Shown here: positions 1 through 59,836 of the stretch, piece by piece
How the letters are laid out: each line of letters begins with the position of its first letter
Numbering within the stretch: position 1 is the first letter of the stretch
NCBI GenBank assembly: GCA_029265815.1
Contig: JAJUGU010000002.1
Coordinates: 274,061-333,896 of the forward strand
Reading direction: 5' to 3'
Source: Anaerolineaceae bacterium
GTDB lineage: Bacteria; Chloroflexota; Anaerolineae; Anaerolineales; Anaerolineaceae
DNA length: 59,836 nucleotides
Position numbers and translations under genes: made by a program
Notes under the pieces: model-generated
What the model saw: only the letters and a program-made list of their open reading frames with translations
Databases searched by the model: none
What the model was told of the DNA's origin: nothing

Positions 1-843
1 TGGTTGGCTGCCACTATTAATAAAACCAGTGTACACAAGTTCCGGCTCTGGAAATTTTCATTTGAGAACTTACTGTTAATTGGTGGTATCGTGGTATTGG
101 CAGGAACGCTTTCACGTGGAGGTCTGGCTGCTTTCATGCTGGTTGTTGCATTCCTCTTTCTTCTCATGAACATCCGTTTTGTGCAACGACTGGCAAGCAA
201 ATGGAATGTAAAACGTCGTATGTGGGGTTCATTGCTTTTATCGTTGGGTCTTATCATTGCCTATCTTGGTCTACTTGTTCTGGGTTTATTTGTGCTGAGC
301 AAAGTTGATCCTCGCATGGAGAATGTTTTCCGGTTTAATTCTTCAGTAGAGAATCCGTTGATCAAATATGCAGATGAACTGCAATTTGGCGAAAGAGTTC
401 TCTATTGGCAAACGGGTTGGAATATTTTTAATGAACATCCAATATTTGGTGTAGGGGTTGGTTTTTCAGGTTTCTACTTCCCTGATCATTTTCCAGACTC
501 GGCGTGGGGGTTGGTGGAAACGCGTCGTTTGTTATATCAATCAACAAATTTGATGAATATTAAAAATTTCTGGGTCAGGTTACTCGCTGAGACCGGCATC
601 GTTGGATTTGCTCTATTTACAACATTCTTGATTGTGATTGCTTTCACCTCAGTGGAATTAATCCGATCAAAAACAGGAATGCGCCGGACTTTTGGCTATA
701 TGGGGGCTTTTACCTTGATCGCTCTGATTCTTGAAGAGTTTAGTGTCGATTCATTTGTTCTACCATACATCTGGTTTACGTTCGGTCTGGTTGCAGCAGC
801 ATGGAGATGGTATCATCCTGATATTGGTGAAACTCATGGATAA
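1..843 (+). CDS. O-antigen ligase/polymerase-like membrane protein (3' part)
   Basis: The frame is open from the first base, so this is the C-terminal part of a gene that begins outside the window. About 280 residues are visible. Hydrophobic segments lie near residues 22-40, 45-60, 75-100, 195-215 and 235-265. A loop of about 85 residues follows the third of these, with Arg, His and a repeated Gly-Val pattern (EHPIFGVGVG). This long loop between membrane helices is typical of the Wzy/WaaL (O-antigen ligase, Wzy_C) superfamily, which joins or polymerises lipid-linked sugar chains on the outer face of the membrane. The polysaccharide genes at 24-29 kb are compatible with that role. The stop overlaps the next gene by 8 bases. 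The family call is by topology and loop pattern; the substrate is unknown. Confidence 0.6.
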   Translation, partial: WLAATINKTSVHKFRLWKFSFENLLLIGGIVVLAGTLSRGGLAAFMLVVAFLFLLMNIRFVQRLASKWNVKRRMWGSLLLSLGLIIAYLGLLVLGLFVLSKVDPRMENVFRFNSSVENPLIKYADELQFGERVLYWQTGWNIFNEHPIFGVGVGFSGFYFPDHFPDSAWGLVETRRLLYQSTNLMNIKNFWVRLLAETGIVGFALFTTFLIVIAFTSVELIRSKTGMRRTFGYMGAFTLIALILEEFSVDSFVLPYIWFTFGLVAAAWRWYHPDIGETHG

Positions 844-2857
844 ATCCGAAAAAGTTATCATACTAGTAGTTGTGATCGCGCTTGTCGGTTGTTTGTGCAT
901 TTCTGTTTTATGCGGCATTTCTGTCTTGCTGATAGCCAACCTCGCGGATTTTAATCTTACCTCTTTTGAAGGAGAAGCAACTCCTACCTTGGTTTCATCA
1001 CCGATAATTGCCACCCCCAGACCTCAGAGTACCAGAGTGGCAAATATGGATTCCGCAGCAGAATCACTTGCCAGGTTAATGAATGCTGATATCCCAACTG
1101 CAGATCTGGTTTTTCTTGCCGAGCGCTTTGAGGGTAAATCAGGGATTCCATTACAGATCACTTCAGATCCTGTGGAATATGAGATAGGGGATACGCTGGA
1201 TTTTTATAAACTGAATACCAGCACGAACGAAATGGAATCCACAACTGCAGTATTGCGCTTTAAGTCTGATACTGTATATTTTTGGGCCGAGCAAGGGGTC
1301 GAGATCGATCAAGGCGCATTGCAACAGTTGATGAACACGTTTGTAACTGAAATCTATCCAACGAATCAGCAATTTTTCGGCAAAGAATGGATTCTAGGGG
1401 TTGATAATGATCCGCACTTGTTCATCCTCTATGCTGGAGGCTTGGGTTATAGTCTTGCGGGTTATACTTCATCTACCGATTCCGTCCTTCCGCAGGCGCA
1501 TGAGTATTCGAATGTGCATGAAATGTTTGCCATCAATTCAGATGTACAAACTATATACGATCCTTATACGCTGAGCGTCATGGCGCATGAGTTCCAGCAC
1601 CTGATCCATGGATATCATGATCCCAATGAGGAAACATGGTTGAACGAAGGATTTTCGGAGTTAGCCACACTGTTGAATGGATATGATGCGGGGGGATTTG
1701 ACCACGTATTCGCTTACAATCCGGATATTCAACTTAATGATTGGTCAGTTGATCCAGAAGAAAACGACTCGCATTATGGAGCCAGTTTCTTGTTTACTAC
1801 TTATTTACTCGATCGTTTTGGAGAGGAAATTACAAAGCAAATTGTGGCTGATCCTCTAAATGGATTCACCAGTATTGACCATGTCTTTTCTCAAAACAAC
1901 CTGATGGATGAGGTTACTGGAAAACTCATAACAGCGGATGAATTTTTTGTAGATTGGACGATCACCAACTTTTTCCTTGATCCGAATTTAGGAGACGGCA
2001 GATATGATTATTCAAATTACTCCGGAGCTCCTTCGGCAAATTCCAATGATGTGATCACTGACTGCAACAAGGTGCTACTGACTTCAAGTGTCAAACAGTA
2101 TGGAACCGATTACTACGAAATCTTCTGTCCAAATCAACAGATCAAGCTCCATTTCGAAGGAGATACGACCGTTCCAGTCCTTCCAGAGGTAACTGGTGAG
2201 GGAAAATTTATGTGGTCAAACCGGGCAGATACTTCTGCAACATCTTTATCACGTGAATTTGACTTGACGAATGTGAGCGGACCAATCACACTAACATTTC
2301 AAACCTGGTATGATCTGGAAACGGATTACGACTATGTTTATCTCCTAGCTTCAGAAAACGGCAAGGATTGGCAAATTCTCACTACGCCATCTTGTACGAC
2401 GTTGGATATCAGCGGAAACAGCTATGGCTGTGGATATAACGGAGCCAGCCAGCGCTGGTTGACCGAAAGAGTTGATCTTTCAAAATTTGCCGGTAAAAAG
2501 GTCTGGCTCAGTTTCGAATACGTGACCGATGCGGCTGTAACTGCTGAAGGGTTCATTCTTGACAATATTTCAATACCGGAGATTGGATATCGAGAAGATT
2601 TTGAGGAAGATGATGGCGAGTGGGAAGCACAGGGTTTTGTGCGTATTGAGAATGTCATACCGCAAACTTTTCTGGTATCAGTGGTCTCAAATTCCACTCA
2701 TGACCTTATTCAAAAATTTTCCATTCAGAGTGGTGAAGTTCTTGAATTGGTTCTCGATCCTTTATCATCGTCAGAGAGCTATGTGGTGATTATCAGCGGT
2801 TCAGCAAGGTATACCCGCCAGGAGGCGAAGTATCAGCTCGAATTAGAAATTAAATAA
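836..2857 (+). CDS. Membrane-anchored or secreted zinc metallopeptidase, M6/immune-inhibitor-A-like
   Basis: The protein has 673 residues. I chose the ATG at 836, which has GGTGA upstream and gives a short charged N-terminus followed by a hydrophobic segment (about residues 8-35). This acts as a signal anchor or signal peptide. A Ser/Thr/Pro-rich linker follows. The zinc motif HEFQH is at residues 251-255, and NEGFSE about 15 residues further on supplies the likely third ligand (Glu271 or Glu275), a gluzincin-type layout. The C-terminal half (about 440-620) resembles the MAM-like jelly-roll of immune inhibitor A peptidases, with the pattern DNI after a FEYVTD strand. Family knowledge says such enzymes degrade extracellular protein. 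The gene overlaps the upstream gene by 8 bases, and a hairpin follows the stop. The class is well supported; the precise M6 assignment is an inference. Confidence 0.75.
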   Translation: MDKSEKVIILVVVIALVGCLCISVLCGISVLLIANLADFNLTSFEGEATPTLVSSPIIATPRPQSTRVANMDSAAESLARLMNADIPTADLVFLAERFEGKSGIPLQITSDPVEYEIGDTLDFYKLNTSTNEMESTTAVLRFKSDTVYFWAEQGVEIDQGALQQLMNTFVTEIYPTNQQFFGKEWILGVDNDPHLFILYAGGLGYSLAGYTSSTDSVLPQAHEYSNVHEMFAINSDVQTIYDPYTLSVMAHEFQHLIHGYHDPNEETWLNEGFSELATLLNGYDAGGFDHVFAYNPDIQLNDWSVDPEENDSHYGASFLFTTYLLDRFGEEITKQIVADPLNGFTSIDHVFSQNNLMDEVTGKLITADEFFVDWTITNFFLDPNLGDGRYDYSNYSGAPSANSNDVITDCNKVLLTSSVKQYGTDYYEIFCPNQQIKLHFEGDTTVPVLPEVTGEGKFMWSNRADTSATSLSREFDLTNVSGPITLTFQTWYDLETDYDYVYLLASENGKDWQILTTPSCTTLDISGNSYGCGYNGASQRWLTERVDLSKFAGKKVWLSFEYVTDAAVTAEGFILDNISIPEIGYREDFEEDDGEWEAQGFVRIENVIPQTFLVSVVSNSTHDLIQKFSIQSGEVLELVLDPLSSSESYVVIISGSARYTRQEAKYQLELEIK

Positions 2858-2889
2858 AACAAACCAGCCGAGTATAGAACTGGTTTGTT
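2858..2889. terminator. Hairpin between convergent genes
   Basis: A 10-bp inverted repeat (AACAAACCAG and CTGGTTTGTT) with a 12-base loop begins directly after the metallopeptidase stop. On the plus strand the right arm ends in TTTGTT, giving a short U-rich tail. It separates the peptidase gene from the minus-strand YtxH-like gene and probably ends transcription from both sides. Confidence 0.6.
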
Positions 2890-2917
2890 CAATGCTTGAT
2901 GACGGATCTTTAAAGCT

Positions 2918-3130
2918 TTAAGCTTTTTTCTGTAATCTGGCCAATTCCTGTTTAAGTTCTTCGCTTCGTTGCTTTGCTGCGGTTTCAACCTCAGACCGGA
3001 CCCGGTGTACATTCGTCTTGATGCGGTCACGCATTTCTACACCTGAAACTGGTGCCAGTAATAACGCAATTACACTGCCCACAATCCCCCCGATTAAAAA
3101 TCCGGCAAGGAATTTTGCTACCACTTTCAT
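2918..3130 (-). CDS. YtxH-like small membrane protein
   Basis: A 70-residue protein. One glycine-rich hydrophobic segment (residues 5-28, with the pattern GFLIGGIVGS) is followed by a charged amphipathic region (31-70) rich in Arg, Glu, Lys and Gln that should form a coiled coil. This is the layout of the YtxH family, seen in bacteria as short stress-associated or general envelope proteins of unknown mechanism. An AAGGAGGAG ribosome binding site sits 6 bases before the ATG. The gene stands alone between the peptidase and the PAP2 gene, both separated by non-coding gaps. The family call rests on layout and the glycine-rich segment. Confidence 0.7.
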   Translation of the reverse strand: MKVVAKFLAGFLIGGIVGSVIALLLAPVSGVEMRDRIKTNVHRVRSEVETAAKQRSEELKQELARLQKKA

Positions 3131-3196
3131 AGAACTCCTCCTTTTGATTGACTCACTTAGATTATAAGAAGTTTTGATGATAAATCCAATAATGAC

Positions 3197-4171
3197 TTAT
3201 TCAAGATGCAGCTTTTTAAAAAGCAGAGGCGCAGCTGCTGTTACCCATAGACCAATCAAAGCATATCGAACAAAGCGGAAAATACCCTCAATGAATAATG
3301 GGTCCTGAGGAAAGATATATTTCAAACCGATATAGAGTGCCAGGATTCCCAGCAAACCAATGATGTAGCGCGCCAGGCGTTTGATTGATGAAGCTTTTAT
3401 TATTGGTTTGCCAAATTTTTTATACCACCAGGCATAACCTGCTGTAAAGCCAAACGCCACACCAGCAATGGTGATCACGCCTTCAAGGCTGTATGGGGTT
3501 GGAGCTTCTGCGCCAGCAGCTACCGCCTGACTGATCCAGGCTGACGGTAATTCCCAACTGATTGAGGTTGTCTGACATAGGATCCCGAGAGTGATCAAGA
3601 AAATCGAAAAAATGAAAGAAATCAATAATTGCACGCCAAAGGATCGCGCAGCCAGCCATTTTGCTATTGGCTTTTCCAGTTTGAGATAGAATACCACGAG
3701 CAATACTCCAATGAGCCAGCCGGCGAGGACATCCCTGACAAAGTGAACGCCGAGATACAGACGAGAAAGCCCGATAAAAAACACCACGACTATCGCAACC
3801 ACCAATGCCCATTTCTTACGCATGCTAGACGCAACCATTCCCCAGATGGCTGCTGAGTTCTGTGAGTGACCGGAAGGAATCCCAAACGAAGTTTCAGAGG
3901 TTAAAGCTTGAACCCGTGAATCAACCCAAAATGGTCGTGGACTGTGGAACAACATTTTGAAGCATGAATTAAAACCCCCGCTGAGCACTAGCATCATCCC
4001 TGCGCGAAATCCAATCTGTGGGTTGATACTCCAGTAGATAGCAGGCATCACCAAGAGGAAAAACAATTCATTACCCAGGAATGTAAATGATTGGAAGGGA
4101 ACTTCCAGCCAGGTTCCCAGTTGTTGCAGGAAGAGGGTAATTGAGATCTCAAATTCCATTAACCAGTCCAT
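3197..4171 (-). CDS. PAP2-family membrane phosphatase
   Basis: A 324-residue integral membrane protein. All three phosphatidic acid phosphatase signature motifs are present: K72 to RP79-80 (KMLFHSPRP), PSGH at 99-102, and SR with GVHFVRD at 136-147. His102 and His143 are the expected catalytic residues. Six or more hydrophobic segments are followed by a C-terminal extension with three more, longer than the minimal family. Members dephosphorylate membrane lipids such as undecaprenyl diphosphate or phosphatidic acid, or act on phosphorylated headgroups. The substrate here cannot be told. A GGAGG site lies just upstream of the ATG. The gene is on the minus strand between a PfkB-like gene and ytxH. 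Confidence 0.85.
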   Translation of the reverse strand: MDWLMEFEISITLFLQQLGTWLEVPFQSFTFLGNELFFLLVMPAIYWSINPQIGFRAGMMLVLSGGFNSCFKMLFHSPRPFWVDSRVQALTSETSFGIPSGHSQNSAAIWGMVASSMRKKWALVVAIVVVFFIGLSRLYLGVHFVRDVLAGWLIGVLLVVFYLKLEKPIAKWLAARSFGVQLLISFIFSIFLITLGILCQTTSISWELPSAWISQAVAAGAEAPTPYSLEGVITIAGVAFGFTAGYAWWYKKFGKPIIKASSIKRLARYIIGLLGILALYIGLKYIFPQDPLFIEGIFRFVRYALIGLWVTAAAPLLFKKLHLE

Positions 4172-4228
4172 GATATCCTCCGTTTTGTTTATGGCATTGA
4201 TATCCTGTAAATAGAAACAATAAGCGGG

Positions 4229-5245
4229 TTACACTCTTGTAATCATACTCTGAATCACTTCCATTCTCATCTGATCCAATCCAGGCAGGCAATCATTGAT
4301 TGCGAACGCACCTGTGTTTTCGACTGTAATAGATGCAGCAGCACTCCCCTGTACGACTGATCTCAACGGGTCATAATGAGATTGGAATCCAACCAGAAAT
4401 CCACCACAAAATGAATCAATTTCACCAGTAGGATCGATCACTTTTCCTGGATACCTGGGAACGAGATATCTGGATGAATTTGTGGCATCATAAAAAAAAT
4501 AACCTTTTGGAAAAACGTCAACGATTACAAAGGTACATCCAAACCCCGCCACGCATTCCATCATTTCCCAAATATTCGTTGACCTGCCATGAAATAACGA
4601 CTTTATTTCAGCTTCTCTTGTAATCAGAGTGGTCGAATCTTTAGCGAGGATTGAAAAATCATCCCAGTAAGCTGTGTTCATGAAAGACCGATGGGGCTGT
4701 ATGGATATGGTACGCACCGATCCCTTGAGCAGGAGTGTAGACATCTGGATCTGGCAGGTGATATCGAGAGGTGAGATATGAGCAGCCAATGCGTCTAGAT
4801 ATTCAGCTGGAAGGTTTGTCAGCAGTGTTTTTGATAAAGTCTGTAGTTTTGGCAGAGCGGACTCGATATCTGAATTTGAAAACCCGATAAGCTCCTTTGG
4901 AAAGGGTAATCTTTTTGCTGAATAAACAGCAACCGGGTTATCAGTAATCGTTTTTCTTGGTGATATGTGGGCAAAAAATGAGCGTAAATCTACTTCCTGT
5001 GAGAGAGAGTGAATGCCACGGGTATCTATTCCTTTAATTATTAATTCTTCTTTCCAGGTTTCAGGAAAATTACTTCCAACCCCGCTGATTAGACCCACAG
5101 TTCCACCCCAGTGAGAGATACTGGCTGCAGTATATATAACAGGCCCACCGATCAGGTTGTTTGCCGCTCTTCCATTCAGATCAATAATGAATTCGTTGTG
5201 GATTTGTCCGACAGTGAGAAATTTTACAAAGCGATTGTAATTCAT
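4229..5245 (-). CDS. PfkB-family (ribokinase-like) sugar/nucleoside kinase, divergent
   Basis: A 338-residue protein. The N-terminus (FLTVGQIHNEFIIDLNG) and an early GGPVIYTAASISHWGG stretch match the substrate-binding start of PfkB kinases. The C-terminal signature is altered: where the family normally has a G-A-G-D anion hole, residues 271-277 read DPTGEID. The catalytic Asp277 and the following SFCGGFLVGF helix are kept. The enzyme may still phosphorylate a sugar or nucleoside, but the anion hole change makes the activity uncertain. No clear ribosome binding site is seen before the chosen ATG. The two small membrane protein genes lie upstream on the same strand. psuG at 33 kb often pairs with a PfkB kinase, but distance argues against assigning that role here. 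Confidence 0.65.
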   Translation of the reverse strand: MNYNRFVKFLTVGQIHNEFIIDLNGRAANNLIGGPVIYTAASISHWGGTVGLISGVGSNFPETWKEELIIKGIDTRGIHSLSQEVDLRSFFAHISPRKTITDNPVAVYSAKRLPFPKELIGFSNSDIESALPKLQTLSKTLLTNLPAEYLDALAAHISPLDITCQIQMSTLLLKGSVRTISIQPHRSFMNTAYWDDFSILAKDSTTLITREAEIKSLFHGRSTNIWEMMECVAGFGCTFVIVDVFPKGYFFYDATNSSRYLVPRYPGKVIDPTGEIDSFCGGFLVGFQSHYDPLRSVVQGSAAASITVENTGAFAINDCLPGLDQMRMEVIQSMITRV

Positions 5246-5272
5246 TGAGGGGGGATATGATGAGTTTATTTT

Positions 5273-5485
5273 TTAGCTTGATTTGCGGCCTGTTTCTGAA
5301 ATCATTTTTAACAACGAAACAATCCCAAGACCGATTTTTGCACCATCACTGGAAGTTAGTTTCAATTCTCTGCCGTTTGCTTCTTGCTGTTTAACGATCA
5401 AATAAGCTGCAGCAAGACCCGAAAGCAGGCCAATGGTTCCTCCAACAAGAAATGTTATTGTTTTCCAATTCAATCTTTCATTCAT
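5273..5485 (-). CDS. Small membrane protein of unknown function
   Basis: A 70-residue protein. One hydrophobic segment (about residues 10-29, with GGTIGLLSGLAAAYLIV) precedes a charged stretch and a short amphipathic C-terminus ending RKSS. The layout recalls YtxH-like proteins but I see no firm match. Its start overlaps the stop of the upstream 150-residue gene by 4 bases (ATGA), so the two are probably translated together. The PfkB-like gene follows after 27 bases. Nothing in the sequence gives a function. Confidence 0.6.
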   Translation of the reverse strand: MNERLNWKTITFLVGGTIGLLSGLAAAYLIVKQQEANGRELKLTSSDGAKIGLGIVSLLKMISETGRKSS

Positions 5486-5934
5486 ATTCTATCCTTTGGG
5501 TTAGACCGCAAGTGAAATGCGAGCTCTACAAGCCGAACGATACCTGCTTTCGTGGATTGATAGGTGATGAGAGGTGTCGTAATTTTATCTATTGATGTTC
5601 CTGTAAATCCTTTGATGGAGTTGACCAGGTGGTCCAGTTTAATGAATTGTGGTGGCAATGCCCTGTGTGTTTTGGTAATTATTCGGTTGGTGAAAATGAT
5701 CACAATCAGCAAAATTAAACCGAGAACCAGTAAGGGGAGGATCAAAAAAATCAGCGAGATTTGAGCCCATTTTTGATTCAGCGCCGGATCGTTGAGCGAT
5801 GTGAAAATCGTTAAAACGCCAATACCAATAGCAACCAGAATGCATAAAAAGACTGGAATTAAAATCTGCCAGAGAAGTTCTTTTTTGTGATTTTTCTCTG
5901 CTGACCGAACCGTAGGTTGATTTGAAAAATTCAT
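5482..5934 (-). CDS. Two-pass membrane protein of unknown function
   Basis: A 150-residue protein. After a polar N-terminus there are two long hydrophobic segments (about residues 22-47 and 60-87) separated by a short polar loop (NDPALNQKW). A basic C-terminal region follows, with alternating hydrophobic residues (about 90-150). It is the first gene of a minus-strand run with the 70-residue protein (4-base overlap) and probably the PfkB-like gene. I do not recognise the family. The C-terminal part could be an amphipathic cytoplasmic domain. Confidence 0.6.
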   Translation of the reverse strand: MNFSNQPTVRSAEKNHKKELLWQILIPVFLCILVAIGIGVLTIFTSLNDPALNQKWAQISLIFLILPLLVLGLILLIVIIFTNRIITKTHRALPPQFIKLDHLVNSIKGFTGTSIDKITTPLITYQSTKAGIVRLVELAFHLRSNPKDRI

Positions 5935-6013
5935 AAAATTATTTTAGCATGAAACAATACTGCGAAGGATTAATCGTGTGATTTATATTTTGGAATTGGA
6001 AATCAAAATGGTA

Positions 6014-6041
6014 TTGTGGAAAGATGAGAATAAGGTATAAT
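6014..6041 (+). promoter_or_regulatory. Putative sigma70-type promoter
   Basis: TTGTGG, a 16-base spacer and TATAAT at 6036-6041. The -10 box is perfect and the -35 box is weak. A transcript would start near 6048 and run into the terminator at 6377-6410 or on into recX. Confidence 0.4.
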
Positions 6042-6376
6042 TTATTCGATTGTATAGAAAAGTACATGCATTAATTGCGTGTAGGTTTTTAATCTTGAGC
6101 TATTCGATTCGCTTTTTGGCTGGGCAAGTATTTTTACACTCCTTGCGGAGTTTGGATGAGAAAGAAGCGCTGACGTGAGCATCATCATTGTAGGTAATGA
6201 CAAATATATGCGCACACGATCGAGTATTTTCAGGGGATCTGGTATTTGTCTATTTGAATTGGATCAATATTCTGACATTTCTCCTGTATTTTTTAAAATT
6301 CTACATCATCCAAAAGAATAGAAATATTTACCTTCTGAAGGCCACCTAGTGGTCTGTTAAGCTGAAAAGATCGAAT

Positions 6377-6410
6377 AGCCGGAAATCCCGAGAGGGTTTC
6401 GGCTGTTTTT
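6377..6410 (+). terminator. Intrinsic terminator just upstream of recX
   Basis: AGCCG, AAA and CCC pair with GGG, TTT and CGGCT around a GAGA tetraloop, with two single-base bulges, and the stem is followed by GTTTTTG. The T-run ends 14 bases before the recX ATG. It therefore either ends an upstream RNA or works as an attenuator of recX-rny. Its 5' arm overlaps the 3' half of the long-range complement at 6370-6379, so the two pairings exclude each other. Confidence 0.6.
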
Positions 6411-6423
6411 GTTAACGGGACAT

Positions 6424-7089
6424 ATGGAAGGGACGATTACAGCGATCAAGGCTCAAAAACGTAATCCAAATCGAGTCAGCATCGAGCTCGATGGGGAATA
6501 TGCGTTTGGAGTTTCAAGGATTGTTGGCGCGTGGCTTAAGGTTGGTGATCACCTGACCGAGGAGCAGATTAAGATTCTCCAGGAAAAGGACGCGAACGAA
6601 GTGGTTTTTCAAAAAGCGCTTATGCTGATCAATCATCGCCCGCGTACAGAACATGAGATCCGCCAAAAACTGATTGAAAAAGAATACTCAAATGCGCAAA
6701 TCGATCTTGCAGTCGAAAAACTCAGGGAATCAAATCTAATTCAAGATGCGACCTTTGCCAGGATGTGGGTGGAAAATCGTAACCAGTTACATCCTCGCAG
6801 CCGCCGCCTGATCAGTTACGAGCTGAAGCACAAAGGAATCGCAAATGAATTGATCGATGCTGCCCTACAGGATTCTGAGGACGATAGTGAATTGGCGTTC
6901 CAAGCTGCAAACCAGTACGCCCGGCGATTGGCCGGATTGGATTGGTCGGTATTTCGAAAGAAACTGGGTGCTTTCTTAGCACGCCGTGGTTTTGATTATG
7001 GAACAATTAACTTAACTGTCTCGAAAATTTGGAAAGAAATGAACCTGGAAGGGCTTGAATCTGGGAAAAAAGAGGAATGTGAAAAATGA
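6424..7089 (+). CDS. recX: Regulatory protein RecX
   Basis: A 221-residue protein from the ATG at 6424. A TTG five codons earlier would lie inside the terminator T-run, so ATG is preferred. The N-terminal region (about 1-55) matches the extra beta domain seen in longer RecX proteins (GTITAIKAQKRNPNRVSIEL). Helical RecX repeats follow, with the pattern ALMLINHRPRTEHEIRQKL and later LISYELKHKGI. RecX binds RecA filaments and limits recombinase and coprotease activity. The stop overlaps the rny start by 4 bases (ATGA), so the two are translated from one message. No recA lies in this window. Translation starts close behind a terminator-like hairpin, which may regulate it. Confidence 0.85.
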   Translation: MEGTITAIKAQKRNPNRVSIELDGEYAFGVSRIVGAWLKVGDHLTEEQIKILQEKDANEVVFQKALMLINHRPRTEHEIRQKLIEKEYSNAQIDLAVEKLRESNLIQDATFARMWVENRNQLHPRSRRLISYELKHKGIANELIDAALQDSEDDSELAFQAANQYARRLAGLDWSVFRKKLGAFLARRGFDYGTINLTVSKIWKEMNLEGLESGKKEECEK

Positions 7090-8624
7090 TATTTCGAGAA
7101 GGAAATTTTATCGCACTGCTGATCATCGGTGCCCTGGTCTTGGTGGCGATCTTGACCGCAGTACTGGTGAAAATAATTGTTGATAAATATAAAAAAGAGC
7201 AATCTGAGAAAGCTGAAAATGTGATTCAATCAGCGGTCGAAAAAGCCAAGATAATTGAATTGGAGGCGAAGGATAAAGCCCTAAAAATTCTGCAGGATTC
7301 GGAGATCGAAATCACCCGACGCAGACAGGATATCTTGCGCGAAGACGATCGCCAGCAAAAACGCCGGGCGGAACTTGATCACCGCATCGAGCGCCTGGAA
7401 ATACGAGAGCAGAACCTTAATAAACGTCAGAGCGCGTTGGACAAGCGCAGTAATGAGATCGAAAAACTGTACATTGAACAGATGGAAGAGCTTCAACGCG
7501 TCGCACAAATGACGATGGAAGATGCCAAGCAGGTACTTCTGGCGGAGGCTGAAAAAGAAGCCCGTAATGATATGGCGAGAATTATCCGTCAGATCGAAGC
7601 TGAAGCCAGGATTGAAGGTGACAAACGGGCACGCGAGATCATTACCGACGCTATTCAACGCGTGGCATCTGAACATGTTGTTAGTGTATCTACGTCTTTG
7701 GTAACTCTACCGAATGAAGAAATGAAGGGGCGAATTGTTGGCCGTAACGGAAGAAATATCCGTGCCTTCGAACAGGCAGCGGGAGTGGATGTGATCGTGG
7801 ATGATACCCCCGAAGCTGTGACCATATCATGCTTTGATCCTGTAAGGCGCGAGATTGCCCGCCGTACACTGGACCGCTTGATCGTTGATGGCAGGATTCA
7901 CCCTGCACATATCGAGAAGATCCTCGCAGAGGAACAAAAGGAAGTTGAAAAGGCGATCATCGAAGCCGGTGAGAACGCGGCTTTTGATGCAGGGGTTGCC
8001 GGCATGCACCCTGAAATCTTGAAGATGTTAGGGCGGTTGAAATTCCGTACCTCTTATGGTCAAAACCAACTGGCGCATGCGGTAGAAGTTGCCAAACTTT
8101 CAGCAGTACTGGCTGCAGAACTAGGGGCAGATGTTGAAGTTGCGCGGGCAGGCGGTTTATTGCATGATCTCGGCAAGGCGATGGATCATAATACTGAAGG
8201 AACACATGCACAATTAGGCGCGGAGTTTGCCCGACGTTATGGTGTTAATTCCAAAGTGGTGAACGCCATGGCCTCACATCATCACGAGGTGGAACAGGAA
8301 TCTATCGAAGCTGTTATTGTTGAAGCCGCTGATGCCATCTCAGGTGCGCGTCCTGGAGCTCGCAGAGAGGATCTCGAACAATACATCAAGCGTCTGCGCG
8401 CGTTGGAGGAAATTGCCAATTCCTTCAAAGGTGTCCAGCAATCCTATGCTATTCAGGCTGGCCGTGAAGTGCGCATCCTGGTACAACCAGAAGAGATTGA
8501 CGACCTGGCTTCCGTTCGTCTGGCACGTGATATTGCCAAAAAGGTCGAGGAAACCATGCAGTATCCCGGTCAGATTAAAGTCACAGTCATTCGTGAAACA
8601 AGGGCTGTTGAATTTGCTAAATAA
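7086..8624 (+). CDS. rny: Ribonuclease Y
   Basis: A 512-residue endoribonuclease that starts mRNA decay at the membrane. Order of parts: N-terminal transmembrane helix (about 7-28), a long charged coiled coil (30-190, repeated Glu/Arg/Lys heptads), a KH RNA-binding domain (about 200-265, GRIVGRNGRNIRAFEQAAGV), then the HD phosphohydrolase domain with HDLGK near residue 359 and HHHE further on. Length and order fit the family exactly. It shares an ATGA overlap with recX and ends in a strong terminator. Linkage of recX and rny also brings to mind the recA-recX-rny order known from other bacteria, though recA is not here. Confidence 0.95.
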   Translation: MIFREGNFIALLIIGALVLVAILTAVLVKIIVDKYKKEQSEKAENVIQSAVEKAKIIELEAKDKALKILQDSEIEITRRRQDILREDDRQQKRRAELDHRIERLEIREQNLNKRQSALDKRSNEIEKLYIEQMEELQRVAQMTMEDAKQVLLAEAEKEARNDMARIIRQIEAEARIEGDKRAREIITDAIQRVASEHVVSVSTSLVTLPNEEMKGRIVGRNGRNIRAFEQAAGVDVIVDDTPEAVTISCFDPVRREIARRTLDRLIVDGRIHPAHIEKILAEEQKEVEKAIIEAGENAAFDAGVAGMHPEILKMLGRLKFRTSYGQNQLAHAVEVAKLSAVLAAELGADVEVARAGGLLHDLGKAMDHNTEGTHAQLGAEFARRYGVNSKVVNAMASHHHEVEQESIEAVIVEAADAISGARPGARREDLEQYIKRLRALEEIANSFKGVQQSYAIQAGREVRILVQPEEIDDLASVRLARDIAKKVEETMQYPGQIKVTVIRETRAVEFAK

Positions 8625-8639
8625 ACAAATTTAAGAGAT

Positions 8640-8673
8640 AAAGGCTGCCATACATTTATGGCAGCCTTTTTTT
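8640..8673. terminator. Bidirectional intrinsic terminator
   Basis: A perfect 13-bp stem (AAAGGCTGCCATA and TATGGCAGCCTTT) with a CATT loop, followed by five Ts on the plus strand. It lies between rny and the converging MBL hydrolase gene, whose stop is at 8674. On the minus strand the left flank also gives a short U-containing tail. Confidence 0.9.
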
Positions 8674-9351
8674 CTACTCAGAAAAATCTTGATCATCTAA
8701 TTTGAGATCTGAATGAGACCCGACATACGGATTGTTTTCCATTTCCTCACCAACGGTCGTGTTCGGCCCATGCCCCGGAATCAAAATTGTTTCGGGTGGA
8801 AGACTGAATACCCGCCTGTGCACACTCTCTTGAAGCGATTTGAAACTACCACCATCTAGATCGGTTCGACCGATTCCGCGGTGAAAGATCAGATCGCCCA
8901 CAATGGCAGTGTTCAGATCGGGAATGTAATAGATCACTGAGCCTGGTGAATGGCCTGGTGTATGTCGGATTTCGATCTCACTATTACCGAGGATGAGATG
9001 CTGACCATCCTCAAGCATGATATTGGGATCGCAGGGTGGTTCGATGAGAGCTCTAAACTGTCGCGATCCACCACCATCACGCCAGATAGCGAGGTCATCT
9101 GCATGAAGACCGATCCCTGGCTCAGCAGGCAGTTTAGAGAGCAGGTAGGATAATCCGGCAAAATGATCAAAATGACCATGAGTGAAGAGCACAGCTTTGA
9201 CAGTCAATCTATTCTGATCAATTACTCTCAAAATGTCTTCAATTCCAAACGATGGATCAAATAAAAAACATTCCTTTGAAGCATCATCGAAGATTAGAAT
9301 CACATTGTTTTGCAATGGACCGGCACAAAAGACTTTAATTTGCAGACTCAT
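8674..9351 (-). CDS. Metallo-beta-lactamase-fold hydrolase, glyoxalase II-like
   Basis: A 225-residue single-domain protein. The zinc-binding pattern is complete: H58, H60, D62 and H63 (THGHFDH), H134 in HTPGHSPGS, D153 and H194 in IPGHG. Spacing and the GRTD motif match the short glyoxalase-II-like group (YcbL type), which hydrolyses thioesters such as S-lactoylglutathione analogues. The true substrate is unknown. The start overlaps the MFS gene by 17 bases and it is the last gene of a four-gene minus-strand operon ending at the terminator at 8640. Confidence 0.85.
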   Translation of the reverse strand: MSLQIKVFCAGPLQNNVILIFDDASKECFLFDPSFGIEDILRVIDQNRLTVKAVLFTHGHFDHFAGLSYLLSKLPAEPGIGLHADDLAIWRDGGGSRQFRALIEPPCDPNIMLEDGQHLILGNSEIEIRHTPGHSPGSVIYYIPDLNTAIVGDLIFHRGIGRTDLDGGSFKSLQESVHRRVFSLPPETILIPGHGPNTTVGEEMENNPYVGSHSDLKLDDQDFSE

Positions 9352-10489
9352 GGATATTGTTTTTCTTCCTCTGGATGGTATAGAGAATAAACAAGTTGAG
9401 CAGGATGACCGCAGCGATCATCCAACCGGAAACGGTGTACATTGAATAAGGTTCCTTGCTATACAATACCCCAGCCAGGATTGGGGCTGTGATTACAGCT
9501 ATTGAGTTTGCTGTTTCGATCATGCCAAATGCAGTTCCGGTTTGTCCCGGATGCACAAGAGAACGCGAGACAGCAAGCACCATAGAACGGCAGAGGCGAT
9601 ATCCACCCATAAAGAAATATCCCACTCCAAACCAGGCCGCAGAATTCCCCTTGATGTAAATGAGCGCAAAAATGAGAACCCATATCTGGCCGACCAGAAA
9701 ACCGGTGAAAGCATTTAGATTTCCAAAAACCAGCATTGCTACTGCGTTGCCAAGGCTACCCATCGCGCCAAGCAAGCCAATTGTTGTTCGGGAAAGCTGC
9801 TGTTGGTTTTGTAAGAAATTTGGGGTCAACGGCTGCGGCAGGTAGATAGCAAACATGGTAATTGCGGTTAAAACCAAGAAAGCAAGAAAACGATAGTTGT
9901 TCAATATACCTTTTGGTTGAGTTGAGATTTGATCTGCATGATGCGGTTCGGGTCGCTTTGCCGTGAGAAAGATGATGATGGTTGAAATGAGAAAGAGGAC
10001 TCCTGCGAAATTGTAAATTATCTTAAGTCCAAACCTATCAGCAATAAATCCGCCGGTGACAGGTCCCACAACTGCGCCAAGATTGAAAAAGCCAGAACAC
10101 AAAGAAATGGCACGTCCAACCCCCATGTTTCCTCGTACGGAAGTGATATAGCTATTCATTGGGGCAACGACGAACCCTGTTAAGCCATAGAGAATAACTC
10201 CGACTACGAAGGCAGGCAGAGACCAGGCTATAGCCATAATCCAGGTGGCAATTGTTCCTAATACCCATGTCGAAATCATTAAGGATCGTGAACCAAATCG
10301 ATCTGAGAAATAGCCTGATGGAATCTGTGCTGCTGCCAAGACGATTCCCATGGCGCTATAAATCTTGCCAATCATCAACGGATCAGCTCCCCATTCCTGT
10401 AAATATAAGGGTTGAAAGTAGATGAATAACCCTTCGCCAATCCCCCAGATGAAGAGGGATAAAGCAACCAGGAAAAGGTTGCGATTCAT
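9335..10489 (-). CDS. Major facilitator superfamily transporter
   Basis: A 384-residue protein with about 12 hydrophobic segments. The loop between helices 2 and 3 carries the MFS signature (GYFSDRFGSRSLM), and the second half has a weaker copy. The length is typical of the small drug/sugar efflux-type families. The substrate cannot be told; the neighbours (alpha/beta hydrolase, M24 peptidase, MBL hydrolase) do not fix it. Its start codon overlaps the upstream stop by one base (TAATG), a sign of coupled translation. Confidence 0.85.
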   Translation of the reverse strand: MNRNLFLVALSLFIWGIGEGLFIYFQPLYLQEWGADPLMIGKIYSAMGIVLAAAQIPSGYFSDRFGSRSLMISTWVLGTIATWIMAIAWSLPAFVVGVILYGLTGFVVAPMNSYITSVRGNMGVGRAISLCSGFFNLGAVVGPVTGGFIADRFGLKIIYNFAGVLFLISTIIIFLTAKRPEPHHADQISTQPKGILNNYRFLAFLVLTAITMFAIYLPQPLTPNFLQNQQQLSRTTIGLLGAMGSLGNAVAMLVFGNLNAFTGFLVGQIWVLIFALIYIKGNSAAWFGVGYFFMGGYRLCRSMVLAVSRSLVHPGQTGTAFGMIETANSIAVITAPILAGVLYSKEPYSMYTVSGWMIAAVILLNLFILYTIQRKKNNIHESAN

Positions 10490-11253
10490 TAGATTTCAGC
10501 CGTCCTGTGAATTAAAGATTTCACTGCTGTGAAAACCGTTTCACGTTCTGGTTCACAGATAATCACATGACCACTGTTTTCAAGCCATAAGGTGGTCTTG
10601 TCTTTGGAGGAGATGTTCTTATAAATATATTCAAGGCTTTCTGGTGGGATCGATCGATCTCCTTTGGATTGAACGATTAGGGCAGGAATATCAATATTCG
10701 TCAACTCCTCTTTCATGACATTCATTAGTTTTATTAATTCAAGGACCGCGCGTGATGGGTAATATGGATAATCAATATGAACTTTTTCCCATTCAAGATT
10801 ATGCCAGTCCGGTGTTCCTTTTCCAGCATGGAAATTAAGCCAGCCAACCAGTGGCAGTAGTTTTGTGCGCGGATCAGCTGGTAGATTGATGGGAGTTGAA
10901 AAGGCTACCACTCCGGTGAAGGGGTAACGCGCTGCAGCAATCAATGCAAGGATTCCCCCCATAGAGAGTCCCATCACAAACTGCTTATCTGTGCTGCCTT
11001 TGAGCAGGTTAAGACCATCCTCAACTGAAACCAGCCAATCTTGCCACCGTGCAAAGCGCATATCGGCGGGATTTGTAGCGTGGCCAAAAAGCCTTGGAGC
11101 CAGAACGGTATATCCACTTGCAGAAAGTGATTCTCCAAGCAGCCGCATCTCTTTTGGGGTTCCAGTGAAGCCATGGATTAAAAGACATCCGATCTTTCCA
11201 CCGGGAAGAAAAAAAGGTTCAGCAGTTGGGATTGTGAATGCCTTGGGCATCAT
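10489..11253 (-). CDS. Alpha/beta hydrolase (carboxylesterase or lysophospholipase-like)
   Basis: A 254-residue serine hydrolase. The nucleophile elbow GLSMGG places Ser97. An HGFTGTPKEM stretch near residue 27 is the oxyanion-hole loop, the acid is probably the Asp in QSKGDRSIPP, and His lies in NSGHVI. These patterns fit the Est30/monoacylglycerol-lipase-like carboxylesterases, cytoplasmic enzymes that cleave short or medium chain esters. There is no signal peptide. It follows the M24 peptidase gene after 12 bases and overlaps the MFS start by one base. Confidence 0.85.
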   Translation of the reverse strand: MMPKAFTIPTAEPFFLPGGKIGCLLIHGFTGTPKEMRLLGESLSASGYTVLAPRLFGHATNPADMRFARWQDWLVSVEDGLNLLKGSTDKQFVMGLSMGGILALIAAARYPFTGVVAFSTPINLPADPRTKLLPLVGWLNFHAGKGTPDWHNLEWEKVHIDYPYYPSRAVLELIKLMNVMKEELTNIDIPALIVQSKGDRSIPPESLEYIYKNISSKDKTTLWLENSGHVIICEPERETVFTAVKSLIHRTAEI

Positions 11254-11265
11254 ATTCTCCGTGAA

Positions 11266-12369
11266 TCAAAGAATTGTCAGATCGCGCGAAATATCACTGA
11301 GCGATTCGCAGCCTGTGGGTGTTATGAGGATATTGTCTTCAATACGCACCCCACCCATGCCCGGGAGGTAAATACCGGGTTCTACCGTGTAAGTCATGCC
11401 AGGAGCCAGGATCTGGTCGTTTTTGCCAAAGATATATGGCGATTCATGATCCTCCAAGCCCAGACCATGCCCGGTGCGGTGAGTGAAATAATCACCGAAT
11501 CCTGCGGATTCGATCACGTTTCGCGCTGCTTGGTCAACCGATCCTGCTGCTTTTTCTGGAGCGCCGGCTGCTCTGCCCGCTGCATTTGCCTGATTTACCA
11601 CGTTAAAAATTTTTTCCAGTTCTGGCGCCAAGCTGCCTACGGCAAAAGTGCGGGTGAGATCGGAACAATATCCATTTGATCTTGCCCCCCAGTCGATAAC
11701 CACAAGGTCACCATTTTGAATCTCACGCTCGGTAGGTATAGCATGGGGATTGGCGCTGTTCGGACCGCTGGCGACAATCGGAGAGAAAGGTAATTCAGGA
11801 TCAGACCCCATGCGCAGCATTTGAATGGTTAATTCAGCGGCGATCTCTTTTTCGGTGACTCGAGGTTTGATCATGGGAAGAACAGCTTTTAACGCCTCCT
11901 GTGCAATTTGAACCGCGCGGCGCATTTCTTTGATTTCTTCTTCGTCCTTCAAGATGCGCAGACTTTCACAAATCTTTTCTGCAGAAACAAATTTTGCCAC
12001 CAAAATCGCTTTTTGTAGATAATCCAGCTCAAGAAAGCGCAGGCGTGTGGGTTCAACACCAATGGTCGATCCTTCAAGGTTGTAACGATGACTGGCATAG
12101 GTGAAAACTTTCTGCCAGGTGGATGGGTCATCGTTAAAAGTAAGAGGGGTCAGAGGAATTCGCGAGGCGGAAAGTTTTCCAGCTTCTAACTCTGGCAGGA
12201 GGATCAACGGGTCATGTGTTTTTGTAATGATCAGGACGGTTGGCCGTTCCATCAGGTGTAAGGAAAGTCCCGTCAGATAGGTAAATACCGGACCTGGATT
12301 TAATGCAAGTGCTTTAATCTGATATTGATCCATTAATTTTAGAAGGTGCGCAAATCGCGGGTCAGTCAT
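11266..12369 (-). CDS. M24-family aminopeptidase (Xaa-Pro peptidase type)
   Basis: A 367-residue protein with the pita-bread fold. An N-terminal creatinase-like domain covers about residues 1-130. The metal ligands of the C-terminal domain are all visible: Asp in VVIDWGA, Asp in CSDLTRTF, His in HRTGHGLG, Glu in TVEPGIY and Glu in GVRIEDN. Family members remove an N-terminal residue next to proline or cleave Xaa-Pro dipeptides. Which of the two is not shown by sequence alone. AAGGAGG precedes the ATG, and a good promoter (12387-12415) precedes that. It heads the operon with the hydrolase, the MFS transporter and the MBL hydrolase. Confidence 0.88.
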   Translation of the reverse strand: MTDPRFAHLLKLMDQYQIKALALNPGPVFTYLTGLSLHLMERPTVLIITKTHDPLILLPELEAGKLSASRIPLTPLTFNDDPSTWQKVFTYASHRYNLEGSTIGVEPTRLRFLELDYLQKAILVAKFVSAEKICESLRILKDEEEIKEMRRAVQIAQEALKAVLPMIKPRVTEKEIAAELTIQMLRMGSDPELPFSPIVASGPNSANPHAIPTEREIQNGDLVVIDWGARSNGYCSDLTRTFAVGSLAPELEKIFNVVNQANAAGRAAGAPEKAAGSVDQAARNVIESAGFGDYFTHRTGHGLGLEDHESPYIFGKNDQILAPGMTYTVEPGIYLPGMGGVRIEDNILITPTGCESLSDISRDLTIL

Positions 12370-12386
12370 CGATGCCTCCTTGAGAA

Positions 12387-12415
12387 ATTATAGTCTGAAG
12401 AGAACAATGTTGCAA
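12387..12415 (-). promoter_or_regulatory. Promoter of the M24 peptidase operon
   Basis: Read on the minus strand: TTGCAA, a 17-base spacer, TATAAT. This leaves a short leader carrying the AAGGAGG ribosome binding site. Confidence 0.6.
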
Positions 12416-12511
12416 AGTAAGGGTCATGAATGTTATTTCAGCAGTGTTGCAGGAACTTTCATCTGGAAAATTCGTCTGGTAGAAGATTATTGTACACAAA
12501 AGGAGAAGAAG

Positions 12512-13111
12512 ATGAAAAAAATTTGGGTAATTATTCAAATATTGCTTTTGTTGATGATTCTGGCTGCTTGCTCAAAAACAGATCCAATAACCATTACTCC
12601 AACAGAATTTGTTCCGACTCAGACACAACCAGTGCTAACGCTGGAGCCTGTAACTGAGGAACTGCCGAAATTCCCGCTAGTATATACTGACGAAACTGCC
12701 GGGATTCAAATATTTTATCCAGCAGACTGGACCCAATCAGAGAATCAGGTGATTGGAGAAAGAGGTTCCCAAACAGCGCTTCTATCACCTGGAAGCAGCA
12801 TTGAAAAAGTTGCAGATGGTGGTGCACGGATCATTCTCGTCACATATCGATGGGATCCTAAAAATGAATTGGATGCTTTCGTTGCTCAACGAAAAACTGC
12901 CTGGGAAGCAAGCGGCTTTACGATTCAGAAAGAAGAAGTCAGGGATCTGGGAAATGGTAAGAAAATGATCGTTTTTCAGATTGAAACCAGTGATCAAACA
13001 AATGTCATATATGCGTTTACAACTTCAGGAGAAGATTATCTTCAGATTAGCGGAGATGGTGACCTCGAGCTTTGCCGGAAAATTCTTGAGAGCGTTACAA
13101 TTGTTCAATAG
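12512..13111 (+). CDS. Lipoprotein of unknown function
   Basis: 199 residues from the ATG at 12512, chosen because AAGGAGAAG precedes it and it gives a proper lipoprotein signal: MKK, a hydrophobic run, then the lipobox LAAC with Cys20. A Thr/Pro-rich spacer (about 25-60) leads to a compact domain starting at AGIQIFYPADW, which resembles the PsbP-like or DUF-type fold found in surface lipoproteins. The protein should be attached to the outer face of the membrane. It is transcribed away from the M24 operon, with about 140 bases between the two start codons. Confidence 0.75.
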   Translation: MKKIWVIIQILLLLMILAACSKTDPITITPTEFVPTQTQPVLTLEPVTEELPKFPLVYTDETAGIQIFYPADWTQSENQVIGERGSQTALLSPGSSIEKVADGGARIILVTYRWDPKNELDAFVAQRKTAWEASGFTIQKEEVRDLGNGKKMIVFQIETSDQTNVIYAFTTSGEDYLQISGDGDLELCRKILESVTIVQ

Positions 13112-13213
13112 CGAAAAAAGAACTTGATTGAAAACTGGGTTTGATTAAAAATCATGATAATTATGGTCAAGTTATGGATATAATTTGAATAAAGCGCATA
13201 GAAAGGAGAAGAG

Positions 13214-13753
13214 ATGAGTCAGGCAACGAATGATTTAGTTCATGAACATGATGCTATTATTTCAGCGTTGTACATCCTGGATCGTATGATCGATGGTGCG
13301 GAAATCGAAAATGAAATCGATCCTGAGGATATGACCACTTTCATCGACTTTCTCAAGGAATTCGCAGATAAATGCCACCATGGCAAAGAGGAAGGGGTTC
13401 TCTTCCCGGCAATGGTGGCTGCAGGTGTTGCAGAGTCTGGTGGGCCAATTGGAGTTATGCTGAAGGAACATACGGAAGGCCGCAGATTGATACAGGAGAT
13501 GACCCTATCCATGACGGGTGAAACCGACGTAGAAAGGTTGAGTAAGGCTGCCCGTGATTATGCCATACTGTTACGTGGTCATATCCAGAAAGAAAATACG
13601 GTCTTATTCCCAATGGCCGACAGAGTGCTTGATGATAAAAAACTAACTGAAATCTATCAGGCATTTGTTGACCACGAAGAAAAGGTCATCGGTCACGGCC
13701 GGCATAAAGAACTGCACGCTATACTTGAGCGTCTTAATGAAAAATATTCTTGA
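13214..13753 (+). CDS. Hemerythrin-like (HHE) protein
   Basis: A 179-residue, mostly helical protein with the His/Glu pattern of hemerythrin domains: HEHD near residue 10, CHHGKEEGVLFPAM (about 56-70), EHTEGRRL (about 85) and HIQKENTVLFPMADR (about 120-134). These residues bind a di-iron centre. Such proteins sense or store oxygen, nitric oxide or iron, which would suit an organism exposed to occasional oxygen. AAAGGAGAAGAG precedes the ATG. A TATAAT box at 13179-13184 is a likely -10. The gene stands alone between the lipoprotein and the tRNA genes. Confidence 0.88.
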   Translation: MSQATNDLVHEHDAIISALYILDRMIDGAEIENEIDPEDMTTFIDFLKEFADKCHHGKEEGVLFPAMVAAGVAESGGPIGVMLKEHTEGRRLIQEMTLSMTGETDVERLSKAARDYAILLRGHIQKENTVLFPMADRVLDDKKLTEIYQAFVDHEEKVIGHGRHKELHAILERLNEKYS

Positions 13754-13816
13754 TGAGGGTTCGATAGGGAATTGTCCAATAAATCGTGAATAAACAACGG
13801 AGTTGCTGACATTTCC

Positions 13817-13846
13817 TTGACAATACCGCCTTTATTCGGGTAAAAT
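13817..13846 (+). promoter_or_regulatory. Promoter of the tRNA-Ala/leuS unit
   Basis: TTGACA at 13817, an 18-base spacer and TAAAAT at 13841. Transcription would begin near 13853, about 12 bases before the first tRNA. Confidence 0.7.
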
Positions 13847-13864
13847 CCTTTCTGCATTTGTTAC

Positions 13865-13937
13865 GGGCCTGTAGCGCAGTTGGGAGCGCGCTTCAATCGC
13901 ACTGAAGAGGCCGGGGGTTCGAATCCCCCCAGGTCCA
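13865..13937 (+). tRNA. tRNA-Ala (CGC)
   Basis: A 73-base cloverleaf. The acceptor arms GGGCCTG and CAGGTCC include the G3:U70 wobble pair that identifies alanine tRNAs. The anticodon stem is CTTCA/TGAAG with loop ATCGCAC, so the anticodon CGC is at 13898-13900. The T arm is GGGGG/CCCCC with TTCGAAT. The CCA end is not encoded; the discriminator is A. Confidence 0.95.
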
Positions 13938-13970
13938 CTGGAGTCACCAGGCTCGAACAAAGCAAGAACC

Positions 13971-14043
13971 GGGCCCATAGCGCAGTTGGGAGCGCGTCTC
14001 AATGGCATTGAGAAGGCCGGGGGTTCGAATCCCCCTGGGTCCA
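13971..14043 (+). tRNA. tRNA-Ala (GGC)
   Basis: A 73-base cloverleaf with acceptor arms GGGCCCA and TGGGTCC, again with G3:U70. The anticodon stem is TCTCA/TGAGA with loop ATGGCAT, anticodon GGC at 14004-14006. D and T arms are nearly identical to the CGC gene 33 bases upstream, which points to a duplication. CCA is not encoded. The leuS T-box leader begins about 15-20 bases downstream with no terminator between. Confidence 0.95.
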
Positions 14044-14057
14044 CTCAAGCAAAATCA

Positions 14058-14300
14058 GGAGTAGTAGGTCATTCGTCAGCGAGCCGGGAGAGAGAGGTGT
14101 GAGCCCGGCAGGTATTGCGAAATACAGCAGACCGAACTCGCCTGACCTCCGAAAGGATAGCTTTTCTGGCGAATCAAGTAACCAGAAACGGGTGTGCCCG
14201 TTATCGCGAATGAAGCGGTCTGCGTTGCAATGCAGACAAGCAGGGTGGTACCGCGGAGAATTCCTTCGTCCCTGATCGGGAGAAGGGATTTTATTTTTAA
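14058..14300 (+). promoter_or_regulatory. T-box leader (leucine-specific) of leuS
   Basis: Stem I is closed by AGGTCA (14066-14071) and TGACCT (14143-14148). The specifier loop reads GAACTCGCC, with codon CTC (Leu) at 14137-14139, matching the gene that follows. The conserved T-box sequence AGGGTGGTACCGCGG lies at 14242-14256. Its TGGT would pair with the uncharged tRNA 3' end, the T matching discriminator A. A terminator hairpin follows (14262-14294, arms around TCCC/GGGA and TCCTTC/GAAGGGA) with a TTTTATTTTT tail. When uncharged tRNA-Leu binds, the antiterminator forms and leuS is read. This is established T-box behaviour; the leucine specificity is read directly. Confidence 0.95.
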
Positions 14301-14316
14301 AGAATTGGAGTAGAGA

Positions 14317-16770
14317 ATGGCTCAAAAAATACCAGGTTACAATCCAAACGAGATCGAAAGTAAATGGCAGCAGAAATGGGAAACTGACGATCTCTACGAA
14401 TCGAACATCGATGAGACCCGTAAGAAATATTATGCGCTGACCATGCTTCCATACCCTTCAGGAGACCTCCATATTGGTCACTGGTATGCCATTTCGCCTT
14501 CTGATGCTCGCGCACGATTCAAGCGGATGAACGGCTATAACGTGCTTTTCCCGATGGGTTTTGATGCCTTTGGTTTACCTGCTGAAAATGCTGCTATCAA
14601 GCGGAACATCCATCCCAAGACCTGGACCTATGCCAATATTGAGCGGATGCGCAAGCAGTTTAAAAGCATGGGTGCGATGTTTGATTGGCGGCGTGAAATT
14701 ATTTCCTCCGATGAAAAATATTACCGGTGGACACAGTGGTTTTTCTTGCAGCTCTATAAAAAGGGTCTGGCCTATCGAAAAATGTCACCGGTAGACTGGT
14801 GCCCGAACTGTAATACCACACTTGCACGCGAACAGGTATGGGGTGAGGACCGTCATTGTGAACGATGCGGTACTCCAGTCATTAAGAAGAACCTGGATCA
14901 GTGGTTTTTCCGAATTACCAATTATGCTGATGAGTTAATCCATTATGAAGGCATCGATTGGCCTGAGCGTGTACGTGTTCTGCAGACAAATTGGATCGGA
15001 AAATCAGAAGGTGCGCTGGTAACTTTTAAAACCGAAGCCGGCGACGAGATGGAAATTTTTACTACCCGCCCTGATACCCTTTGGGGGGTAACGTTCATGG
15101 TGCTCGCTCCTGAACATCCATTGGTGGAGAAATTGACCACACCTGAACAACGAGCTGAAGTTGAACAATATGTTCTCGATGCATCACGCCAATCAGATAT
15201 TCAACGTGAGGCAGCCGACAAAGAAAAAACCGGTGTTTTCACTGGCGGCTATGCCATCAATCCTGTAAATGGTGAAAAGATTCCAGTGTGGATCGCTGAT
15301 TATGTGCTGATGACCTATGGTACAGGGGCTATTATGGCTGTTCCTGCTCATGACCAGCGTGATTTTGAGTTTGCTCGAAAATTCGGTTTACCAATCAAAA
15401 TTGTTATCCGTCCGCAGGGCATCTCTATTCTCGAAAGTGAAGATGATATGACCATGGCTATTCCAGCCAGTGGTACGATGGTGAATTCTGGGCCATTAAC
15501 AGGAACGCCGGGTGATCAATCCTTTACGAGGGCGATCGAATATATTCAATCAAAGGGTATCGGTAAAGCTGCAACGAATTTTCGGCTGCGCGACTGGCTG
15601 ATCTCACGCCAGCGTTACTGGGGTTCGCCTATCCCTATGATCCACTGTCCGCAATGTGGAGCAGTGCCGGTACCAGAAGATCAATTGCCAGTTACGCTGC
15701 CTGAAGATGTGGAGTGGAAACCCACAGGCGAAAGCCCGCTAAAACTGCATCCAACCTGGCGCTTTGTCACCTGTCCAAATTGCGGCGGTAAAGCGGAACG
15801 CGAAACTGACACCATGGATACATTTATGTGTTCTTCCTGGTACCATTTGCGATACCTTAGCCCAAATTTTGATAAAGGGCCTTTTGACCCAAAGGAATAT
15901 GATTACTGGATGCCGGTTGATACGTATACCGGTGGGATTGAACACGCCAATATGCATCTGATCTATACCCGCTTTTTCCATAAAGCAATGCGTGATATCG
16001 GGGTGACGGAAGGGAATGAACCAATGCTGCAGTTGCGCAACCAGGGCATGGTGCTGGGTGAAGATTGCGAGAAAATGTCGAAAAGCCGTGGAAACGTGGT
16101 TGCTCCTGATGACCTGGTGAAATCGTATGGCGCTGATACTTTGCGGGCATATCTGATGTTCTTTGCCCGCTGGGATATGGGTGGACCTTGGAGCAGCGGC
16201 GGTATTGACGGGGTTGCCAGGTGGCTGCGGAGAGTTTGGTCAATGCTGCTAGAACCATGCGCAAAAGGGTCACCCTCTGAGGTTTCTGTGAAAGCCCTGC
16301 GGCGAAAAGTTCACCAGACGCTGAAAGCCGTGACCCGTGATTTTGAAGAATTTGAGTTCAATACCATCATTTCGAGTTTAATGGAATTGTCGAATGAGAT
16401 GGTAAGCACAAAATCTGTGCTTTACGGTTCACCGGCCTGGGAGGAAGCCACAGAAATCTATGTCAAGATGCTGGCACCGGTTGCCCCGCATATCGCAGAA
16501 GAAATCTGGGAGCGGATGGGAAAACCATATTCTATCCATACATCTAGCTGGCCTAAGGTAGATGATGTAGCTGCTGCTGTAGAAGAAATCACTCTTGTGA
16601 TTCAGGTGAATGGGAAGGTACGCGATCGTGTAACGGTCGCTGTTGATGTCAGTGAAGAGGATGCCAAGGCGACAGCACTTGCCAGTGAGACAATTCGAAA
16701 GATGTTGGAGGGCAAAGAACCACGACAGGTAATCTATGTAAAAGGGCGCCTGGTCAACATCGTCATTTAA
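14317..16770 (+). CDS. leuS: Leucyl-tRNA synthetase
   Basis: An 817-residue class I synthetase that charges tRNA-Leu. The HIGH motif is at about residue 51 and KMSKS at about 585. Between them lie the zinc-type insertion (CPNCNTTLAREQVWG and CERCG) and the editing CP1 domain with TTRPDTLWG and GTGAIMAVPAHD. The C-terminal VNGKVRDRV stretch is the domain that contacts the tRNA. Length and order match bacterial LeuRS. The ATG has GGAG upstream. Expression is controlled by the leucine T-box leader just before it. A 13-bp hairpin follows the stop. Confidence 0.98.
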   Translation: MAQKIPGYNPNEIESKWQQKWETDDLYESNIDETRKKYYALTMLPYPSGDLHIGHWYAISPSDARARFKRMNGYNVLFPMGFDAFGLPAENAAIKRNIHPKTWTYANIERMRKQFKSMGAMFDWRREIISSDEKYYRWTQWFFLQLYKKGLAYRKMSPVDWCPNCNTTLAREQVWGEDRHCERCGTPVIKKNLDQWFFRITNYADELIHYEGIDWPERVRVLQTNWIGKSEGALVTFKTEAGDEMEIFTTRPDTLWGVTFMVLAPEHPLVEKLTTPEQRAEVEQYVLDASRQSDIQREAADKEKTGVFTGGYAINPVNGEKIPVWIADYVLMTYGTGAIMAVPAHDQRDFEFARKFGLPIKIVIRPQGISILESEDDMTMAIPASGTMVNSGPLTGTPGDQSFTRAIEYIQSKGIGKAATNFRLRDWLISRQRYWGSPIPMIHCPQCGAVPVPEDQLPVTLPEDVEWKPTGESPLKLHPTWRFVTCPNCGGKAERETDTMDTFMCSSWYHLRYLSPNFDKGPFDPKEYDYWMPVDTYTGGIEHANMHLIYTRFFHKAMRDIGVTEGNEPMLQLRNQGMVLGEDCEKMSKSRGNVVAPDDLVKSYGADTLRAYLMFFARWDMGGPWSSGGIDGVARWLRRVWSMLLEPCAKGSPSEVSVKALRRKVHQTLKAVTRDFEEFEFNTIISSLMELSNEMVSTKSVLYGSPAWEEATEIYVKMLAPVAPHIAEEIWERMGKPYSIHTSSWPKVDDVAAAVEEITLVIQVNGKVRDRVTVAVDVSEEDAKATALASETIRKMLEGKEPRQVIYVKGRLVNIVI

Positions 16771-16794
16771 CTCCATTGACAGTAACGATATTTT

Positions 16795-16828
16795 ATGAGC
16801 AGGGCAGATCATTCGCTGCCCTGCTCAT
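16795..16828. terminator. Perfect 13-bp hairpin after leuS, no clear U-tract
   Basis: ATGAGCAGGGCAG and CTGCCCTGCTCAT surround an 8-base loop. The stem is strong enough to be a terminator, but neither strand has a run of Ts after it, so intrinsic termination is not certain. Confidence 0.5.
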
Positions 16829-16899
16829 AATAGAAATTTACCATCCAATCCCTTATAATTTAGTTGTTAGAAAAAGTAGGTAATGGGGCGAGGTGAAAA

Positions 16900-17583
16900 A
16901 TGCGATTAGGCGAATTGAATTGGATGGAAATCGAAGAGTACCTGAAGAAAGATAACCGTTTGATGCTCGTATTGGGGGCTACCGAACAACATGGATACAT
17001 CAGCGTCATGGCTGACATGAAAATTCCACTGTCTATGGCTGATGCTGCCTCGCAGGAGAGTGGTGTACTGGTTGCGCCACCATTAAATTTTGGCTGTTCC
17101 TCTTATTTTGTTGATTATCCTGGCACGATCAGTCTGCGTGTAAGCACTCTACTGAACGTCGTTGAAGATATCGTGCGCTCGGTTCATCATCAGGGATTTC
17201 GTCGAATCTTGATCCTTAACGGCCACGGAGGAAATGAGCCGGCCAAGGTGGCTCTTGGAGAGCTGGCCAATGAACTTAAAGATTTACAGCTTGCATGGTA
17301 CAACTGGTGGAAAGCACCAAATGTGCTGGCTGTTGCAGAGGCCTACGGCCTGAAAACCTACCATGCATCCTGGATGGAAGCATTTCCTTTTGTACGCACA
17401 AATAACATGCCTGATGGCGAAAAAAAGCCATTTGTAACAGACAGTATCTTGTCTTCCGAAAAAGTGAAAGAAGCTCTCGGCGATGGGGTTTACGGGGGTG
17501 CGTATAAGGTCAGTGATGAAGTAATGAACGAGGTATTTTCTGCTGCGGTTAAGGATATCCTTTTCCTTTTGCAGTTTGTTTAG
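16900..17583 (+). CDS. Creatininase-family amidohydrolase
   Basis: A 227-residue member of the creatinine amidohydrolase superfamily. Metal-site patterns are present: Glu and His in GATEQHG (about 27-33), an Asp in MADMKI, and NGHGGN near residue 108. The family also includes enzymes of cofactor and formamide metabolism (for example mycofactocin peptidase MftE), so creatinine is not implied as the substrate. GAGGTG precedes the ATG. cydD follows after 27 bases, which suggests shared transcription, but no functional link to CydDC is known to me. Confidence 0.8.
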   Translation: MRLGELNWMEIEEYLKKDNRLMLVLGATEQHGYISVMADMKIPLSMADAASQESGVLVAPPLNFGCSSYFVDYPGTISLRVSTLLNVVEDIVRSVHHQGFRRILILNGHGGNEPAKVALGELANELKDLQLAWYNWWKAPNVLAVAEAYGLKTYHASWMEAFPFVRTNNMPDGEKKPFVTDSILSSEKVKEALGDGVYGGAYKVSDEVMNEVFSAAVKDILFLLQFV

Positions 17584-17610
17584 TTTTCGTCCAATCCATC
17601 TGATGATTCG

Positions 17611-19353
17611 ATGAACCTACACCCACGGTTGATCCGCGAGGCCCGAGTTACAGGATTGCTGCTGCCAGCTGCGATCTTTTGTGGATTCGTCGCCAGCGGG
17701 TTGATTGTGCTGCAATCATGGCAGTTAAGCGCGATCATTTCGCGGGTGTTTTTAGAGCAGCAAACGTCTGGTCAGGTACTCCCGCTCATACGTTTTGTCT
17801 TTTTTGTTGTTTGCATACGGGCAATATTTACATTTCTTAATGAGTGGATTGCCGGACAACTTGCTGTAACTGTTAAAACGCGTCTGCGGAAGATTCTGTT
17901 TGAGAAACTTAATCGTCTCGGCCCGTTTTTTCTAAAAAAAGAACGCACAGGCGAATTGGTAACAAACGCCTTGCACGGTGTGGATGCTCTCGATGCGTAT
18001 TTCTCGCAGTATCTGCCTCAAGTCCTGATCGCTGCACTGCTGCCGATCACGCTTTTGATTGTGGTATTTCCAATTGACCTACTGACAGGAATCATTTTTG
18101 CTGTCACAGCTCCCCTTATTCTATTATTTATGGTTCTGATTGGCAGGTTATCTGAGGTGCTCACCAGCAAACAATGGCATGCAAGGACCCGATTGGGTGG
18201 ATATTTTCTGGATACACTGCAAGGGATTGCCACACTCAAGATGCTGGGCCGCAGCCACGATAAAGCCAAAGATGTGAGAGACATCAGTGACCAGTATCGA
18301 ATTGCAACGCTGAATGTTTTGCGTATCACATTCCTTTCCGCTCTGGTTCTGGAACTCGTGGCGACTCTTTCCACAGCTGTGGTTGCAGTCGAGATTGGTT
18401 TAAGGCTTCTTTACGCACGCATGGAATTTCAACGGGCATTTTTTATTTTGCTCATTGCACCAGAGTTTTATATCCCTCTGCGGCAGTTAAGCGCGCGCTA
18501 CCATGCAGGGATGACCGGTATCACCGCCGCCCAGCATATCTACGCAATTCTAGATGCTCCAGAATCCAAAAAAGAGCCTCAATTAGAAACCAGTTTACTT
18601 GAGGCACAATTCCAACAGGAATACACCATTACCTTGAGGGATGTGGCTTTTGCTTATGAATCCTCTGAGGATCACTCTTTGAGAGAGATTAACTTAATAC
18701 TTAATAAAGGAAAGCATTATGTTTTAGTCGGAAAGAGTGGATCAGGCAAGAGCACCCTAGCACAGCTACTCTTACGCTTCGTTCTACCAGATGAAGGAGG
18801 AATTTTTATCAATGATTTGAATATTAATTCCTGGTCAGCCGATCAATGGAGGAGGTTTATCGGGTGGGTCCCTCAGCGTGCGACGTTATTTCATAAGTCA
18901 TTAGTAGATAATATTGCATTTGGAGATGAATCATATACGAGTGAAGAAATCCAAAGAGCAGTGGCTGCTGCTGGATTGAACGATCTGGTGAAAACTCTTG
19001 ATAAAGGATTGCACACATCACTAAATGAAAGCGGTTCACGTTTAAGTGGCGGAGAAGCTCAGCGGGTGGCGTTGGCTCGGGCATTTCTAAAGGATCCAAG
19101 AATATTGATCCTGGATGAACCCACTGCCTATCTAGATATAGAGCTTGAAAAACGGATCATCCAAGTAACGCGCCAGCTGATGGAAGGACGCACTACACTG
19201 ACAATTGCCCACCGCATATCCACCATCATGGAAGCAGACGAAATCATTGTAATGGATAAGGGAAAGTTGAGTGACCAGGGCAGTCATGTCGAATTGTTTT
19301 CTCGATGCAAAATTTATCGGGAACTCATCACGGCAGACAGGAGGAGAACTTGA
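17611..19353 (+). CDS. cydD: ABC transporter CydD-like, permease fused to ATPase
   Basis: A 580-residue half-transporter: six membrane helices (about 15-310) then an ATPase domain. Walker A GKSGSGKST lies at about residues 374-382 and the signature LSGGEAQR near 477, followed by LILDEPTAYLD. The pairing with a second such gene in the same operon, and the AMIG pattern, fit CydDC, which exports cysteine or glutathione and is needed for cytochrome bd assembly; newer work describes a heme role. No cydA or cydB lies in the window. The TTGA overlap couples it to cydC. Confidence 0.82.
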   Translation: MNLHPRLIREARVTGLLLPAAIFCGFVASGLIVLQSWQLSAIISRVFLEQQTSGQVLPLIRFVFFVVCIRAIFTFLNEWIAGQLAVTVKTRLRKILFEKLNRLGPFFLKKERTGELVTNALHGVDALDAYFSQYLPQVLIAALLPITLLIVVFPIDLLTGIIFAVTAPLILLFMVLIGRLSEVLTSKQWHARTRLGGYFLDTLQGIATLKMLGRSHDKAKDVRDISDQYRIATLNVLRITFLSALVLELVATLSTAVVAVEIGLRLLYARMEFQRAFFILLIAPEFYIPLRQLSARYHAGMTGITAAQHIYAILDAPESKKEPQLETSLLEAQFQQEYTITLRDVAFAYESSEDHSLREINLILNKGKHYVLVGKSGSGKSTLAQLLLRFVLPDEGGIFINDLNINSWSADQWRRFIGWVPQRATLFHKSLVDNIAFGDESYTSEEIQRAVAAAGLNDLVKTLDKGLHTSLNESGSRLSGGEAQRVALARAFLKDPRILILDEPTAYLDIELEKRIIQVTRQLMEGRTTLTIAHRISTIMEADEIIVMDKGKLSDQGSHVELFSRCKIYRELITADRRRT

Positions 19354-21107
19354 AATCACTAATTCCTCTGTTTCGATTAATGAAATTGTTCTCAGGTTGG
19401 ATTCTTCTCTCGCTATTGATGGGTATAGCCACAATCGGAGCTGGAATCGGCTTGTTGGGAACATCCTCCTGGCTGATAGCCAGCGCAGCCCTTCATCCAT
19501 CGATAGCTGATCTCCAGGTGGCGATTGTAGGGGTGCGATTTTTTGGAATTAGTCGTGGAGTTTTCCGATACTTAGAAAGACTGATCTCTCACTCTGTAAA
19601 TCTACAAATTTTGTCAGAATTGCGTGAAGACTTTTATCGTAGAGTCGAACCCGAAGCCCCCGTCAACCTTTATTCATACCACAGCGGAGATCTGTTGCAG
19701 AGGATGATGGGCGATCTGGAAACATTGGAAAACTTCTATGTGCGGGTTGCTGCGCCGATCATAGTTGCCATTGTTATAACTACGGGAATGAGCCTTTTCG
19801 TAGGCGGCTATCTCGCACAATGTGGGATCATACTGGCGGCAGGATTGCTTACCAATGGTTTTATATTACCCAGTTTGACATATTTAATCTCGCATCCGTG
19901 GACCAGGGATCTAACAGAGGTTAATGCAGATGTGTCAGCATTGATGGTCGAGGAGGTGCAGGGATTGGAAGATTTACAGTCTTATCACGCAGATGAAAGG
20001 TGGTCGGGGGTAATTCAGAAAAGATATTCCAGAATTGCTAAGATGCAAAACAAGATCACTGCAATCAATGCAACGGGTAATGCACTTTCATTATTGGTTT
20101 TGAATTTTACAGTTTTGGGCGTGGTGTGGGCAGCCATTCCCCATATAGGCAGGGGGGAACTTAATGGTGTAATGTTAGCCGTTCTGGCCCTGGTAACCAG
20201 CTCAAGTTTTGAATCAGTATCTTCTATGCCATCAGCAGCGATTAACTTAAATTTAAGTATGAAATCGGCGAAAAGGCTTTTTGCATTTGGTGAACAAAGG
20301 TTAAAAATCAAGCTGCCAGATCGAGGTATTCCCATTCCTCCGGGCGATAAATTGAGTTTTAAAGAAATCAGTTTTATATACCCTGATGCATTGCAACCAG
20401 TTTTGAAGAAAATTTCTTTCAGCCTTAATAAGGGTGAAAAGAAAGCCATTGTGGGTGTCAGCGGGGCAGGTAAGACCAGTTTATTCAATCTGCTCTTTCG
20501 TTTTTATCCTCCATCTTCAGGTGATATTCTCATCGATGGTATCAATCTTCAGTCAGTTGACCAGCCTGACCTCCACTACATCTATGGAGTTGTATCTCAA
20601 TCACCTTATGTGTTCAGCACCAGTTTGCGTGAGAATCTTAAGCTGTCAAAGCCTGGATCAACGGATGAGGATTTGTTGCAAGCTCTTGATCAAGCCGAAC
20701 TTGGTGAATGGGTTCGGAGCCTTCCGGATGGACTGGATACCTGGTTAGGGGAAAAAGGGGTGAAGATGAGTGCGGGTGAACGACAGAGATTGGCCGTAGC
20801 GCGTCTTTTACTACAAGACCCTCCAATTCTCTTATTGGATGAACCCACAGCAAATCTTGATCCGATAAATGAAACTCGTATTCTCAATAATCTTTTTAAG
20901 ATTTTTAATCAAAAATCTATTTTGTTGGTTACTCATCGATTGGCCCGGTTGGAGCAGATGGATGAGATCCTTGTGCTGGATCAAGGTGAAATTGTTGAAC
21001 GTGGAAAATATGTCGATCTGATAGCTCGAGAAGGAAGATTCAAACACATGGTTGATTTTGCAGATGACCTTGTGAGCTCTGATAACGAATTGCTGTTTGA
21101 AATGTAA
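19350..21107 (+). CDS. cydC: ABC transporter CydC-like, permease fused to ATPase
   Basis: About 585 residues from the TTG at 19350, which overlaps the cydD stop (TTGA) and has AGGAGGAG upstream. A longer start at 19305 would overlap cydD by 49 bases and is less likely. Six membrane helices (about 10-295; GLLGTSSWLIASAALHPS is a CydC hallmark) precede the ATPase: Walker A GVSGAGKTS (about 370), signature MSAGERQR, and LLLDEPTANLD. It forms the heterodimer with CydD. An inverted repeat follows the stop. Confidence 0.85.
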   Translation: MKSLIPLFRLMKLFSGWILLSLLMGIATIGAGIGLLGTSSWLIASAALHPSIADLQVAIVGVRFFGISRGVFRYLERLISHSVNLQILSELREDFYRRVEPEAPVNLYSYHSGDLLQRMMGDLETLENFYVRVAAPIIVAIVITTGMSLFVGGYLAQCGIILAAGLLTNGFILPSLTYLISHPWTRDLTEVNADVSALMVEEVQGLEDLQSYHADERWSGVIQKRYSRIAKMQNKITAINATGNALSLLVLNFTVLGVVWAAIPHIGRGELNGVMLAVLALVTSSSFESVSSMPSAAINLNLSMKSAKRLFAFGEQRLKIKLPDRGIPIPPGDKLSFKEISFIYPDALQPVLKKISFSLNKGEKKAIVGVSGAGKTSLFNLLFRFYPPSSGDILIDGINLQSVDQPDLHYIYGVVSQSPYVFSTSLRENLKLSKPGSTDEDLLQALDQAELGEWVRSLPDGLDTWLGEKGVKMSAGERQRLAVARLLLQDPPILLLDEPTANLDPINETRILNNLFKIFNQKSILLVTHRLARLEQMDEILVLDQGEIVERGKYVDLIAREGRFKHMVDFADDLVSSDNELLFEM

Positions 21108-21136
21108 AAAACGGCTCGATCAATAATGAGCCGTTT
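21108..21136. terminator. Terminator between cydC and the tsaC-type gene
   Basis: Arms AAACGGCTC (21109-21117) and GAGCCGTTT (21128-21136). Read on the minus strand the stem ends in a run of Ts (from the AAAAAA at 21106-21111), so it best terminates the minus-strand operon; on the plus strand the tail is shorter. Confidence 0.7.
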
Positions 21137-21143
21137 GAACTTG

Positions 21144-21761
21144 TTAGCTTAGTGCTTTCATAATGTCTTCTTCTTTTACGGCACCTTTTCGAAGAATGCG
21201 AATTTCGTTTGTCGTACAGTCTACCACAGTGGATGGTACCCCACCCGGGCATTCACCGCCGTCAAGAATCAGAGGGATACGGTTTTTAAGCTGGTCATAG
21301 ACATTCTTAGCGTTATGTGGATTGTTTCCGCCTGAGAGGTTAGCTGAGGTTGTGGCGATGGGGCCAAACTTTTCGCATAATTCCAGGGCAATAGGATGAT
21401 TTGCCATTCGAATGCCGATTGAATTGCCAGATGAGAGAAGTTCTGGCAAGTCTTTACGCTTAGGTACAACAATCGTGAGACCGCCAGGCCAGAACTTTTC
21501 TACCAGTTTACGTGCGTTAGAATTCATACTTTCTACGAGGAGATCAAGCTGTTTGAAATCTCCAATCAGCACCGCGATGGATTTATTTGAGTCGCGGCCT
21601 TTAGCTTCAAAAAGCTTGATAATACCTGGTGAGTGAAACGCGTTAGCACCAAGACCATACACTGTATCAGTAGGAAAAGCGACGATTTCCCCATCACGCA
21701 ACAGGGAAAGAGCTGAATCAATTGAAGCTGGATCATTTGCTGGTAACGTTATGGTCTGCAT
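21144..21761 (-). CDS. tsaC: Threonylcarbamoyl-AMP synthase (Sua5/YrdC/YwlC family)
   Basis: A 205-residue single YrdC domain without the Sua5 C-terminal extension. Recognisable blocks are GEIVAFPTDTVYGLGANAF (about 30-48), KGRDSNKSIAVLI (about 60-70), PGGLTIVVP, IGIRMANHP and TTSANLSGG. It makes the threonylcarbamoyl-adenylate used for t6A at position 37 of tRNAs that read ANN codons. It is the last gene of prfA-prmC-tsaC, a gene order common in bacteria. AGGGGA precedes the ATG. Confidence 0.92.
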   Translation of the reverse strand: MQTITLPANDPASIDSALSLLRDGEIVAFPTDTVYGLGANAFHSPGIIKLFEAKGRDSNKSIAVLIGDFKQLDLLVESMNSNARKLVEKFWPGGLTIVVPKRKDLPELLSSGNSIGIRMANHPIALELCEKFGPIATTSANLSGGNNPHNAKNVYDQLKNRIPLILDGGECPGGVPSTVVDCTTNEIRILRKGAVKEEDIMKALS

Positions 21762-21772
21762 AGGTCCCCTGT

Positions 21773-22615
21773 TTAGAGTTGGATTTTGATAACCCTGGGA
21801 AGTGATGCCAGGTCATTAACGATCTTGATGATTGCTTGAGGATAGAACACTTCAACTGATGAAGTAACATTTACTTGATTATATTGTATTTCTAAAAATA
21901 GACATCCTCCTGGCCGAATATTTTCTGTGGATTGCTCCAGCAGACGGTTTATGAGGATCGTTCCGTTCTCTCCGCCATCGAGTGCCAGACGCGGTTCAAA
22001 TTTTATTACATCTAATTGCTCAAGAGTCTCTGTTGGTATGTAGGGAAGGTTGGCTGCGATAATATCGAATTTCTTTTTGACGCCGGTGAGCAAGTCATTT
22101 TGCAAAAATTCAATTTGAGGAGCAACACTATGGAGTGCTGCATTTTTTTGGGCGATCGCCAGCGCTTCAGGCGAGATGTCAATTGCAGTAATACTTAAAT
22201 CAGGAAAACGATCGGCGCAGGTGACTGCAATCGCACCTGAGCCTGTACCAATATCAGCCATTAACCGGCGGCCGGGATGAATTTCTAGCCAATGAATGAT
22301 TTCTTCCACAAGAATTTCTGTCTCAGGTCTGGGGATCAGGACATGACGATTGACTTCAAAATCCAGACCGTAAAAAGCCCTCTTCCCGGTAATATAAGCT
22401 AATGGCTCGCCAGAAAGCAAACGTTCTACTGCATGATCAAGCTCTGTTATCTGCATCTGATCCAGCGAAGTTTCGGGGTGAGAAACAATCCATTCCTTGG
22501 ATTTACCAAGGATGGATGAAGCGATAGCGTAAATCTCAACGAATGGGAATTCGGTTTTACTTCTAATCGTAGAAATTGCCTGACCGATCCATTCCTCCAG
22601 ATTAGTCCTTTTCAT
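21773..22615 (-). CDS. prmC: Release-factor glutamine N5-methyltransferase PrmC
   Basis: A 280-residue protein. The N-terminal helical domain (about 1-85) is followed by a Rossmann methyltransferase with [11 protein letters not shown] (about 117-127) and the active-site NLPY (about 188), the permitted variant of NPPY, which holds the glutamine of the GGQ motif in release factors. Its start overlaps prfA by 14 bases, so it is made together with its substrate RF1. Confidence 0.95.
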
Positions 22616-23675
22616 TTTCTCCGATTGATGCTAATCGTTCGCTCTCATCGCGAATGGCAAGCTCATCGATGAATTGGTCGATATCGCCTGCCATGACGCC
22701 GGCAATGTTATATGAGGATAAATTTATACGATGGTCAGTGACCCTGCTTTGTGGGAAATTGTAAGTGCGAATTTTTTCTGAACGGTCACCGGTTCCTACC
22801 TGTGAACGGCGCGTTTCCTCTCGTTCTTGGCGGCGTTTTTCTTCCTCGATCTCATAAAGCCGGGCGCGCAGGATTCCCATGGCGCGCAGTCGATTTTGTA
22901 ATTGTGAGCGCTCATCCTGGCAGGTAACGACCATGCCTGTAGGTTTGTGAGTGAGCCGCACAGCTGTGGCATTCTTCTGAACGTTCTGTCCTCCTGCACC
23001 GGAAGACCGGTAGACTTCGATCTCAATATCTGAATCAGGAATCTCAATATCCACTTCATTCACTTCAGCCATAACCGCGACAGTGACAGTAGATGTATGG
23101 ATACGTCCGGAAGATTCGGTCGCTGGGATGCGTTGAACACGGTGAACACCAGACTCAAATTTGAATCTTGAATAAGCACCCTTGCCTTTGACCATGAAGA
23201 TGACTTCCTTATATCCGCCGATACCAGTCTCATTTGCGGATATCATTTCTACTGACCAGCGATGTTGTTCGGCATAGTGCATATACATACGCATTAACTC
23301 GGCAGCGAATAAGCCCGCTTCATCCCCACCTGCTCCAGCTCTGATTTCGATGAAAACATTATTCTCATCACGCGGATCCCTGGGAATTAACAACTCTTTG
23401 ATTTCACGTTCAAGTTTTTCAATCTGTGCCGGAAGTTCTTCCACTTCGATGCTGGCCAGACTGCTCAATTCAGGATCATCACTGGCTTGCAATTCTTTGG
23501 CCTGTTCCAATTGAGTGAGGAGGGACCGGTACTTCTCAGCCTTTTGAATAATTGGTTCTAGTTCTGAACGTTCCTTTGCCAGTTCGGCAACCTTCTGGTA
23601 ATCTTGAATATTCTCGTTCATCTGGCGAGTTAGATCAGCGTAATGACTTTCGATTGCTGTTAATTTTTCTAGCAT
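22602..23675 (-). CDS. prfA: Peptide chain release factor 1
   Basis: A 357-residue RF1, which reads UAA and UAG. The PCRF domain is N-terminal and the GGQ motif ([12 protein letters not shown]) lies near residue 228, where PrmC methylates the Gln. The recognition loop carries a P-A-T type tripeptide within [14 protein letters not shown], as expected for RF1 and not RF2 (SPF). Length is normal. It is the first gene of a three-gene minus-strand operon. Confidence 0.96.
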
Positions 23676-23839
23676 AATAAACCTGATTGTTGAAGAGTTA
23701 ATTCGCGCAAATTATACCAGTCCTGTCAGGTAATATCAGGATCATTAAGGAAAAGATTGTGTTTCAAAGGTCAACCTGCATTTACCTTTTTTCGTTGTTC
23801 GCTTAAAATTATAAGTAAATTCCACTGTGGAGGCTGACG

Positions 23840-24250
23840 ATGGCTTGTCATCAAAAAAAGGTATTTGTGGTGAAGAATGCTCCAGCTGCGATTGGGCCAT
23901 ATTCTATCGCTACTGGTGGAGGGCCATTCATTTTCACATCCGGACAGCTTGGGATTGATCCTGATTCTGGAGAGCTTGTTGCCGGTGGGATTGAAGAGCA
24001 GACAAGGCAGGCGCTTCAGAATCTGAAAGAAATTTTGAGTGCTACCGATTCGTGCCTTGAAAATGTGGTCAAAACCACAGTGTATTTGCAGGATATGAAT
24101 GATTTTCCGAAGATGAACGCTGTTTATGCTGAATTTTTTGCTGAAAAATCTCCGGCTCGCACAACCGTTCAGGTCGCGGGGCTGCCGAAAAAAGCGCTGG
24201 TGGAAATTGATGCGATCTCACTGCTCAATGAAAAGAAGGACTGCTGTTAG
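23840..24250 (+). CDS. RidA-family 2-iminobutanoate/2-iminopropanoate deaminase
   Basis: A 136-residue protein of the YjgF/YER057c/UK114 family. Signatures IGPYS near residue 18, GQLGIDPDSGEL, and ARTTVQVAGLPKKALVEIDAI at the end are all present. Arg in PARTT is the residue that binds the imine substrate. Family members hydrolyse reactive enamine/imine products of PLP enzymes and so protect other enzymes. GGAGG lies before the ATG. A PLP enzyme is encoded at 31.2 kb, though the distance is large. The next gene is a glycosyltransferase 38 bases away. Confidence 0.9.
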   Translation: MACHQKKVFVVKNAPAAIGPYSIATGGGPFIFTSGQLGIDPDSGELVAGGIEEQTRQALQNLKEILSATDSCLENVVKTTVYLQDMNDFPKMNAVYAEFFAEKSPARTTVQVAGLPKKALVEIDAISLLNEKKDCC

Positions 24251-24287
24251 TTTCTAGAGTATTCACTCTGGAGATTAAAGTAGAATC

Positions 24288-25304
24288 ATGAAATCACCTC
24301 TGGTTTCAGTCATTATTCCCTGCTATAACGAAGAAGCCACTATTGGTGGAGTGCTGGACGCAATTCATCATCAAACTCTGCCAGTGACTGATTTGGAAGT
24401 GGTGATCGCTGATGGGAGGTCGACAGACCATACACGTGAGAAGATCGCTGAATTTCAAAAAACTCATCCCGAATTATCCATCAAGGTTGTGGAAAATATC
24501 AAACGTATCATTCCTGCCGCTCTCAACCTGGCAATAGAAAATGCTGTTGGAGAATATATTGTTCGAATGGACGGACACACCATTCCAGCCGCGGACTATA
24601 TTGAGAAGTGCATTCTGGCGCTTAAGGCTGAAAAAGGTGAAAACGTGGGCGGCGTTCTGGAGGTTAAACCAGGAAGAAACAACTGGATTGCGCGATCCAT
24701 TGCCATGGCAGCTGTTCACCCGCTGGGCGTTGGTGATGCTCTATATCGCCGAGCCACCGTTGCTATTGAAGCGGATACTGTAGCCTTCGGTTCATTCCGG
24801 CGATCGCTGGTTGAAAAAATTGGAAAATTTGACGAAACCCTCCCTGTTAATGAAGATTATGAATTCAACGCTCGGATACGCGCCAGTGGCGGAAAGATTT
24901 GGATCGACCCCAGCATCAAGGCGGCATATTACTCACGCCCTGATTTAAAGTCACTGTCCCGGCAATATTTTTCTTACGGGTATTGGAAATTTAAAATGCT
25001 CCAGCGGTATCCTGGTACCATCCGCTGGCGCCAGGCTCTCCCTCCAATTTTCGTTTTTGGAATTTTGATGTTATTATTACTATCAATATTCTGGAATCTT
25101 GCCCGATTGGTTTTTACAGCAGCAATAATTTCTTATTTCGTCATTCTTACTGTTGGTTCGATAAAACCTGCAATTAAAACAAGGCAGCCAATGTCAGTAA
25201 TCGGAATTCCTCTGGCAATTGCCACCATGCACGTCTCGTGGGGATCGGGTTTTTGGTGGAGTCTATTAAAGCGAGTGTTTACAGAGAAACAAAATGAGCG
25301 TTGA
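24288..25304 (+). CDS. Family 2 glycosyltransferase, membrane-bound
   Basis: A 338-residue protein. The GT2 catalytic domain fills about residues 1-230: VSVIIPCYNEEATIGG at the start, ADGRSTDH near 47, RMDGHT near 87 as the metal-binding region, and NEDYEFNARI near 185. Hydrophobic segments at about 250-280 and 290-320 anchor it to the membrane. The pattern resembles ExoA-like succinoglycan transferases, which add a sugar to a lipid-linked chain from a nucleotide sugar. The stop overlaps the next gene by 11 bases, so it belongs to the polysaccharide run. Confidence 0.85.
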   Translation: MKSPLVSVIIPCYNEEATIGGVLDAIHHQTLPVTDLEVVIADGRSTDHTREKIAEFQKTHPELSIKVVENIKRIIPAALNLAIENAVGEYIVRMDGHTIPAADYIEKCILALKAEKGENVGGVLEVKPGRNNWIARSIAMAAVHPLGVGDALYRRATVAIEADTVAFGSFRRSLVEKIGKFDETLPVNEDYEFNARIRASGGKIWIDPSIKAAYYSRPDLKSLSRQYFSYGYWKFKMLQRYPGTIRWRQALPPIFVFGILMLLLLSIFWNLARLVFTAAIISYFVILTVGSIKPAIKTRQPMSVIGIPLAIATMHVSWGSGFWWSLLKRVFTEKQNER

Positions 25305-26715
25305 AAAGAATCAATTGAAACACAGGTGGCATTTCCGTCCCGAAGAACGACAGGCGATTCTTCTCATCGGTGATTTAGCGGTTACTTACCTGGCTTTGTT
25401 TATCGGGCTATATTTTTGGGGACAGAAGGATTGGCTCGATTTTTCATGGGCTTTTCTTGGTCAACGAGCTCCAGTCTGGTTTTATCTACTGCCATTTGCC
25501 TGGGTTCTCTTTTTGATCGAAATTTATGATGTTCGAAAAGCAAATCGCAAGAGTGATGTCTATCGCGGTGTTGGCACTGCCGCGGTGGTAAGTATTGTTA
25601 TCTATCTGGTGATTTTCTTTCTTTCTGCACCCAATTCACTTCCACGGCGGGGTGTTTTTATCTTCATTTTGGCCGCCATTGTTCTAACCATTATCTGGCG
25701 ATTGATTTATATTAAGATATTTACTGATCCAATGTTCCTGCGCCGGGTACTGATGATCGGAGCCGGACACGCCGGTTCAACACTGGTGTCGATGTTGAAT
25801 GAAATTCATCCCGCTCCTTTCATCCTTGCTGGTTATATCGACGATGATCCACAAAAAATGGGTAAAGAGATTAACGGTTACAAAGTCATCGGTGACAGCA
25901 GCAATCTGCTGCAGTTGATAGAGAGTTTAGAAATCAGTGATTTAATTTTTGCCATTGCTGGCGAAGTCAGACCAGAATTGTTTCAGGCTGTGCTGAATGC
26001 TGAAGAAAAAGGGATCGAGGTTACTTCATTCCCGACTTTTTACGAGCAGCAATTCGGCCGTGTACCAATTTTTCTACTTGAATCAGACTGGCTTCTACGA
26101 ACTTTTATTGATCAATCACACACTACCGGTTTATATGAAAGTGTAAAAAGGTTAATTGATATTACCGGAAGCCTGATTGGTCTTCTCGTGCTCGTTGTTC
26201 TGTTTCCGTTGATTGCCTTGGTCATTCTTATTGACAGCGGCACGCCGGTTCTGTACTCACAAATGCGGGTAGGAAAGAATGGACGTCCGTACAAGATCTT
26301 GAAATTTCGCACCATGATTCAGGACGCAGAAAAGGACGGTGTTGCCCGCACTGCAACAGTCAATGATACGCGTATCACAAAATTCGGAAAAATTCTGAGG
26401 CGCAGTCATTTAGACGAACTCCCCCAGGTGATTAATGTCTTGAAGGGCGAGAATAGCATTGTGGGTCCGCGCGCAGAACAGATCGAATTGGTGAATCAAT
26501 TCCAAAAGGAAATACCATTCTACCGTGCCCGGCTTCTTGTTCGCCCGGGTCTGACAGGTTGGGCGCAGATCAACCAGCGATATGCGACAACTGTTCAGGA
26601 CACAGCAGTAAAACTTGAATATGATCTTTATTACATTAAGAAACGCAATCTTCTGCTCGATCTAAATATCATCCTGCGGACGGTTGGGGCCGTTCTCGGC
26701 TTTAAAGGACTCTGA
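25294..26715 (+). CDS. Undecaprenyl-phosphate sugar phosphotransferase (initiating, WbaP/WcaJ-like)
   Basis: A 473-residue protein. About four membrane helices (25-140) precede a CoA-binding/Rossmann-like domain (about 150-260, MIGAGHAGSTLVS) and the bacterial sugar transferase domain (about 285-473). That domain has the hairpin helix ITGSLIGLLVLVV, then KFRTM, RITKFGKILRRSHLDELPQ and PGLTGWAQ. It transfers a sugar-1-phosphate to undecaprenyl phosphate, the first step of a capsule or O-antigen repeat. Overlaps on both sides (11 bases and 1 base) tie it to the operon. Confidence 0.92.
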   Translation: MSVEKNQLKHRWHFRPEERQAILLIGDLAVTYLALFIGLYFWGQKDWLDFSWAFLGQRAPVWFYLLPFAWVLFLIEIYDVRKANRKSDVYRGVGTAAVVSIVIYLVIFFLSAPNSLPRRGVFIFILAAIVLTIIWRLIYIKIFTDPMFLRRVLMIGAGHAGSTLVSMLNEIHPAPFILAGYIDDDPQKMGKEINGYKVIGDSSNLLQLIESLEISDLIFAIAGEVRPELFQAVLNAEEKGIEVTSFPTFYEQQFGRVPIFLLESDWLLRTFIDQSHTTGLYESVKRLIDITGSLIGLLVLVVLFPLIALVILIDSGTPVLYSQMRVGKNGRPYKILKFRTMIQDAEKDGVARTATVNDTRITKFGKILRRSHLDELPQVINVLKGENSIVGPRAEQIELVNQFQKEIPFYRARLLVRPGLTGWAQINQRYATTVQDTAVKLEYDLYYIKKRNLLLDLNIILRTVGAVLGFKGL

Positions 26716-28607
26716 TGAAAGCAAAGCCAAACATACGAAACCGGTATTTTGTTCTTATTGATATTCTTTTGACAATCATTTCAGTATTGGGTGCTTACGC
26801 GTTGCGCCTGGAGCTGGGTGCATTATTTTATTTCTACCTGCCATCTGCTTACTGGATGATTGGTGTTGCGATTTTGGTGAAAATCCCCATCTATTATCTT
26901 TTTGGTATGTACCGCCGTCTTTGGGGATATGCCAGCACTAAAGAGTTGAAACTTATCGTAATTTCAGTTACGTCCTCGTCGGTGGTCGTTTCACTGAGCA
27001 TGATTCTGTTGCTTACAGCCAAGGCATTTATTGGATTTCCACGCATGGTGTTGGTGATTGACTGGCTGCTTTCTATCATCTTGATTGGCGGAATACGGTT
27101 GATCATGCGTGTACTGGCTGATAGTGCCAGTTCCTCAGCAGCAGCTGAGAAAACCGGGCAGGCAAAACGCACTCTCATCATAGGTGCGGGCGATGCTGGA
27201 GCATTGGTTGTTCGCGAGCTGCAGAAGAATCTGGAACTCAACCTCCGGCCAGTAGGTTTCTTGGACGACAATCCGGCAAAGTTGCGCCAACAGATTCATG
27301 GCGTTCCGGTTGTGGGTACTCTATCAGATATTGGCAACGTGATCGAGCATAAGAAGATTGACGAGGTTATTATTGCCATACCCAGTTCGAGTGGTAAAGT
27401 GATCAGGATGATTGCCGATGTCTGCCGGCTAAAGGGAATCCCTTTCAGGACAATGCCAGGAATTTATGAACTTCTGGGTGGAAAGGTCAGCATCAGCCGA
27501 TTGCGCGAGGTGGATATTACCGACCTGTTACGAAGACAACCCGCCCACATGAAAGAAGAGCTGATAGGCGAAACCCTTACCGGCAAGCGTGTCATGGTGA
27601 CCGGTGCTGGAGGGTCAATTGGGCGCGAGTTGTGCCGCCAAATTGGCCGCTGGAATCCTTCACAACTGATCCTCCTGGGACATGGAGAAAACAGTATCTT
27701 TGAGTCTTTGCTTGAAATCCAGGAGAGCTTTAAATCCCTTTCAATTACACCGGTAATTGCCGATGTAAGAGATTACGACCGCATTCTCAATGTGTTTAAG
27801 AAATACCAGCCTGAAGTCGTATTCCATGCTGCTGCACACAAGCATGTGCCATTAATGGAAATGAATATTGATGAGGCTGTCGATAATAATGTTAGAGGAA
27901 CCCGTAATGTGGTTCGTTCTTGTGAAAAATGCGGTGTCAAACGTCTGGTGATGATCTCTACCGATAAAGCCATACGCCCAGCCAATATTATGGGTGCAAC
28001 CAAGCGGCTTTCTGAAATGATGGTTTTGGATGCAGCTCATCGTACCGGGAACAGCTATTGTGTCGTACGGTTCGGCAATGTGTTGGGTAGCCGTGGAAGT
28101 GTGGTCCCTCTTTTCAAACACCAGATTGCCAATGGCGGCCCGGTCACTGTTACCCATCCTGATATGAAGCGCTATTTTATGACCATTCCTGAGGCTGTTT
28201 ACCTGGTTTTACAGGCAGCCGGTATGGGCAAAGGTGGTGAAACATTTGTGTTAAATATGGGGCAACAGGTTCGGATTCTTGATCTGGCAGAAGATCTGAT
28301 CCGTCTTTCAGGACTGGAACCGGGCAAGGATATCGAAATTGTTTTCACCGGAATCCGGCCTGGTGAAAAATTGAGCGAGGATCTCTGGGAAGAGGGTAAC
28401 CAATTCCAGCCCACTTTGCACCCTGATATTTATCAGTTTGATGATCCATCGAACCTGAAAGGAAAACAACTTCAGGAGATAATCAGCAAACTGCTGGATC
28501 TGGCGGAACAGGGTAAATCAGATGAGATCATTCAATTAATCGATGAGACTATCCCCGGTTCATCTCTGGGTACTACTCCGGCACCTGAATTATTATCGAT
28601 CGAATAG
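26715..28607 (+). CDS. Membrane-bound nucleotide-sugar 4,6-dehydratase (CapD/WbpM-like)
   Basis: A 630-residue protein. Four N-terminal membrane helices (about 10-130) and a CoA-binding-like domain (about 150-270, GAGDAGALVV) precede the SDR catalytic domain. The NAD motif VTGAGGSIGREL is at about residue 293. The active site reads STDKA and MGATKR: Met stands where a Tyr is usual, as in WbpM and PglF, which dehydrate UDP-GlcNAc to the 4-keto-6-deoxy sugar. The product would feed synthesis of a modified surface sugar. It overlaps the preceding gene by one base. Confidence 0.9.
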   Translation: MKAKPNIRNRYFVLIDILLTIISVLGAYALRLELGALFYFYLPSAYWMIGVAILVKIPIYYLFGMYRRLWGYASTKELKLIVISVTSSSVVVSLSMILLLTAKAFIGFPRMVLVIDWLLSIILIGGIRLIMRVLADSASSSAAAEKTGQAKRTLIIGAGDAGALVVRELQKNLELNLRPVGFLDDNPAKLRQQIHGVPVVGTLSDIGNVIEHKKIDEVIIAIPSSSGKVIRMIADVCRLKGIPFRTMPGIYELLGGKVSISRLREVDITDLLRRQPAHMKEELIGETLTGKRVMVTGAGGSIGRELCRQIGRWNPSQLILLGHGENSIFESLLEIQESFKSLSITPVIADVRDYDRILNVFKKYQPEVVFHAAAHKHVPLMEMNIDEAVDNNVRGTRNVVRSCEKCGVKRLVMISTDKAIRPANIMGATKRLSEMMVLDAAHRTGNSYCVVRFGNVLGSRGSVVPLFKHQIANGGPVTVTHPDMKRYFMTIPEAVYLVLQAAGMGKGGETFVLNMGQQVRILDLAEDLIRLSGLEPGKDIEIVFTGIRPGEKLSEDLWEEGNQFQPTLHPDIYQFDDPSNLKGKQLQEIISKLLDLAEQGKSDEIIQLIDETIPGSSLGTTPAPELLSIE

Positions 28608-28609
28608 CC

Positions 28610-29602
28610 ATGCAAATCACTGTAGAAGAGTGGAAAGAGTTTCTTCGACCACATACTGAGGCTCATCTCTTGCAAACCGCAGAATGGGGTGAGCTAAAGT
28701 CTCACTTTGGCTGGAAGGCGGTACGCATTTTATGCGGCCAGGCAGGAGCCCAGGTATTGTTTCGACTTCTACCGGGAGGATTCAGTATTGCCTATCTTCC
28801 AAAGGGTCCTGTTGGCTTTAATGTGGAATTATTTAATGAAATCGATCGGATATGCCATGACAACCATGCGGTCTTTTTGAAAGTGGAACCCAATGCATGG
28901 GAGCCCTGGGTACCGAACGATATTTTGGCTGGCGCGAACTGGCTGCCATCACGTTCCATCCAGCCCAGACGAACAGTAATGGTAAGCCTTGAGGGGAGTG
29001 AAGAAACCATTCTGGGGCGAATGAAACAAAAAACGCGTTATAACATCCGTCTGGCTGAGAAAAAGGATGTGGTGGTAAAACCATCTGCTGATGTAGAATC
29101 GTTCCACTGGATGGCTTTACAGACCTCGGAGCGTGATGCTTTTGGCGTGCATCGTAAAGAGTATTATCAAAAGGTCTATGATCTTTTTCACCCTGTTGGC
29201 GCATGTGAACTTTTAACAGCGGAGTACGACAGCCAACCATTGGCTTCAATTTTCGTGATGGCTCGTGGTGAGTATGCATACTATATGTACGGGGCATCAT
29301 CGAATGCAGAGCGCAACCGTATGCCGACTTATCTTGTTCAATGGGAAGCGATGAAATGGGCAAAGGCTCATGGGTGTAAATGGTACGATCTCTGGGGAAT
29401 TCCTGATCTTGAGGAAGACGAGCTTGAAACATCTTTTTCACAACGCCATGCTCATGACGGTCTGTGGGGGGTATACCGTTTCAAACGCGGCTTTGGCGGA
29501 GAAACCCGGCGCAGCGTGGGCGCGTGGGACAAAGTATACAACCAGCCACTTTATTGGCTTTACCAGCGATATTTAAAACTGCGTGGCAGCGGAATGGATT
29601 GA
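28610..29602 (+). CDS. FemAB-family aminoacyltransferase (GNAT-like), copy 1
   Basis: A 330-residue protein of the FemABX/MprF-like superfamily (two GNAT folds). Key segments are LLQTAEWGELKSHFGWKA near the start, MKQKTRYNIRLAEKK near residue 135, and NAERNRMPTYLVQWEAMKW near 230, followed by YDLWGIPD. Family members move an amino acid from an aminoacyl-tRNA to a cell-wall precursor. The target here is unknown. It starts two bases after the dehydratase and is the first of two related genes; the second is at 30116. Confidence 0.88.
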   Translation: MQITVEEWKEFLRPHTEAHLLQTAEWGELKSHFGWKAVRILCGQAGAQVLFRLLPGGFSIAYLPKGPVGFNVELFNEIDRICHDNHAVFLKVEPNAWEPWVPNDILAGANWLPSRSIQPRRTVMVSLEGSEETILGRMKQKTRYNIRLAEKKDVVVKPSADVESFHWMALQTSERDAFGVHRKEYYQKVYDLFHPVGACELLTAEYDSQPLASIFVMARGEYAYYMYGASSNAERNRMPTYLVQWEAMKWAKAHGCKWYDLWGIPDLEEDELETSFSQRHAHDGLWGVYRFKRGFGGETRRSVGAWDKVYNQPLYWLYQRYLKLRGSGMD

Positions 29603-29603
29603 A

Positions 29604-30119
29604 ATGGTAAGGTTTTGTCAGAATTGCGGTAAGCCGGTGACTTTTCAAATGATTGAAAATCGCATGCGGGCGATGTGTGAAGCATGCGGGGCAGTTTTTT
29701 ACGAGCACCGTAAAGTCAGTGTGGGTGTGCGTGTTGCTGTAGATGGCAAGCTTCTTTTGGTGCAACGCGGGATCGACCCATGGAAGGGCCGCTGGCACCT
29801 GCCTTCGGGTTATATGGAAGTGGATGAAGAACCTGAACAAACAGCCGAACGTGAGGTCAAAGAAGAGACCGGATTCACCATCAAGGTTGGCAGGCTGGCA
29901 GGTGTTTACACTTATGCTGATGATCCGCGGGGTAACGGTATTGTACTTTTCTATGATGCACAACTTGTCAAGGGTGATTTCACTGTGAATCATGAAACGA
30001 TGGATGCAGGCTTTTTCTCTCCACAGGAGATCATGAAAATGCCTTTAGCTGGAACCTGTGCAGAACGGTCCATAAACGAATGGATCGCGGCTCAGCAAAC
30101 GAATGAGGTATTTCAATGA
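29604..30119 (+). CDS. Nudix hydrolase with N-terminal zinc ribbon
   Basis: 171 residues from the ATG at 29604. A GTG 21 bases earlier is possible but lies inside the FemAB gene. An N-terminal zinc ribbon (CQNCG and CEACG, about 5-30) precedes a Nudix box at about residues 70-95 (GYMEVDEEPEQTAE then REVKEETGF), matching the G-x5-E-x7-REU-x-EE-x-GU consensus. Zinc-ribbon Nudix proteins of this length are usually pyrophosphatases acting on NADH, sugar nucleotides or related compounds. It is translated with the second FemAB gene through an ATGA overlap. Confidence 0.9.
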   Translation: MVRFCQNCGKPVTFQMIENRMRAMCEACGAVFYEHRKVSVGVRVAVDGKLLLVQRGIDPWKGRWHLPSGYMEVDEEPEQTAEREVKEETGFTIKVGRLAGVYTYADDPRGNGIVLFYDAQLVKGDFTVNHETMDAGFFSPQEIMKMPLAGTCAERSINEWIAAQQTNEVFQ

Positions 30120-31210
30120 TGGATGCCGGCTGGGATTCGAGGCTGCTATCCTTAAAGAGCTCACATTTTCTGCAAACCGAGGAATGGGCGGCGATCAAGG
30201 CTCGTATTGGATGGACAGCAGAAAAAAAAGAGTGGAGAGATGAAAGCGGCAAATTAATCGCTGCTGCTCAATTGTTGGTCAGGTCGATGCGACCATTTCG
30301 AATTGGACCCAGAATAAGCATTGGATATATTCCTCGAGGTCCTTTGCTTGACTGGAAAGACAAAGGTCTTCGAACCCGCGTGATTTGCGATATTGAAACC
30401 TGGGCCAAAGAAAAAAACCTGGTTTTCGTGAAGATTGATCCGGAAGTAGAACTCGGTCGGGGTATCTTAGGGTCACCCGGTGAATCACCAGACGAAGAAG
30501 GGGCTCATGTTTGTGAAGAATTAAAATCGCGCGGTTGGAATGAATCGCGTGAGCAAATTCAATTTCGAAATACCGTCATTCTTAACCTTGAAGGGACAGA
30601 AGAGGAATGGCAGGCACGCATGAAACAGAAAACGCGCTATAACCTGCGCCTTGCTCAAAAGAACGGCGTTACAGTCAGACCTGCGGTGCTGGATGAATTG
30701 CCGTTGCTTTACCAGATGTATGCTGAAACAGCCCAGCGCGACGGATTCATCATCCGTCCAGAAAAGTATTACCTTGAGGTCTGGCAGAAGTATATCCAGA
30801 CGGGGATGGCTGAAGCGCTGGTAGCTGAAGTTGAAGGGTCAGTTGTTGCCGGTCTGGTTTATTTTTTTCTGGGCACACGCGCATGGTATGTCTACGGAAT
30901 GTCCACCGGACGGCATCGTGAAAAAATGCCTAACTACCTGTTGCAATGGGAAGCCATGCGGGGCGCAAAAGCCAGAGGCTGCGTGGTTTATGATCTTTGG
31001 GGTGCCCCTGAGGTCTTTTCCATAGAGGATGCAATGTATGGTGTTTACAGGTTCAAGGAAGGATTGGGCGGAATCGTTGTTCGCACCATCGGAGCCTGGG
31101 ATTTTCCAGTGAACAGGACCGCATACTTCATTTTTCAACAGGTTATTCCCCGAATGTTATCGATAACCCGGTTTATCCGCAGAAGGCAATTTCAACAGGA
31201 GGTACAATGA
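30116..31210 (+). CDS. FemAB-family aminoacyltransferase (GNAT-like), copy 2
   Basis: A 364-residue relative of the gene at 28610, with the same landmarks: FLQTEEWAAIKARIGW, MKQKTRYNLRLAQKN and REKMPNYLLQWEAMRGAKARGC with YDLWGAPE. The first domain has a longer insertion (about 90-140). Two FemAB enzymes in one run often act one after the other on the same acceptor. Its stop overlaps the following PLP gene by 4 bases. The amino acid and acceptor cannot be read from sequence. Confidence 0.88.
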   Translation: MMDAGWDSRLLSLKSSHFLQTEEWAAIKARIGWTAEKKEWRDESGKLIAAAQLLVRSMRPFRIGPRISIGYIPRGPLLDWKDKGLRTRVICDIETWAKEKNLVFVKIDPEVELGRGILGSPGESPDEEGAHVCEELKSRGWNESREQIQFRNTVILNLEGTEEEWQARMKQKTRYNLRLAQKNGVTVRPAVLDELPLLYQMYAETAQRDGFIIRPEKYYLEVWQKYIQTGMAEALVAEVEGSVVAGLVYFFLGTRAWYVYGMSTGRHREKMPNYLLQWEAMRGAKARGCVVYDLWGAPEVFSIEDAMYGVYRFKEGLGGIVVRTIGAWDFPVNRTAYFIFQQVIPRMLSITRFIRRRQFQQEVQ

Positions 31211-32175
31211 AAGTTCCACGAGTGAGGATTGCTCATCTACCAACACGCATCGAATTCCTCGAACGCCTTTCGACAGCTTTGCAGGGGCCACAGATCTTTT
31301 GCAAACGCGATGATCAGACCGGGCTTGGATTTGGCGGAAACAAAACACGCAAATTGGAATTTTTACTCGCAGAAGCTCAGCAGGCAGGTGCCAGGACGCT
31401 GCTCAGCGTGGGTGCTATTCAATCTAACCACTGCCGGCAGGTGGCAGCCATGGCAGCCCGTTACGGGTTTGACTGCATCCTTGTTCTCTCTGGAAGCGAA
31501 CCGGAAATCGCCAGTGGCAACCTTTTCCTCGATCAACTGTTTGGAGCAAAAATTGTGTGGGCAAATCGTGAAAACCGCAATCAGGTTCTTGACCAGGTAT
31601 TTCAAGATGCCCAACTGCAAGGAAAGAAGCCATACAAAATCCCTTATGGTGGTTCAAGCGCAACAGGGTTGATGGGATATGTGGAAGCCATAAATGAGCT
31701 CAAATCGCAGGAGTCAGATTTTGATTGGATCATTACCGCTTCATCGAGTGGTGGTACCCAATCGGGAATGCTTCTTGGAGCAGAAATCAGCGAATTTCAG
31801 GGAAAGATACTTGGGATTAGCATTGAGGATCATGCCGCTCAATTAAGAGAAAGCGTATCGCGGTTGATACGAGAGGGTTCCGCTCTGCTGGGATTAAAAA
31901 TTGATCTTCCTCTTGAAAAAATTCTGGTCAACGATGATTATCTAGGCGGAGGATACGGTGTGATGGGACCTGCCGAAGTAGAAGCCATCCAAATGTTCGC
32001 CAGCCTTGAGGGTTTACTACTAGACCCGGTTTACACCGGCCGCGCTGCAGCTGGTATGATCGATTTGATTCGTAAGGGTTTCTTCGATCAGAAAGAAAAA
32101 GTGTTGTTCTGGCATACGGGTGGCACTCCGGCATTGTTCGCAGAACCCTATCTTTCAATGCTGCAGAAATCCTGA
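31207..32175 (+). CDS. PLP enzyme, D-cysteine desulfhydrase/ACC deaminase family
   Basis: A 322-residue fold-type II PLP enzyme. The GGNKTRKLEF block places the PLP-binding Lys46, followed by SVGAIQSNHCRQVAAMAARYG and a C-terminal FWHTGGTPALFAE. The same positions are found in 1-aminocyclopropane-1-carboxylate deaminase and D-cysteine desulfhydrase; the sequence does not decide between them. Activity on D-amino acids would suit its place beside FemAB genes, but that is inference. It starts inside the FemAB stop (ATGA). Confidence 0.85.
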   Translation: MKVPRVRIAHLPTRIEFLERLSTALQGPQIFCKRDDQTGLGFGGNKTRKLEFLLAEAQQAGARTLLSVGAIQSNHCRQVAAMAARYGFDCILVLSGSEPEIASGNLFLDQLFGAKIVWANRENRNQVLDQVFQDAQLQGKKPYKIPYGGSSATGLMGYVEAINELKSQESDFDWIITASSSGGTQSGMLLGAEISEFQGKILGISIEDHAAQLRESVSRLIREGSALLGLKIDLPLEKILVNDDYLGGGYGVMGPAEVEAIQMFASLEGLLLDPVYTGRAAAGMIDLIRKGFFDQKEKVLFWHTGGTPALFAEPYLSMLQKS

Positions 32176-32232
32176 TCACTCATAGGGTACATCATTATTG
32201 TCATGCTATAATGCTTTGCGAGAATTGAAGCA

Positions 32233-33030
32233 GTGAATATTGATATTGCAACTACTGTAAAAGTCATTCTTGTTTTACTTGGAATCGCCGTTATCACCAG
32301 TCTGGTAATGGCTGTCAAGTCTATTCAAGCAGGAAAGCGGCTCCAGTTCTACCAAAAAAGGCAGATTCTGATCACACATGGTTGGCGGTTGATCATGTTG
32401 GCTGTAGTAATGGTTTTTGGCGGTTTTTTACTGGTAAAGGTTGGAGAACCGGCGGTTTATAAGGTGTTTCCACCATCCCCTACGATCACAACGACACCGA
32501 CCATAACAGTTACGCCGACCATTACCCTTACTCCGTCTCAGACATTTACGCCGACTATCACGTTGACGCTGGCTCAAACATATACCCCTTCACTTCCTGA
32601 ACAGATTCAGGCAACCATTCAAACGCCAGTGGGAGTGGATACCAGTGCAGTCTTCAGTCCGATCACGTTTTCGACACTGATTGAGAACGGATTGCTGGTA
32701 AACGAGCAAACCAGTTTTGCACCACCGGTGAAAACGATTTATGGTGGATTTTCTTATGACAAAATGGTCACTGGCGTGCAGTGGACTGCGGTATGGTTAT
32801 ATGAGGGACAGATTGTGTGCGCTGAGACAAAACCGTGGAATTATGCCCCTGGTGGGTATGGATACACAGATTGTACACGACCGTCAAACGAGTGGCTTCC
32901 CGGTTATTATGAGGTACAGATCTTTGTTGGATCAAGCTGGAAGAGTTCGGGCATTTTCAATATTCAGGGAACAACCGCCAACGAAGCCCCATTGGCCTCG
33001 ACCTTCACTCCAACGCCACCCGTGCCATAA
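32233..33030 (+). CDS. Membrane-anchored protein with Thr/Pro linker, unknown function
   Basis: A 265-residue protein starting at GTG. A hydrophobic segment (about 12-30) is followed by a basic stretch, a second hydrophobic segment (about 54-76), and then a Thr/Pro-rich linker (about 82-130) of repeated TPT-type units. A globular end domain (about 145-250) has several Trp and Tyr residues and two Cys. It should be exposed outside the cell. Thr/Pro linkers of this sort are widespread in Chloroflexota surface proteins. The -10-like TATAAT at 32207 may be its promoter. Confidence 0.7.
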   Translation: MNIDIATTVKVILVLLGIAVITSLVMAVKSIQAGKRLQFYQKRQILITHGWRLIMLAVVMVFGGFLLVKVGEPAVYKVFPPSPTITTTPTITVTPTITLTPSQTFTPTITLTLAQTYTPSLPEQIQATIQTPVGVDTSAVFSPITFSTLIENGLLVNEQTSFAPPVKTIYGGFSYDKMVTGVQWTAVWLYEGQIVCAETKPWNYAPGGYGYTDCTRPSNEWLPGYYEVQIFVGSSWKSSGIFNIQGTTANEAPLASTFTPTPPVP

Positions 33031-33033
33031 AAA

Positions 33034-33966
33034 CTAATAAGTATGTAGATGCGGTTTAGCCATACAGGCCGCAATTCTCGCAGCCAGGCGTGCATTGTTC
33101 TTTAAAAGCGTCAGATTGGCCTGTAAACTCTCACCTTTGCTGATTTTTCCAACTTTTTCGAGCAGAAATGGGGTTAAAGCAGAACCGCTGATGCCTCTAG
33201 TTTCAGCTTCGCTAATTGCTTTTTCAATAGCCTGGTTGATTTTTTGGGGGTCAAGCGCCTTATCTTCGGGGAGTGGATTGCATACCAGTACGGCGGAATG
33301 ATTGCCAGCTTCCCAATGCGCTCTGGCGATTTGCGCTGCCTGCTCTGGAGAATCGATGCTCATATCAACCTTCAACCCACTGCTGCGTGAGTAAAAAGCG
33401 GGGAAATCTTCGGTCTGATAACCGAGAACGGGGACGCCACGGGTCTCCAACGCCTCCAATGTTGCGGGCAGGTCTAGGATCGCCTTAGCGCCAGCACAAA
33501 CCACTATCACTGGCCTGCGAGCTAATTCATCCAGGTCAGCGGAAATGTCGAAGGCCTGTCCACGGTGTACGCCGCCGATGCCACCTGTGGCAAAGACCTG
33601 AATACCGGCTGTGTGTGCGGCAACGAGCGTGGCTGCTACAGTTGTTCCACCGCTAAGATTTTGTGCCACTGCGATACCTATCATACGGCTGCTTACTTTC
33701 ACCGTCTGTTCATTATTTGCCAATGCTATCAGCTCGTCACGGGTGATTCCCACTGAGATTTTGCCATCTATCAAAGCCATCGTCGCCGGAGTAATGCCAT
33801 TTTCACGGATAATGATTTCAAGTTCGTCTGCCAGTTCCCGGTTCACCGGACGTGGCAGTCCGTGGGTGATCACTGCAGATTCCAAAGCCACTACACCGGT
33901 TCCTTTGGATAGCGCCAGTGCAACATCAGGAAGAATTTTGTAAACTGAAGGGAGATGCAGGTTCAT
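33034..33966 (-). CDS. psuG: Pseudouridine-5'-phosphate glycosidase
   Basis: A 310-residue PsuG/IndA-family protein. Diagnostic segments are ALESAVITHGLPRP (about 28-41), GGTTVAATLVAAHTAGIQVFATGGIGGVHRG (around 105-135), the SADLDEL stretch and NPLPEDKAL. The enzyme reversibly splits pseudouridine 5'-phosphate into uracil and ribose 5-phosphate. It normally works with a PfkB-type pseudouridine kinase. None is adjacent, though a divergent PfkB gene lies at 4.2 kb. Only 3 bases separate its stop from the preceding plus-strand stop. Confidence 0.93.
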   Translation of the reverse strand: MNLHLPSVYKILPDVALALSKGTGVVALESAVITHGLPRPVNRELADELEIIIRENGITPATMALIDGKISVGITRDELIALANNEQTVKVSSRMIGIAVAQNLSGGTTVAATLVAAHTAGIQVFATGGIGGVHRGQAFDISADLDELARRPVIVVCAGAKAILDLPATLEALETRGVPVLGYQTEDFPAFYSRSSGLKVDMSIDSPEQAAQIARAHWEAGNHSAVLVCNPLPEDKALDPQKINQAIEKAISEAETRGISGSALTPFLLEKVGKISKGESLQANLTLLKNNARLAARIAACMAKPHLHTY

Positions 33967-34047
33967 GAGATTTACTCCTGAATCAATAAACTGGAGTATA
34001 TAATAGATTTGGTCAGTAATGAAGGTTTTTCTGTAAATTGGAGCACA

Positions 34048-34794
34048 ATGAATGAGGTTTTTTTGAGTGCGAACAGAGATAAGCCGCTTGCGCTGGTAAC
34101 AGGTGCAGCCAGAAGGGTAGGCAAACTGATTGCCCTACACTTAGCCCGACAGGGTTATGCAATTGGGCTGCATTTCAATACATCAGTAACTGAAGCGCAA
34201 AAGACTGCTGAGGAAATTCGCTCAATCGGAGTGCCGGCGTATCTGCTCGCAGCGGATCTCACCAGTGAGAAAGAGATAAACGATTTGTTTGAAAAAATCG
34301 ATAATATTCAGCATCCAATTAAAGTTTTAGTAAATTCTGCAGCAGTCATGAAGCAGTCAGATCTGATGAAAATTAATATCGACGATTGGGAAAAGATCAT
34401 GAATCTTAATATGCGTTCTGTCTGGCTCACATCGCGTGAGTCAGCTCTTCGGATGCAAACAGGAGGCTCGATTATTAATATCTCTGATGTGGGTGCGCGT
34501 AAGAATTGGACCGGGTATGGTGCATACACGATCAGCAAATCTGCTGTTGAGACTCTCACCAGACTCATGGCCAGGCAGCTCGCACCATCCATACGAGTGA
34601 ACGCTATTGCCCCAGGATTAATGCTTCGCGGTAGTGATCTATCTGAAGAGGAATGGCAGACCTTGATTGATCGAATACCTTTAAAAAAGGCGGGTAATCC
34701 ACAACAGTTACTGGCCACCCTTGATTTTCTAATTAGTAATGAGTACATTACAGGCGAGATCATAACTCTTGCTGGAGGATATCAACTGGTTTAA
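34048..34794 (+). CDS. SDR-family oxidoreductase (pteridine-reductase-like)
   Basis: 248 residues from the ATG at 34048, which has GGAG upstream. The nucleotide motif TGAARRVGK and the arginine after it favour NADPH, as in FolM/PTR1-type SDRs. The active site reads NISDVGA...YGAYTISK, giving Ser, Tyr and Lys. C-terminal AGGYQLV ends the fold. The closest group I recognise is pteridine or dihydrofolate reductases. With the molybdopterin genes downstream (moeA at 35.7 kb) a pterin substrate is attractive, but this is inference. The UbiA-like gene follows after 3 bases. Confidence 0.8.
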   Translation: MNEVFLSANRDKPLALVTGAARRVGKLIALHLARQGYAIGLHFNTSVTEAQKTAEEIRSIGVPAYLLAADLTSEKEINDLFEKIDNIQHPIKVLVNSAAVMKQSDLMKINIDDWEKIMNLNMRSVWLTSRESALRMQTGGSIINISDVGARKNWTGYGAYTISKSAVETLTRLMARQLAPSIRVNAIAPGLMLRGSDLSEEEWQTLIDRIPLKKAGNPQQLLATLDFLISNEYITGEIITLAGGYQLV

Positions 34795-34797
34795 ACA

Positions 34798-35700
34798 ATG
34801 AACACTCCAATAAAACCTCACCCAATACGGCATATTATCGAACCCTGGATCGTAGCAGCGGTTATTTTGACTTACGCTATTGGAATTGGTATCGCGTACC
34901 ACTTAGGCACACAATTGGATTGGATTAATCTTTTTCTTGGGCTGTTGGGCGCGATTTCCATCATCGAGACCCGAAATTTTCTCTCTGCCTATTTTGACCA
35001 TCCCGAAACGCCGCTGTCGACTTTACATAGAGATGATCGCTGGTATGGCGAACTGCAAATGATCAAACGTTCGGCATTAATGCAAGTAGCACTGACATTT
35101 TTAACAGCTGGAGCAACCGCAGCAGTGATATTGATCTTTCGAAATGCGTTTTCTGGAGCATGTGCGCTGTTGTATGGGGTTGCATTTTTGCTGAGCTTCT
35201 TTGCTGCATCTCCGCCCATGCGTTTAGATAAAAATGGCTACGGCGAATTGATCGAAGCCTTGCTGGTTGCCAATTTTTTCCCAGCAATCGCGTTGACATT
35301 ACAGGGAAAACCCCTCAATACGTTGCTGGTAATGTTGACCTTGCCATTGACCCTGATCTACCTGGCAATGAAGATTGCCCATTCATTCGAAGGTTACGCT
35401 TTCTATATTACTCACAGTTCAAAAACGCTTATAACCCAATTGGGATGGCAGCGATCAATGCGTTTACACAACCTGTTAATCATTGTTGCTTACCTTTTGA
35501 TCAGCATATTTGGGCTGGTGGGTTTGAATTGGTCTTCAGTCTGGCCGATGCTCTTAGGGATGCCGCTGGGAGGATTCCAAATTTTCTTGATCCAACGGAT
35601 AGAAGACGGCGATAAACCGCGCTGGAGATTGCTGAAGCTGGTTTCTGGTGGATTGTTTTTATTGACAGTGTATTTCATCCTATTAACCTTATGGGTTTAA
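34798..35700 (+). CDS. UbiA-like membrane prenyltransferase homologue, divergent
   Basis: A 300-residue protein with about eight or nine hydrophobic segments. The segment SPPMRLDKNGYGELIEALLVAN (about 140-162) resembles the second conserved region of MenA/UbiA enzymes. The first region, normally N-D-x-x-D-x-x-x-D, reads NFLSAYFDH and lacks most of the Asp residues. Loss of that motif would weaken Mg-diphosphate binding, so the protein may not be a normal prenyltransferase. It lies 3 bases after the SDR gene and 1 base before moeA, so all three are probably cotranscribed. Confidence 0.55.
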   Translation: MNTPIKPHPIRHIIEPWIVAAVILTYAIGIGIAYHLGTQLDWINLFLGLLGAISIIETRNFLSAYFDHPETPLSTLHRDDRWYGELQMIKRSALMQVALTFLTAGATAAVILIFRNAFSGACALLYGVAFLLSFFAASPPMRLDKNGYGELIEALLVANFFPAIALTLQGKPLNTLLVMLTLPLTLIYLAMKIAHSFEGYAFYITHSSKTLITQLGWQRSMRLHNLLIIVAYLLISIFGLVGLNWSSVWPMLLGMPLGGFQIFLIQRIEDGDKPRWRLLKLVSGGLFLLTVYFILLTLWV

Positions 35701-35701
35701 A

Positions 35702-36937
35702 ATGCCTGAATTTTTAAAGCTTGTCTCGATTGAAGAAGCCCGGCAAGTACTGTTCAGCCATATAGTAGTAGAGAATTTAGCGGAAGAGGAAATTGAAACC
35801 TTGCACGCCCTAGGCAGGGTTTTAAGCCGTGACATCTTTGCCGATGAAGATTTACCAGCGTTTACCCGCAGCGCGATGGACGGTTTTGCTGTCAGGGCAT
35901 CAGATACCAACGGCGCCAGTGACTCGTTACCTGCTTACTTGAACCTGATCGGTGAAGTGGAAATGGGTAAGGCTCCTGAATTTACGGTGAGTAAAGGACA
36001 GGCAGCATTGATCCATACCGGGGGAATGCTTCCGCAAGGAGCAGATGCTGTGGTTATCATGGAAAATACCCAGATGCTAGATTCACAGCAGGTGGAAATA
36101 CATAAACCGGTAACGTCTGGTGACAACCTTATTCTTAAAGGGGAAGATGTCAGAGCTGGTGAAATTGTAATGCGATCTGGTACGCTCGTGCGTCCGGAAG
36201 AGATCGGTGGATTACTGGCACTGGGAAAGACACGGATTTTTGTTTTCGCAAAACCCGTTGTACACATCTTCTCCAGTGGTGATGAACTGGTTAGCGCAGA
36301 TATTAAACCGCACCCCGGGCAGGTCAGAGATATTAATTCACCTATACTGGCTTCGCTCGTGGAATCCTGCGGTGGCATACCAGTTTTGCATCCTATCGTT
36401 CCAGATGACGCTCGAGCGCTCGAAGATGCATTACGACAAATTATTTCAGATGCAGATTTGATGGTTATTACCGCGGGGTCTTCAGCCAGCACGAGAGATA
36501 TGACAGCTGAGGTTATCAGCCATTTGGGAACGCCCGGGGTACTTGTGCATGGCATTAATATTCGACCGGGAAAACCGACGATCGTCGCTGTCTGTGATGG
36601 AAAGCCTATCATCGGCTTGCCTGGTAACCCTGTCAGTGGATTGATCGTTGCACGGCAATTGGTAAAACCACTTTTGAAAAAAATTAATGGACAGGCTAAT
36701 CAGGAAATCAATCAAGTAATAGAAGCCAGGCTCACTCTAAACCTGGCATCAGTCGCAGGCCGGGATGATTATCTACCGGCTCTGCTAGAAAAAAAAGGTC
36801 AGGAATTTAAGGTTACGCCCATATTTTTCAAGAGTAATCTTATCTTTTCATTATCCAGAGCTAATGGACTTATTCACATCCCTGCCGACATAACCGGGTA
36901 TTTAGCTGGAGATGTGGTCGAAGTATACCTGTTTTGA
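35702..36937 (+). CDS. moeA: Molybdopterin molybdenumtransferase MoeA
   Basis: A 411-residue protein with the full MoeA domain order. The N-terminal region has FTRSAMDGFAV (about 58-68), the MoCF-binding domain has SSGDEL near residue 195 and TAGSSAS near 260, GLPGNPVSGL lies near 305, and the C-terminal domain is all beta. MoeA inserts molybdate into adenylated molybdopterin. The ATG follows the previous stop by one base with no visible ribosome binding site, pointing to coupling. A second MoeA-related gene follows. Confidence 0.95.
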   Translation: MPEFLKLVSIEEARQVLFSHIVVENLAEEEIETLHALGRVLSRDIFADEDLPAFTRSAMDGFAVRASDTNGASDSLPAYLNLIGEVEMGKAPEFTVSKGQAALIHTGGMLPQGADAVVIMENTQMLDSQQVEIHKPVTSGDNLILKGEDVRAGEIVMRSGTLVRPEEIGGLLALGKTRIFVFAKPVVHIFSSGDELVSADIKPHPGQVRDINSPILASLVESCGGIPVLHPIVPDDARALEDALRQIISDADLMVITAGSSASTRDMTAEVISHLGTPGVLVHGINIRPGKPTIVAVCDGKPIIGLPGNPVSGLIVARQLVKPLLKKINGQANQEINQVIEARLTLNLASVAGRDDYLPALLEKKGQEFKVTPIFFKSNLIFSLSRANGLIHIPADITGYLAGDVVEVYLF

Positions 36938-36945
36938 GGGCAACT

Positions 36946-38925
36946 ATGACACGATCGCCATACCTGAAGGATATACCGCTGGATGAAGCTGTTCGGCTTT
37001 TCCATGAGAAACTGAGGGCGTATGATCTCATGGGAAATTTAGGTGTTGAAGATATACCTTTGTCTGATGAAGCTGCAGGAAGGGTGCTTACGGATGCGGT
37101 GTTTGCTTTGCGTTGCTCACCACACTATCATTCATCCGCAATGGATGGGTTTGCGGTCAATGCGGTGAGTACTATTGGCGCTCAACCAACTTGCCCTGTA
37201 ATCCTCAAAGCTGGAAGTCAGGCTGTTTATGTTGATACCGGAGATCTAATCCCCGAAGGAATGGACGCGGTCATTCCAATTGAGAATGTTGAATCTCTTG
37301 ACCAGAATGGAGATGTCACTGATATTGCTTTAATTCGTTCCCCCGCTTTTATTCGTCTTCGTTCCGGGGTCTCTCCCTGGTCAAATGTGAGACCGGTTGG
37401 CGAGGATATAGTGGAAGGGCAGCTGATCCTTCCTGGAGGTGAAAAGTTGCGCCCGGTAGATTTGGGTGCACTGGCAGCCGGAGGAATCTCAAAATTGCGT
37501 GTAGCAAGAAAGCCGTTGGTAGCCATTCTGCCCACCGGAGATGAACTGGTCCCGCTGGAGAAGACCCCACAAAAGGGTGAATTGGTGGAATTTAATTCAA
37601 TCATGATTGCAGGTCAGATATGGGAGTGGGGGGGGATTCCAAGGCGCTACCAGATCACCAGAGATAATTTACGACAGTTGACCGAAAGGATAAAAACTGC
37701 AGCAGATGAATGTGACCTGGTACTGGTAAACGCAGGATCTTCAGCGGGTAAAGAAGATTACACTGCACAGGCAGTGGAAGAATTAGGTGAAGTGATTGTG
37801 CATGGTATCGCTGTGCGACCGGGACATCCGGTGATCATTGGATTTGTCGATGGTAATAGGAAAGGCAAAAATCGAAAAATTCCTGTAATTGGAGTTCCCG
37901 GATACCCAGTTTCAGCAGCCATGACTACTGAAATTTTGGTGAAACCTTTGATCAGTACCTGGCTTGGATTGAGTAGTCCATCTGCTGAGTGGGTTCAAGC
38001 ACAGCTGACCCGCAAAATTACTTCAGCAGCTGGTGATGACGATTATGTGAGAGTAGTGCTTGGTATTGTCAATGGCAAATTGCTGGCCGCCCCAATTGCC
38101 CGGGGCGCGGGTGTTACGACAAGTCTTTCTAGAGCTGATGGTATTACTGTCATCCCACGAATGGTTCAGGGCATTGAAGCAGGAGAATCTGTGAAGGTGC
38201 AATTACTACGAAGTAAGGAGCAGGTGAATCAGAATCTATTAACCATTGGGTCACACGACTTGACGCTTGATCTAATGGCCAAACACTTGCCGTGCTTTGA
38301 CAGACGCCTTGTGTCTTCGAACGCGGGAAGCATGGGTGGACTGCTGGCATTAAGAAGAGGCGAATGTCACTTTGCAGGTAGTCATCTTTTGGATCCCGTG
38401 AGTGGAACTTACAACACAACAGAAATTCAGCGCATGTTACCAGGCAGGCATTTGATTATTTTACGTTGGGTAAGGCGTGACCAGGGGTTAATCGTACCGA
38501 AATCCAACCCAAAACATATCCTGTCGTTCGAAGACCTGCGGCGAAGTGATGTGACCTTCGTGAATCGGCAGCGGGGGGCAGGTACGCGGGTGCTGCTCGA
38601 TTTTCACTTAGAAAAAATGCAAATCAAAGCTGATGAAATTCAAGGGTATGAACAAGAGGAATATTCTCATATTGGTGTTGCTGTTGCAGTGGCATCAGGG
38701 CGGGCTGATTGCGGGATGGGGATAGCCGCTGCAGCGAGATCTCTAGGGTTGGACTTCATTGCAATCGACACTGAAGAGTATGAGCTGATCTTTCCAGAGG
38801 GAGCAGAACTTGATCCCTTTGTCAGACCCATTTTTGATCTGGCTCACGATGGTAAATTTATTGATGAAGTCAGACAGCTGCCAGGATATGATGTTACATT
38901 CATGGGTGAAATCCGATCCATTTAA
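36946..38925 (+). CDS. MoeA fused to a C-terminal substrate-binding-protein-like domain
   Basis: 659 residues from the ATG at 36946 (GAGGG just before it). The first part (about 1-415) is a second MoeA domain with YHSSAMDGFAVN, PTGDELVP, NAGSSAGKED and IGVPGYPVSA. The second part (about 430-655) resembles the PBP-like/LysR-effector domain: IGSHDLTLDLMAKHL, GSMGGLLALRRGECHFAGSHLLD, FVNRQRGAGTRVLLD and GRADCGMGIAAAA. Such fusions occur in archaea and some bacteria, where the C-terminal domain may sense molybdate, tungstate or a similar ligand. Two different MoeA genes together suggest separate molybdenum and tungsten pathways or a sensor-enzyme; this is inference. Confidence 0.9.
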   Translation: MTRSPYLKDIPLDEAVRLFHEKLRAYDLMGNLGVEDIPLSDEAAGRVLTDAVFALRCSPHYHSSAMDGFAVNAVSTIGAQPTCPVILKAGSQAVYVDTGDLIPEGMDAVIPIENVESLDQNGDVTDIALIRSPAFIRLRSGVSPWSNVRPVGEDIVEGQLILPGGEKLRPVDLGALAAGGISKLRVARKPLVAILPTGDELVPLEKTPQKGELVEFNSIMIAGQIWEWGGIPRRYQITRDNLRQLTERIKTAADECDLVLVNAGSSAGKEDYTAQAVEELGEVIVHGIAVRPGHPVIIGFVDGNRKGKNRKIPVIGVPGYPVSAAMTTEILVKPLISTWLGLSSPSAEWVQAQLTRKITSAAGDDDYVRVVLGIVNGKLLAAPIARGAGVTTSLSRADGITVIPRMVQGIEAGESVKVQLLRSKEQVNQNLLTIGSHDLTLDLMAKHLPCFDRRLVSSNAGSMGGLLALRRGECHFAGSHLLDPVSGTYNTTEIQRMLPGRHLIILRWVRRDQGLIVPKSNPKHILSFEDLRRSDVTFVNRQRGAGTRVLLDFHLEKMQIKADEIQGYEQEEYSHIGVAVAVASGRADCGMGIAAAARSLGLDFIAIDTEEYELIFPEGAELDPFVRPIFDLAHDGKFIDEVRQLPGYDVTFMGEIRSI

Positions 38926-38970
38926 TTTCTTGTAATTTGGTATAATTGGATAAAAATAGGAGGAATTGAT

Positions 38971-39423
38971 ATGTTATCAGAGAATGATATTGCCCCCGAT
39001 TTTGAACTCCAGGATGAAACAGGTCAACTGCGCCGCCTTTCAGATTACAGCGGTAAGGATGTTCTCCTTTATTTTTATCCAAAAGATGACACGCCGGGAT
39101 GCACAACCGAAGCCTGCAGCTTCAGGGATGATTACAGCGCTTATGAAAAAGCAGGAGTGACTATTATTGGGGTAAGTCCTGATTCACCAGTTTCTCACGC
39201 TAAATTTAAAGCCAAACACCAACTTCCATTTACACTTCTTGCTGATACAGAACATAAAGTATGTGAGTTATATGGCACCTGGGGGAAAAAAATGATGTAT
39301 GGCAAAGAGCATTTTGGCGTACTACGAACAACTTTTTTAATTGGCAAGGATGGCAAAGTGAAAAAAGTTTTTAAGAACGTTAAACCTGCAGAGCATAGCG
39401 CAGATGTGATGACTCTTTTATAA
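38971..39423 (+). CDS. bcp: Thioredoxin-dependent peroxiredoxin, Bcp/PrxQ type
   Basis: A 150-residue AhpC/TSA-family protein. The peroxidatic Cys44 lies in PKDDTPGCTTEAC and the resolving Cys49 five residues later, the PrxQ arrangement. It reduces hydrogen peroxide and organic hydroperoxides using thioredoxin. AGGAGG lies before the ATG, and the preceding TATAAT around 38940 is a likely -10. A hairpin lies between it and the converging rsfS. Confidence 0.95.
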   Translation: MLSENDIAPDFELQDETGQLRRLSDYSGKDVLLYFYPKDDTPGCTTEACSFRDDYSAYEKAGVTIIGVSPDSPVSHAKFKAKHQLPFTLLADTEHKVCELYGTWGKKMMYGKEHFGVLRTTFLIGKDGKVKKVFKNVKPAEHSADVMTLL

Positions 39424-39472
39424 GGTTATCTTTTCGTATTCTTATGGATGAAAACCTGATCTAACTGCAATT

Positions 39473-39495
39473 CAGGGCGTTTGTTGAACGCCCTG
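39473..39495. terminator. Hairpin between bcp and rsfS
   Basis: A perfect 9-bp stem (CAGGGCGTT and AACGCCCTG) with loop TGTTG. The plus-strand tail is AAAATTTATTGTTTT, weak but U-containing. Confidence 0.6.
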
Positions 39496-39534
39496 AAAAT
39501 TTATTGTTTTTACTAAAACAGAAAAATAAACCCT

Positions 39535-39879
39535 TTATTGAAGGCTGAGGATCAGTTTGCCTTTTTCCCACAATTGCTCGAGTTTGTAGTAATTGCGTTG
39601 ATCGGGAGAGAAAAAATGAACGACGATATCATCTATGTCAGCAACCATCCAGCCATCGCGCGATTCACCTTCGATCTGCAGGGTTTTATCAAATTCTTTT
39701 TTTACGAACTCTCTCAATGAACTTGATAATGCCTGAAGCATGCGGTCGCTGGTACCGTTACAAATTATGAAATAGTCTGTGAAAGTCGTCACTTCATGAA
39801 TGTCTAAAAGCAATATCTTTTCTGCTTTTTTCTCTTCCAGAAAATTAACGATCTTATGTGCTTTTTCTAATGGTTCCAG
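39535..39879 (-). CDS. rsfS: Ribosome silencing factor RsfS, probable CTG start
   Basis: The first usual start in this frame is a TTG that would give only 92 residues, missing the conserved N-terminus. The frame stays open upstream, and at 39879 a CTG followed by GAA CCA TTA GAA gives L/M-E-P-L-E, as RsfS proteins begin. GAGGTGA sits 3 bases before it. The 114-residue protein then has normal length. Hallmarks include TDYFIICNGTSDRM, GWMVADIDDIVVHFF and NYYKLEQLW. RsfS binds ribosomal protein L14 (uL14) and blocks subunit joining when nutrients are scarce. CTG initiation is an inference from length, homology and the binding site. Confidence 0.88.
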   Translation of the reverse strand: MEPLEKAHKIVNFLEEKKAEKILLLDIHEVTTFTDYFIICNGTSDRMLQALSSSLREFVKKEFDKTLQIEGESRDGWMVADIDDIVVHFFSPDQRNYYKLEQLWEKGKLILSLQ

Positions 39880-39910
39880 ATGTCACCTCGCATTTTGTAA
39901 TCATTAAATT

Positions 39911-40510
39911 CTAACACACAACTTTTGTTCCCTTAAAAGGATGGGAAGAGAGGATAGAATAAACCGGTCCACCTGGTTGAAGATCAGATTTATAAAGATG
40001 AATTTGTGATGCGGTCATTTCTCCAATTTTTGGTTGTGGTTCAAGGGATTTGAGCGTTTGGATCACTTGTGAGAATGATGGATCAGTCATGGATGAATTC
40101 ACGCGGGCAAGCGTCAGGTGTGGAGAGAATTTTCGGCCTTCCGAAGGGAACCCGATTTTTTCAGTTGATTGATCGATTATTTTGAACAGTTTCTCCAATT
40201 CAAATGGAGCATGCATACCAATCCAGATTACTCGAGGTTGATTCCAATTTGGAAAGGCACCTATCCCTTTAAATTCGATCCGAAATTGATTTTGACCTCG
40301 AACGATCTCCACAAGGCATGTTTTCACTGAGTCGATCTGCTCTGGAGTTGCATCTCCAAGAAACTTGAGTGTAAGGTGTATATTGCTTGATTTTACGGGG
40401 CGAAATCCGTTGCGTTGAGTGATATGGTAAATTCGTGCGAATTCCTCTAGTTTTGTCTGAATTTCAGCAGGTAATGGTATGGCAATAAACGAGCGGATTA
40501 AAGTTTTCAT
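39911..40510 (-). CDS. thpR: RNA 2',3'-cyclic phosphodiesterase (2H family)
   Basis: 199 residues from the ATG at 40510; a start 18 codons earlier adds residues unlike the family. Two H-x-T-x catalytic motifs, HLTLKFLG (about 45) and HLTLARVN (about 130), identify the 2H phosphoesterases (LigT/ThpR). They open 2',3'-cyclic phosphates at RNA ends. The gene runs divergently from the palindromic element at 40573 and its region overlaps a TTGACA sequence. Confidence 0.88.
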   Translation of the reverse strand: MKTLIRSFIAIPLPAEIQTKLEEFARIYHITQRNGFRPVKSSNIHLTLKFLGDATPEQIDSVKTCLVEIVRGQNQFRIEFKGIGAFPNWNQPRVIWIGMHAPFELEKLFKIIDQSTEKIGFPSEGRKFSPHLTLARVNSSMTDPSFSQVIQTLKSLEPQPKIGEMTASQIHLYKSDLQPGGPVYSILSSHPFKGTKVVC

Positions 40511-40572
40511 AGTTATCTCTTGCCGAATAGGATTGACATTCTCTACCCATTTTACACAAAACATGGTATAAG

Positions 40573-40751
40573 AAAACTACCCTGCTGTGTTCGTGATGTT
40601 GCAACACCGGTTTTGAGCCAACACTCACAAAACGGATCCTTCACTCGTTAGGGTTACGCGATAGGCTTCGGCCAAGGCGGATCTCTATGGCAGGATCCAC
40701 CTGCTTCGGCAGGTTCAAAACTATGCAACACACGGCATGGCGGGGTCTTTT
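40573..40751. repeat. Imperfect palindromic element, MITE-like or structured RNA
   Basis: Left arm 40573-40619 and right arm 40712-40751 are long imperfect complements. TGTTGCA pairs with TGCAACA, TTTTGA with TCAAAA, and ACCC near the left end with GGGT near the right end. The centre has strong hairpins (GGC-TTCG-GCC and ACCTGC-TTCG-GCAGGT) and repeated GGATC/GATCC words. No open frame of note lies inside. Whether it is a dispersed repeat or an RNA cannot be decided without other copies. Confidence 0.6.
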
Positions 40752-40969
40752 GGTTAATTCCCTAAAAATCATCGAATTGTTTTTCCTTTATTTATTTGCT
40801 ATCATCACGTTATCATGGGTGAATAATAAAGGTCTTCTTATTATTTTGAAAAGAATGACCTCATTGAAAAATATCCCCGGGTGTGTCTAATTTATTTGGT
40901 TGATCTGGCGCGGAAGCCAGAGAACGTAGCGATCAGAGATATGAAGTGACCTAAAAGGATCATTCTCCG

Positions 40970-40998
40970 TTGACTTTCACCCGAACCATTGCTACACT
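40970..40998 (+). promoter_or_regulatory. Promoter of the FHA-domain gene
   Basis: TTGACT, a 17-base spacer and TACACT at 40993-40998. Transcription would start near 41005, leaving a leader with GAGGAGG before the ATG at 41025. Confidence 0.7.
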
Positions 40999-41024
40999 AT
41001 GGATTGTATCTTGAGGAGGCACTT

Positions 41025-41708
41025 ATGACATCATTTCGATTGATCCTGCAAACTGAACCGGGGAGCGGGACCGAATATATTCTGGATAAGCCGGAGCTTT
41101 TTCTTGGGCGGGACCCTGGGAATGATATTGTAATCAATGATCCTGAAATTTCACGCAGACACGCCAGATTATTACTGACAGGCAACACTTATACCATTGA
41201 GGATTTAGGATCAACCAATGGTACCTTCATCCGCGGTCAACGTCTTTCCATACCAGTTAACCTGCGACCAGGAGAGATCATTTCTCTAGGCGATCGGGTA
41301 AAAGTGCGTTTCGAAGTGACTGGTCTAGGTACCGATGCAACGGTCGCATCATATCGGCCTACAGCGCAGCCAACACAAACACCACCTGCAGCACAGGTTC
41401 CACCATTTATTTCACCCACTCCTGCACAGCCGTCTACGCCTGTTTCTACTCCAAGGCCGATAAACATACCCCCGGTACAACAGGCCGCTCCCGTTCACAT
41501 CCCGCCTGTGGCACCTGTTGGAGCAACGCCACAGGTCGTCACACCGGCAAAGAAAAAGAAATCGGGTTGGCTTGTGGCACTTCTGGTGGTTCTGGCAGTC
41601 ATCGTTGTCTTTTGTGTCATTCCTTGGTTGATCATCGAATTAACCAACAGTTATTGTGCCCTTTTCCCTGGCATTTTTAATGCTATCCAACCCGGGGTAT
41701 GTCCGTAG
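41025..41708 (+). CDS. FHA-domain protein with Pro-rich linker and C-terminal membrane segment
   Basis: 227 residues from the ATG at 41025, with GAGGAGG upstream. The FHA domain spans about residues 5-95 with GRDPGNDIVI, SRRHA and NGTFIRG, residues that bind phosphothreonine. A Pro/Thr-rich linker follows (about 105-180), then a KKKK cluster and a hydrophobic segment (about 187-215) that inserts in the membrane. The domain would face the cytoplasm and read Ser/Thr-kinase signals. No kinase gene is nearby. A strong terminator follows. Confidence 0.88.
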   Translation: MTSFRLILQTEPGSGTEYILDKPELFLGRDPGNDIVINDPEISRRHARLLLTGNTYTIEDLGSTNGTFIRGQRLSIPVNLRPGEIISLGDRVKVRFEVTGLGTDATVASYRPTAQPTQTPPAAQVPPFISPTPAQPSTPVSTPRPINIPPVQQAAPVHIPPVAPVGATPQVVTPAKKKKSGWLVALLVVLAVIVVFCVIPWLIIELTNSYCALFPGIFNAIQPGVCP

Positions 41709-41730
41709 ATGATCTGAAAACTACCAAACT

Positions 41731-41760
41731 CTGGCGAGGGTATTCCCCTCGCCAGTTTCT
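41731..41760 (+). terminator. Intrinsic terminator after the FHA gene
   Basis: A 10-bp stem (CTGGCGAGGG and CCCTCGCCAG) with loop TATTC, then TTTCTATTTT. Confidence 0.85.
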
Positions 41761-41824
41761 ATTTTGAGGTCAAATATCTTATAATTGGTTAGGGCGAATT
41801 CTTGGAGGCTTCGGATTTAATATC

Positions 41825-43069
41825 ATGACAACACCTGAAAAAACCGTCTCACCGCGTTGGAGCAATACCACCAAGATCATCGTTGGATTAACGCTGACTG
41901 GTGTGTTCATGTTATTGATCATTCGCTTTCAATATATTCTGGCTCCGCTCTTGATGTCTTTTATTCTGGCCTATTTATTACATCCCGTGGCCAATATTTT
42001 TCATAAAAAGGTAAAAATACCTTGGCGGGTGATTACCACAATTATTTTCCTGGTACTTCTCTTTACGGTCATTGGCTTGCTGGCGTGGGGTGGAATCTCA
42101 ATCGTCGAGCAGATTCAAAACCTCATCGACTTTTTCCAGAATTTACTTAAGGACTTGCCAGGGTTCTTTGAAGGTCTTTCGTCTAAACCGTTGGTAATCG
42201 GACCATTTAAATTTGACTTATCAAAACTTGACCTTGAGAATCTATGGACACAACTGCAAGGTGTCGTTTCACCGATATTATCGAAACTGGGCAGTCTGAT
42301 TGGTTCTCTTGCTGCGAGTATTGGCACCACATTCACCTGGCTGTTATTCATCCTTTTGATCTCTTATTTCATGCTCTCTGAAAGTGCTGGTGTGCGCCGT
42401 AATCTATTCCGAATCCAGATACCCTCCTACCAGGAAGATATTTCCAAATTAGGAAATCAACTTTCTCATATTTGGAATGCATTTTTACGAGGGCAATTAC
42501 TCATTTTTGTCATAACCGTGGCTTATTATTCGGTTTTACTCAGCATTCTAGGGGTACGATATTTCTTTCTGCTGGCCATCTTAGCGGGTCTGGCGCGGTT
42601 TGTACCATACATTGGTCCTTTTGTGGCATGGACAACCTATGGCCTTGTTGCACTTTTTCAGGTTAACCACTTCGGTATGGTGCCTTTCCCGTATGCCCTC
42701 CTGGTGGTAGGCTGTTCGTGGGCTTCTGACCTGATCATGGATAATTTTGTTGTGCCAAGAGTCATGTCTGATGCACTTGAAGTGCATCCTGCAGCAGTGC
42801 TGGTGATGGTAATTATCTCTGCGAGTTTATTCGGTCTGGTGGGAGTGCTCCTCGCAGCACCAGTTCTTGCATCACTAAAGTTAATTCTGACTTATATCGT
42901 ACGCAAACTGATGGATGCTGACCCCTGGGAGGGATTGAAAGTTATTTCTCCTCCGCCGTCACTGCCAATTCTCTGGTCAGGATTCAAAACAGGAATTAAA
43001 AAGATCTGGCGCGAAGTCTCAAAATTTTTTATCAAGATTTGGAAACTCATTAATAAGCATTCCAGGTAG
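41825..43069 (+). CDS. AI-2E family transporter (PerM/YdiK-like)
   Basis: A 414-residue membrane protein with about seven or eight hydrophobic segments. The first pair of helices (about 17-50), a central amphipathic region (about 95-150) and the C-terminal helices with GLARFVPYIGPFVAW and GVLLAAPVLASLKL match the AI-2E transporter family. Members are assigned to autoinducer-2 export or Na+/H+ exchange. The real substrate is uncertain. TATAAT near 41780 could be a -10. A 59-residue gene follows. Confidence 0.85.
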   Translation: MTTPEKTVSPRWSNTTKIIVGLTLTGVFMLLIIRFQYILAPLLMSFILAYLLHPVANIFHKKVKIPWRVITTIIFLVLLFTVIGLLAWGGISIVEQIQNLIDFFQNLLKDLPGFFEGLSSKPLVIGPFKFDLSKLDLENLWTQLQGVVSPILSKLGSLIGSLAASIGTTFTWLLFILLISYFMLSESAGVRRNLFRIQIPSYQEDISKLGNQLSHIWNAFLRGQLLIFVITVAYYSVLLSILGVRYFFLLAILAGLARFVPYIGPFVAWTTYGLVALFQVNHFGMVPFPYALLVVGCSWASDLIMDNFVVPRVMSDALEVHPAAVLVMVIISASLFGLVGVLLAAPVLASLKLILTYIVRKLMDADPWEGLKVISPPPSLPILWSGFKTGIKKIWREVSKFFIKIWKLINKHSR

Positions 43070-43107
43070 CCCAATAATCATCTAAAAAATATTATAAGGA
43101 GATAAAA

Positions 43108-43287
43108 ATGGCAGATAATTACGAACCCAAAGTTACAACGATCGCAGAAACTGAAAGTTACGCGGTTTGGTCAGCTGAAGAACCTGATGGCGAGATTACC
43201 TACAACCTTGAGTTAAATAATGTTACCATTCACATGTTCGAAGAGGAATACAAAGAATTCTTGGATCTAGTTAAGAAGTTAAAATAA
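43108..43287 (+). CDS. Small acidic protein of unknown function (59 residues)
   Basis: A 59-residue frame starting MADNYEPKVTTIAETES, preceded by a near-perfect AAGGAGAT ribosome binding site 3 bases before the ATG. The product is acidic, with alternating hydrophobic residues (ITYNLELNNVTIHMF) that predict a beta-rich core and an ending LDLVKKLK that predicts a helix. There is no signal peptide. Codon use is like that of its neighbours. A hairpin terminator follows. I do not recognise the family. Confidence 0.8.
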   Translation: MADNYEPKVTTIAETESYAVWSAEEPDGEITYNLELNNVTIHMFEEEYKEFLDLVKKLK

Positions 43288-43303
43288 GTGAATGGCCAAG
43301 GCC

Positions 43304-43328
43304 AGCAGAGCAGATGATCTGCTCTGCT
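43304..43328 (+). terminator. Hairpin after the 59-residue gene
   Basis: A 10-bp stem (AGCAGAGCAG and CTGCTCTGCT) with loop ATGAT, followed by TACTATTT. Confidence 0.65.
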
Positions 43329-43334
43329 TACTAT

Positions 43335-43364
43335 TTGGAATCAAATCTTGAAGTAGGGTAAAAT
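43335..43364 (+). promoter_or_regulatory. Putative promoter of the PGI/PMI gene
   Basis: TTGGAA, an 18-base spacer and TAAAAT at 43359-43364, giving a leader of about 30 bases with AAGGA before the ATG. Confidence 0.5.
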
Positions 43365-43402
43365 CACTTATCTTTATCCGATACTCCACCAAGGAATTGA
43401 TT

Positions 43403-44458
43403 ATGGATTTAAATGAATATTCCAGGTTTGCGTCAATTGACACAGAGAATATGCTGGGACATATTGATGGTCTTCCTCAGCAGTTACTGCATGCCTGGAA
43501 ATCTGGTATGACGCAAGCTCTGCCTGCCATGCAGACAGTAGACCGCATTGTTGTTGCAGGGATGGGCGGATCCGCAATCGGTGCTGATCTGCTCGCTGCT
43601 TACCTCGCAGAAAAACTGCAAATACCGATGAATGTACACAGGGATTACGGCTTGCCAGGATATGCTCGGGGCACGGGCACTCTGGTGGTCATTTCTTCAC
43701 ATTCTGGAAATACAGAGGAATCGCTATCTGCTTTCGAGCAGGCTTGTGAGAATAGATGTCAGGTGGTTGCTGTATGTACGGGCGGTAAATTAGAACAAAA
43801 AGCGACAGAAAAGGGATTTCCAGTATGGCTTTTTCAACATAACGGTCAGCCGCGTGCTGCTGTTGGTTATTCATTTGGTTTGCTTTTGGCTCTGATCGTT
43901 CGGCTGGGGCTACTGTCTGATGTCTCTGAAGAAATCGAGGATGCGGTAAGAGTAATGACCGTTTTACAGACGAAGATTAAAGCAGATGTGCCGGTCTTGA
44001 GCAATCCAGCCAAGAGACTGGCAGGTCAGTTGATCGGGCGTCATGTAACTGTGTTTGGGAGCAACTTTATGGCTCCGGTTGCCAGACGCTGGAAATGCCA
44101 GATCAACGAAGTCGCAAAAGCCATTGCCAGTTTTGAGTTCTTACCCGAAGCGGACCATAACACACTTGCGGGAATCAACCATCCGCAGCAGCAGATGGGG
44201 CATGAACTTGCGCTTTTTCTTAGAGCGTCTGCAGATCATCCGCGTAATATCATTCGTGTAGATAAAACACGTGAAATTCTAATGCTTGAGGGGATTGGAA
44301 CAGATTTTTTCAACGCCAGAGGAGAAACCAAACTGGCGCAGATGTGGAGTACTGTTCTCTTTGGGGATTACATGGCTTATTATCTGGCAATCTGTTACGA
44401 TACTGACCCAACGCCGATCCCAGCAATCATTACCCTGAAAGAAAGTATGAGTGACTAG
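43403..44458 (+). CDS. Bifunctional phosphoglucose/phosphomannose isomerase
   Basis: 351 residues from the ATG at 43403, with AAGGA 7 bases before it. Two SIS domains are present. The first starts at DRIVVAGMGGSAIGADLLAAYL and carries VISSHSGNTEESLSAFE, which binds the sugar phosphate. The conserved FLPEADHNTLAGINHP segment supplies catalytic Glu and His in the archaeal-type bifunctional enzymes. It interconverts fructose 6-phosphate with glucose 6-phosphate and mannose 6-phosphate. A terminator follows at 44482. Confidence 0.9.
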   Translation: MDLNEYSRFASIDTENMLGHIDGLPQQLLHAWKSGMTQALPAMQTVDRIVVAGMGGSAIGADLLAAYLAEKLQIPMNVHRDYGLPGYARGTGTLVVISSHSGNTEESLSAFEQACENRCQVVAVCTGGKLEQKATEKGFPVWLFQHNGQPRAAVGYSFGLLLALIVRLGLLSDVSEEIEDAVRVMTVLQTKIKADVPVLSNPAKRLAGQLIGRHVTVFGSNFMAPVARRWKCQINEVAKAIASFEFLPEADHNTLAGINHPQQQMGHELALFLRASADHPRNIIRVDKTREILMLEGIGTDFFNARGETKLAQMWSTVLFGDYMAYYLAICYDTDPTPIPAIITLKESMSD

Positions 44459-44481
44459 AATAGATTGTAATGCGATCAATG

Positions 44482-44507
44482 CTGCCGGGTATTATCCGGC
44501 AGTTTTT
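44482..44507 (+). terminator. Intrinsic terminator after PGI/PMI
   Basis: A 7-bp GC-rich stem (CTGCCGG and CCGGCAG) with a 7-base loop, then TTTTTATT. Confidence 0.85.
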
Positions 44508-44522
44508 ATTATGGAAACCTTA

Positions 44523-44550
44523 TTGACAAATAGAACAAAAGTGCTAAACT
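44523..44550 (+). promoter_or_regulatory. Promoter of dinB
   Basis: TTGACA, a 16-base spacer and TAAACT at 44545-44550. The expected start lies about 3 bases before the dinB ATG, so the message would be almost leaderless. No recognisable LexA operator was seen. Confidence 0.6.
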
Positions 44551-44559
44551 AAGGTTGAG

Positions 44560-45765
44560 ATGAACAGCACTCGAAACCGAAAAATTCTCCATCTTGATCT
44601 TGACGCGTTCTTTTGTGCGGTTGAAGAACAAAAAAACCCATCGCTTGCAGGCAAGGCGTTTGCCGTGGGGGGGAAACCCGGTCAGCGCGGCGTGATCTCC
44701 ACCTGTTCGTATGCTGCGCGGCGTTTCGGGGTGCATTCTGCCATGCCCACCGGGCAGGCGTTGCGTCTTTGTCCGAATCTGATCTTGATCTCCAGTAATT
44801 TTGGTGATTATTCCGCCAAATCTCATGCTGTAATGGAGATTTTGCATAACCTGAGTGGTTTAGTGGAACAGGTTTCAGTGGATGAAGCCTTTGTAGACGT
44901 TACAGACCTTGCAGAAGATGGTGAAACAATAGCGCGTCAACTTCAAGAAAAGGTGAGAATTGAAACCGGTCTTCCCTGTTCGATCGGGGTAGCGTCGAAT
45001 AAACTGGTGGCTAAAATTGCCACTGATACTGGAAAATCGCGCAGCCAGAACGCAGATTATCCGCGGGCGATCCTGGTGATACCACCGGGAAAGGAAGCCG
45101 AGTTCCTGGCACCACTTCCAGTAAAGGCGATGTGGGGGGTTGGACCAAAGATGGAAGCCAGCCTGGAGGCATTGGGGCTGCATACCATTGGAGACATCGC
45201 AGCGTATCCAGAGGGTATGCTGGTGCATAAGTTTGGCAAGGTTGGAGCAGAACTGCACCAGCATGCGCTGGGAATCGACAACCGTCCGGTGACAGTGGAA
45301 TACGAGGTCAAATCCATCAGTCAGGAAGTCACATTTGAAAAAGATACACTTGACCTGACCTTTCTCAGGCGAAAGGTGAAAGAACTTTCAGCGAAGGTGG
45401 GGTACCGCATGCGCTGTGAAGGAGTATGCGCACGGGTGATTCGCATCAAATTGCGCTGGTCAGATTTTTCAACACATACACGACAGGTGGCCCTTCCTCA
45501 GCCCACTGACCAGGATGGTGTAATCGCAGAGACAGCTGAGACCCTGTTGATGAAATTGTGGCAGAATGACCGGCCAGTGAGGCTGATTGGGGTGGGCGGC
45601 GCAAACCTGACGGAACGAGTGCACCAGATGACTCTGTGGGAGACACCGTCAGAGAAGGAGCGTAAGCTGCTGACCGCATTGGATGATTTACGGGAGAGGT
45701 ACGGAAAGGGAGCGATACAACACGGTGACCGGATAAAACCGGAACCAGATAAAAAAGGCAGATGA
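44560..45765 (+). CDS. dinB: DNA polymerase IV (Y-family)
   Basis: A 401-residue translesion polymerase. Catalytic carboxylates lie in HLDLDAFFCAVEE (about 12-24) and SVDEAFVDV (about 107-115). The helix-hairpin-helix WGVGPKMEASLEALGLHTIGDIA (about 190-212) and the little-finger domain follow. It copies damaged templates with low fidelity. The C-terminus is longer than the minimum and lacks a clear beta-clamp box at the very end. Its promoter is directly at the start codon. Confidence 0.95.
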   Translation: MNSTRNRKILHLDLDAFFCAVEEQKNPSLAGKAFAVGGKPGQRGVISTCSYAARRFGVHSAMPTGQALRLCPNLILISSNFGDYSAKSHAVMEILHNLSGLVEQVSVDEAFVDVTDLAEDGETIARQLQEKVRIETGLPCSIGVASNKLVAKIATDTGKSRSQNADYPRAILVIPPGKEAEFLAPLPVKAMWGVGPKMEASLEALGLHTIGDIAAYPEGMLVHKFGKVGAELHQHALGIDNRPVTVEYEVKSISQEVTFEKDTLDLTFLRRKVKELSAKVGYRMRCEGVCARVIRIKLRWSDFSTHTRQVALPQPTDQDGVIAETAETLLMKLWQNDRPVRLIGVGGANLTERVHQMTLWETPSEKERKLLTALDDLRERYGKGAIQHGDRIKPEPDKKGR

Positions 45766-45790
45766 TTGTGGAAGAAATCTGTCTTATCGC

Positions 45791-45820
45791 TTGCGTATTC
45801 TAGAGGGGTGCTGATATAAT
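45791..45820 (+). promoter_or_regulatory. Putative promoter of tRNA-Thr
   Basis: TATAAT at 45815-45820, with a weak -35 (TTGCGT) 18 bases before. A start near 45827 would give an 11-base leader. Confidence 0.5.
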
Positions 45821-45837
45821 TCGGGAAGTCTTGATGC

Positions 45838-45910
45838 GCCACCGTAGCTCAGTTGGCAGAGCAGCCGCTTCGTAAGCGGCGGGTCAAGGGTTCGACTCCC
45901 TTCGGTGGCT
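45838..45910 (+). tRNA. tRNA-Thr (CGT)
   Basis: A 73-base cloverleaf. Acceptor arms GCCACCG and CGGTGGC, anticodon stem GCCGC/GCGGC with loop TTCGTAA, anticodon CGT at 45871-45873, T arm AAGGG/CCCTT with TTCGACT. CCA is not encoded; the discriminator is T. Its 3' part is copied in the tandem repeats directly downstream. Confidence 0.95.
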
Positions 45911-46143
45911 CTGATTAATTAAAATGGCGGGTCAAGGGTTTCCTGGCAAGAACAGCCAGGACTCGCACCAAGCGCTCGCGACTCCCTTCGGTGGCTCTGA
46001 TTAATTAAAAATGGCGGGTCAAGGGTTTCCTGGCAAGAACAGCCAGGACTCGCACCAAGCGCTCGCGACTCCCTTCGGTGGCTCTGATTAATTAAAATGG
46101 CGGGTCAAGGGTTTCCTGGCAAGAACAGCCAGGACTCGCACCA
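45911..46143 (+). repeat. Tandem repeats derived from the 3' half of tRNA-Thr
   Basis: Three head-to-tail units: 45911-45996 (86 bases), 45997-46083 (87, one extra A) and a 3'-truncated 46084-46143 (60). A full unit is a 15-base A+T-rich spacer (starting CTGATTAATT), then the tRNA-Thr 3' segment GGCGGGTCAAGGGTT, a 38-base insert, and the tRNA end CGACTCCCTTCGGTGGCT. The insert falls inside the T loop and contains a hairpin (CCTGGC-AAGAACA-GCCAGG). Units are identical apart from the extra A and the truncation. Confidence 0.9.
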
Positions 46144-46654
46144 TGCAGCAAATATCACAGTTCAATTGAAATCAAAAAAATATCGTTTCAACCGATTCAT
46201 ACGACGGCTTTTGTAGGGATAAAAACGTGCTTGCTCCAACATAAGGTTTGAATATTTTGCCATTATGGATTGATTATTCACTAGTAATTTGTATAATATT
46301 TGCAAAAGGTGGAAAAATAATTTTTAAGGGGATTAATAAATGCTCTTTATGTGTTCGAGAGCAACAAAGAACTCCATATTTGCCTTCATAGAGAATAAAC
46401 CCTAAAAGATACCCATATTGTTTTTTAAGGAAGGACAGTATCTGGAACTTTGCCTTTCAAAAAAATCATGATCTATGTAACAAAAATTGAAAAAGTAAAT
46501 AGGTATGGGGAAAAAGTTGTCAATCTTGGTTTCTTTGGCGTTGTGATGAGAAGCGGATTCTAAACAAGGCACATGGAAATTTTATTGTTGGTGTTAATAA
46601 GGTTCAATGGATGAACTAACCCAATAGCAAAAAAATTACAAAAGGGGATTAATT
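46144..46654. other. A+T-rich region without a supported gene
   Basis: About 510 bases, clearly richer in A and T than the flanks. A 21-codon frame (46340-46405) shares the leader AAGGGGATTAAT with the next gene. A 31-codon frame (46468-46563, starting MIYVTKIEKV) and a 15-codon frame in another phase (46572-46619) could be pieces of a decayed gene. None is convincing by itself. Confidence 0.5.
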
Positions 46655-47833
46655 ATGAAAAAATGTCCATATTGTGCAGAAGAAATTCAAGATGAAGCGA
46701 TCTATTGCCGTTATTGCAAGCACGATCTGCCAGTTTCCCAATCGAGGCAGATCGTGGCTGATGAGCTTCCTCAAGATTTAACAAAGAATGAGAAAGATAA
46801 ATCTGGTCGAGCAATTTTCTTTCTATTTGTCATTGCACTTGTTGTAATGATTGCTTTTGCGACTGGTTCACAACAGAAAGAAGGTCCTCATGCGGATGGC
46901 CAATCAACTACACAGTCTGGATCGGGTGGGAAAACCTATGAAATCTTATATTCAACAGATTTTTCTTCAAATGATGGATGGTGGCTGGAAAAATCAGACA
47001 ATTCATCTGATTTTGACATGGTAAATGGGAAATATAAGATTTATTCCAGAGAGAAAGGGATGATTATATGGTCACATCTGCCAAAGGAATTTGATGATGC
47101 CATTTTGAAAGTTGATTTGCTTTGGAGCTCCAGTAATCTTTCGGATTCGGCAGGATACTTCATTGCTTGGCGACAAATGGACGAAAATAATTATTACGGA
47201 TTAACGATATTTGGAAATGGCTCGATATATGTTAATAAGGTGGTAAATGGTAAAGATATCGAATTGTTTTCTGCTGCATCTGGATTGGTGCAATTTAGGT
47301 CAAATGAAAATCCAGTAATGATTGCTTTTGATGATTCGAGAATCAAGATTTTCATCAATGATCAATTGGTTGCTTCATTGGTAGATACATCATTATCAAA
47401 TGGAAATATCGGACTGGGTGTCGCAACAAATACTGCTGATAGTTCTACGGTAGCATTTGATAACCTGACAGTCTACTCCATAGGAGCTTCAGATCAGGTA
47501 CTTCCAAAAACTAAAGCTACGCCATTACGGCTACCAACTGTCACACCTACAGTTCGCAATTCTTGTGAGATCTGGTCAGAAATTTCAACAGATGATGTTG
47601 GTAAATCAATGTGTGTTTATGGTACGGTTCGAAATGCCTATTTTAGTGAGAGTCTAGGAGCCTTTGTTTTTACTTTTTCAGCAGATCCTAAAGCTTTCTA
47701 CCTCATTAAGCACGATAATGTTTATTGGGATGATGTCGTAGGAAAATGTGTGATGGTAACGGGTAAAATCCAAAAGTATTATCAGACTCCGTATATTGAA
47801 ATTAAAGAGGACTACGTCTATTTATGCGATTGA
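46655..47833 (+). CDS. Zinc-ribbon membrane protein with LamG-like and OB-like regions, unknown function
   Basis: A 392-residue protein. The zinc ribbon ([18 protein letters not shown], residues 4-21) is at the N-terminus, followed by a hydrophobic helix (about 52-70). The outer part begins with a Gly/Ser-rich stretch, then a region resembling a DUF1080/LamG jelly roll (about 100-275, with [15 protein letters not shown] and [11 protein letters not shown]), and a C-terminal domain of about 90 residues resembling an OB fold (about 300-392). AAGGGG precedes the ATG. Codon use is more A/T-rich than in neighbouring genes, which fits a horizontally gained gene. The function is unknown. Confidence 0.75.
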
Positions 47834-47898
47834 GACATAATTAAAAAACTCTTTTCTTGCTTGAGTTATGCTCTATCTTTGAAATCTGATGAATCTCA

Positions 47899-48207
47899 TC
47901 ACTCCACCCGAAACGTCCAGCGGGCAGCAGCACCCTGTTTGGGGCCTGAGCGAGTCTCCAGTTTGACCTTCGCAAATTCCTGAAATTTTTTAGTATCAAT
48001 TGCCCCGCACACCAGAGAATAACCAGAATGCAGTTTCATCCCAGCATGGATGTCTGATGCGCTGAATGTGACTCTTCTAAGTCCTTGTTGCCGTGCAGGG
48101 GTAATATAAGTAGCTTTTGCAAATTTTCGCACTTGGTCTGTACTGACTTTCTCTTTCCGGGCAGCGGCCTTCGGTTTTCTAAAAAGGCCAAAGAACTTTT
48201 CGAGCAT
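47899..48207 (-). CDS. Small basic protein of unknown function
   Basis: A 102-residue protein. A hydrophobic/basic start (MLEKFFGLFRKPKAAARKEK) leads to a basic middle (QVRKFAKATYITPARQQGLRRVTFSASD) and a mixed C-terminus with SGYSLVCGAIDTKKF. No signal peptide, membrane segment or known motif is seen. Its codon use is closer to the chromosome than that of the gene at 46655. The upstream side has an AAGGGAGG-type site before the ATG. I do not recognise it. Confidence 0.6.
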   Translation of the reverse strand: MLEKFFGLFRKPKAAARKEKVSTDQVRKFAKATYITPARQQGLRRVTFSASDIHAGMKLHSGYSLVCGAIDTKKFQEFAKVKLETRSGPKQGAAARWTFRVE

Positions 48208-48372
48208 TTTCCCTCCTTGGACAGCATAAAAAAAGATTTCTACACTAATTCTAAGAAGGATCGAAATAAATGCAAGTTGTTTTCGGGCAGAGATTGGTGC
48301 TAAATAGCCAAAATTTTAATCATTTTGTCCTGATTGTCGGTAAGTAAAGAAAATCGCTTGTATAATAGCGGT

Positions 48373-49017
48373 ATGTCTCAAAAAATTACCCCTCTCGTGA
48401 TCGGAATCGCCGGCGGATCAGGTTCTGGAAAAACTACTGCTGCTGATATTATTTTAGAAAAAGTGGGCAAGGACCGGATTGCCTACCTGCAGCACGACTC
48501 ATATTATCGTGAATTGACCGGTTTACCGCTGGCACAGCGTGCTGAGATCAACTTTGACCATCCAGATTCGCTGGAATCAGCGCTGATGATTGAACACATC
48601 AATCAGCTCAAACAGTGGAAACCGGTAAACGTTCCCATTTATGACTTTCACACCCACTCCCGCACGGGGAAGACCTTTCAAGTTGTACCGCGAAGGGTGA
48701 TCCTGGTGGAAGGGATTCTCATCTTTGCTGAACCGGAACTACGCTCGCTCTTTGATGTCAAAATATTTGTGGATACTGATTCCGACATCCGTTTTATCCG
48801 CCGCTTGAAACGCGATCTTGAGGAACGTGGAAGAACCACCGAGATGGTGGTTAAACAGTATCTGGCCACTGTGCGCCCCATGCATCTGGAATTTGTGGAA
48901 CCCTCCAAACGTTATGCCGACGTGATTATTCCTGAAGGCGGCTTGAATGAAGTGGCGATGGATATGATTATCGCCCGTATTGAATCACTGCTGGCTGAGG
49001 AAAAGATAGCAGAATGA
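48373..49017 (+). CDS. udk: Uridine kinase
   Basis: 214 residues from the ATG at 48373. A longer start at 48334 would place the perfect TATAAT (48361-48366) inside the gene and adds a non-conserved tail. The P-loop GGSGSGKTT lies at about residues 13-21; HDSYY (about 40), FDHPDS (about 55) and RRLKRDLEERGR (about 140) are typical of the uridine/cytidine kinase family. It phosphorylates uridine and cytidine in salvage. It overlaps the next gene by 4 bases (ATGA). Confidence 0.93.
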   Translation: MSQKITPLVIGIAGGSGSGKTTAADIILEKVGKDRIAYLQHDSYYRELTGLPLAQRAEINFDHPDSLESALMIEHINQLKQWKPVNVPIYDFHTHSRTGKTFQVVPRRVILVEGILIFAEPELRSLFDVKIFVDTDSDIRFIRRLKRDLEERGRTTEMVVKQYLATVRPMHLEFVEPSKRYADVIIPEGGLNEVAMDMIIARIESLLAEEKIAE

Positions 49018-49553
49018 AATTAACCGGCTGGCGGTTGACCGTTTTGCGAGTAGCGGTGCTGCTGGCCGTTATCGGTTTATCTATCCTACTTTTTCTGAAC
49101 AGAGATAAGGTACAAAAGCTTGAGGGGTTCGGTTATCCGGGTATCTTCCTCGTTTCGCTTCTCTCCAATGCAACCCTGATCCTTCCTGTACCGGGTGTGT
49201 TGTTTACATCTGCTATGGGAGCAGTTTTCAATCCTTTCTTTGTTGCACTTTGCGCAGGTACGGGGGCAACGTTGGGGGAACTTTCCGGCTATTTGGCGGG
49301 TTTCAGCGGGCAGGGGGTTATCGAGAATCGGTCGTGGTACAACTGGGTGACGAATTGGATGAAGAAGTACGGAGATATTACCATTCTCGTCATGGCGTTT
49401 ATTCCCAATTCACTCTTCGATATTGCGGGGATGGTTGCTGGAGCGATGCGTATGAAACTATGGCGCTACTTGCTTTTTAGCTGGATTGGGAAAACCGCTA
49501 AGATGATGGTATTTGCTTACGGGGGGGCATCCATCCTTACGCTGTTTAAATAG
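49014..49553 (+). CDS. VTT-domain (DedA/SNARE-associated-like) membrane protein
   Basis: A 179-residue membrane protein. Hydrophobic segments lie at about 8-28, 42-60, 66-90, 125-145 and 150-175. The middle carries the VTT/DedA pattern GATLGELSGYLAGFSG (about 83-98) and a later segment with AFIPNSLFDIAGMVAG. Family members act as lipid scramblases or flippases or handle membrane stress. It starts inside the udk stop. Its own stop lies one or two bases from the 3' end of the converging rnpB. Confidence 0.82.
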   Translation: MKLTGWRLTVLRVAVLLAVIGLSILLFLNRDKVQKLEGFGYPGIFLVSLLSNATLILPVPGVLFTSAMGAVFNPFFVALCAGTGATLGELSGYLAGFSGQGVIENRSWYNWVTNWMKKYGDITILVMAFIPNSLFDIAGMVAGAMRMKLWRYLLFSWIGKTAKMMVFAYGGASILTLFK

Positions 49554-49554
49554 T

Positions 49555-49968
49555 CAGGCCAGCCGATAAGCCGCATTCTGTTGCTTGAGAGGGTATGCCA
49601 GAGGCACGGCTCTCAAACTGACGGTCATCTCTCTAGGCCGAATGTTGCCATTCGGCTCATGCAGCCTACCCGGGACTCATAAGAAAACGAGCCGCTTCCC
49701 GCCGCCCTCTAAAGGGCGGGCATGGTCCCTGCTTGGCCTTGCTCCCATCGAGGGTTGCCTGGCCGCCGTATTACTACGACGCCGGTGGTCTCTTACACCA
49801 CCATTTCACCCTTGCCATTGGAATGGCGGTATGTTTCTGTGGCCCGATCTGGCAGGTTCTTCCCCAGGGGGAATCCCCGCCCCGGACGTTATCCGGCGAT
49901 GTGCTCTGTGGAGTGCGGACTTTCCTCGGCGTTGAAATCAACGCCGCGACCATCTGGCTGGCCTGATG
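49555..49968 (-). ncRNA. rnpB: RNase P RNA
   Basis: The RNA component that removes 5' leaders from tRNA precursors. Read on the minus strand, the 5' region holds GAGGAAAGTCCGCACTC and the 3' end AGAATGCGGCTTATCGGCTGG, the two conserved cores. The P1 helix pairs CAGGCCAGCC at the 5' end (plus 49956-49965) with GGCTGGCCTG at the 3' end (plus 49555-49564). The length of about 410 bases suits a bacterial type A RNA. A promoter lies directly upstream. Ends may be off by a few bases. Confidence 0.95.
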
Positions 49969-49973
49969 GTTCC

Positions 49974-50002
49974 ATCATACCTTTTGTGCGTTACTTCGTC
50001 AA
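49974..50002 (-). promoter_or_regulatory. Promoter of rnpB
   Basis: Read on the minus strand: TTGACG, a 17-base spacer and TATGAT. Start of transcription near 49967, at the 5' end of the RNA. Confidence 0.75.
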
Positions 50003-50087
50003 TCTTATCTGTTTGGATTTCATACGCGAGTCTGAAACAAAAAGTTATATAATTGCGGAGATAAATCCTATTTATGGCGAGGTGCTT

Positions 50088-50846
50088 ATGAGAAAACCAA
50101 TGGTGGCTGGAAACTGGAAAATGAACAAAACGGTGGATCAGGCCAGTGTGCTGGTGCAGGAACTACTTCCAGGCCTTAAGAACGTTCCCGAAGTGGAGAG
50201 GGTCATTTGTCCTCCGTTTACTTCTTTGATGATCCTCGCCGCGCAATTAGAGGGTTCAGGTGTTGGTTTGGGTGCCCAGAATTTGCACTGGGAAGCCTCT
50301 GGTGCTTATACTGGTGAAATTTCACCCCAGATGGTGCGAGAATTTTGCCAATATGTGATCATCGGACATTCAGAGCGCCGCACCTATTTTGGTGAGACAG
50401 ATGAATCTGTTAATAAAAAACTAAAAGCTGCCCTGGCACTGGGTTTAATCCCGATCGTATGTATAGGTGAGACTCTCGAAGAATATGAGGCTGGCAAGAC
50501 GGGTGAAGTTGTTACCCGACAGGTAATGGAAGGGTTTAAAGAAATCGATCCATCACTGGCTTCTACGATCGTTGTGGCTTATGAGCCGGTTTGGGCGATT
50601 GGTACAGGCAGGGCGGCTACTGGCGAGGGAGCAAATGCAGTGCTTCGTGATCATATTCGACCTGCGTTAGCGAAGCTTTTTGGTTCTGCTATCGCCCAAA
50701 ACGTTCGGATTCTCTATGGCGGGTCGGTCAATGCTGCCAATGCTGCAGAGTTTTTTGAACAACCCGAGATCGATGGAGCGCTGGTAGGTGGTGCAAGCCT
50801 TAAATCAGCAGAATTTATTAAAATTGTTGAAGCAGCAAAAAAATAA
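50088..50846 (+). CDS. tpiA: Triosephosphate isomerase
   Basis: 252 residues from the ATG at 50088 (GAGGTG before it). An upstream in-frame extension over the rnpB gene is not real. Catalytic residues are Lys in AGNWKMNKT, His in IIGHSERR and Glu in VAYEPVWAIGTG; the phosphate loop GGSVNAANA closes the barrel. It interconverts dihydroxyacetone phosphate and glyceraldehyde 3-phosphate. TATAAT at 50048 is a probable -10. A terminator follows. Confidence 0.97.
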   Translation: MRKPMVAGNWKMNKTVDQASVLVQELLPGLKNVPEVERVICPPFTSLMILAAQLEGSGVGLGAQNLHWEASGAYTGEISPQMVREFCQYVIIGHSERRTYFGETDESVNKKLKAALALGLIPIVCIGETLEEYEAGKTGEVVTRQVMEGFKEIDPSLASTIVVAYEPVWAIGTGRAATGEGANAVLRDHIRPALAKLFGSAIAQNVRILYGGSVNAANAAEFFEQPEIDGALVGGASLKSAEFIKIVEAAKK

Positions 50847-50867
50847 TGGTGAATTAAGGATAAATTG

Positions 50868-50890
50868 AAATCCCCCGAGAGGGGGATTTT
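50868..50890. terminator. Bidirectional intrinsic terminator
   Basis: Stem AAATCCCCC and GGGGGATTT with a GAGA tetraloop, then TTATT. It lies between tpiA and the converging upp. Confidence 0.85.
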
Positions 50891-50924
50891 TATTCTGTAG
50901 TGGATTGCACTTACCTTACCAGAA

Positions 50925-51551
50925 TCATGCCGTGCCAAACTGGCGGTCGCCAGCATCACCAAGGCCAGGCAGGATATAACCAATATCGTTTAGTTTTTCA
51001 TCCACAGCTGCCAGGTGTATCGGAACCTCTGGATGAGCGCGGGTCATTGCTTCGATGCCTTCGGGTGCGCCAATAATGCCTACGAATTTGATCTTTTTCA
51101 CTCCCCAGCGTTTGAGAACGTCAACGGTTGCAGTGGCGGATCCACCTGTGGCGAGCATGGGATCCAGTATCAAACACACTGATACAGTGGGCTCAGTTGG
51201 AAGTTTGTTATAGTATTCCACCGGTTTGAGGGTATGTTCATCTCGGTACAACCCGATATGCCAGACCTCAGCGCTGGGCATCAGTTTCCAAAATCCATCG
51301 ACCATTCCCAGACCTGAACGCAAGATAGGGACGAGGCCGATCTTCTCTTTGAGGACCTGACAATTAGCGACTGCCAGAGGGGTAGTTACTTTTTCGGGTT
51401 CGATGAGTAAATCAGCTGTGGCTTCGTATGCAAGGAGGATGGATATTTCTCCGATAAGTTCTCGAAATTTTTTCGGTTCGGTATTGACATCACGGAGTTT
51501 GGCTAATTTATGGGCAACCAGCGGATGGCGGGAAACAAAAACGTTTGACAT
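50925..51551 (-). CDS. upp: Uracil phosphoribosyltransferase
   Basis: 208 residues from the ATG at 51551, which has GGAG upstream; an 18-codon longer start is less likely. The PRPP-binding loop is [13 protein letters not shown] (about 125-137), and the C-terminal [18 protein letters not shown] is the conserved uracil-binding end. It makes UMP from uracil and PRPP. On the chromosome it complements udk, psuG and pyrG in pyrimidine supply. Confidence 0.96.
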
Positions 51552-51630
51552 GAGGACTCCAAAAATTTTTTTTATTATAGCGCGAATATGCGAAGAGAAT
51601 GACATAAATGCGCGTAGGTTATCAATCCGG

Positions 51631-51660
51631 TTGGTGCAATAATTAAGGAAAGTGTATAAT
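51631..51660 (+). promoter_or_regulatory. Putative promoter overlapping the ruvB start
   Basis: TTGGTG, an 18-base spacer and TATAAT at 51655-51660. The -10 box overlaps the first ATG (51659), so a transcript from here would begin at about the second ATG (51668). Confidence 0.45.
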
Positions 51661-52702
51661 GGTGCCTATGGCAGTAACCAATGAACGCTTAACCAACCCT
51701 GAGGCACACGCTGATGACCGATTAGACCAGGCACTAAGGCCGTCAAGATTGCACGAGTTGATCGGGCAGGATCAGGTCAGGCAGAACCTCGAAATATTAA
51801 TTTCTGCAGCCCGCGGGCGCAAGGAATGTCTTGACCACGTCCTTTTCTATGGCCCGCCCGGGTTAGGTAAAACGACACTGGCTCACATCCTGGCCAACGA
51901 AATGGGAGTGAACATTAAGATCACCTCGGGCCCTGCCATCGAGCGCACAGGCGATCTGGCAGCCATCCTCACCAATTTGCGTGATGGGGATATTCTTTTT
52001 ATCGATGAAATTCACCGTCTGGGCAGGTCTGTGGAAGAGATTTTATATCCGGCGATGGAAGACTTTGCCCTGGATATTGTGATTGGCAAAGGGCCCGCAG
52101 CGCGTTCGCTGCGACTGAAATTACCGCACTTTACAACCATTGGTGCGACCACACGCCTGGCACTGGTTACAGCTCCATTGCGCGCAAGATTTGGAGCGGT
52201 CTATCGATTGGATTATTATGATCAAAAAGCCATCCAGGAGATCGTAAGGAGAGCAGCTGTATTACTGCGGGTGGAAAGCGAAGATTCGGGGATCGAAGAG
52301 ATCGCTCGCCGTGCAAGGGGTACACCTCGTGTCGCGCTGCGTCTGCTGCGGCGAGTACGAGATTACTCGCAGGTGAAGGGAAACGGCGTGATCGACCGGG
52401 CGATCGCTATCCAGGCACTTGACCTGCTGGCGGTTGACAATATGGGCCTGGATGACGTTGACCGGCGTGTGCTAAAGGCGATCATTGAAAAATATGGCGG
52501 CGGTCCTGTGGGGCTCTCCACTATTGCCGCTTCGATCAGTGAAGAATCAGATACGATCATGGATGTGGTGGAACCATATCTTTTACAGTTGGGATTTCTC
52601 GATCGTACACCACAGGGAAGAGTGGCGACACAACTGGCTTATGAACATCTGCAAATTCCATACAATAACCATAAAGAAAGCCAGCCCCGTTTGATTCCGT
52701 AA
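51659..52702 (+). CDS. ruvB: Holliday junction branch-migration ATPase RuvB
   Basis: A 347-residue AAA+ protein. Walker A is GPPGLGKT (about 63-70), Walker B DEIHR (about 113-117), sensor 1 GATTR (about 162-166), and the arginine-finger region RGTPR. The C-terminal winged helix follows. It drives branch migration with RuvA. Neither ruvA nor ruvC is in the window. The start at 51659 has AAGGAAAG 7 bases before it; ATG 51668 (MAVTNE) is an alternative. queA overlaps its stop by one base. Confidence 0.95.
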
Positions 52703-53724
52703 TGATGCGCACTTCAGATTTTGATTACCACCTTCCGCTTGAGCGCATTGCTCAGACGCCGATCGAGCCGCGGCACAATTCGCGTTTGCTGGTAATGGAC
52801 CGTAGCCAGAATTCACTGACAGATGCTCACTTCTATGAAATCGGTAAATATCTCAATTCTGGTGATCTATTGGTGATCAATCAGACGCGGGTAATTCCAG
52901 CCCGATTATTTGCGCGTAAGCAAACCGGGGGAAGGGTGGAATTACTGCTGCTCAAGCAAGTGGAGCCTGGTGTATGGGAGGCATTAGTTGGTGGAAAAGG
53001 ACTGCGCAAAGGGGTGCGGGTTAGGGTAGAAAACGGACCAGAGGTCGAGATCATTGGCGAATTAGAGGGCAGTGAGAGACTCATTCGATTTCTCCAACCC
53101 GTTGAGAACCTTCTACCCCAGATTGGCGAAATGCCCCTTCCGCCTTATATTCATGAGCACCTGAAAAACCCTGAACGTTATCAGACTGTTTATGCTGTAG
53201 AGACGGGGTCAGCAGCTGCACCCACAGCAGGCCTGCATTTTACACCTGAATTGATGGATCAGCTTCAAAAAATGGGGATCAATTTTGCACGCGTAACCCT
53301 GCATGTGGGTTTAGATACTTTTGCACCGGTGACTGAGGACGATCCCCTTGAGCATAAAATTCACACAGAATGGTGTGAGATTACACCAGAAACTGCGTCA
53401 TTAATAAATAAAACGAAAGATAGTGGTAATAAAGTTGTTGCGGTTGGTACGACTTCTGTACGGACGCTGGAAAGTGCGGCCTCGGCCAGCCGTGTTAACG
53501 GCCGCGTAGCGCCCTACCGCGGTCCAACAGGGCTTTTTATCCTGCCGGGCTATCCTTTCAAGGTGGTAGATGCCATGGTGACCAATTTCCACCTGCCAAA
53601 ATCGACCCTGCTCATGCTTGTCAGTGCGTTTGCTGGAAGGGAGCGCATATTGGATGCTTATAAAGTTGCCATTCAACGCGAGTATCGGTTCTATTCTTTT
53701 GGTGATGCCATGCTGATTCTCTAG
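52702..53724 (+). CDS. queA: S-adenosylmethionine:tRNA ribosyltransferase-isomerase
   Basis: A 340-residue protein. Conserved stretches are FDYHLPLERIAQTP, NQTRVIPARLF, GAVHTAAPTAGLHF-like SAAAPTAGLHFT (about 170-182), and HVGLDTFAPV. It adds the epoxycyclopentane ring of queuosine from S-adenosylmethionine to tRNA, acting after Tgt (not in the window). Translation is coupled to ruvB through TAATG. A uracil-DNA glycosylase gene follows after 8 bases. Confidence 0.95.
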   Translation: MMRTSDFDYHLPLERIAQTPIEPRHNSRLLVMDRSQNSLTDAHFYEIGKYLNSGDLLVINQTRVIPARLFARKQTGGRVELLLLKQVEPGVWEALVGGKGLRKGVRVRVENGPEVEIIGELEGSERLIRFLQPVENLLPQIGEMPLPPYIHEHLKNPERYQTVYAVETGSAAAPTAGLHFTPELMDQLQKMGINFARVTLHVGLDTFAPVTEDDPLEHKIHTEWCEITPETASLINKTKDSGNKVVAVGTTSVRTLESAASASRVNGRVAPYRGPTGLFILPGYPFKVVDAMVTNFHLPKSTLLMLVSAFAGRERILDAYKVAIQREYRFYSFGDAMLIL

Positions 53725-53732
53725 GTTGCCAG

Positions 53733-54419
53733 ATGACTGTTACAACGCTCGAGGGATTGGAAAAAGAAATTACAGCCTGTAGAAAATGCCCGCGGCTAGT
53801 CGCCTGGCGCGAAGAGGCAGGCAGGAACAGGCGACGTGCTTATCGTGGAGATGAATACTGGGCAAAGCCTGTGCCTGGTTTTGGTGATCCTTATGCAAAG
53901 GTTCTCGTGCTTGGTCTTGCGCCTGGAGCACATGGTTCGAACCGCACCGGCAGGATGTTCACCGGCGACGCTTCTGGTGATTTTCTTTATCCAGCTCTGT
54001 TCCGCGCCGGGTTTGCCAGTCAGCCATGCGCGAAGAATGCAAATGATGGCATGGAATTAAAGAATATTTTCATCACCGCGTTGTGCCGCTGCGTTCCACC
54101 AGAAAATAAACCTACCCCTATCGAGATGAACAACTGCCGTCCGTATTTACAACAGGAGATTAAGCTACTCCCGGAATTAATTGGAGTGGTTGCTTTAGGT
54201 AAATTGGCTTATGACGCGGTTGTACATCATATTCTTACAATAGAAAAGATGGATTTAGTTCCTAAATTTTCTCACGGAGCGTTTATTCCTGCACATGAGG
54301 GATCACCTTGGGTCCTTGGATCTTATCACCCAAGCCGGCAAAATACCCAGACTGGCAGATTGACTGTCGAAATGTTCGATCAAATCTGGAAGCAGGTAAA
54401 CCTGCTTTTGGGAAAGTAA
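53733..54419 (+). CDS. Uracil-DNA glycosylase, family 5 (UDGb)
   Basis: A 228-residue protein. The CRKCPRLV stretch and three later Cys residues are placed to hold a 4Fe-4S cluster. Motif 1 is GLAPGAHGSNRTG (about 68-80), motif 2 is GSYHPSRQNTQTG (about 189-201), typical of the family-5 enzymes best known from Thermus and Pyrobaculum. It removes uracil and some other deaminated bases from DNA. It is probably transcribed with ruvB-queA. Its stop is two bases from the converging methyltransferase. Confidence 0.92.
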   Translation: MTVTTLEGLEKEITACRKCPRLVAWREEAGRNRRRAYRGDEYWAKPVPGFGDPYAKVLVLGLAPGAHGSNRTGRMFTGDASGDFLYPALFRAGFASQPCAKNANDGMELKNIFITALCRCVPPENKPTPIEMNNCRPYLQQEIKLLPELIGVVALGKLAYDAVVHHILTIEKMDLVPKFSHGAFIPAHEGSPWVLGSYHPSRQNTQTGRLTVEMFDQIWKQVNLLLGK

Positions 54420-54421
54420 TA

Positions 54422-55180
54422 CTATTTTCGAGCAATAAACCAAACCCGGCTTGAATTTGGCTGTAAGGGGGTGAAGGGGTCCAGCCGGCCAAGTTTATCG
54501 ACGATGTGAAATCCTGCGTATTCAAGGCATTTTTCGATTTCTTCAATTGAAAAAGCGCGTTCGATATGTTTTTCTTCAAATTTTTCCCACTTGTCATCGA
54601 CTTTTACAAACCAGGTAATCTTTAAACAGGCGAGCCGTTTTTCATAGTTATAGCTGGTGCGATGCAGTTCCAGCAAGTCTGGTGTCTCCTGCTCAACCGC
54701 ACATGAATTCTTTTGCCAGGTTACAGCCAATCCGAAAACGGTATTCATATCAAAGAGGAACCACCCATTTGGCTTCAGAGCCCGCGAGATGTTATTGAAT
54801 GCCGATTGAAGATCATCATTAGTGATCAAGTAATTTAAGCTGTCAAACCAGCAGGTGGCAATATCGAACTCGCTCGAAAAATCAATGAAGCGCATGTCTT
54901 GATTAATAAAATCAATCTTAACCTTTGTTTGACTGGCGCGGTGCCTGGCAAGCCTCAACATCTCTTCAGATTGATCAATACCGGTCACATTCCAGCCTTT
55001 CTTTGCCATAGAAACCGCAAAGCTGCCTTCTCCACAGGCGACGTCAAGAAGCCTCTTTGTTCCATTGGATGGGATCTTGTATTGCTGCATCACAGTTGGA
55101 AAAATCTCTGCCACTGCCTGTGAAAGGTTGGGGTAATGACTTTCAGCATAGATCTTGGCAAACCTATCATACGTCTTCAT
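54422..55180 (-). CDS. Class I SAM-dependent methyltransferase
   Basis: A 252-residue Rossmann-fold protein. Motif I reads LLDVACGEGSFAVSMAKKG (about 44-62), followed by TGIDQSEEML and DFINQDMRFIDF. The C-terminal half (about 165-235) is beta-rich. The substrate cannot be told from the sequence. There is no close functional neighbour: it converges on the UDG gene and diverges from the hydrolase at 55305. Confidence 0.85.
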   Translation of the reverse strand: MKTYDRFAKIYAESHYPNLSQAVAEIFPTVMQQYKIPSNGTKRLLDVACGEGSFAVSMAKKGWNVTGIDQSEEMLRLARHRASQTKVKIDFINQDMRFIDFSSEFDIATCWFDSLNYLITNDDLQSAFNNISRALKPNGWFLFDMNTVFGLAVTWQKNSCAVEQETPDLLELHRTSYNYEKRLACLKITWFVKVDDKWEKFEEKHIERAFSIEEIEKCLEYAGFHIVDKLGRLDPFTPLQPNSSRVWFIARK

Positions 55181-55304
55181 CTACCCTCCTGGCCATTGAA
55201 AACAAGTTTGATGATGGGATTTTTACCACAGGTGTATTGTTTTGACCATGATATTCGTGAATTTCTGGTAATCTTAATCATCATACTGGAGAACACATGA
55301 CCAA

Positions 55305-56045
55305 TTGAAAAAGATTCTTTTTACCATCATCATCGTTTTCATTTTAGCCGGGGCAGGGTTTATCATCTGGGCCACGAATACTTCGCCAATCATGCCTGAA
55401 GCTGAGGCAGCTCTCCAGACTGATGATCAAGTTGGGGTAAAGGTTGGGCAATGGTTGGTTTTCGAGCCGCGGGGATCTTATGCTGAGATTGGACTCATTT
55501 TCTACCCGGGCGGAAAAGTGGATTACCGTGCTTATGCGCCTTATGCTCACCAGTTGGCTTCTCATGGATACCTTGTGATTATTCCAGAAATGCCGCTTAA
55601 CCTGGCTGTATTCGGTGTTAACAAAGCTGACCATATTATTGAAGCATATCCTGAAATCAATGAATGGGTGATTGGCGGACATTCTCTAGGCGGGTCGATG
55701 GCGGCGGTGTATTTACAAAATCATCCAGACGCAATCAATGGATTATTATTACTAGCATCGTATCCTGCTGGCAGTACCGATCTTTCTGGTTATCAGGGGA
55801 TAGTGCTGTCGATTTCTGCTGACCGTGATGGATTAACGACCGCAGAAGACATTGATCAATCGGAGATTTTATTGCCGGCTGGCACAACTTTTGTTGTGAT
55901 TGAAGGCGGCAACCATGCTCAGTTTGGCTATTATGGAGATCAAACGGGAGACAACCCGGCGATCATTACTCGTACCGCTCAGCAAAAAGCCATTCTAGAG
56001 TACACGCTACAGTTTCTGAAGGGGATGGCGTCGGAGTTAAAATGA
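55305..56045 (+). CDS. Membrane-anchored alpha/beta hydrolase
   Basis: A 246-residue protein read from a TTG start at 55305. A hydrophobic N-terminal segment (about 5-24) acts as signal anchor. The nucleophile lies in GGHSLGGSM (about 127-135), the acid probably in ADRDGL, and His in GGNHAQFG. The FYPGGKVDYRAYAPYA stretch resembles the Abhydrolase_5 group of lipoprotein-like esterases. A good ribosome-binding-site/ATG pair lies 8 bases upstream in another phase, so the N-terminus is uncertain (see the findings). Confidence 0.8.
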   Translation: MKKILFTIIIVFILAGAGFIIWATNTSPIMPEAEAALQTDDQVGVKVGQWLVFEPRGSYAEIGLIFYPGGKVDYRAYAPYAHQLASHGYLVIIPEMPLNLAVFGVNKADHIIEAYPEINEWVIGGHSLGGSMAAVYLQNHPDAINGLLLLASYPAGSTDLSGYQGIVLSISADRDGLTTAEDIDQSEILLPAGTTFVVIEGGNHAQFGYYGDQTGDNPAIITRTAQQKAILEYTLQFLKGMASELK

Positions 56046-56336
56046 GAGGGAATTGAGATCATGCACCTCATGATTGGCGTCGTGTGTCTCTCACCGACCT
56101 GGATGCCATTAATGACCGTTGTTTGAAAGCAACATTGGCATTCTTGCAAATCGTTTTCTCCAGCTTTAACGTAGATATGCGATGTTATGGATTACAGTTC
56201 TCGCCTATGTTTCTTTGTTATCATCACTGCCAACCAACTTAGCATCAATCGATGTCTTGAGAAGATAGATTTCAGCACCCATAAGCGGCTTCTCTGTAAT
56301 CAAAGGCGCACGTGGGACATAACCATAGCAGAACGT
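56046..56336. other. Intergenic region, possibly decayed coding sequence
   Basis: About 290 bases between a plus-strand hydrolase and pyrG. On the minus strand the frame directly after the pyrG stop stays open for 43 codons (56336-56208) with protein-like composition. A second open stretch in another phase follows towards 56050. No start, promoter or known family could be assigned. Confidence 0.4.
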
Positions 56337-57980
<1,644 letters not shown>

Positions 57981-58142
57981 TCACTCCTACCGCAAAGAAT
58001 AAAGAAGCGAGGAGGGCGTTTGATTGCACCTCCTCGAGAGATGAGCCAATAGATACATGGCTGTGTAATGAAGATTCTTATTCGCATGGCAATACGATGA
58101 TTACCTCATAAAGTTAGTGTATCACAAGAAATAAATGTAAGC

Positions 58143-58173
58143 AAAAGAAAAAACCATCCCGGAGGATGGTTTT
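58143..58173 (-). terminator. Intrinsic terminator of the S1-domain gene
   Basis: Read on the minus strand: AAACCATCC, a four-base loop, GGATGGTTT, then TTTCTTTTG. It starts just after the S1-domain stop at 58180. Confidence 0.85.
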
Positions 58174-58179
58174 AGGTGG

Positions 58180-59022
58180 CTAATTTGTCTGAACTTTGTT
58201 TTCAAGAGTTCGTGACAGGATGTCCTCTTGTTCTTTTGAACCTGGCTTGTTCTTTTTAGATTCCTGAATTTTCTTGCGGTCCTTCGCTTTTTCCATCGCC
58301 GCACGCATGGCAATTTCCATAACTGTAGGTTCGGCCTCTGCTGGCTCGTTGATCGTTTCAAGTAAAGCGGAATTATCCACTTCAGTCTTTCGGCGCGGTT
58401 TCTTCTCGGCGCGTTTTTCACGCTTTGGCTCTCCAGCAGGTCGGGCTGCGGGCGCGGCTTTGGGTTTTTCTTCCACGACCACTTCTGGTTCGGGCTGGAT
58501 AGCTTTCATACTTAATTTGATTTGCTTCTTGCGGCGGTTTACATCAATAATCTGTGCTTCGATTTCATCGCCTTCTTTTACAACATCAGACGGGACTTTT
58601 ACATACCCATGAGCCATTTCGCTGATGTGCACCAAACCCGGTCGTTCGGCACCAATTTCCACAAAGGCACCGAATTTTTCAAGGCGTACAACTTTTCCTT
58701 TTACGATATTGCCGACCTTAATTTCACGCCATTCAAGGTCAAGGGGTTTGATCATGGTCAATTCAACACGCTCTTCACCATCTTTGCGTGCGATCCTTCT
58801 GATCCACACATCCACTTCCTGCCCTACCTGAAGGATGTCATCGACGCGTTTGATCTGGGTGTTCTCAGGAACTGCGATCTGTGTAATGTGAAGTAATGCA
58901 GGTTTACCGATACCGATATCCAGCACTGCACCTGCAAGGTTGACTTTGATCACCTTGCCTTTAAATTGCATTTTGGGTTCAATTTTTAGGGTGATTTGTT
59001 CTTCAGCGCTCATATATTCCAT
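58180..59022 (-). CDS. S1 RNA-binding domain protein (ribosomal protein S1-like, two repeats)
   Basis: A 280-residue protein. Two S1 repeats are visible: about 15-85 (FKGKVIKVNLAGAVLDIG) and about 97-165 (VKGKVVRLEKFGAFVEIG then GLVHISEM). A Lys/Arg/Glu/Ala-rich tail (about 175-280) follows. Full-length S1 in many bacteria has four to six repeats; two-repeat forms exist in Chloroflexota and Gram-positives and may help load mRNA on the ribosome. A consensus promoter precedes the ATG with AGAGG. It is the only S1-type gene in the window. Confidence 0.85.
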   Translation of the reverse strand: MEYMSAEEQITLKIEPKMQFKGKVIKVNLAGAVLDIGIGKPALLHITQIAVPENTQIKRVDDILQVGQEVDVWIRRIARKDGEERVELTMIKPLDLEWREIKVGNIVKGKVVRLEKFGAFVEIGAERPGLVHISEMAHGYVKVPSDVVKEGDEIEAQIIDVNRRKKQIKLSMKAIQPEPEVVVEEKPKAAPAARPAGEPKREKRAEKKPRRKTEVDNSALLETINEPAEAEPTVMEIAMRAAMEKAKDRKKIQESKKNKPGSKEQEDILSRTLENKVQTN

Positions 59023-59057
59023 GGGCCTCTTTCATTTTCGTTATTCAACGAAAAAAG

Positions 59058-59086
59058 ATTATACCCCTTGCGGAGAGATATGTCAA
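59058..59086 (-). promoter_or_regulatory. Consensus promoter of the S1-domain gene
   Basis: Read on the minus strand: TTGACA, a 17-base spacer and TATAAT, a perfect sigma70 consensus. This predicts strong expression. Confidence 0.85.
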
Positions 59087-59110
59087 TTAATTGTCTGATA
59101 ACCATAGCAA

Positions 59111-59836
59111 TTACTTTTCATTTAATAATATTTCGATAGCTTTTTGTAATTGTACATCATTTCCTTCAGCAACATCCTGCTCGGTAAGTTCTACGACGTA
59201 GTCTGGCGTTAAACCAACCTTATGGATCAATCGACCATTTGGCGTCAGCCATCGGGCAACGGTCACACGCACAGCACCCTGGTTGTTGTCGAGCGCAACC
59301 CAGTTTTGCACGGAACCTTTTCCATAGGTGGTCGTACCAACCAGAACGCCGCGGCCTCGATCCTGTATGGCTCCCGCGGTGATTTCGGACGCAGAAGCTG
59401 AACCACCATTAACAAGTACGACCAATGGGATCTCGGTGGCTTTACCGCCGGGAATCGCTTCGTAAGTAATTTCTTCTCCGGTACCTAATTTCTCGATCAT
59501 CACTACGCCATCAGGAATGAACTGCGATACGACCTCAATGGCGGTATCGAGGTACCCGCCGGTGTTATTTCGCAGGTCGAGGATCAAGCCGACAGGATTT
59601 TGAACAAGAAGCTCATCCAAAGCCTGTTTGAGATCGTCTGTTGTGGACTCACCGAAAGTCGAGAGGTATATGTAAGCGATATTATCGTCAAGCATCTTGC
59701 TTTCAATGCTTGGTATTTCGATCTTTTCCCTGATGATAGAAAATTCCAGCGTCTCGGCCGTGTCAGGGCGGTGAATCTTGAGCACTACGGTGGTGCCCTC
59801 AGGACCTAGAACAGATTGCAGCACAATACTGGGATC
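59111..59836 (-). CDS. S41-family C-terminal-processing peptidase (3' part)
   Basis: The frame stays open to the right edge, so the N-terminus with signal peptide and most of the PDZ domain lies outside. The visible 237 residues and a few more include the end of the PDZ domain and the peptidase domain. The nucleophile Ser is in NGGSASASEI and the general base Lys in TTYGKGSVQ, the Ser-Lys dyad of CtpA/Prc enzymes. They cleave the C-terminus of envelope proteins. The ending TPDYVVELTEQDV is typical of the family. Confidence 0.93.
   Translation of the reverse strand, partial: DPSIVLQSVLGPEGTTVVLKIHRPDTAETLEFSIIREKIEIPSIESKMLDDNIAYIYLSTFGESTTDDLKQALDELLVQNPVGLILDLRNNTGGYLDTAIEVVSQFIPDGVVMIEKLGTGEEITYEAIPGGKATEIPLVVLVNGGSASASEITAGAIQDRGRGVLVGTTTYGKGSVQNWVALDNNQGAVRVTVARWLTPNGRLIHKVGLTPDYVVELTEQDVAEGNDVQLQKAIEILLNEK

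What the first reader, a model, noticed from the sequence alone, without database searches (positions are those of the whole stretch)
45838..46143. Tandem array built from the 3' half of tRNA-Thr with a 38-base insert in the T loop
Directly after tRNA-Thr(CGT) are two full units of 86-87 bases and one truncated unit. Each full unit copies the tRNA from the anticodon 3' stem through the T loop and acceptor end. A 38-base hairpin-bearing insert splits the T loop after its second base. The copies are identical apart from one A and the truncation. Integrases of islands often recombine in tRNA T loops and leave a 3'-end copy, so this could be a footprint of repeated integration or excision. It could instead be a tandem duplication, or a tRNA-like RNA array made from the tRNA promoter. 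An A+T-rich stretch follows. Sequence identity is seen; origin and function are inference.
Basis: partly seen in the sequence, partly recalled or inferred. Interest (0 to 1): 0.7.

Follow-up and report, generated by a model that had tools for sequence, protein, structure and literature searches.

The report
Repeated tRNA tails after tRNA genes
Behind this tRNA gene, and behind several others in the same bacterial family, lie copies of the tRNA's own tail, often in tandem and usually with a short insert in the loop where some viruses integrate; E. coli has one known example, and what these arrays do is not established.

Summary
The array is real: behind tRNA-Thr(CGT) (45838-45911) lie units of 86, 87 and 59 (truncated) bases, each holding the tRNA's 3' half with an insert (38 bases in the full units) between T-loop bases 55 and 56. 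It is not peculiar to this tRNA. In this genome 9 of 44 tRNA genes have a copy of their own tail within 400 bases (control 0 of 1652); in three named isolates, two with complete genomes, 5/40, 3/38 and 3/39, so the class is no assembly artefact. A phylum sample outside the family gave 0/51. In 30 of 37 cases the repeated part begins inside the T loop, in 16 exactly at C56. E. coli tyrTV (rtT) repeats share this build. In five genomes no tyrosine recombinase lies near a tail-copy tRNA, but in one relative a serine-recombinase element sits between tRNA-Thr and its units. A terminator precedes the first copy at 12 of 22 genes, against a general RNA role. Inserts are conserved between species with near-saturated silent sites; some are shared between different tRNAs. 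Best reading: T-loop-anchored tRNA-tail repeats made by recombination; origin and function are inferred.

The parts
45838..45911 (+). tRNA-Thr(CGT) gene, intact, source of the copied tail (ARAGORN end includes one base past the discriminator)
45912..45997 (+). unit 1, 86 b: A+T-rich spacer, T-arm 5' part, insert, tRNA tail
45926..45940 (+). unit 1: copy of the tRNA from the anticodon-stem end to T-loop base 55 (GGCGGGTCAAGGGTT)
   Evidence: read from the sequence
45941..45978 (+). unit 1: 38-base insert in the T loop (7-bp stem, 7-base loop, then 17 bases)
45979..45997 (+). unit 1: copy of the tRNA from C56 to one base past its end
   Evidence: 19-base identity
45998..46084 (+). unit 2, 87 b, differs from unit 1 by one A in the spacer
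46028..46065 (+). unit 2: 38-base insert in the T loop
46085..46143 (+). unit 3, truncated: spacer, T-arm 5' part and first 30 bases of the insert (46114-46143)

Best explanation
The array belongs to a class of T-loop-anchored tRNA-tail repeats that recurs in Anaerolineaceae and has the same build as the rtT repeats behind E. coli tyrTV. SHOWN: a unit is the tail of the tRNA in front of it, a trailer, often part of the T arm, and usually an interrupted T loop with a short insert; in the Thr arrays of four species the units carry the same base 59 as their own tRNA; array size differs between relatives and an empty site exists. INFERRED: a copy of the tail first comes to lie downstream with its break in the T loop, as when a T-loop integrase displaces the 3' fragment; the copy carries an insert, often palindromic, in that loop; the array then grows, shrinks and is homogenised by homologous exchange through tail and trailer, the real tRNA's tail taking part, so that the tRNA stays intact and the copies follow it. 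On this reading it acts at the DNA level, as a set of broken T-loop sites downstream of the tRNA. Whether the insert is kept by selection or re-spread by recombination is open.
For: Own-tail copies (last 14 bases, at most 1 mismatch, within 400 b): G000 9/44, G010 3/32, Pelolinea submarina 5/40, Leptolinea HRD-7 3/38, L. tardivitalis 3/39; control with tails of other tRNAs 0/1652, 1/890, 0/1392, 0/1224, 0/1284. E. coli tyrV copies at 178, 356, 534 b, 19-base identity beginning at A58 in the T loop. Thr units follow base 59 of their own tRNA (C, A, T, C) in 4 of 4 genomes. The four carriers and the empty-site genome G005 form one side of a split with FastTree support 0.999. Thr insert 32/38 identical G000-G010 while four-fold sites are 0.311 identical, saturation 0.263. 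Distal trailer of the G012 Pro(ggg) array equals the tRNA-proximal trailer of G009. T loop as suggested strand-exchange site: PMC1762012 passages.
Against: 27 PF00589 matches in five genomes: none near a tail-copy tRNA by my reading of positions, while about eight lie within 2 kb of other tRNA genes. Insert patterns gave no viral element end. The T-arm 5' part in front of the insert is not expected in a plain displaced fragment. Junctions outside the T loop exist: 7 of 37; the Lys array of L. tardivitalis keeps an intact T arm. The 14-base match limits how far 3' a break can be seen, and orthologues are not independent. Other insert pairs are less alike (20/28, 14/28), and one unit each of G008 and G004 lacks the hairpin. 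The G012-G009 difference could be a deletion in G009.
Confidence: 0.4

Rival explanations
1. A selected RNA element: units are transcribed with the tRNA and released as small RNAs, as reported for E. coli rtT, or help to end transcription.
For: No terminator-like site in 45700-46700, so the Thr array could be transcribed; tRNA plus array RNA folds better than shuffles, z -2.13, but this includes the tRNA and repeated hairpins; insert conserved at near-saturated divergence; rtT is said to be released from the tyrT transcript (PMC4986893 passages). One A-T to C-G change on both sides of a stem pair in the Thr hairpin.
Against: A terminator precedes the first copy at 12 of 22 tail-copy genes (14 of 35 copy-free tRNA genes of G000 have one within 90 b). 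Single units fold no better than shuffles; covariation not beyond shuffles; stems pairing the insert side with the tail not beyond shuffles, 4 of 34 at p<0.05.
Confidence: 0.22
2. Neutral tandem duplication: a tRNA-tail pseudocopy with a chance palindromic insert, multiplied and lost by slippage and unequal exchange, without function.
For: Copy numbers vary, units decay in G004 and G008, empty sites exist; identical units within this array.
Against: The break falls in the T loop at many unrelated tRNA genes; the first-unit Pro(ggg) insert is 18/18 identical between G000 and G015 whose four-fold sites are saturated, 0.252 against 0.249; inserts of different tRNAs share words beyond shuffles.
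Confidence: 0.22
3. Decoy or changed landing site: the interrupted T-loop copies bind or divert tRNA-targeting integrases and so protect the tRNA or steer insertion.
For: Units copy the tRNA from near the variable loop to the end, break the loop suggested for strand exchange, and follow the tRNA sequence; array tRNAs and recombinase-adjacent tRNAs did not overlap in five genomes, but few cases make that expected by chance.
Against: In G004 an element with a serine recombinase did insert between tRNA-Thr and its units. No binding data.
Confidence: 0.1
4. Assembly artefact of a short-read draft genome.
For: Draft in 26 contigs; the tRNA-Gln array lies at the ends of contigs C14 and C3.
Against: Arrays of the same kind are contiguous in the complete genomes of Pelolinea submarina and Leptolinea sp. 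HRD-7 and in E. coli K-12; the Thr array recurs in separately assembled relatives.
Confidence: 0.02

Closest known systems
rtT / RttR repeats behind E. coli tyrTV (Rfam RF00391 RtT)
   Same: Tandem repeats directly behind a tRNA gene; each carries the tRNA tail (19-base identity beginning in the T loop) and, before it, the T-stem strand and TTCGA followed by a hairpin-rich insert.
   Different: Unit 178 b instead of 86-87; insert unrelated in sequence, no RtT match in the window; transcription known for rtT, untested here; one E. coli operon against several tRNA genes per genome here.
Displaced tRNA fragments of integrative islands (Islander type)
   Same: A 3' fragment of the tRNA lies downstream in the same orientation with its start in the T loop, a known crossover subsite (PMC4383910 and PMC1762012 passages).
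   Different: No island or integrase between tRNA and fragment in the window; units of under 100 b in tandem; Islander rejects candidates under 2 kb or without integrase.
Integrons / CRISPR arrays
   Same: Repeats next to a fixed site; in Pro(ggg) arrays of G006 and G012 successive units differ in trailer.
   Different: No integron integrase over cut-off in any of 16 genus genomes; this array has no open reading frame cassettes and no varying spacers.

Membership tests
rtT-type tRNA-tail repeats (architecture) | tandem repeats directly behind a tRNA gene, each with a copy of that tRNA's tail | tested here: met
rtT-type tRNA-tail repeats (architecture) | copy broken inside the T loop by a hairpin-bearing insert | tested here: met
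   window; E. coli
RtT RNA family RF00391 (sequence) | match to the Rfam covariance model | tested here: not met
   no RtT match in the window or at E<=10 in 45800-46700; E. coli gives four matches
RtT RNA family RF00391 (sequence) | RNA released from the tRNA transcript | not testable with these tools
   needs RNA data
Integrative island at a tRNA gene | tRNA and 3' fragment in the same orientation, break at a known crossover subsite | tested here: met
Integrative island at a tRNA gene | integrase gene and island between tRNA and fragment | tested here: not met
   tRNA and units are contiguous; G000 tyrosine recombinases lie on other contigs than this array
Integron | integron integrase | tested here: not met
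   0 of 16 genus genomes over the cut-off of TIGR02249
tRNA gene duplication | complete tRNA in each unit | tested here: not met
   ARAGORN and Rfam find one tRNA; units lack the 5' half

The most novel reading that the evidence does not exclude
T-loop-anchored tRNA-tail repeats are a general kind of bacterial DNA element of which E. coli rtT is one isolated known case: an insertion process repeatedly adds short non-coding modules (tRNA tail, new trailer, T-arm mimic with hairpin) at the T loop or 3' end of tRNA genes, newest next to the tRNA, and the interrupted T loop is kept by selection because it blocks, diverts or records integration.
Probability: 0.2. Interest if true: 0.85.

Novelty: new variant of a known kind. 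Interest (0 to 1): 0.62.

Why it matters
It links a single E. coli oddity (rtT) to many examples in another phylum with a shared, searchable anatomy: the break in the T loop. tRNA ends are among the commonest landing sites of mobile DNA. Short tail arrays without a nearby tyrosine recombinase either record past events at those sites at base resolution or show a way in which hosts change them. Island searches that ask for an integrase and at least 2 kb, as Islander does (PMC4383910 passages), would pass over them.

Tried and rejected
Folding as DNA: z -0.78 to -1.80.

Mobile source of the insert: viral contigs gave nothing for two patterns, 26 matches for a shorter one and 3 for a T-arm pattern, whose contexts I did not examine one by one, and 7 and 1 for the Pro/Val motifs, none with a tRNA or tail copy. 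Dispersed repeat: CCGCTGCGCTTCA 0 times in 1.54 Mb, CGCTTCGCTC 0 times in 0.29 Mb. Integron: no integrase over cut-off.

Other surveys, results against spread included: 45 tRNAs in 80 uridine-kinase loci, one with copies, G010 itself; 116 tRNAs in earlier loci, TRF arrays only at the G010 tRNA-Thr, counted three times in overlapping loci; eight loci of Anaerolinea thermolimosa among 30 isolate loci gave none. Family search with the unit model: 4 of 147 genomes have long matches, with the stricter filters used above 40 genomes.

Rows left out: junction table 37 of 39 (Ser(gga) of G004 and G010 had no 14-base tail match). tRNA genes examined against RF00005 matches: G000 44/44, G010 32/42, Pelolinea 40/48, HRD-7 38/44, L. 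tardivitalis 39/46. The tree is FastTree only; the second program left no tree file. Serine recombinases were not searched genome-wide.

Literature: ten searches listed no paper on such arrays outside rtT; the library lacks most subscription papers, and the 1991 rtT and 2002 sublocation papers are not held, so earlier description is not excluded. Five papers were seen only as listings and passages.

Full report
WHAT IS THERE. tRNA-Thr(CGT) lies at 45838-45911. Behind it are units at 45912-45997, 45998-46084 and, truncated, 46085-46143. A full unit reads: A+T-rich spacer; GGCGGGTCAAGGGTT, the tRNA from the last three bases of the anticodon stem to T-loop base 55; a 38-base insert with a perfect 7-bp stem, a 7-base loop and 17 more bases; and CGACTCCCTTCGGTGGCTC, the tRNA from C56 to one base past its end. 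The two full units differ by one A. TRF scores the array 493 with 98% matches. The array finds only itself and two other tRNA genes in this 2.58-Mb draft genome; the hairpin with up to 3 mismatches finds the three copies and one other match. No terminator-like site was found in 45700-46700.

THE SAME LOCUS IN RELATIVES. A covariance model of the units, searched over 147 genomes of the family with the stricter filters, gives long matches in 4, all of one genus: this genome, G010, G008 and G004; the other matches are 33-base matches that agree with the tRNA 3' half. G010 has three full units of 92-93 bases and a cut one. In G008 one contig ends just behind the tRNA and another begins inside a unit, as if the array had broken the assembly. 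In G004 an element of about 11 kb with a serine recombinase separates the tRNA from two decayed units. G014 has a tyrosine recombinase directly behind tRNA-Thr and no unit in the stretches held. In G005 and G003 the tRNA is followed closely by the uridine kinase gene: an empty site. On a four-protein FastTree tree the four carriers and G005 form one side of a split with support 0.999. At T-loop base 59 the host tRNAs of G000, G010, G004 and G008 read C, A, T, C, and the units agree with their own tRNA in all four. The insert is 32/38 identical between G000 and the first G010 unit and 26/38 between G000 and the better G004 unit, while four-fold degenerate sites of neighbouring genes are 0.31 and 0.34 identical, saturation 0.26; other pairs are less alike, down to 14/28. 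One unit each of G008 and G004 lacks the hairpin.

NOT ONLY THIS tRNA. I examined the surroundings of the 44 tRNA genes of this genome. Seven are followed by TRF arrays that start inside the tRNA. Nine have a copy of their own last 14 bases (at most one mismatch) within 400 bases; tails of other tRNAs as a control gave 0 of 1652. G010: 3 of 32 (control 1 of 890). Named isolates: Pelolinea submarina, complete, 5 of 40; Leptolinea sp. HRD-7, complete, 3 of 38; L. tardivitalis, draft, 3 of 39 (controls 0 of 1392, 1224 and 1284). Arrays there reach 8.6 units of 89 bases behind tRNA-Cys, 6.2 of 86 behind tRNA-Arg and 4.2 of 97 behind tRNA-Val; some copies are single. Of 51 tRNA genes sampled in the phylum outside the family none has such a copy. 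Within the genus, arrays follow Pro(ggg), Gly, Ser(gga), Met, Gln(ctg), Cys and Val tRNAs in various species. Because complete isolate genomes show them, the class is not an assembly artefact.

COMMON ANATOMY. Of 39 instances handed to the junction test, 37 gave a result. Identity between copy and tRNA begins inside the T loop (bases 54-60) in 30: exactly at C56 in 16 and at base 60 in 11; three begin further 5', four further 3'. The 14-base match under-counts breaks nearer the 3' end, and orthologues are not independent. Inserts of different tRNAs share words more often than shuffled inserts: 13 of 482 pairs share 8 or more bases, against a mean of 3.35 and a maximum of 8 in 60 shuffles; 4 share 11 or more, against 0.05 (one of the four includes tail bases, two involve orthologous Pro arrays). 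The longest, TTCCGCTGCGCTTCA, links Pro(ggg) arrays of G000 and G015 with the tRNA-Val array of Pelolinea. Four-fold sites between G000 and G015 are saturated (0.252 against 0.249), yet their first-unit Pro inserts are 18/18 identical. Close forms of the motif were not seen in flanking sequence. So inserts are either selected or re-spread between arrays. In Pro(ggg) arrays of G006 and G012 successive units have different trailers, and the distal trailer of G012 equals the tRNA-proximal trailer of G009. That fits a newer unit placed next to the tRNA; a deletion in G009 would look the same.

E. COLI HAS ONE. Behind tyrV in E. coli K-12 lie tail copies at 178, 356 and 534 bases with 19 bases of identity that begin at A58 in the T loop, and before them the T-stem strand and TTCGA followed by a hairpin-rich insert. 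One paper notes that rtT resembles BIME palindromic elements (PMC2965389, passage). The window array gives no RtT match: same architecture, not the same RNA family by sequence.

HOW IT MOST LIKELY WORKS. For phage Ms6, changes in the 7-bp T loop lower integration and strand exchange there is suggested (PMC1762012, passages); a displaced 3' fragment is the usual mark of islands at tRNA genes (PMC4383910, passages). I therefore think that copies arise when a T-loop event leaves a tRNA tail downstream, and that arrays are then multiplied and homogenised by homologous exchange through tail and trailer. The agreement with the host tRNA supports the second step; only the junctions support the first. 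Against the first: of 27 PF00589 matches in five genomes none lies near a tail-copy tRNA, while about eight lie within 2 kb of other tRNA genes (the expected overlap is small, so this is weak), and no insert was found at a viral element end. An RNA role is possible for tRNA-Thr, but a terminator precedes the first copy at 12 of 22 tail-copy genes, against 14 of 35 copy-free tRNA genes with one within 90 bases; unit folding, covariation and tail-pairing stems do not exceed their controls. The whole tRNA-plus-array RNA has z = -2.13, tRNA included.

VERDICT. Observation confirmed; interpretation partly supported. The local array is one of many, and the interest lies in the class: short tRNA-tail repeats with the break in the T loop, recurrent in one bacterial family and otherwise met here only as the rtT repeats of one E. 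coli operon.

Noticed in passing
L043 (G004:C61), about 4100-14970: An element of about 11 kb with a large serine recombinase (Resolvase, Recombinase, Zn_ribbon_recom) sits at the 3' end of tRNA-Thr, bounded by a 19-base repeat CCCTTCGGTGGCTCTTTGT read by eye; the recombinase frame runs into the tRNA gene. Islander's authors knew only tyrosine recombinases at tRNA genes (PMC4383910 passage).
   Followed up: partly
L046 (G014:C128) 5748-6677: A tyrosine recombinase gene lies directly behind tRNA-Thr with phage-like genes after it; no second copy of the tRNA tail was found in the stretches held.
   Followed up: partly
window 46655-47833 (+): A 392-aa protein with weak zinc-ribbon and 3-keto-disaccharide hydrolase-like matches (both below cut-off) lies between array and uridine kinase; a partial relative lies before uridine kinase in G014.
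   Followed up: partly
L317 and L318 (G012:C14 start, C11 start): Pro(ggg)-tail units lie at a contig start without a tRNA while the tRNA-Pro array runs to another contig's end, so one long array may be split; short-read drafts probably under-count such units.
   Followed up: partly
window 40576-40750 (+) and 49551-49965 (-): 6S RNA and RNase P RNA genes (Rfam matches over cut-off); open frames of 116 and 374 aa listed around 49585-50846 overlap the RNase P RNA.
   Followed up: no
L335 1501-1573 and downstream (Leptolinea tardivitalis): The tRNA-Lys array keeps an intact T arm in its units, with a hairpin placed in front of it: a variant of the class.
   Followed up: partly
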